Below are positions 1 to 21,585 of a DNA stretch of 21,585 nucleotides, piece after piece; the first letter of the stretch is position 1, and each line of letters opens with the position of its first letter. The notes under the pieces are model-generated. The model saw only the letters and a list, made by a program, of their open reading frames with translations, had not been told where the DNA came from and made no database searches. The stretch spans positions 1 through 21,585 of the IMG/VR virus record IMGVR_UViG_3300021519_001094; one strand, 5' to 3'. This DNA comes from a virus. A program made the position numbers and the translations under genes.

Positions 1-30
1 GCACATATATTTATATATGGGCTAAATGCT

Positions 31-40
31 TAATAAATAT
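31..40 (+). promoter_or_regulatory. late-promoter-like TAATAAATAT
   Basis: TAATAAATAT resembles the T4 late -10 consensus TATAAATA. The identical 10-mer recurs at 2936-2945, and TATAAATA itself occurs at 2247-2254, each just upstream of a plus-strand gene. Here it lies 44 nt before the ATG of the first gene. No sigma70 -35 is seen. AT-rich sequence makes chance matches easy, so confidence is limited. Confidence 0.35.
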
Positions 41-83
41 TACTAGTACAGTAGCTGACATAACATTTAAAAGGAACTAAAAA

Positions 84-1037
84 ATGACATACACTACCCA
101 CAACAATCATTTTCAATTTGGCTGGGGAGACGGGGTGTACAATTTCGATGATCGAAAAGGTAATTATTGGATGAAATTTGGTCGTTGTGAATATATGCCA
201 ACTTCATTTAAATATGAATGCATTCGAGCTGCCAGATTAATATCAGAAAATGCCAAGAAGCCGGTGCTTGTATGTTTTAGTGGTGGGATCGACAGTGAAG
301 TAGTGGTTCGTTCATTTCAAGAAGCTAACGTTGATTTTGAAATTGGAATAATGAATTTAGTCTATCGTGACAACACCAGTATTAACCAACATGACATTAG
401 CTATGCGTTGGATTATGTAAAACAACATAATTTAAAACATACTATAGTCGATGTTGATTTTGAAGAATTTTTACGAGTCCACTTACTATATAATGCCAAA
501 AAATACAAGTCAGAGTTTGTTGGAATTCTTCTGCATAGGGAAATGATTAAATTATTTCCCAATCATCATTGTGTACTGGGCGGGGGTGATATTGAGGTGC
601 AGCGTCATAGATATAATGGACGACCAGAATTACCTGGTTTATATCTAGAAGAGGAAGAAATTTCAACTGCATTAATAGAGTCAGCTAGAGAAATAGGAAA
701 TGATGTTAGTCATAGATTCTTTATGCAAACACCAGAAATCATGTTGGCATGGATCTTAGATCCGGATATACAACATTGGATTAAATATGAAAAAGCATTG
801 GCTAGTCCCTGGACTAATATGAATTACTTTGGAATCAAACCATATGCATTATATAGACACTGGCCAGATATGACTGTTAGACCAAAATATACTGGATTAG
901 AAAAATTTTATGACTTATATCGAAGTAATGATCTTGATTCTGATATTAGAAAAATAGTGGAAGATGTTCAGGAATACGGAGAAACAGAAATTATCATTAA
1001 TCTAGAAGATTTAATAGAACAATTGATGCCAAAATGA
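84..1037 (+). CDS. PP-loop ATP pyrophosphatase (asparagine-synthase-like)
   Basis: A 317-residue protein with the PP-loop signature SGGIDSE at about residues 66-72, preceded by the hydrophobic strand VLVCF. This is the ATP-binding loop of N-type ATP pyrophosphatases such as asparagine synthetase B and tRNA thiolation or lysidine enzymes. These adenylate a carboxyl or carbonyl group so that a nucleophile can attack it. There is no glutaminase domain, so ammonia or another amine would have to come from elsewhere. A second copy on the minus strand (5815-6744) shares the N-terminal THNNH motif and the same layout. The start at 84 follows AAAGGA. The last codons overlap the next gene (ATGA), so the two are probably translationally coupled. 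PP-loop fold is secure; substrate unknown. Confidence 0.85.
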   Translation: MTYTTHNNHFQFGWGDGVYNFDDRKGNYWMKFGRCEYMPTSFKYECIRAARLISENAKKPVLVCFSGGIDSEVVVRSFQEANVDFEIGIMNLVYRDNTSINQHDISYALDYVKQHNLKHTIVDVDFEEFLRVHLLYNAKKYKSEFVGILLHREMIKLFPNHHCVLGGGDIEVQRHRYNGRPELPGLYLEEEEISTALIESAREIGNDVSHRFFMQTPEIMLAWILDPDIQHWIKYEKALASPWTNMNYFGIKPYALYRHWPDMTVRPKYTGLEKFYDLYRSNDLDSDIRKIVEDVQEYGETEIIINLEDLIEQLMPK

Positions 1038-2224
1038 AATCAATTGTTCTTGTAAATCCAGTTAGATATAGTGGGTACGGATATGTCACAATGATCAAAA
1101 ATATTTTTGACCATCTTGAAATTGTCGCCGTGTGGACCAGTAAAGATGCATATAATATTGCGACCAATGCAGCGATGCATCTGATAGATCACCATATAAT
1201 TTATGAGAATGATTGGGATAAATTATTGTTTGACATTAACAAACATGATTTTTCTTGTTTTATTAATGGAGAAGATACAGGTTTTGTCTTGGCTGATCGT
1301 CTGCAATCACATTTTTTTCCTGATCACTGCAACGATATTGAAAAACAAATACACAGAATCAGTAAATTTAACTACCTAAGCTATTTGCGAGATCTTAATC
1401 TGGCTAGCACTAATCAATTTATATTGACATTAGATACTCTATCGCAATGCAAAAATAAAAAATTGGTGGTAAAGCCAACGAATGGCGCGGGCAACATTAA
1501 TGTTCATATTGATCCAGACTATAGTATTATAAAGTCATTACTGGATACTGACATTGAATATATGGTTCAAGACTTTGTGAATGGACCAGAATACTGTATG
1601 GAAATATCTAGTTACCACGGCCGACATCGTTGTACTATGGCAAGTGTGTACAAGGGTGATTATCTAGTAGATAATATGTTTCCTTGGAGAGAAGAAAATG
1701 AGCTTGTAAGTCCAAACGATCCCAATATTAAAATATTATATGACTATGTAGTAACTATATTAGATGCACTTGGTATTAGACTAGGGTTAACGTGGACCCA
1801 AGTTAAAATGGATAAAGGAACTCCTCACCTAGTAGAAATTAATTTTAGGTCACAGGGCAGAGCTGTGGTAGGTCCAATTCATGCTGCTACCGGAAATAAC
1901 TGGGCAATGGAAAGTCTAAAAAGCTATCTTCATCTTGCATCGTTTACTAAGCCAATGATGTATGATAAATTTGGAGATTTTAATAAAATATGTGTCAATA
2001 ATTATACTGCTCGACATATAGATGAATTGGATTGGAGTCCAGTAGAAAATTTACAATCAACTAAATTCTGTGAAAAGTATCCTACGTTATTTCCGGGAAT
2101 CGTTCCTGTGTCAAAAAATTTCCCGACTGTTATGGGAATGATAATGATTCAAAACAATAATTCTGAACAATATTATAAAGATTTAACAAAAATCAACGAA
2201 TGGAAAGCCCGCGTGTGCGGTTAA
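1034..2224 (+). CDS. ATP-grasp family ligase
   Basis: A 396-residue protein with ATP-grasp hallmarks: the nucleotide-binding strand and glycine loop VKPTNGAGN (about 146-154), a VQDFVNGPEYCMEI segment (about 178-191) like the adenine-contacting strand, and the metal-binding LVEINFRSQGR motif near 266-276. ATP-grasp enzymes form an acyl phosphate and join it to an amine or other nucleophile, as in amino-acid ligases, carbamoyl phosphate synthetase and D-Ala-D-Ala ligase. The first ~110 residues would be the pre-ATP-grasp domain. The start codon overlaps the stop of the PP-loop gene, so activation and ligation steps are likely co-expressed. The family call is firm; substrates cannot be read from sequence. 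Confidence 0.82.
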   Translation: MKSIVLVNPVRYSGYGYVTMIKNIFDHLEIVAVWTSKDAYNIATNAAMHLIDHHIIYENDWDKLLFDINKHDFSCFINGEDTGFVLADRLQSHFFPDHCNDIEKQIHRISKFNYLSYLRDLNLASTNQFILTLDTLSQCKNKKLVVKPTNGAGNINVHIDPDYSIIKSLLDTDIEYMVQDFVNGPEYCMEISSYHGRHRCTMASVYKGDYLVDNMFPWREENELVSPNDPNIKILYDYVVTILDALGIRLGLTWTQVKMDKGTPHLVEINFRSQGRAVVGPIHAATGNNWAMESLKSYLHLASFTKPMMYDKFGDFNKICVNNYTARHIDELDWSPVENLQSTKFCEKYPTLFPGIVPVSKNFPTVMGMIMIQNNNSEQYYKDLTKINEWKARVCG

Positions 2225-2246
2225 TATTATAGCGCATTGATGTCTC

Positions 2247-2254
2247 TATAAATA
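2247..2254 (+). promoter_or_regulatory. T4-type late promoter box TATAAATA
   Basis: A perfect match to the T4 late promoter octamer TATAAATA, 25 nt before the ATG of the cupin gene, in the only intergenic gap of this plus-strand set. It is framed by a short inverted pair GATGT/ACATC. This suggests that the cupin gene has its own late transcript. Confidence 0.5.
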
Positions 2255-2278
2255 CATCACAATGTGAGGAAATTATTA

Positions 2279-2938
2279 ATGTTTATCAGCAACGACGACA
2301 ACGTAGTATTAGACAGAACTGACAGTATGTACCCGTGTGAAGTTCATAAAATTACTAACGGGAAATTCACCGTTCCGAAAAACTCTACTGTGTACGGATT
2401 TTGCATCAGTGGTGAAATGAAAGTATCGGATACCAAAACAGTAGCACCAAATGAGTTCTTTTCAATCAATAGTAGATATAGTAGCAACACAATAATTGTT
2501 AATGGAGTTGGATTCTGTATCGTTAAATTTGGTTATCATGGGCAAAATGTGTTCGGTGGTCCAATTGAAAAACAAGGTCGTTTATGTTATATAGATCATT
2601 GTAGCGATAGTTTGTTAGTATACCCTCCACGAATGGGTGATCCATCATTAAGCTCGTTACATTTTCCCCCTGGAATTGTGCAAACATTTCATACTCATCC
2701 TTCTTTTAGATTGGGCATTGTCGCAAGCGGTAAGGGTTATGCACAGTCCCCAACTTACAAACATGATCTAACTGTTGGGGCAGTATTTTGTATGGAAGAG
2801 CAGGAAGTCCATCGTTTTGTTACTGAAGACAGCGGACTAATAGTTATATCATTCCACCCTGACGGCGATTGGGGTCCTACAGATCATGATCACACCTTAC
2901 TTAATCGTACATACTTAACTCAACAGTCAGGTAAGTAA
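2279..2938 (+). CDS. cupin-domain protein
   Basis: A 219-residue protein if started at the ATG at 2279, which has a good ribosome site (GAGGA, 8 nt upstream). An in-frame GTG at 2264 is less likely because it overlaps that site. The second half carries a cupin barrel: HFPPGIVQTFHTHPSFRLGIVASGKG (split here, residues about 128-153) supplies the HxH metal ligands at 138 and 140, and a later histidine at 178 (EVHRF) fits cupin motif 2. The first half looks like a second, degenerate barrel, as in bicupins. Cupins range from dioxygenases and epimerases to pure binding proteins, so the role is open. Its place after the PP-loop and ATP-grasp genes suggests tailoring or sensing of the same product. 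Confidence 0.7.
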   Translation: MFISNDDNVVLDRTDSMYPCEVHKITNGKFTVPKNSTVYGFCISGEMKVSDTKTVAPNEFFSINSRYSSNTIIVNGVGFCIVKFGYHGQNVFGGPIEKQGRLCYIDHCSDSLLVYPPRMGDPSLSSLHFPPGIVQTFHTHPSFRLGIVASGKGYAQSPTYKHDLTVGAVFCMEEQEVHRFVTEDSGLIVISFHPDGDWGPTDHDHTLLNRTYLTQQSGK

Positions 2939-2945
2939 TAAATAT
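2936..2945 (+). promoter_or_regulatory. late-promoter-like TAATAAATAT
   Basis: The same 10-mer as at 31-40, overlapping the stop region of the cupin gene and ending 18 nt before the next ATG. A GGAGA ribosome site lies between. It is probably a weak late promoter for the small gene that follows. Confidence 0.35.
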
Positions 2946-2962
2946 AATATCGGAGAACTATT

Positions 2963-3268
2963 ATGACAACTACACGAAGAATATTTGTAAGACCAGACAT
3001 TGCTATTCCATGGTATCATGAAATCGCAGGAACTTTACCAACTCAATTAAATTTTACTAACCAATTAAATGTGGCATATGTCGCCACTGGTAAACTGATT
3101 GAAAGAGTAATTTCTGTTACTCCTACGGTGTATACTGTAACAATAGAATGGGATAGTATCGAATCAATGAATGAACACTATGCCGATCCTATTACCATAG
3201 CTCATTTTGCAGAAAGAGATGCGTATAATGAAAGTAATGGAATTACTAATTCTGTATCAGTGTACTAA
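2963..3268 (+). CDS. hypothetical small protein (101 aa)
   Basis: A 101-residue soluble protein behind a good ribosome site (GGAGA, 6-nt spacing). No family is recognised. It ends three bases from the stop codon of the convergent oxygenase gene, with no hairpin between them. The length and the alternating strands (FVRPDI, VAYVATG, VYTVTIEWDS) followed by a helix (SMNEHYADPITIAHFAERDAY) are compatible with a small ferredoxin-like or antibiotic-monooxygenase-type (ABM) fold, but this is inference only. It may act with the upstream cupin. Confidence 0.6.
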   Translation: MTTTRRIFVRPDIAIPWYHEIAGTLPTQLNFTNQLNVAYVATGKLIERVISVTPTVYTVTIEWDSIESMNEHYADPITIAHFAERDAYNESNGITNSVSVY

Positions 3269-3271
3269 AGA

Positions 3272-3799
3272 TTATATTTCCAACAGATCAAATACTATAA
3301 AAATTAAATCGTTATCACTACTGTTGGTATAACTATGCCAACTTTTGTGATCGAATAGTACTACGCTGTTTTCTGCTATTACACTACCTGACTCTATTTC
3401 ACATTGTGCAGGAATATCTAAGTATATTTGATATCGTTTTACTACGTCAAAGTATGCTGGATCACGATATAAATTACTGCCATCTCGATGTCTTCCTACT
3501 ATTTTACCAGGATCAAGTCTATGAATGTACGTCCTTCCAAATCTAGTGTTATTTGCTATTTCAATTCTGAGGTTATCTAAGATATCTTGAATAGATTTAA
3601 TGTTGTCTGAGTCATGTTGAATCCAATCTCCGTGATCCTTGTAATGTAACCATATGGTTTTCCCAGAAAGTTCTGTATTTCCAGACAATGACATTGATTG
3701 ACCGGGAATCTCATGTGGCCCCCAAAAATCTGTTAGGTTATCAATACAAGTCCTAATGTAAGTAATTTCAGATGACGTCAATGATTTAATAATAGTCAT
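3272..3799 (-). CDS. Fe(II)/2-oxoglutarate oxygenase, aspartyl/asparaginyl hydroxylase-like
   Basis: A 175-residue protein. It has an HRD iron-binding pair (H104 and D106, context KIVGRHRDG) and a distal histidine at 155 (LFDHKSWHSYTN) on a predicted double-stranded beta helix, with RYQIYLDIP between them. This matches aspartyl/asparaginyl beta-hydroxylase-like and prolyl-hydroxylase-like dioxygenases, which use O2 and 2-oxoglutarate to hydroxylate a C-H bond. It is the last gene of the minus-strand operon, 6 nt after the previous oxygenase, with no clear ribosome site. It is smaller than the typical family member, so the substrate may be a free or carrier-bound small molecule. Confidence 0.72.
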   Translation of the reverse strand: MTIIKSLTSSEITYIRTCIDNLTDFWGPHEIPGQSMSLSGNTELSGKTIWLHYKDHGDWIQHDSDNIKSIQDILDNLRIEIANNTRFGRTYIHRLDPGKIVGRHRDGSNLYRDPAYFDVVKRYQIYLDIPAQCEIESGSVIAENSVVLFDHKSWHSYTNSSDNDLIFIVFDLLEI

Positions 3800-3805
3800 A
3801 ATGCT

Positions 3806-4423
3806 TTACTTGTATGCGTCATTTTCTGGAATAGTATTATACCATAACACTCTACGCCGCGGCGATCTGTTTAGTCTATACTCAGTGTTTAACATTTTGG
3901 TATCTAAAAAGTCTATCAGCAAACTTATCTTTGGTGTAGTGGCTGGATTTATAGCGTAATGCGTAGTGATATTATCTATCTCATATACATTTGGTAACTC
4001 TAATTTAAATAATCGTTCCTGGCTGACGAAATATGCATTGTCTATCAATAATGGAACTTGTATTCTTCTACCCACTAAATGGTAAAAACGAACGTCAGTA
4101 TGTCTAATCAATGACTCAGCTGGCGCCAAGTAACTTATCTCACATGAAAATACTGTCATATTATTAAATGTTTCCCAAGACTTTAATTCATCCAAAATAG
4201 TAGCTATAGAGCTAAAGTCGAGGTCATCTAATTTCTGTATGTAGGCTACACCTTCAGTTATTGGTGGCGGGACTGATATCAAATAATTATTGTATTTGAG
4301 TGCCGGTTCATTACGTTTAAATCTATCTTCTTTATAATCAATGTTTGATGCAAAATCGCTAGCCTTGCTAATCATATCAATTGGCAATTGTCCTATTACT
4401 TTGCACCCTTCATAAAAAAACAT
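3806..4423 (-). CDS. second Fe(II)/2-oxoglutarate oxygenase-like protein
   Basis: A 205-residue protein with H108-x-D110 (SLIRHTDVRF) and a distal histidine at about 155 (NITTHYAINP), separated by a strand RRIQVPLLIDNAYF. This is the facial-triad layout of aspartyl/asparaginyl hydroxylase-like oxygenases. It is only weakly similar to its downstream neighbour, so the two probably hydroxylate different positions or substrates. It starts 5 nt after the desaturase stop, without a strong ribosome site, as expected inside a coupled operon. The iron-binding assignment rests on motif spacing alone. Confidence 0.65.
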   Translation of the reverse strand: MFFYEGCKVIGQLPIDMISKASDFASNIDYKEDRFKRNEPALKYNNYLISVPPPITEGVAYIQKLDDLDFSSIATILDELKSWETFNNMTVFSCEISYLAPAESLIRHTDVRFYHLVGRRIQVPLLIDNAYFVSQERLFKLELPNVYEIDNITTHYAINPATTPKISLLIDFLDTKMLNTEYRLNRSPRRRVLWYNTIPENDAYK

Positions 4424-4428
4424 TCTAT

Positions 4429-5238
4429 CTATCGCAGTAATGGTAAAAATATTTTACATGGATCATATTCCCACCAGTTACCTGACACTCCGGTACCAAA
4501 GTCATAACTAGCCGGTGATTTATGATGATTATTATGCCATCCTTGGCCCCAGCAAAGGTAACCTAAAATAAAGTTATTTTGGCTATTATCCTTGGTATCA
4601 AAGTTCCTATAACTTAATTTAGTCTTTATGTGTCCGAATACATTGACTAGGTTGTCTTGTGTGCTTCCTATGAAGGTAACCAGACAAAAAGCGGTTAGCG
4701 CCAGTTGCCAGTCAAATATGGCGACTAGTAACGGTACCCCCCATAATATAACCAGACGATTTCTACTGAACCATACATGGTTCGGTTTACGTAATAAGTC
4801 AACCGCATATTTCAAATTAACGATATTATTGGCTTCTGTGATATTTTTGTACCATCCGATGAATGCATGCCACTTGCCATATACCACTGGACTGTGCAGA
4901 TCCTGCTCGGTATCACTATACCTATGATGATACCCTCGGTGTAATGCTACCCAAAATATTGATGCACCCTGGCCTGCAAAAATGGCCAGAGATAAAATAA
5001 TATTTTCTTTCCAAATAGGTAAGTTATGGGTCCTGTGACTGAATACTCTATGATAACCAACAGCAATACCAAGTCCACACACTAGTACCCACATGACAAA
5101 CGTAAACCCTAGATAGTACAGTGGAATTACGCCCAATGCCAGTAGTATAATTGTCAAGGTCCCCAGGATAACACTGGGTACCCATTGAAACCAAAATGAT
5201 GTGGATATAGTTGATAGGTATTTGTCTAGTTTATTCAT
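4429..5238 (-). CDS. membrane acyl-CoA/acyl-lipid desaturase
   Basis: A 269-residue integral membrane di-iron desaturase. The three histidine boxes are intact: HRVFSH (63-68), HRGYHH (100-105) and HNNHH (235-239), plus the usual extra histidine at 203. Hydrophobic segments at about 20-60, 80-100 and 165-200 give the four-helix topology. The family removes two hydrogens from an acyl chain held on CoA, ACP or a lipid, using O2 and an electron donor. Length is slightly below the ~300-residue norm. The start overlaps the stop of the upstream gene by 4 nt (ATGA). An ACP gene four positions upstream in the same operon suggests a carrier-bound substrate. Assignment is secure; regiospecificity unknown. 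Confidence 0.92.
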   Translation of the reverse strand: MNKLDKYLSTISTSFWFQWVPSVILGTLTIILLALGVIPLYYLGFTFVMWVLVCGLGIAVGYHRVFSHRTHNLPIWKENIILSLAIFAGQGASIFWVALHRGYHHRYSDTEQDLHSPVVYGKWHAFIGWYKNITEANNIVNLKYAVDLLRKPNHVWFSRNRLVILWGVPLLVAIFDWQLALTAFCLVTFIGSTQDNLVNVFGHIKTKLSYRNFDTKDNSQNNFILGYLCWGQGWHNNHHKSPASYDFGTGVSGNWWEYDPCKIFLPLLR

Positions 5239-5828
5239 AAATTTCCGCCTTGAGGTAATGAAGTTCGGTACTCCTGCTTCAAATAGTTACACCGAACAAC
5301 ACAGTCTTCGGATGATAGATATCGCTTGAATAATAATTCCCAGGCATTGGTGTAATAACACTTTTGTTTCGCTGGAACAAAATATTCATCAAAGTATCCA
5401 TACCGTTCATCATTGTATTTACTCCAATGAAATCGGCGGAGTAGTCTGCTGTGTCGTTGGTTTGCCAAAGTATAAAATTTTAATCTACCATTAGCTTCGT
5501 TATGTTCTATGACCTTATCTAAAACGGGTCTTAGTAATTCATTATCGCCACTGCTACGATATACAGTATAGTACCAAGCCGGCTCCTCGACACTTTCATA
5601 AAATGATATCAATGACTTTACCTCGCCGTCATCATCTACATATCCATATGCGTGAAAATTATCTAGATCGCTCAAATAATTCGAACAAAAAATATCGTAC
5701 AGTAATTTATTTCCGGGATTTTCTTTAGTAACACTTTTACCCAAGGTACTGGTACCCATGAATTTTTTAATATAAAACAGCGGTTTTACTTGTTCTATAT
5801 GTTCACTTGATAATTTAACTACCGGCAT
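5235..5828 (-). CDS. GNAT-like acyltransferase (tentative)
   Basis: A protein of about 197 residues. The ATG at 5828 is preferred because GGGGAG sits 4-5 nt upstream; an ATG at 5840 lies inside that site. It overlaps the end of the PP-loop gene by 14 nt. The segment FHAYGYVDDDGEVKSLISFY followed by EPAWYYTVYRS looks like the central strands of a GNAT acyltransferase, but the acetyl-CoA P-loop (Q/RxxGxG/A) is not obvious. It may be a degenerate GNAT or another alpha/beta protein. Its place between a PP-loop enzyme and a desaturase fits acyl or amino-acyl transfer. Confidence 0.55.
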   Translation of the reverse strand: MPVVKLSSEHIEQVKPLFYIKKFMGTSTLGKSVTKENPGNKLLYDIFCSNYLSDLDNFHAYGYVDDDGEVKSLISFYESVEEPAWYYTVYRSSGDNELLRPVLDKVIEHNEANGRLKFYTLANQRHSRLLRRFHWSKYNDERYGYFDEYFVPAKQKCYYTNAWELLFKRYLSSEDCVVRCNYLKQEYRTSLPQGGNL

Positions 5829-6744
5829 ACAACTCCCCAAATAATTTGATTTTTAATTCATCTATAAATATTCCGTCCAAACTGGTCACCAGTCGTTTCA
5901 CATGACTCTTACCCAGAGTATTGTAGGTTTCACCATTGAACCCCATTAGTTGTTCGTATCCATGTGTTTTTTGTTTATCAATAATAGATGGCATGTACTC
6001 TTTTAGTATATCATTCTTGGAACTTACACTTGCCAGCTTATAGTTATATCGTTCTGTGATCAACCTTTGTATGCTTTCATTTTCCAAGTAATATCCCATC
6101 ATTTCCGGTGTATAGGAAAACCACTCATTTACCAAAGGTATATTGTATTTGAGGCTAAAACGCATGGCACTGGCATCTTCATTTTCTCGAAAACAATAAT
6201 ACCAACTACTACCTGCCGAATTTACGTGCCGTCTAAGCAGCATCTCGCCACCCATTACTGCTGGCATTTTCATCTTTAATATATTGTAATACACAGACAA
6301 ATATGCGATTTGCCGGCATTGTATGGATCCTGCTAATTCGTATGCTTCACCCGATCTGTAAAATTTCTTAACATCAAAGTCAATTACATCTAGTTTGAAT
6401 CCAACATCATCAGCAATGCGGCATGCCATTTTATAGTCTTCTATATTGTAATCGTCGGTAAATTTAATGAATACAACTTTTGGTGCTGCGCCAATATGCT
6501 TAAAGGATCGCAGCACTATTTCACTATCAGTGCCGCCACTGAACATTACCGCAAAATCGTAATTGAAATCTTCAGCAACAAGTTCTGCTGTCCTGTACTG
6601 TTCTTCTAACCAATTACTGTTACGGTAATGATCATGATCAATACTACCAACATCAACTATAAACTTTTCGTAAGGGGTAGTCCTGTAGCCATATTCAACG
6701 TCACCTATAGTGTAGGTCAAATGATTGTTGTGTGTGAAATTCAT
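5815..6744 (-). CDS. PP-loop ATP pyrophosphatase, paralogue of the 84-1037 gene
   Basis: A 309-residue protein if read from the ATG at 6744, which follows the ACP stop codon directly (TGATATG). A longer TTG start is possible. It carries FAVMFSGGTDSEIVLRSF with the PP-loop SGGTDSE at about 69-75, and shares THNNH near the N-terminus and the general plan with the plus-strand copy. The family adenylates a carboxylate or carbonyl and releases pyrophosphate. Direct coupling to an acyl carrier protein gene suggests that it activates or amidates the carrier-bound group. No glutaminase or tRNA-binding domain is visible. Two diverged copies in one cluster imply two activation steps or two substrates. 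Confidence 0.83.
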   Translation of the reverse strand: MNFTHNNHLTYTIGDVEYGYRTTPYEKFIVDVGSIDHDHYRNSNWLEEQYRTAELVAEDFNYDFAVMFSGGTDSEIVLRSFKHIGAAPKVVFIKFTDDYNIEDYKMACRIADDVGFKLDVIDFDVKKFYRSGEAYELAGSIQCRQIAYLSVYYNILKMKMPAVMGGEMLLRRHVNSAGSSWYYCFRENEDASAMRFSLKYNIPLVNEWFSYTPEMMGYYLENESIQRLITERYNYKLASVSSKNDILKEYMPSIIDKQKTHGYEQLMGFNGETYNTLGKSHVKRLVTSLDGIFIDELKIKLFGELYAGS

Positions 6745-6745
6745 A

Positions 6746-6961
6746 TCACATGAGGTCAATCAAATTTTGGACAGTTTTAATCATTACAGTATCAGGTAAT
6801 TCTATGTTGAATTGCTCTTCATAATAAAGTTGTAGTTCAATGATGTCTAAACTATCTAAGCCTAGTAGATTCAGACCATCATCTAGATTTACCGTAACTT
6901 TTTTGCCAAACAGTTTAAATACCGCATCTTGCAAAAACTCAATTTTTTCATGTTCTGTCAT
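6746..6961 (-). CDS. acyl carrier protein
   Basis: A 71-residue acidic, helical protein with the phosphopantetheine attachment motif LGLDSLDIIELQ; the modified serine is residue 37. Length and charge are typical of ACPs in fatty-acid, polyketide or amino-acid-carrier systems. The start is taken as the ATG at 6961, although a TTG two codons earlier is in frame. It overlaps the upstream GNAT gene by 14 nt, and its own stop is followed at once by the PP-loop start. No phosphopantetheinyl transferase gene is seen in the window, so a host enzyme would have to load it. Confidence 0.88.
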   Translation of the reverse strand: MTEHEKIEFLQDAVFKLFGKKVTVNLDDGLNLLGLDSLDIIELQLYYEEQFNIELPDTVMIKTVQNLIDLM

Positions 6962-7493
6962 ATTCAATAACCCATTGTGTTGTGTAATATATCGATTTCT
7001 TACCTATTGGTTTAAATCTTTTATAAATTTCCGGCCAATCTGTTGATAGTGCTGGACATTTACCTGCTGCAACTCTTTCAAAGTATATATAAAGGGCTCG
7101 ATTGTATTCATTCACCGTGGACCATATATACTGATAATTTTTTGCTTCGTTAACCGCGAGAGGTAGTACATGTTTGCCGAGTAGGTATTGACATCGATAT
7201 TCTGGAGTTACATACATTCGTGTCAACATAAGTGCAACATCGGTATCTAATTCGTACTCATTCCACCCTGCACTTGCTATGTACTTACCATCTATTGTAA
7301 CGACATAATATTTTCCATGACCACGGTGATATCTACCGTGTTGTAATATGTAAAATAGGTTTCCTGGTTGACTGCTATAATCAGGATGATAGTTTTCTAT
7401 AATAGAATCTTCTTCAATTTTCGAAAAGGAAAATTTTAGTAGGTCAACTATCTTTGTATTGGTTAAATCATTAAGTTCATGTATCTGCATCAT
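6948..7493 (-). CDS. GNAT family N-acyltransferase
   Basis: A protein of about 181 residues with a recognisable GNAT core. KYYVVTIDGKYIASAGW is the central strand pair, LTRMYVTPEYRCQYLLGKHVL covers strand beta4 plus the CoA-binding loop (R/QxxGxG-like RCQYLLGKH), and STVNEYNRALYIYFER is the usual late helix. GNATs move an acyl group from CoA or ACP to an amine. This is the first gene of the operon driven by the promoter at 7558-7586. ATG codons at 7493 and 7490 and a TTG at 7517 are all possible starts, and none has a strong ribosome site. The ACP gene overlaps its 3' end, so the acyl donor may be the ACP. Confidence 0.75.
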   Translation of the reverse strand: MMQIHELNDLTNTKIVDLLKFSFSKIEEDSIIENYHPDYSSQPGNLFYILQHGRYHRGHGKYYVVTIDGKYIASAGWNEYELDTDVALMLTRMYVTPEYRCQYLLGKHVLPLAVNEAKNYQYIWSTVNEYNRALYIYFERVAAGKCPALSTDWPEIYKRFKPIGKKSIYYTTQWVIEYDRT

Positions 7494-7557
7494 TTTAATC
7501 TGAGGTATAATACGCAAGATCTCAAGTCATGCATGTATTTCAATCTCACATGTTACT

Positions 7558-7586
7558 ATTATATAGTGTGTTACTGTTACTGTCAA
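7558..7586 (-). promoter_or_regulatory. consensus sigma70 promoter for the acyl-carrier operon
   Basis: On the minus strand: TTGACA, a 17-nt spacer, then TATAAT, both hexamers perfect. The predicted start is near 7551, about 58 nt before the preferred ATG of the GNAT gene. It directly follows the stop codon of the radical SAM gene, separating the two transcription units. Confidence 0.85.
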
Positions 7587-8531
7587 CTATTTTGATATCG
7601 TAATAGGATTATATTTGCTAAGGCTGATGTCTCCAGGATGTACACATCTAGCTCTAGGACAAATCAGGGACTCATTAAGCAAATTGAAATTTGAAATGTT
7701 CCCTAGTAATTGAGCATTGCATATTCCTGCGCTAACTTCACCGTTAGCGGATACGTATATACTTTCACTACCAGCAGTACATCGCCAATTATGAAAATAA
7801 TGTAATCCTTCTGCCATAATTGTATTTGGGACAACGCGACTGATATCGCCATTCGAATAAACTGCTCTAATGTCCCATGATATACTTGAATCTAATTTGG
7901 TAGGATAGTTTTTAATAAAATCTAATTGATCAGATGTATATGAATACATATCTTTGGTAAATGAGTCTTGATCAAGTATAACTTTTGGAATAATAAATGG
8001 TTTGAATCGATCATCAACATCATTGACTATTTCCATTACTGTATCCCACATATCTGGATGACACATAAGATTAAACTGTATGTCTACCCCACCATCTTTT
8101 AAAAATTCACATAGCTGATTAATTTTTAATTTTTTGGAGTTGTAGTATTCTGGATGCAATGATAAAATTACTAGATGTGGCTGTTTAGGTAATGTTTGCC
8201 ACCAGCCGACACTTCTGGCACCATTTGTTGTAACGATAATAGTAGCACTATCATGTAGTCGTTCAATTATGTTTGAGAATTTATTATGTAATGTAGGTTC
8301 GCCACCTGATATATTAACGACTAATCTCTTTTGAGTTTGCTGCTGTATAGTAATTAATTTATCGAGAAACAAGTCAATCTCACTATCATTCGGAAAAGAT
8401 GGACTATTAGCGTATGCTCCAAGATTTAATGCCGAAGGACAGTAGGTACAATGCTGATTACAGAAATCAGTCAAGGTCCAATATACAAATATTTCATTGT
8501 TTAAATTTTTAATTTCTATCAGCTTTCTCAT
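7587..8531 (-). CDS. radical SAM enzyme with C-terminal auxiliary-cluster cysteines
   Basis: A 314-residue protein. The radical SAM motif is CNQHCTYC (C24, C28, C31), followed by the SAM-binding SGGEPT near residues 75-80 in a partial TIM barrel. The C-terminal part has four further cysteines (C251, C271, C291, C296) in the context CTAGSESIYVSANG and CPRARC, resembling a SPASM or twitch domain that binds an extra Fe-S cluster. Enzymes of this build modify peptides or small molecules. The ribosome site AGGAT is 3 nt before the ATG. It has its own unit upstream of the ACP operon promoter. Class is firm; the reaction is not predictable. Confidence 0.85.
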   Translation of the reverse strand: MRKLIEIKNLNNEIFVYWTLTDFCNQHCTYCPSALNLGAYANSPSFPNDSEIDLFLDKLITIQQQTQKRLVVNISGGEPTLHNKFSNIIERLHDSATIIVTTNGARSVGWWQTLPKQPHLVILSLHPEYYNSKKLKINQLCEFLKDGGVDIQFNLMCHPDMWDTVMEIVNDVDDRFKPFIIPKVILDQDSFTKDMYSYTSDQLDFIKNYPTKLDSSISWDIRAVYSNGDISRVVPNTIMAEGLHYFHNWRCTAGSESIYVSANGEVSAGICNAQLLGNISNFNLLNESLICPRARCVHPGDISLSKYNPITISK

Positions 8532-8544
8532 ACTATCCTATATT

Positions 8545-8628
8545 TGGTGCCCCAGGCGAGACTCGAACTCGCACGGATTTCTCCACTAGTTCCTAAGACT
8601 AGCGTGTCTGCCATTCCACCACCAGGGC
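8545..8628 (-). tRNA. tRNA-Leu(TAG)
   Basis: An 84-nt class II tRNA with encoded CCA. Acceptor GCCCTGG/CTGGGGC, anticodon loop CTTAGGA (anticodon TAG, reads CUA), canonical T-loop TTCGAGT. It lies one base from the stop codon of the next upstream small gene. Confidence 0.95.
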
Positions 8629-8629
8629 T

Positions 8630-8875
8630 TTACTCATTAGCTGCCTTTAAACAATATATTAGATATTCGTCCTCGGTCATCCATATCCATTTTGAGTACT
8701 GAGTATCACCATATCCAACCCACTGCTGATATCTACGCCCCCACCGTAACCATATTACGCAGTTACTTTGAGTACACCGATGTGGTAACCAAGCAAAACA
8801 CTTATCATAAACTGGAAATCGGGGCATCCACACATCTTCCTGCATGGTGGGATACATGCTATTATCTAATGGCAT
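8630..8875 (-). CDS. hypothetical protein, Trp-rich (81 aa)
   Basis: An 81-residue basic and aromatic protein with many tryptophans and tyrosines (repeated W/Y pairs such as WLRWGRRYQQWVGY). There is no signal peptide or membrane helix. Its ATG overlaps the TAA of the preceding RNase H-like gene (TAATG), so it is coupled to it, and its stop is one base from tRNA-Leu. I do not recognise a family. A later Met start (MYPTM) is possible. Confidence 0.6.
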   Translation of the reverse strand: MPLDNSMYPTMQEDVWMPRFPVYDKCFAWLPHRCTQSNCVIWLRWGRRYQQWVGYGDTQYSKWIWMTEDEYLIYCLKAANE

Positions 8876-9345
8876 TATTCGTTAACCGCCTTCAAACTTC
8901 TGAATCTATCAGCAGCGTAACTAGCAGCAAAACCATGTGGTTTAACACGAGGTTCTACATTACAAGTACCACGAATATATCCAATAGCTTGCGCGACTAC
9001 ATTAGAACTTTTGTACTCATCATCTGGGTTAATGTCAAGGTGAACTTCAACCTCGCGGTTTTCCAGAACTTCTGCTAGTTTAAGATACAGTTCACTTACC
9101 TTAAACACTTCAGTCATAAGCCTAGTGTTAGGTCGATCAACACGATCATAATCTCTTTCGCGAGTTACCTCACCAAACAGTTTACAACCATGTTTTCCAT
9201 CTAAGTGAACAACGATAGCCGCTGTGTAGTCAGCATACCATTGCGTACCTTTTTTAACTCGTTCTGAGTCCACGCCAATATAAATTTTAGTGTCGGGACC
9301 TTGTCTATCTATGAACTCTTTGATTTGTGGTATGTTGAACTTCAT
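8875..9345 (-). CDS. RNase H-like protein of the YkuK/DUF458 type
   Basis: A 156-residue protein. IYIGVDSERVKKGTQWYADYTAAIVVHLDGKHG is, in pieces, the N-terminal beta hairpin of an RNase H-like fold with a leading aspartate (D25). EVHLDINPDDEYKSSNVVAQAIGYI carries the second and third acidic positions. This matches the uncharacterised YkuK (DUF458) family, predicted to be a nuclease and also known from phages. Ribosome site GAGAGG is 5 nt upstream of the ATG. It sits inside the tRNA array, so a role in RNA processing is possible but is inference. Confidence 0.7.
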   Translation of the reverse strand: MKFNIPQIKEFIDRQGPDTKIYIGVDSERVKKGTQWYADYTAAIVVHLDGKHGCKLFGEVTRERDYDRVDRPNTRLMTEVFKVSELYLKLAEVLENREVEVHLDINPDDEYKSSNVVAQAIGYIRGTCNVEPRVKPHGFAASYAADRFRSLKAVNE

Positions 9346-9365
9346 TACGACCTCTCAGGTTAATT

Positions 9366-9441
9366 TGGCGGGCAAGGTAGGACTCGAACCTACAACCAAC
9401 GGTTTTGGAGACCGCTATTCTGCCAATTGAACTACTTACCC
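9366..9441 (-). tRNA. tRNA-Trp(CCA)
   Basis: A 76-nt tRNA with encoded CCA. Acceptor GGGTAAG/CTTGCCC, discriminator G, anticodon loop CTCCAAA, T-loop TTCGAGT. Confidence 0.95.
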
Positions 9442-9466
9442 ATGTTAATACTATTTACTGTACTAC

Positions 9467-9543
9467 TGGTACCTGTTTCTGGAATCGAACCAGAGACCTC
9501 CACCTTATCAAGATGATGCTCTAACCAGCTGAGCTAAACAGGT
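9467..9543 (-). tRNA. tRNA-Ile(GAT)
   Basis: A 77-nt tRNA with encoded CCA. Acceptor ACCTGTT/AACAGGT, discriminator A, anticodon loop TTGATAA, canonical T-loop TTCGATT. Confidence 0.95.
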
Positions 9544-9550
9544 ATTACTG

Positions 9551-9627
9551 TGGTGCGTCCGGAGAGATTCGAACTCCCAACAGCTGGTTTCGAAGACCAG
9601 AACTCTATCCAGTTGAGCTACGGACGC
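9551..9627 (-). tRNA. tRNA-Arg(TCG)
   Basis: A 77-nt tRNA with encoded CCA. Acceptor GCGTCCG/CGGACGC, anticodon loop CTTCGAA (reads CGA), T-loop TTCGAAT. Confidence 0.94.
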
Positions 9628-9635
9628 AATATATT

Positions 9636-9784
9636 TTTCAGGTGCCCCACTATCCCTTTTGTGGGGACTCACGGGATTGTCTCGTTAAACAAGTTTATAC
9701 ACCGACTTCAGCCATATTGTTTTGTCACGTAACAGCAGGTCACGTTAGACTGGCAGGGACTCTAACTTAACGTCTATCCTGAAA
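9636..9784 (-). ncRNA. unassigned structured RNA between tRNAs
   Basis: About 149 nt with no open frame, closed by TTTCAGG (5') and CCTGAAA (3') on the minus strand. Internal helices visible by eye are CGTGAC/GTTACG with a 5-nt loop, CCCCAC/GTGGGG, TTGT/ACAA around a TAACGA loop, and two competing pairings near the 5' end (ACGTTA/TAACGT and GTTAGA/TCTAAC). In order TAACGAGACAAT, GAGTCCC plus hairpin, CCTGAAAAAT, it shares motifs with 14034-13859 inside the large RNA. It is not a tRNA. It may be a compact relative of the large RNA. Confidence 0.5.
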
Positions 9785-9786
9785 CT

Positions 9787-9882
9787 TGGTAGTAGCGTAG
9801 AGATTCGAACTCTACCGTTGCAGCCCATCTGACCACTCTCCCGGGTTTATAAAACCCAGCCGCACAACCAGTGCTCGCTACT
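9787..9882 (-). tRNA. aberrant 96-nt tRNA-like gene, possible anticodon TAT
   Basis: The ends are convincing: acceptor AGTAGCG/CGCTACT (7 perfect pairs), discriminator A, encoded CCA, and a canonical T-arm TAGAG-TTCGAAT-CTCTA. The middle is not. GCAC/GTGC encloses only 5 nt in the D position. A hairpin TGGGT-TTTATAA-ACCCG could be an anticodon arm reading AUA, but ~27 nt of unpaired-looking sequence then precede the T-arm. An alternative long pairing GTTG..CGGC with GCTG..CAAC is possible. It may be a tRNA with an insertion, a decayed tRNA, or a tRNA-like RNA. Confidence 0.5.
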
Positions 9883-9888
9883 ATTGTA

Positions 9889-9974
9889 TGGCGGGTAGTG
9901 TTGGATTCGAACCAACGCACCGTTACCGATGACGGCTTAGCAAGCCGCTCCTTTAACCACTCAGGCAACTACCC
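9889..9974 (-). tRNA. tRNA-Ser(GCT)
   Basis: An 86-nt class II tRNA with encoded CCA. Acceptor GGGTAGT/ACTACCC, discriminator G, anticodon GCT (reads AGC/AGU), long variable arm, T-loop TTCGAAT. Confidence 0.95.
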
Positions 9975-9990
9975 ATAAACTTTAAAACTT

Positions 9991-10083
9991 TGGCGGGCAG
10001 CAGAGGAGTCGAACCCCATCCCCATTACAGAGAACCTGGTTTTCAAGGCCAGTCGCAGGACCAACCCCGCTGCATTACTACCC
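9991..10083 (-). tRNA. tRNA-Ser(TGA)
   Basis: A 93-nt class II tRNA with encoded CCA. Acceptor GGGTAGT/GCTGCCC, anticodon loop CTTGAAA with a C-A mismatch closing the loop, variable arm TTCTC/GGGGA, T-loop TTCGACT. Confidence 0.9.
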
Positions 10084-10093
10084 ATTAAAACTT

Positions 10094-10127
10094 TGGTACA
10101 GCTAAGGAGAATCGAACTCCTCTTACT
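10094..10127 (-). pseudogene. tRNA 3' half (T-arm, acceptor strand and CCA only)
   Basis: On the minus strand, T-arm AGGAG-TTCGATT-CTCCT is followed by TAGCTGT, discriminator A and CCA. No matching 5' strand (ACAGCTA) with D-arm lies upstream; the sequence before it is the CCA of tRNA-Glu plus a short AT spacer. It is a relic of a tRNA, or one half of a split tRNA. The only other minus-strand ACAGCTA copies found lie in a promoter and in the exonuclease gene, with no D-arm. Confidence 0.7.
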
Positions 10128-10133
10128 AATTAT

Positions 10134-10210
10134 TGGCGTCCCTACCCGGTGACGATCCGGGTTTGCCCGCGTGAAAGGCGAGTGTTCTAACCAACGTAAA
10201 CTATAGGGAC
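10134..10210 (-). tRNA. tRNA-Glu(TTC)
   Basis: A 77-nt tRNA with encoded CCA. Acceptor GTCCCTA/TAGGGAC, anticodon loop CTTTCAC. The T-loop is ATCGTCA instead of TTCRANY: the usual U54-A58 pair is replaced by A54-U58, as in the tRNA-Asp of this window. The 5' base directly abuts the stop codon of the homing endonuclease gene. Confidence 0.92.
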
Positions 10211-10885
10211 TTACTCGTGTATCCACTTATAAGTTCGCTTCTGTTTAATAAACCATATATTATTTTTAGGTATATTATATTCATCTGCTAAACCTTGAAG
10301 TGATTTATCTTTTCTATTATAAATTTCTAATGCTGTTTCTCTCGACAACAATCTTTTGTAATTTGCTGTTTCTTTATTAAATCCATTCACTGTGTTGTGC
10401 TCTTTTCTATACTTGCCAGCACAAATCCTCGAACAGAATTTTATTTCTGTTGTTGATACAATATCTCTAGTAAAAGATTTATTACAACAACTACATACAT
10501 AATTATATTTTGGTTTATATTCATCATATAGTGTGTAATACTTACTTGTTTGGTAGGTTGTTTTTACATATTCAAACGCATATTGTAAATCATCTTTACG
10601 CAATACCTTTACTGTATATCCAAAACTTTCTGCCAATGCTGTTTTTCTATCAACTGATTCTTGTTTCTCGTATCCTTTAGTTTCAATAATAGTTTTATTG
10701 TCTCCTAATAGGAAATCTGGATAATATTTCAATCCTTCTTTTTCTAATAATCCCGGAAAACGTTGGAACTCTATATTATGATCAATGCTGTATATTACCC
10801 AGCATAATTCATATGTTGATCCACAATAGATACCTTTATAGTATCCTGACTTACTTCTTCCTGAACCCTGCCTGTATCCGCCCAT
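10211..10885 (-). CDS. PD-(D/E)XK homing-endonuclease-like protein
   Basis: A 224-residue protein. The N-terminal part (GSGRSKSGYYKGIYCGSTYEL, in two pieces) leads into E26, then YYPDFLL (D57) and IIETKGY (E68-x-K70), the E..PD..ExK site of PD-(D/E)XK homing endonucleases. A treble-clef-like zinc site follows (C131/C134 and C151/C155), then a C-terminal helix-turn-helix (LSRETALEIYNRK to LADEYNIPKNNIWFI) of the kind found in NUMOD DNA-recognition regions. Such enzymes cut an unoccupied allele and spread by repair. It is a free-standing gene wedged between tRNA-Tyr and tRNA-Glu. Ribosome site AAGGAT; a CATAAATA box lies upstream. Confidence 0.78.
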   Translation of the reverse strand: MGGYRQGSGRSKSGYYKGIYCGSTYELCWVIYSIDHNIEFQRFPGLLEKEGLKYYPDFLLGDNKTIIETKGYEKQESVDRKTALAESFGYTVKVLRKDDLQYAFEYVKTTYQTSKYYTLYDEYKPKYNYVCSCCNKSFTRDIVSTTEIKFCSRICAGKYRKEHNTVNGFNKETANYKRLLSRETALEIYNRKDKSLQGLADEYNIPKNNIWFIKQKRTYKWIHE

Positions 10886-10903
10886 AGTATAATCCTTGTT
10901 GAT

Positions 10904-10911
10904 TATTTATG
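10904..10911 (-). promoter_or_regulatory. late-promoter-like CATAAATA
   Basis: CATAAATA on the minus strand, about 19 nt before the ATG of the endonuclease gene, differs by one base from the T4 late octamer. Related (A/G/C)TAAATA boxes precede the genes starting at 12508, 15885 and 16700. Confidence 0.35.
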
Positions 10912-10938
10912 ACTTAGACTAATAGACAGTATAAAACT

Positions 10939-11024
10939 TGGTGGAGTATACTGGGATCGAACCAGTCGTGCCACAAGGGCGCCAGATTTACAGTCTAGTG
11001 CATCACCATTGATGCTTCTACTCC
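10939..11024 (-). tRNA. tRNA-Tyr(GTA)
   Basis: An 86-nt class II tRNA with encoded CCA. Acceptor GGAGTAG/ATACTCC with one mismatch at the base, discriminator A, anticodon GTA within AGACTGTAAATCT, T-arm ACTGG-TTCGATC-CCAGT. Confidence 0.93.
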
Positions 11025-11035
11025 ATTATTTGTTA

Positions 11036-12508
11036 TTAAGTAAACTTCTTAAGTGTAAGTATAGCACGATCACGCACCGTTTGTCTACCACGCCATTCTA
11101 AATTTAATTCTAATGTTGTTTTATTATCAATGTCATAGTCGGATACATTATTATGCCATGCTGAACTAATTATCCATCCGCCGCATTTTATGATTCCGGA
11201 TGATTGGTTTAGTAGTTTACCCGCTGTCGTAAGTGATTCAACAGATGTCATTAATTCATTCTTCCAAAAACTATTTTCGCCTGGTTTTTTAATAACAGTA
11301 TATCCATATTTTTCTGGATCACGCTCCAGTGGACTTATTAACGTTGATTCTTTTTCAACATCATTATAACTATAAATTCCAAGGCTACTGAAATTCCATG
11401 ATCTAAACAATTGAGGATTAGCTTTACAAAAATCAAAGGTTTTATACATATCATCTATTGTATCGCCTGGCAATCCTACTATAAATCCTGCGTTTAATTT
11501 AACTTGACCAGTGCTAGTTAACTCTGTAAGAGAATGTAATACCTTATCAATATTCATTCCTTTATTCATTGCTCGCCTAGCGACATTGTTCATACTCTCT
11601 ATGCCAACAAATCCACCAGTAAGCCCCATTCGCAACAACTGCGGAATCATCTCGGGCTTAGTTACTAATAACTCTGGTTTAATGTAACATTGAAATTCAA
11701 AGTTGGGTATCTTTGCTAATTCTATCGCTTGTTCAAGTCTGTTTAACTTTTCTATACTATCATTGAACGTATCATCCATCACCGAATATCTAGTAGTACC
11801 AAACAATTCGTAGTTGCGACGAAGTTCGTTACTTAGACTAGCAGGTGTTCTCATGTATGAATCGTAATCTTTAGCGCCTTGAAAAGGATGGTTACAAAAC
11901 ACACATCTAAAGATACACCCTCTACTGACTTCTAGTGGTATTGGTTGATGACTATAAAAAGCATCATCTGCTATTAGTACAGTTTCAATGTCATCGGGAT
12001 TTCCGATAGTGTGAAACTTATTACTGTCCACAGTTTTTTTACCATTGCTGTCAATAAAATACTTTAACTGATGTCCTGACTTGCCGTCTAACAACATTAG
12101 AAATCTAGGAAAACTATCATCACTAAACCCACTAATGTGCCAGTCAGCTGAATTATATATTTCACGAGCACCTGGCATACGTAATACGCCATTGCCACCT
12201 GCGACAATTTTTATCTGTGGGTACTTAGAACGAATTCTGTTAAAAAAATCTTTGTTAATCCATTCAATGTCACCATGGGCATTGTGTGGACGATCTAACC
12301 AAACTGTGCTGACGCCTAAAAATAATGTCTTAGTAGTAATGACATTATCTAGTAATAGTTCTAACTCAGCTTGGGTCATTGCGGTAGCACAATCAATAAC
12401 TAAGTTATCATAATTGAATTTCTCTGCGGCTGTGCGTAGACGATAGCCTGCGATATTTCTACCTGCGCTGTCATTTCTACTACCGCATAATATTATTCCA
12501 TGATACAT
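11036..12508 (-). CDS. B12-binding-type radical SAM protein
   Basis: A 490-residue protein. The N-terminal ~140 residues form an alternating alpha/beta domain (ILCGSRND..., KTLFLGVSTVW, KIVAGGNG, ADWHISG) as in cobalamin-binding radical SAM enzymes, though the DxHxxG cobalamin ligand is not seen. The radical SAM motif is EVSRGCIFRCVFCNHPF (C198, C202, C205), followed by barrel strands including TGGFVGIES and NAGFIVGLPGDT, typical of the B12-radical SAM/Elp3-like class. A C-terminal extension of ~100 residues is unassigned. The start ATG has AAGGAG about 13 nt upstream, longer than usual. It lies between tRNA-Tyr and tRNA-like genes. Class is firm; substrate unknown. Confidence 0.8.
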   Translation of the reverse strand: MYHGIILCGSRNDSAGRNIAGYRLRTAAEKFNYDNLVIDCATAMTQAELELLLDNVITTKTLFLGVSTVWLDRPHNAHGDIEWINKDFFNRIRSKYPQIKIVAGGNGVLRMPGAREIYNSADWHISGFSDDSFPRFLMLLDGKSGHQLKYFIDSNGKKTVDSNKFHTIGNPDDIETVLIADDAFYSHQPIPLEVSRGCIFRCVFCNHPFQGAKDYDSYMRTPASLSNELRRNYELFGTTRYSVMDDTFNDSIEKLNRLEQAIELAKIPNFEFQCYIKPELLVTKPEMIPQLLRMGLTGGFVGIESMNNVARRAMNKGMNIDKVLHSLTELTSTGQVKLNAGFIVGLPGDTIDDMYKTFDFCKANPQLFRSWNFSSLGIYSYNDVEKESTLISPLERDPEKYGYTVIKKPGENSFWKNELMTSVESLTTAGKLLNQSSGIIKCGGWIISSAWHNNVSDYDIDNKTTLELNLEWRGRQTVRDRAILTLKKFT

Positions 12509-12531
12509 TGTTATTATTTACTCCTTAAAAT

Positions 12532-12609
12532 TGGCCCTCGTCCTGTGGATTCTAACCACAGCTTAAAGTGTAGTAAAACACCCGACCATAACACTGGATC
12601 TCAACGAGG
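12532..12609 (-). tRNA. aberrant tRNA-like gene with abnormal anticodon loop
   Basis: A 78-nt RNA with encoded CCA (discriminator G). Acceptor CCTCGTT/GACGAGG, D-stem GATC/GGTC with a 9-nt loop, T-arm CTGTGG-TTAGAAT-CCACAG. Two things are odd. The T-loop has A instead of the invariant C56. The anticodon arm does not give a 7-nt loop: it is GGTGT-TTTACT-ACACT (6-nt loop) or GGGTG-TTTTACTA-CACTT (8-nt loop). The isotype cannot be assigned safely; candidate triplets are TAC, TTA or ACT. It may be a frameshift-type tRNA or a decayed gene. Confidence 0.6.
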
Positions 12610-12616
12610 ATAACTT

Positions 12617-12694
12617 TGGCGACCAATATGGGTAACGATCCCATCGATATCCCGCGTGACAGGCGGGCGACCACACCATGCAGTCCCATTGGCC
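12617..12694 (-). tRNA. tRNA-Asp(GTC)
   Basis: A 78-nt tRNA with encoded CCA. Acceptor GGCCAAT/ATTGGTC, discriminator G, anticodon arm CCCGC-CTGTCAC-GCGGG. The T-arm ATGGG-ATCGTTA-CCCAT has the same A54/U58 swap as tRNA-Glu. It lies at the 3' end of the large structured RNA region and may be processed from the same transcript. Confidence 0.92.
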
Positions 12695-12706
12695 TAATTC
12701 TTTATT

Positions 12707-12792
12707 ACCATATTGAAATACACTATACGATATGACCTCTGCAATGCTATTGCTGATTCGGGACTAGTTCGTACAATATACTTCAATATGGT
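12707..12792 (-). repeat. stem-bounded RNA module A
   Basis: An inverted-repeat module of 86 nt. The minus-strand arms (12792-12770 and 12729-12707) pair over 23 bp, with G-U at four places and no mismatch; two outer A-T pairs extend it. The interior is about 40 nt and contains a GCAAT/ATTGC hairpin. No tRNA T-arm is seen. Confidence 0.8.
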
Positions 12793-12841
12793 AACAGTCC
12801 ATCCAAGCAAGGGCGTGTGACCATTGCACTTGAACAGGGCT

Positions 12842-12934
12842 ACCATATTGAAACACACTAGCACTTCCCTTTAGGTGGGGCGGGAAGTTTATGGCTGTTG
12901 CCCCACTCCGTTACCGCTAATGCACTTCAATATG
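12842..12934 (-). repeat. stem-bounded RNA module B with H-type pseudoknot
   Basis: A 93-nt module with arms 12842-12862 and 12916-12934. Three inner pairs changed relative to other modules are all G-U on the minus strand. Inside, two 7-bp helices interlock: 12863-12869 with 12882-12888 (ACTTCCC/GGGAAGT) and 12875-12881 with 12900-12906 (GTGGGGC/GCCCCAC). This is a classic H-type pseudoknot with directly abutting stems. Confidence 0.8.
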
Positions 12935-13132
12935 ACATCTACTATTTTTTATTAAACTAGCTCACTGTGAGCATCTCCAACCTCCACGGTGGCGTAATAA
13001 GCCTTGCTATAATTTTCATTACGCTATGATCACTTGCGTAACTTCCGTTATAGTAATCGCAATCTGAAGCCACCACCGTCGCAGTCGAGAATCAGTTTCC
13101 ATTATACTATAGTTCAATAAAAAATACTAGTA
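12935..13132 (-). ncRNA. linker between modules B and C, structured
   Basis: 198 nt without an open frame. Helices on the minus strand include TTACGC/GCGTAA, a long-range CGGTGG..GCCACCG pairing, and GCTCA-CAG-TGAGC near the 3' end. A TATAGTATAAT string also occurs in the 715-nt linker, but no -35 accompanies it here. It also carries ATAACGGAAG, a variant of a motif repeated across the region. Confidence 0.45.
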
Positions 13133-13267
13133 ACCATATTGAAATACACTACGGAGTCGAACCGCCTTGCTAGCTTACTCACCCGGAGTCCATGGACGTT
13201 CGAGTAACCAGAACACCCGCCGCTAAACGGGCTCGTTACTCTACTTGCTAGTGTACTTCAATATGGT
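13133..13267 (-). repeat. stem-bounded RNA module C, with T-arm-like hairpin
   Basis: A 135-nt module with 19-bp arms at 13133-13151 and 13249-13267 (minus-strand ACCATATTGAAGTACACTA with its partner). Inside are a GAGTAAC/GTTACTC stem capped by CCCG/CGGG, an alternative TTACTC/GAGTAA pairing, and CGG-TTCGACT-CCG next to the closing stem, which is a short version of a tRNA T-arm. No anticodon arm is evident. Confidence 0.75.
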
Positions 13268-13375
13268 TCCCTATCGTCGTCACGGTCAAGTGCCTATTGT
13301 CGGGATTCGTAGCTACTAGACCCCGACTTTCCCGATGACTAGTCGGGCAGGGTCGGCGTTTTTCACTGTGTACTA
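13268..13375 (-). ncRNA. linker between modules C and D, structured
   Basis: 108 nt on the minus strand with a 17-nt hairpin CCCGA-CTAGTCA-TCGGG, shaped like an anticodon arm, and GTCGGG/CCCGAC enclosing a 17-nt loop. Several C-rich and G-rich blocks (GACCC, GGGGTC) compete for pairing. No acceptor stem or CCA is seen, so it is not annotated as tRNA. Confidence 0.45.
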
Positions 13376-13451
13376 ACCATATTGAAATACACTATGAAGG
13401 ATTATTTCTTGGCTTATCAAACTTATGCCACCCTTAATGTACTTCGATATG
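13376..13451 (-). repeat. stem-bounded RNA module D
   Basis: A 76-nt module, the shortest. Arms at 13376-13394 and 13435-13451 pair as in the others, with one true mismatch (C-A on the minus strand, where the plus strand would give G-U). The interior folds as AAGG/CCTT around TGGC/GCCA. No tRNA features. Confidence 0.7.
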
Positions 13452-13652
13452 ACCCCACCGTTAACGACAGCATGCGTCCTGGCTTTATTTAAACTCGGTT
13501 GCCGCACGGTGGGAACACGGGCCGATTTTATGATTTGTGTCTGTCCCCTCACGCTCTCTTACTCTTGGGACAGCCTTACCTTGCTTTCTCATGAACAACA
13601 CCGAATAGCGATCCGTATTGTTCCGGGCGGGTCTACTTGCGGTAGCACACAA
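13452..13652 (-). ncRNA. linker between modules D and E, structured
   Basis: 201 nt with three clear minus-strand helices: GAACAATAC/GTGTTGTTC (9 bp with a wobble), CTGTCCC/GGGACAG (7 bp), and CCCACCGT/ACGGTGGG (8 bp, long range). A short open frame on the plus strand here has no ribosome site and crosses module E, so it is not a gene. CTACCG at the start can also pair with CGGTAG just across module E. Confidence 0.5.
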
Positions 13653-13762
13653 ACCATATTGAAATACACTCTACAGGAATCGAACCTGTGAACATCGTTG
13701 GCACGATGCTATGAATCCACCACTCGGCTTGCGCTTCGCCTTTGAATGTACTTCAATATGGT
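13653..13762 (-). repeat. stem-bounded RNA module E, tRNA-like (possible GCC anticodon)
   Basis: A 110-nt module with arms 13653-13671 and 13744-13762 (19 bp, two G-U). Its interior is tRNA-like: T-arm ACAGG-TTCGATT-CCTGT is canonical, a D-like GAGT-GGTGG-ATTC hairpin is present, and the anticodon arm is GCATC-GTGCCAAC-GATGT (8-nt loop) or CATCG-TGCCAA-CGATG (6-nt loop), with GCC (Gly) in place. An extra GGC/GCC hairpin sits between acceptor and D-arm. No CCA is encoded, and the acceptor merges with the long shared stem. Confidence 0.7.
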
Positions 13763-14477
13763 GTAGGCTACTAAATCCCTCTAGCCCCTACCGGAGTTGT
13801 CTACCCTGTCCGTCTGATTATTCTCTATGAGTATGGGCATGTTCAGCAACACCCTACGATTTTTTCAGGCTCCCGACAGAGGGACTCTAAGGTAGATCGT
13901 AAGCACCCTTAACTTTATCGTGGAGTTAATTCACGCCCTATTAATAACGGCTAGGGACGCCGGGATTCTTATAAGTGAATGCTATCTGCTATTATACTAT
14001 AGCCACCATTGTCATTAGTTGTATTGTCTCGTTATGGACAACAATAACCCTATTGTCGTTTGCTTTTATCGCTGAACTCTTATACAAGGGCATTGGCCAA
14101 TGCTGATCTTGCTTTCGTTTCAGGCAACAGTTTAGATCGCGCTAGCTAGACGGAGGATCCATCGCCTGTGCATTTTCCAAGTGAACACTGGAATTTTCCA
14201 AAACAATACAACTAATAACAACTAAGTGCTTTCTCCCTGCGGCGGTAACTATAGCATATTTAAGTTGACTAATTATGCCTTCCATCCGCTTCCCGACCAG
14301 GGAGAACTCTCGTGTTGCCAACGCCGGTTAGGTTAGACCGCAGCTTTCGCTGGAGCAGATTCTTCATCTCCGTTACCAGAGGTAGACCCTTGCTCGAACC
14401 ACCCGTAGCCATCACAGCTACTTCATCGTCTGGGCTCAGACTAGGCACTGATTAGGTTGCCGTGGACTTTTTGCTTA
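13763..14477 (-). ncRNA. 715-nt linker: large structured RNA core
   Basis: The longest non-coding stretch. Minus-strand helices seen by eye include GTAGC/GCTAC, a CAGC-GAAA-GCTG tetraloop hairpin, a GCATTGG/CCAATGC palindrome, GACAATA/TATTGTTGTC, CCCTA/TAGGG, TTAACT/AGTTAA, and a 3' hairpin GTAGG..CCTAC beside module E. The segment 14034-13859 shares three colinear motifs with the RNA at 9636-9784. GGTAACGGAG recurs in module B. No reading frame of note. Size and setting recall GOLLD or ROOL RNAs; a covariance-model search would decide. Confidence 0.55.
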
Positions 14478-14596
14478 CGCAATATTGAAACACACTACAA
14501 CTCTGGCAACGCGATTTATACCCTTAAATGAGGATACGCCATCGGGCTTTCCTAGGAACCCTTTCCAGTCTTAAGGTAATGTACTTCAATATTGCG
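14478..14596 (-). repeat. stem-bounded RNA module F (promoter-proximal)
   Basis: A 119-nt module with 20-bp arms at 14478-14497 and 14577-14596. Its outer pairs differ from the other five (CGCAATATTG instead of ACCATATTG), yet both arms changed together, so pairing is kept by compensatory change. The interior has TACC-TTAA/TTAAGGGTA (one bulge) and GGGTTCC/GGAA..CCC helices. It is the first element of the predicted transcript. Confidence 0.8.
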
Positions 14597-14640
14597 TCTG
14601 TTTTTTAAAGAACAAGTACTGCATTTCTTACTATACAAAC

Positions 14641-14669
14641 ATTATAGCTGTAGATGATTTAACTGTCAA
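14641..14669 (-). promoter_or_regulatory. perfect sigma70 promoter for the large RNA
   Basis: Minus strand: TTGACA (14669-14664), 17-nt spacer, TATAAT (14646-14641). Both hexamers are consensus. The predicted start is near 14634, 38 nt before module F, and no start codon with a ribosome site follows. It lies downstream of tRNA-Cys, so it serves the RNA region only. Confidence 0.88.
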
Positions 14670-14692
14670 CCACTGTGCTAAAATACAACAAT

Positions 14693-14770
14693 TGGAGGTG
14701 AGGGTCGGAGTCGAACCGACGGTTTTCCGGATTTGCAATCCAGTGCAATGGGCCACTCTGCCACCTCACC
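14693..14770 (-). tRNA. tRNA-Cys(GCA)
   Basis: A 78-nt tRNA with encoded CCA. Acceptor GGTGAGG/CCTCACC is perfect, discriminator T as usual for Cys, anticodon loop TTGCAAA, T-loop TTCGACT. Confidence 0.95.
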
Positions 14771-14774
14771 TTAT

Positions 14775-14783
14775 ATTATACCA
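14775..14783 (-). promoter_or_regulatory. extended -10 promoter at tRNA-Cys
   Basis: TGGTATAAT on the minus strand is an extended -10 with a perfect TATAAT. No good -35 is seen. The predicted start (near 14768) falls within two bases of the mature tRNA 5' end, so the primary transcript might need little or no 5' trimming. Confidence 0.4.
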
Positions 14784-14894
14784 TTTTACACATTCCCGTT
14801 ATCGCCAGGAACTTATCATCCGGTATTCCGCCCACATTAATAGTAGCATGTTTAAAGTGCGCTACAGGCTCGCGTTGCCTATCACACTTACTAC
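14784..14894 (-). ncRNA. structured intergenic segment upstream of tRNA-Cys
   Basis: About 110 nt with no gene. On the minus strand, AAGTGTG/CGCACTT encloses AGGC-AACGCGA-GCCT, with TAGTA/TACTA outside it, and GGAA..TTCC follows. It begins just after an intrinsic terminator, so it would be made only by read-through or from an unseen promoter. Function unknown. Confidence 0.3.
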
Positions 14895-14930
14895 AAAAAC
14901 AAAAAACCCTGGAGTATTTCTAGTCCAGGG
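14895..14930 (-). terminator. intrinsic terminator of the small transcript from 15121
   Basis: Minus strand hairpin CCCTGGA / TCCAGGG (7 bp, 10-nt loop) followed by TTTTTTGTTTTT. Strong rho-independent form. Confidence 0.9.
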
Positions 14931-14959
14931 TCCTTAAAGTTTACGACGTTAGCTATTGC

Positions 14960-15118
14960 TTAACCATCACATCCTTCTCGAACCCCACTATACTCCTTGC
15001 CTGTTTCAATCATATTAAATACTGAATCATTTCCTGAGCGTAAGGCCACCGCTGGACTCCAGCATAATGCTAGTGTCTGGGGCAACTGATACGATATGGA
15101 ATGGCTTGTGTTTTTCAT
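14960..15118 (-). CDS. possible near-leaderless 52-residue ORF, or small structured RNA
   Basis: An ATG frame of 52 codons begins only ~3 nt after the start predicted from the promoter at 15128-15156 and ends 30 nt before the intrinsic terminator. The transcript is therefore ~230 nt and nearly filled by this frame. There is no ribosome site. The peptide begins MKNTSHSISYQLPQ and ends EYSGVREGCDG; no family, signal peptide or membrane helix is recognised, and base composition is richer in GC than the neighbouring genes. The RNA also has AGCAT/ATGCT and GTTA/TAAC hairpins. It may be a regulatory RNA, a microprotein, or both. Confidence 0.4.
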   Translation of the reverse strand: MKNTSHSISYQLPQTLALCWSPAVALRSGNDSVFNMIETGKEYSGVREGCDG

Positions 15119-15127
15119 GTTAAGTTA

Positions 15128-15156
15128 TTTTACTGCTTGGTAATTTAATTGTCAAC
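15128..15156 (-). promoter_or_regulatory. sigma70 promoter of the small transcript
   Basis: Minus strand: TTGACA (15156-15151), 17-nt spacer, TAAAAT (15133-15128). Predicted start near 15121. With the terminator at 14895-14930 it defines an isolated ~230-nt unit. Confidence 0.8.
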
Positions 15157-15231
15157 TTCTTTTTGGGAAGTTTGTAAAGTTATTTAGTCAATGTATAAAT
15201 TATACGCAATTAACTAGGTAAAATCAAGTAT

Positions 15232-15262
15232 TTTGATAAAAATAGGGACCGAAGTCCCTATT
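15232..15262 (-). terminator. intrinsic terminator of tmRNA
   Basis: Minus strand hairpin AATAGGGAC-TTCG-GTCCCTATT with a UUCG tetraloop, running into TTTTATC. It ends the tmRNA coding piece. Confidence 0.9.
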
Positions 15263-15640
15263 GCTATTTTCTGTTACTAGGTATAAGCTACCCTACGCCA
15301 GTGATTAAACTGCGAAAGTTTCGGCTTTCACTGAACTACGAGCAGAGAAACGAATTTCTTTGCCAGCTGATACAGTTACTTCGCCTTTAGATGCGTTTGC
15401 GTCTAGGTTTTTTCACTTTTAACGTCTATCTGGTGACGAGTTGTCCATGCAGTTACTTGTTGCCCCGTCGAAACCTGGTCAGGCCCATCAAAAACATACT
15501 ACAAGGTATCCAGACTTCCCGCTCCGGGTAATCAACGTTTTACCGGTCGCCGATTTAGTAATATGTTTATGGTGGACCTGGCGGGAATTGAACCCGCGTC
15601 CGGAACACTTTTTACTTTACTTCATACAACAATTCTTTAA
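15263..15640 (-). ncRNA. ssrA: circularly permuted two-piece tmRNA
   Basis: Transfer-messenger RNA, which frees stalled ribosomes and tags the broken protein. In minus-strand order the acceptor piece comes first: GGACGCGGGTTCAATTCCCG leads to CAGGTCC-A-CCA ending at 15570. An 83-nt intervening segment (15487-15569) follows. The coding piece then starts at 15486 with GGGCCTG, soon followed by the conserved GGTTTCGACGGGG. GGGCCTG pairs with CAGGTCC and contains the G3-U70 wobble read by alanyl-tRNA synthetase, with A73 as discriminator. TAGAC precedes the resume codon GCA, as TAGTC does in E. coli. The order 3' piece before 5' piece is the permuted form known from alphaproteobacteria and some cyanobacteria and betaproteobacteria. 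It is followed by a UUCG terminator. The 5' limit of the acceptor piece is approximate. Confidence 0.93.
15305..15400 (-). other. tmRNA tag reading frame (31 residues)
   Basis: From resume codon GCA at 15400 the frame runs 31 codons to TAA. The tag starts AN, as in most bacteria, but is far longer than the common 8-15 residues and ends ETFAV rather than ALAA. The central part (GEVTVSAGKEIRFSA) is basic and strand-like, and its residue pattern resembles the C-terminal end of HU-type DNA-binding proteins. No earlier stop exists in this frame. Confidence 0.8.
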
Positions 15641-15645
15641 TTCTA

Positions 15646-15885
15646 TTAGTCTATCGTATATACTGTTGCTGTTGTTGGAAATTTTTGGTTTTCCTGTAAT
15701 GACCTTGCAAAATCGCAAAAAGTATTAGCCGCAGCTTCATCAACCCACGAGCGAGCAAATCTACCGTTATATGTTGTTTCTAGACCATTACCTACGGTCT
15801 GTGTACTGATGTAGTTAATCATTAATTGATTTTCAGCATCATTCATTGGTCTTGTCCAGTTTACTACTGTTATATATGTGCTCAT
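15646..15885 (-). CDS. hypothetical protein (79 aa)
   Basis: A 79-residue soluble protein with ribosome site AGGAG, 6 nt before the ATG, and an ACTAAATAA box upstream. N-terminal strands (ITVVNWTRP) are followed by helices (AENQLMINYISTQT, DEAAANTFCDFARSL). Its stop is a few bases before the tmRNA acceptor piece, so both may lie on one transcript. No family recognised. In size and pattern it slightly recalls the 101-residue protein at 2963-3268, but similarity is not convincing. Confidence 0.65.
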   Translation of the reverse strand: MSTYITVVNWTRPMNDAENQLMINYISTQTVGNGLETTYNGRFARSWVDEAAANTFCDFARSLQENQKFPTTATVYTID

Positions 15886-15923
15886 AATGAACTCCTGTAT
15901 TAAACACTTATTTAGTTAAATCT

Positions 15924-15999
15924 TGGTGCCCCCGGAGGGATTTGAACCCCCGACCAAGCGATTATGAGTCGCCTGCTCTCACCACTGAGCTACAGGGGC
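15924..15999 (-). tRNA. tRNA-Ile2(CAT), lysidine type
   Basis: A 76-nt tRNA with encoded CCA. Acceptor GCCCCTG/CGGGGGC, anticodon loop CTCATAA. The D-arm and anticodon arm (GAGCAGGCGACTCATAATCG) match bacterial tRNA-Ile2 rather than Met, so the CAT is expected to be modified to lysidine and read AUA. It starts ~6 nt after the predicted start of the promoter at 16012-16040. Confidence 0.88.
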
Positions 16000-16011
16000 A
16001 ACTTAAACTAT

Positions 16012-16040
16012 ATTATAACTACATTAACTATAGTTGTCAA
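16012..16040 (-). promoter_or_regulatory. consensus sigma70 promoter for tRNA-Ile2 and tmRNA unit
   Basis: Minus strand: TTGACA, 17-nt spacer, TATAAT, both perfect. Predicted start near 16005, six bases before tRNA-Ile2. It overlaps the last codons of the upstream gene. The unit probably continues through the 79-residue gene into tmRNA. Confidence 0.87.
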
Positions 16041-16407
16041 GGAATTTTTGTATATTCCCGTACAATATAGCCAACATAGCTTCCTTACTATCAAAAAACA
16101 TCACGGTAACAACTGTGGGTTTTACTGTAAAACTTATGTTGTCAATATAATATGGATGCTGCAATTTGCGATCCAGCGCCAGCAAAATCTTTGACTCCCA
16201 AAACTCTATCGCATCAAGTTTGACCTTGTGATTCTCCAACTCCAAATAGTTAGACAGTAAATCATACCCTTTGGTAGTTAACCGAAACCCACCCTCTTTT
16301 CTTGTATTTTCCCAAATAATCTGGTACAGATCTTTGGCAGTAGTCATATCCGAAAAGCCTTCAAAGTGCTTGTATAGCTCTGCGGTAAATTTACGCTTAT
16401 CTCGCAT
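16024..16407 (-). CDS. conserved phage hypothetical protein (127 aa)
   Basis: A 127-residue mixed alpha/beta protein (N-terminal helix TAELYKHFEG, then GGFRLTTKGYDLLSNYLE, and a late hydrophobic run AMLAILYGNIQKFL). No enzymatic motif. It is of a type I associate with T4-like phages, but no function is known to me. It lies 8 nt after the next upstream gene in the core operon. Confidence 0.7.
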   Translation of the reverse strand: MRDKRKFTAELYKHFEGFSDMTTAKDLYQIIWENTRKEGGFRLTTKGYDLLSNYLELENHKVKLDAIEFWESKILLALDRKLQHPYYIDNISFTVKPTVVTVMFFDSKEAMLAILYGNIQKFLDNYS

Positions 16408-16415
16408 AACAATCC

Positions 16416-16700
16416 CTAGGGATAAACTTGCTGGCCTTCTTTCAACAATATTACTGAAAATTTATCAGTCTTGAATTGTATATTGAGTTTTTTGGCAAGA
16501 TTAATAGCGTGTCCGGGATTAGAGAACGATACCTTCTTATACTTGGGTCCGGGATACTGAACCAGTATATTGGCCGTTTTAATATTGATAGGGTTACTAT
16601 CAAAATAAACAGCCCAGATTCCGGCAGATGCTAGAATCTGTTCTGATTTGTAATGCTTATTAGTAAGTTCAGCGAGAACTTGAGGTTTAGGTCTAGACAT
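16416..16700 (-). CDS. conserved T4-like phage hypothetical protein (94 aa)
   Basis: A 94-residue protein. The stretch GIWAVYFDSNPINIK then YPGPKYKKVSFSNPGHAINLAKKLN has the feel of a protein common in T4-like cyanophages and relatives; its role is unknown. There is no clear ribosome site before the ATG. An ACTAAATAA late-type box lies about 12 nt upstream. Confidence 0.75.
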   Translation of the reverse strand: MSRPKPQVLAELTNKHYKSEQILASAGIWAVYFDSNPINIKTANILVQYPGPKYKKVSFSNPGHAINLAKKLNIQFKTDKFSVILLKEGQQVYP

Positions 16701-16730
16701 AGTGTATTATTTAGTAATAATATACTACTA

Positions 16731-16940
16731 TTAAAACTTACCGCCCGACATTTTAACCTCAATAACCTCTTCCTTTTGTGGCTGCAGGACAGCTTCCTTA
16801 AGAGACCTAAGCTCTAATAGTAATTCAGTCAAATCAGCAGCCATACCCTTGGCATCTTTCATGGGCATAACAAAATCTTTGGCGCCCTTTGCCTCGTGAC
16901 CACGAACTCGTTCAATGAACTTTTGTAAGTGAATGCTCAA
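16731..16940 (-). CDS. conserved phage hypothetical protein (69 aa), TTG start
   Basis: A 69-residue, mostly helical protein (MSIHLQKFIERVRGHE, DAKGMAADLTELLLELRSLKEAVL), probably a coiled-coil pair. The start is a TTG overlapping the TGA of the MazG-like gene (TTGA), with GAGAG 4 nt upstream, so it is coupled to that gene. Function unknown. Confidence 0.65.
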   Translation of the reverse strand: MSIHLQKFIERVRGHEAKGAKDFVMPMKDAKGMAADLTELLLELRSLKEAVLQPQKEEVIEVKMSGGKF

Positions 16941-17311
16941 TGTTCTCTCTTTAAAAATTTTGCTAAATTAGGTGGTGTCCAGCCTTCTGGCTTGAGAATT
17001 TTTCCATCTTCTCTGCGGCGAACCTTACCTAACTGGCGATCAATCTTGGCAAAGTTAGTGGCCATTACCTCACGCCATGCGCCTTCGCCATCTGCTCCCA
17101 TGCTATTAATAGCACCAGCAACAACAACCATAATGTCTATTAATGCGTCAAGTGTTTCAATTTTATCACCTGCAGCAATAGCTTCTTGCAATTCTGTGTA
17201 TTCTTCAGTAATCAGAGTAGAATACATTCTGAACTGATCGTCGTTCATGCCTGTGATGGTTTGTTCACATGCTGTCATAAATTTATCGCTGTCGCGGAAT
17301 GGATTGGTCAT
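16937..17311 (-). CDS. MazG-like nucleotide pyrophosphohydrolase
   Basis: A 124-residue all-alpha NTP pyrophosphatase. The metal site is ITEEYTELQEA (E36, E37, E40) plus DALIDI (D55, D59), the EExxE..D signature. The tail KVRRREDGKILKPEGWTPPNL is typical of phage members annotated as phosphoribosyl-ATP pyrophosphohydrolase or MazG. Such enzymes split a (d)NTP or related nucleotide to the monophosphate and pyrophosphate. Phage copies have been proposed to adjust nucleotide pools or alarmones, but that is not shown here. Ribosome site AGGAAAG. Overlaps the upstream small gene by 29 nt. Confidence 0.85.
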   Translation of the reverse strand: MTNPFRDSDKFMTACEQTITGMNDDQFRMYSTLITEEYTELQEAIAAGDKIETLDALIDIMVVVAGAINSMGADGEGAWREVMATNFAKIDRQLGKVRRREDGKILKPEGWTPPNLAKFLKREH

Positions 17312-17501
17312 CTTTTCTTTCCTTGTGGGTTATTTTATAAATTACAGCAGCATCTTCTATTAATTCTAGTTGTCTACGAGCCTTATCTGCTGTGGTTGGG
17401 TCATATATTAATGCGTTAGCTAACTTTTGCCGGAAATACTCTATATCTGCTTTAGTTATATTAGTTACATCAATAGTGAATACTTTTCGGCGTTTGATCA
17501 C
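17283..17501 (-). CDS. hypothetical protein (72 aa), GTG start
   Basis: A 72-residue basic protein with a helical pair (ADIEYFRQKLANALIY, ADKARRQLELIEDAAVIY). The GTG start overlaps the upstream stop (GTGA), and its 3' end overlaps the MazG-like gene by 29 nt. No family recognised. Confidence 0.65.
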   Translation of the reverse strand: MIKRRKVFTIDVTNITKADIEYFRQKLANALIYDPTTADKARRQLELIEDAAVIYKITHKERKDDQSIPRQR

Positions 17502-17944
17502 TTAGGTAGTGCCTCTTGTTTAGTATGAAATGGTCCCTGATAAGGGTATCGTTTGAGAACGATTAGTTTAGGATCTTGCTCTGCTGTCCAATGGCGACCT
17601 TTCTTAACGGTGTACCATCCGGCCGCGTACCAAGATTTACTTTTCTTTTGTTTGTTATATACGGGTAACTTATGCTGTACGTCCCACATGGGATTGTGTA
17701 CTCGACCTGCTGCTTGATAACCATGTACTATGTTTGAAGTTTTCTTTTCCGGCTTGGGTATGGTTTCAAAAGTAACATTGATATTGCGTTCAACTAATTT
17801 GATAGTTTTATATTGCGCTACTACTTGATTGTTAATTTTGACTTGGTACCCACCATCACATGCTTCGATATTGCCGATCTTGTTGTTATCTTTTTGTAAG
17901 ATCCAAAACTGTTTGTCTATCACTGGTTTGGCAACTAATGTCAT
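17498..17944 (-). CDS. conserved T4-like phage protein (148 aa)
   Basis: A 148-residue beta-rich protein. The segment NPMWDVQHKLPVYNKQKKSKSWYAAGWYTV and the end LKRYPYQGPFHTKQEA (in parts) resemble a conserved protein of T4-like marine phages with no assigned role. The start lies in a GGAGTGCAAGCATG junction: GGAG is the ribosome site and the ATG overlaps the upstream TGA. Confidence 0.75.
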   Translation of the reverse strand: MTLVAKPVIDKQFWILQKDNNKIGNIEACDGGYQVKINNQVVAQYKTIKLVERNINVTFETIPKPEKKTSNIVHGYQAAGRVHNPMWDVQHKLPVYNKQKKSKSWYAAGWYTVKKGRHWTAEQDPKLIVLKRYPYQGPFHTKQEALPK

Positions 17945-17955
17945 GCTTGCACTCC
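17941..17955. repeat. 15-bp direct repeat, copy 1 (gene junction)
   Basis: TCATGCTTGCACTCC, identical to 18147-18161. On the minus strand it contains GGAGTGCAAGCATG: the last codons (GVQA-stop) of one gene, the ribosome site, and the ATG of the next. Confidence 0.9.
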
Positions 17956-18150
17956 TACATTATGCAGAGTGAGTTCTGATTCAAACCAAAGTCCAAAATT
18001 TCCAGCGTTTGTGGCTACATACATATGGGTATCTGAGGAGTGCTTCTCAAGATCATACACCACCTCTGTTATTGTAAAAGTTTCGGTAACATATGGAACT
18101 TTTACTGTATCTCCTATTTTATATTTTGATTCCCTAATATTACCTATCAT
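17941..18150 (-). CDS. small hypothetical protein (69 aa) between direct repeats
   Basis: A 69-residue beta-rich protein (YKIGDTVKVPYVTETFTITEVVY, MYVATNAGNFGLWFE) with a small-barrel look. It starts and ends in the same 15-bp repeat, and its C-terminus GVQA matches that of the gene upstream. Recombination between repeats would remove it cleanly. Function unknown. Confidence 0.65.
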   Translation of the reverse strand: MIGNIRESKYKIGDTVKVPYVTETFTITEVVYDLEKHSSDTHMYVATNAGNFGLWFESELTLHNVGVQA

Positions 18151-18161
18151 GCTTGCACTCC
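18147..18161. repeat. 15-bp direct repeat, copy 2 (gene junction)
   Basis: The second copy of TCATGCTTGCACTCC, 206 bp from the first, again placed over stop, ribosome site and start. Confidence 0.9.
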
Positions 18162-18539
18162 CTCGGGTACAAGTTCACCATACCTAACTTTCCAAAATCC
18201 AAAGTCAGTAGTTAATTTAGGGACTGGTAACAGGTTACCATCTTTATCTCTATAGGTCAACTGAGGTGAATAATATGTTAGATTATATAAAAATATTTTA
18301 TTATCAGTATTTTTACAGTAATCAACAAACTCGGTAAGTGATGTGAACTGTTGCACTTTTGCCTCAACACATTTGCCATACCAAATTCCAACAGGAGCAA
18401 ACATAAATCCATCAAATTTAATATTTTGATTCAACCACTGCAACCCATCTAAATCATGTCCGTTTTTCCTACGATCATCATACCCATGATTATACCATTC
18501 AATAAAATCTATTGTGATTCCTGATCTATCTTCAATCAT
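18147..18539 (-). CDS. hypothetical protein (130 aa)
   Basis: A 130-residue protein rich in aromatic residues (FIEWYNHGYDDRRKNG, TYYSPQLTYRDKDG, FGFWKVRYGE). No recognised motif. The ATG overlaps the TGA of the membrane protein upstream, and its end GVQA lies in the 15-bp junction repeat. Part of the core minus-strand operon. Confidence 0.65.
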   Translation of the reverse strand: MIEDRSGITIDFIEWYNHGYDDRRKNGHDLDGLQWLNQNIKFDGFMFAPVGIWYGKCVEAKVQQFTSLTEFVDYCKNTDNKIFLYNLTYYSPQLTYRDKDGNLLPVPKLTTDFGFWKVRYGELVPEGVQA

Positions 18540-18727
18540 TCTTTGATCCTCTTTTTACATTCCTCTACTATCACTTTTGGGACATCTGGATGCCAGTTTC
18601 CCATTAGCATACGGCAATCATATGTTACCGTAACCCGATCTTTGTCTTGTTGAACTAGTATAAAAAGTAATACTACTACAAATGATACTATTATAAAAGT
18701 TATAGCACCAAACAAAAATTTAATCAT
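18536..18727 (-). CDS. small membrane protein (63 aa)
   Basis: A 63-residue protein with one strong N-terminal membrane helix (about residues 4-27, FLFGAITFIIVSFVVVLLFI), then a short soluble tail YDCRMLMGNWHPDVPKVIVEECKKR with two cysteines. Similar small membrane proteins follow the exonuclease gene in T4-like cyanophages as far as I know. Overlaps the exonuclease gene by 8 nt. Confidence 0.7.
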   Translation of the reverse strand: MIKFLFGAITFIIVSFVVVLLFILVQQDKDRVTVTYDCRMLMGNWHPDVPKVIVEECKKRIKE

Positions 18728-19721
18728 TTAATACTCCACTATAAGTTTTATTCATCCAACTACCAAATGCTTCGGCATTTTCACTACATTTAACTAATTC
18801 GTATTTCCCACAAAACTGTAAGAAACGTACTCCTACTTGCCCCACATCCTTGTGGCTAACCTGTTCCTTGATACTAGTATCAATAGTCAGCTTAACATCT
18901 TCTGGTTGTGCAGTCAAGTCAACTAATGTTACATTACGATTGTAGTCATCCAGCACACGATGTTCTACTTCGTCTGGATCAGTCCAACGCTGTAGCATCA
19001 TGTTGTTCCAAGCGTATCCTTTTTTGCCTCGGTCTTCGAACGCTTCCGTAAGTCCAATCTTCTTCTTAGTACCATTGACTCGGACTCCGGGGTACGCCGA
19101 CATAATATTATCCGTCGGATCACCGCGCATACACTTTTCGAAGAGTAGCCACTGCGGGTTAGCTGGAGGCTTAGGCTCTTTAGTTTTCTTATCGATAACA
19201 ATTTTTCCTTTATCATTAAAGGTTCCTTCAAGGGTGATTAGTTCGTCGGATATACCGTTATATTGTTTGACATTGGGTGCTACTAACTGAACGAAGTCGG
19301 TATCACTACTGATAATAACATGTTCATCTTCAGGGTGTAATGCTATCCAGCGAGCTATAATATCATCGCCTTCTGCGGTGGGACATCGTATGACGCTACA
19401 ATTGGTCTTTTCGCCCAAGTATTTAGTTAATGCGTCATATGTTTCCCAGAACATTTTATCCTCGTCGGATTCCTGCTCTGTGAGTGCTTGTTTAGCCACT
19501 GCACGGTTAGCTTTGTAGGGCTTATAAAAGTCCTTGCGCCAGCTACGCCCTTCTAGGGCAAAAACTACATGGTCAGCTTCAAAGCGGCGTGCCATTTTAT
19601 TAGCAGCCATTAGTGTGACATGTAGGGCAAATCCTACCTTTTCCCAAGTGTCGCCCGCACGGAAAGCACCGTGTCTAGCACGAAAGAAAAGATTAGCTGT
19701 GTCGATAAGAATATATTTCAT
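18720..19721 (-). CDS. rnh: T4 RNase H-like 5'-3' exonuclease (flap endonuclease family)
   Basis: A 333-residue protein of the FEN/T4 RNase H family, which removes RNA primers and 5' flaps during DNA replication. Acidic metal ligands are in order: D7 (ILIDTAN), AEGDDIIARW (E117, D119, D120), SSDTDF (D140, D142) and GDPTDNI (D201, D204). An SRSWRKDFYKPYKANR-like arch region (here EGRSWRKDFYKPYK) supplies basic helical residues. Length matches phage members (~305-335). The promoter at 19727-19755 would start the mRNA at the ATG itself, and no ribosome site is present, so the mRNA may be leaderless. Confidence 0.9.
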   Translation of the reverse strand: MKYILIDTANLFFRARHGAFRAGDTWEKVGFALHVTLMAANKMARRFEADHVVFALEGRSWRKDFYKPYKANRAVAKQALTEQESDEDKMFWETYDALTKYLGEKTNCSVIRCPTAEGDDIIARWIALHPEDEHVIISSDTDFVQLVAPNVKQYNGISDELITLEGTFNDKGKIVIDKKTKEPKPPANPQWLLFEKCMRGDPTDNIMSAYPGVRVNGTKKKIGLTEAFEDRGKKGYAWNNMMLQRWTDPDEVEHRVLDDYNRNVTLVDLTAQPEDVKLTIDTSIKEQVSHKDVGQVGVRFLQFCGKYELVKCSENAEAFGSWMNKTYSGVLND

Positions 19722-19726
19722 ATGTT

Positions 19727-19755
19727 AGTATAGCAGTCCAAGTATTAAAAGTCAA
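19727..19755 (-). promoter_or_regulatory. sigma70 promoter giving a leaderless exonuclease mRNA
   Basis: Minus strand: TTGACT, 17-nt spacer ending TGC (extended -10), TATACT. The last base of the -10 is 6 nt from the A of the ATG, so the predicted start coincides with the start codon. Confidence 0.75.
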
Positions 19756-19778
19756 ATTACAGTTAAAATTATTTGATA

Positions 19779-20162
19779 CTATCCAACTTCACTCATTCCT
19801 CCACCGACGTCTTTGGACTTAACCACACGATTGTTCATGGCTTCGTACTGTTCGTAAGTTTCCAATACTACATTACGACATACGTTAGTAAACCAACGAT
19901 CCACAATTTCCGAGTCAGTATCATTTTGATCCATCATGTACCCGTGTCTAACAAGATCAGCTATGAACTTATCATTCCAATCTAGTTCGAACGAACCCAT
20001 GCCCATACCATTTGGATCAATATCCATGCTGACAATATTGACATAGGACTCACCGCGTTCAGTGGCAATATCTTTAGCCGTCTTAACCGGTGGTGGCGGT
20101 GCTTCTGGTGCTACTTGTTCTACTGGTTTTTTCGTAAACCAACTTTTAATAGTATCTAGCAT
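19779..20162 (-). CDS. conserved T4-like phage protein (127 aa)
   Basis: A 127-residue protein from the ATG at 20162 (TAATATG junction with QueE; GTGGGG upstream serves as ribosome site). Basic N-terminus with a proline-rich linker (EAPPPPVKTAKDIATERGE), then FELDWNDKFIADLVRHGY. A protein of this plan is widespread next to QueE-like and exonuclease genes in T4-like marine phages. Function unknown. Confidence 0.75.
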   Translation of the reverse strand: MLDTIKSWFTKKPVEQVAPEAPPPPVKTAKDIATERGESYVNIVSMDIDPNGMGMGSFELDWNDKFIADLVRHGYMMDQNDTDSEIVDRWFTNVCRNVVLETYEQYEAMNNRVVKSKDVGGGMSEVG

Positions 20163-20163
20163 A

Positions 20164-21006
20164 TTATGTACCCCACTCATTTTTAAACAATGGAACTTGT
20201 AAACGATCACTATAACGTAAACCGTTTGCCATGGCTAATTCTGCCACACGACGATTGTTAAGTGCATACACACTCTCAACTCCACCTACTGGCATCAAAT
20301 AAACCGGACCTTTAAATCCTGCAGTTTGATAAATCTGTGTAACTGCCAGGGCTTCTTCGGCATCTTCTTCTGTGGCTACTACAAACTTTAGGTAAGCGTA
20401 GCCTGCATTTTGATATTCCAGTACAACTTCAGGTTTAATAGCATCTTCGCGCAACTCACCTGAATTGCTAAGTTTAGCACTGATCGAAAATGTAACTTCT
20501 CTATACCAATTTTCAGCAGTCCATTCACCTAGAAAATGTTTGAACTCTGGCGTTAACGGCTGAGTACCATTTGTTTCAAAAGTAATTTCACGCAAGTCTT
20601 TCATCTTACTATGATTAAGCAAGTCTGGGTAAGCACGTTGCCAACCTAATAATGGCTCGCCACCTGTAATGACTAGATGTTCCATTGCCCATTGTTTGTA
20701 AGGCAGGATCTCCATAATACGTTCTACGACGCCATCTGTTTCCATTAGCGGACTTAGATTCTTAAATTCCGGCATCCAGGAGGCATATGAGTCGCAACCA
20801 GAACTCACTAATGGCAGCTCATTATACGTTTGGTAATTAGCTACTACAATATTATGTCTTTCTTGACTTTTCTCTCCGCGTGGCATACCAAAGCCATCGC
20901 AGGTAAAATTACAGCCGAATGTACGTAGGAAGATTGAGGGTACTCCCATATATCTGCCTTCACCTTGAATACTATAAAACAACTCTGCTACTTTTAATTT
21001 ACTCAT
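20164..21006 (-). CDS. queE: 7-carboxy-7-deazaguanine synthase-like radical SAM enzyme (phage type)
   Basis: A 280-residue protein starting at the ATG at 21006. FYSIQGEGRYMGVPSIFLRTFGCNF (in parts) is the QueE N-terminus; GGEPLLGWQR and ETNGTQ follow. QueE converts carboxy-tetrahydropterin to 7-carboxy-7-deazaguanine on the path to queuosine or deazaguanine-modified DNA. The cluster motif is stretched: C32-x3-C36, then the CDSYASW that normally follows within two residues begins at C71. About 32 extra residues sit inside the loop. No queC, queD, folE or dpdA-like gene is in the window. It overlaps the upstream small gene by 8 nt. Confidence 0.85.
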   Translation of the reverse strand: MSKLKVAELFYSIQGEGRYMGVPSIFLRTFGCNFTCDGFGMPRGEKSQERHNIVVANYQTYNELPLVSSGCDSYASWMPEFKNLSPLMETDGVVERIMEILPYKQWAMEHLVITGGEPLLGWQRAYPDLLNHSKMKDLREITFETNGTQPLTPEFKHFLGEWTAENWYREVTFSISAKLSNSGELREDAIKPEVVLEYQNAGYAYLKFVVATEEDAEEALAVTQIYQTAGFKGPVYLMPVGGVESVYALNNRRVAELAMANGLRYSDRLQVPLFKNEWGT

Positions 21007-21199
21007 TTTTAAATTCCATATGTGGTAATATATCGTTATCAAATATCTGCGCCATTTGACGCCATAGTGATTCGCGCTGTGCCTGTGTCATGCCCGATGT
21101 TAACTTACTAGCAAAGTTATCTCCAGTAGGTTTTTCTAGCCCATAGTCATGTCTGAATGTCATACACATTCCATATATAATTTGTTCTCTTGTTTTCAT
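20999..21199 (-). CDS. conserved small T4-like phage protein (66 aa)
   Basis: A 66-residue helical protein (MKTREQIIYGMCMTFRHDYGLEK, TSGMTQAQRESLWRQMAQIFDND). It resembles a small protein of unknown role found in T4-like marine phages. No ribosome site precedes the ATG. A TGC-TACAAT extended -10 ends 7 nt from the A of the ATG, pointing to a leaderless mRNA that continues into QueE. Confidence 0.7.
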   Translation of the reverse strand: MKTREQIIYGMCMTFRHDYGLEKPTGDNFASKLTSGMTQAQRESLWRQMAQIFDNDILPHMEFKNE

Positions 21200-21205
21200 T
21201 CAAAT

Positions 21206-21214
21206 ATTGTAGCA
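21206..21214 (-). promoter_or_regulatory. extended -10 promoter, leaderless position
   Basis: Minus strand TGCTACAAT, with TACAAT at 21211-21206. There is no clear -35. The predicted start is 21199, the first base of the ATG. Probably the head promoter of the QueE operon. Confidence 0.5.
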
Positions 21215-21308
21215 TACAAAAATTGTGTTTTATAGTAGTTTGGCTAAATATATGTAGTTCGCGATACTGACAATATCCAACTACTCTAACGCTTATAGGA
21301 GCATCAGC

Positions 21309-21585
21309 ATGTGTATTTACTGCGGCACAAACAAGTACCGAAAAATCTACGAAAATCATATCGGGAACATTCCAAGAGACTCGGACGGCAGATCATATGA
21401 TATTCATCACATAGATGGCAATCATTCAAATAATGATCCATCAAATCTCAAAGCAGTAACTATAACTGAACATTATCAAATTCACTTTGATCAAGAAGAT
21501 TATGGGGCTTGCTGGTTACTAAGTCGTAAAATTAAAATGTCCAAGGAAGAAATTTCTAATTTAGCAACCTGCAACAACAATAAGA
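21309..21585 (+). CDS. HNH endonuclease, partial (runs off the window)
   Basis: An open frame from the ATG at 21309 to the window end (92 codons visible). It starts MCIYCGTNK (a CxxC knuckle) and continues YDIHHIDGNHSNNDPSNLKAV, the HNH beta-beta-alpha-metal motif with HH, N and H (HYQIHFDQ). HNH proteins of this kind in T4-like phages are usually homing endonucleases. Ribosome site AGGAG lies 8 nt upstream; GGCTAAATATATG further up may be a late promoter. The gene diverges from the core operon. The C-terminal DNA-recognition part is not visible. Confidence 0.82.
   Translation, partial: MCIYCGTNKYRKIYENHIGNIPRDSDGRSYDIHHIDGNHSNNDPSNLKAVTITEHYQIHFDQEDYGACWLLSRKIKMSKEEISNLATCNNNK

Follow-up and report, generated by a model that had tools for sequence, protein, structure and literature searches.

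A two-piece phage tmRNA with a long tag whose core appears to be selected as a peptide

The tag specified by a tmRNA is normally a short degron near the host type; in betaproteobacteria it is usually ANDExFALAA. Two-piece tmRNAs are also found in phages: that of the methylophage Melnitz was described in 2022 by a study that counted 53 among public phage genomes (PMC9004378), and the Rfam model for permuted tmRNAs, RF04321, stems from a 2025 update of the tmRNA database (PMC11915505). Tags may also change together with their proteases. Mycoplasma and Mesoplasma lack ClpXP, and their tags are directed to Lon (PMC9382460). Since two-piece phage tmRNAs were published in 2022, the gene described here is not new as a class. 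The novelty is its tag, the unusual part, which a first-pass annotation of this DNA overlooked.

The gene is complete and occupies the minus strand at 15636-15270 of the window, that is, of the whole stretch analyzed, a 21.6-kb IMG/VR contig from a freshwater phage. The first-pass annotation had put a permuted tmRNA at 15263-15640, and its coordinates are right: ARAGORN calls a permuted tmRNA at 15214-15662, and two Rfam models match on the same strand, tmRNA_permuted (RF04321; 111.3 bits, gathering threshold 47, E 2.5e-21) and beta_tmRNA (RF01850; 92.8 bits, gathering threshold 84, E 3e-27). The pieces stand in reversed order, as had been claimed, the acceptor piece (15636-15570) upstream of the coding piece (15486-15270) with exactly 83 nt between them (15569-15487). 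The acceptor piece, delimited by the RF04321 alignment, coordinates and fold, comprises a 5' part that pairs with the coding piece, the T-arm, and the 3' acceptor strand CAGGTCC (15580-15574), followed by A73 (15573) and CCA (15572-15570). The coding piece, delimited by ARAGORN, Rfam and coordinates, begins at 15486 with the 5' acceptor strand GGGCCTG and goes on through GGTTTCGAC (15475-15467), a pseudoknot region, the tag frame and a hairpin beyond it. The two strands make an acceptor stem of seven pairs (G1-C72, G2-C71, G3-U70, C4-G69, C5-G68, U6-A67, G7-C66), in which G3-U70, with A73, supplies alanine identity. TAGAC (15405-15401) directly precedes the resume codon GCA at 15400, where a frame of 31 codons begins (15308-15400; ARAGORN, coordinates and family alignment), reading ANASKGEVTVSAGKEIRFSARSSVKAETFAV and closed by TAA (15307-15305). 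The post-tag hairpin, CACTGGCGTAGGG...CCTAGTAACAG (15271-15303), is seen in the alignments and is common to short-tag relatives. Every element that the first-pass annotation had picked out, from the paired stem to the TAGAC before GCA, is present in the sequence.

That the gene is of the two-piece kind had been claimed from the order of its parts, and ARAGORN, RF04321, the coordinates and the stems of relatives all support this. In the predicted fold, the ends of the intervening segment lengthen the acceptor stem, and this part of the precursor (15582-15474) has a minimum free energy of -39 kcal/mol, with z -4.0 against shuffles. This is as expected if tRNA-processing enzymes excise the segment, as they presumably would. 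The whole precursor folds no better than shuffles (z -0.8); the acceptor and intervening part alone stands out. Among related genes with long tags, 35 of 36 have all seven acceptor pairs, pairing having been a requirement of the scan. G3-U70, which the scan did not require, is present in 33 of the 35 whose acceptor stem is readable. The acceptor stems covary across these relatives, which puts the identification as tmRNA far beyond chance.

Upstream on the same strand lies a sigma-70-type promoter-like site, TTGACA-17-TATAAT (16012-16040), which matches the consensus at 12 of 12 positions and which we infer to be a promoter for what follows: tRNA-Met with anticodon CAT (15924-15999; ARAGORN, and 72.3 bits to the Rfam tRNA model) and then the tmRNA. 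Between these two is an ORF of 79 amino acids (15646-15885) that has no match in PHROGs. The tmRNA is followed by a predicted intrinsic terminator, AATAGGGACTTCGGTCCCTATTTTTATC (15235-15262, minus strand, from coordinates and fold), a 9-bp stem with a UUCG loop (-13 kcal/mol, z -4.7).

Ten tRNA genes (Leu, Trp, Ile, Arg, Ile, Ser, Glu, Asp, Cys, Met) lie around the tmRNA, at 8545-10210 and 12617-15999 of the window; Rfam has a further tRNA match at 10942-11024, where ARAGORN makes no call. About 1.9 kb (12705-14597) holds no convincing genes and contains six non-coding units (12705-12794, 12842-12936, 13128-13268, 13371-13453, 13648-13762 and 14477-14597), each ending in a terminal inverted repeat of roughly 20 bp, ACCATATTGAAGTACACTA...TAGTGTATTTCAATATGGT on the minus strand. 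They have no Rfam match and fold far better than shuffles (z -3.1 to -10.8); the unit at 13648-13762 is cloverleaf-like, with a T-arm motif. One relative (L004) lacks the stretches 12860-13249 and 13401-13653, at repeat borders, and a single unit stands alone in a 340-kb relative (L139/L271), as if the units were gained and lost as cassettes. Elsewhere in the window, 84-8531 and 11036-12508 carry a group of genes that looks biosynthetic: an asparagine synthase/QueC-like PP-loop ATPase, an ATP-grasp-like protein, a cupin-like protein, an Asp/Asn beta-hydroxylase, a fatty acid desaturase, an acyl carrier protein, a GNAT acetyltransferase and radical SAM enzymes.

The gene had been called phage-encoded, and the contig's family does have jumbo phages such as PA5oct as its closest cultured relatives; by the exonuclease encoded beside the tmRNA, the closest are PA5oct-type phages, at 50% identity. 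RF04321 has no match in PA5oct, XaC1, CBB or Atu_ph07. It does match in Phosso, and the permuted tmRNA of phage X1 encodes a tag unrelated to this one. Phage tmRNAs had been described as known but uncommon: known they are, but "uncommon" understates their number, with the 53 already counted (PMC9004378) and well over 80 further permuted tmRNAs with short host-like tags, e.g., ANDEQFALAA, among the IMG/VR matches listed. An alphaproteobacterial, cyanobacterial or betaproteobacterial donor had also been proposed, with a check against the three corresponding models. In the window, neither the alpha nor the cyano model rises above threshold and only beta_tmRNA does, so the origin narrows to beta-type (some relatives match alpha_tmRNA just above threshold). 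A search for a donor or host by tmRNA pattern in bacterial and archaeal genome contigs gave no match.

The tag is another matter. It has 31 residues where about 10 are usual, and it ends in FAV, unlike the short betaproteobacterial tag. Relatives were first collected by way of the neighboring exonuclease gene, leaving the tag out of account, and a second search used the tag; together these give a family of 33 distinct peptides of 27-31 residues from 36 coding sequences, all in contigs of uncultivated phages. The consensus is ANASTGEVTVSGKNVKFSARTAKxxSLAV. Its conserved core, GEVTVSGKNVKFSAR, is about 16 residues long, and A1, V8, T9, V10, K14, F18, A30 and V31 are invariant. The C-terminus is -[LF]AV, not -LAA: all 33 peptides end in AV, and none has the LAA or AA of the SsrA degron. 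Coding lengths are always whole codons, 84-96 nt including the stop. Two phage tags, ANASNDEVFALAA and ANAANDEVFALAA, look intermediate (ANAS-NDEV-FALAA against ANAS-TGEV-TVSGK...LAV), which suggests that the long tag arose by insertion within an ordinary one.

The core loosely resembles HU/IHF, an origin that was dropped: searches of Pfam, PHROGs and the PDB with the tag gave nothing convincing (the best PDB match, E 0.02, was to repeat proteins, with no stretch significant alone), and the large contigs of relatives yielded no HU gene. Structure prediction gives a possible beta-hairpin for the core, weakly (pLDDT 61).

Has the core been kept for what it encodes? Codon changes in columns 6-21, counted along a minimum spanning tree of related sequences and not a proper phylogeny, number 38 synonymous and 16 non-synonymous. 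The null expectation is 13.5 +/- 3.0 synonymous changes, with a maximum of 27 in 20,000 simulations, so the observed excess, about 2.8-fold, was never reached. The peptide pattern used in the tag-based search favors conserved peptides, so the 15 sequences whose discovery did not depend on the tag were also tested by themselves: they show 24 synonymous changes against 13 non-synonymous, where the null gives 8.5 +/- 2.4 and again never attains the observed value. The excess is also present in columns 6-12, outside the search pattern (P 0.0004), it holds when transition bias is included in the null, and it is missing from the ends of the tag.

Conservation of the core for RNA structure or processing, and not for the peptide, would be the competing account. 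Several core codons are indeed invariant at the DNA level (GTA ACT, TTC), and a small hairpin may form between codons 14-15 and 17-19, in which one C-G to A-U exchange is tied to a K/R change at column 17. RNA-level constraint acts on the tag too. As the whole explanation it is improbable, however, as it would have to accommodate not only the synonymous excess but also serine kept across TCN and AGY codons, lysine/arginine kept by AAG and CGT, indels of whole codons only, and other frames broken by stops (frame +1 in all variants, frame +2 in most). Comparison of the sequences shows instead a core kept by selection on its amino acids. The frame lacks a start codon and so could be read by trans-translation alone; together with selection at the peptide level, this argues indirectly that the phage puts its tmRNA to use and that phage tmRNAs really tag proteins.

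The gene might instead have been captured passively from a host and be carried as a neutral passenger whose tag drifts. Pattern and tblastn searches found no relatives of the tag in about 85,000 bacterial and archaeal genomes (the pattern being strict and the search not exhaustive), none in plasmids at the sensitivity used, and none in the cultured phages of the collection searched (best match E = 8). In the exonuclease tree, long-tag phages do not form one clade; the tag type changes five times, long and short tags being swapped between close relatives. Two sister phages, one with a long tag (L029) and one with a short (L036), are 85% identical in the DNA downstream of the gene, yet the tmRNA itself differs, which points to probable exchange of the locus by recombination among close relatives. 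Such exchange would suit a passenger, as would the beta-type match and the host-like tags, ANDEQFALAA among them, on many IMG/VR phage contigs. But a drifting tag is hard to square with strong selection on its core, with the retention of G3-U70 in genes whose acceptor sequences covary, or with the persistence of the tag in relatives whose tRNA-like domains have diverged, and we consider capture without function very unlikely. At the DNA level the core averages 83% identity; the pseudoknot region has 48% and the 5' tRNA-like part 37%, the last two figures being rough, as the blocks were cut at fixed distances.

That divergence of the tRNA-like part goes far in some long-tag relatives. Several, L133, L129 and L121 among them, have lost GGTTTCGAC and the T-loop consensus and still reach 64-76 bits with RF04321. 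In these three, as in L126 and L111, ARAGORN misses the tRNA-like domain and the near-universal GGTTTCGAC is gone, while 7-bp acceptor stems with G3-U70 are retained. One could imagine that such RNAs inhibit the tmRNA system of the host or act on it as decoys; a phage RNA of that form, the domain-only tmRNA of mycobacteriophage DS6A, is already known (PMC4131195, PMC11915505). Against this, nothing is missing from the coding piece, resume codon, tag or stop, and selection on the tag acts at the level of the peptide, so that a decoy seems scarcely credible.

What remains is a working two-piece phage tmRNA that would add a phage-specific tag of 27-31 residues, selected as a peptide, by means of host factors, a reading to which we would give roughly three chances in four. 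By this account, the precursor would be split in two by host tRNA enzymes and the RNA charged with alanine by host AlaRS; host SmpB would then carry it to ribosomes that have stalled, and the stalled protein would receive the phage tag. As far as tagging, these steps are well supported by the sequence. It is less certain that the tag continues to serve as a degron, with a weakened signal of the LAA kind at its end, and that the inserted core binds a new partner.

Possible partners were sought in 11 large long-tag contigs of 86-340 kb, and bacterial controls were positive; the window contig (21.6 kb) is too short to reveal SmpB or Clp genes. SmpB was found in none of the 11 (the contigs may be incomplete), implying a need for host SmpB. 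The first-pass annotation had the phage controlling ribosome rescue and tagging; control of a kind is plausible, but self-sufficient trans-translation, with a phage-encoded SmpB, is not what these contigs display. SspB was likewise absent from all 11, and so was Lon, which had been considered as the partner protease. A ClpA-like unfoldase is present in eight (TIGR02639 at about 785 bits, below the cut-off of 993). Two of the contigs, G011 (the 340-kb L139 contig) and G015 (the L113 contig), also encode ClpX above NCBIfam cut-offs, with ClpS and ClpP (two copies of ClpP in G011). The ClpA-like sequences of both carry NNIGFGKS, whose IGF tripeptide stands where the ClpP-docking loop would be expected. 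The Clp regions lie at 303-334 kb in G011 and 118-147 kb in G015, with the ClpA-like genes apart from those for ClpX, ClpP and ClpS. The idea that Clp genes are partners of the long tag alone was rejected: they occur in 5 of 15 contigs with short or other tags and in cultured jumbo phages, including some without this tmRNA, and therefore characterize the phage group and not the long tag.

In E. coli, a tag variant ending in AAV is degraded more slowly than LAA yet still targets ClpXP (PMC9382460), so the AV end of the phage tag might be expected to act as a weaker signal of the LAA type; degradation of the tagged proteins we infer. The slower turnover in E. coli would also suit a tag that is no degron at all, shielding rescued proteins from host ClpXP and SspB or adding some other function, as would the replacement of the host-type LAA end by AV in all 33 peptides and the weakly predicted beta-hairpin. 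This alternative is credible, if on balance unlikely, since AAV does still lead to ClpXP, a hydrophobic residue before AV remains a plausible degron, and the phages have Clp unfoldases and proteases of their own. If it were true, phages would rescue ribosomes without losing the products. For the tag as a modified degron, the conserved core probably binds something: a phage Clp unfoldase or other Clp machinery, an adaptor, or a host factor such as a protease. A bolder version, which we regard as doubtful, makes tagging private, the tag being either read as a degron by the ClpA-like, ClpX and ClpP proteins of the phage or protected from host ClpXP and SspB, with tags exchanged as alleles; the phage would then decide which rescued proteins are degraded. 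What a phage may gain by encoding a rescue RNA of its own, whether quicker recycling, protected products or a private route of degradation, thus becomes testable, and the long tag may be one half of a new degron-protease pair.

The gene resembles the tmRNAs of RF04321 and RF01850 in gene order, acceptor pairing, T-arm, G3-U70 and CCA, and also in its intervening segment, GGTTTCGAC, resume codon and post-tag hairpin. It differs in being phage-borne and in its tag, 31 residues ending in FAV as against about 10 ending in ALAA, and some of its long-tag relatives differ further by lacking GGTTTCGAC and the T-loop consensus. With Melnitz and the pelagimyophages (PMC9004378) it shares an aquatic tailed phage and a circularly permuted tmRNA, but theirs are of alphaproteobacterial type and associated with a glutamine riboswitch, and Rfam finds no riboswitch in the window. 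The jumbo Sinorhizobium phage AP-J-162 (PMC11242549), of a different phage group, likewise combines in one large genome a tmRNA and phage Clp genes, including clpX. The SsrA tags of Mycoplasma and Mesoplasma (PMC9382460) are comparable in being longer than the E. coli tag and in having a changed C-terminus, although the phages have Clp genes and Lon was not found in them. The long tag of Mesoplasma, matched to Lon and not to ClpXP (PMC9382460), is the closest functional parallel.
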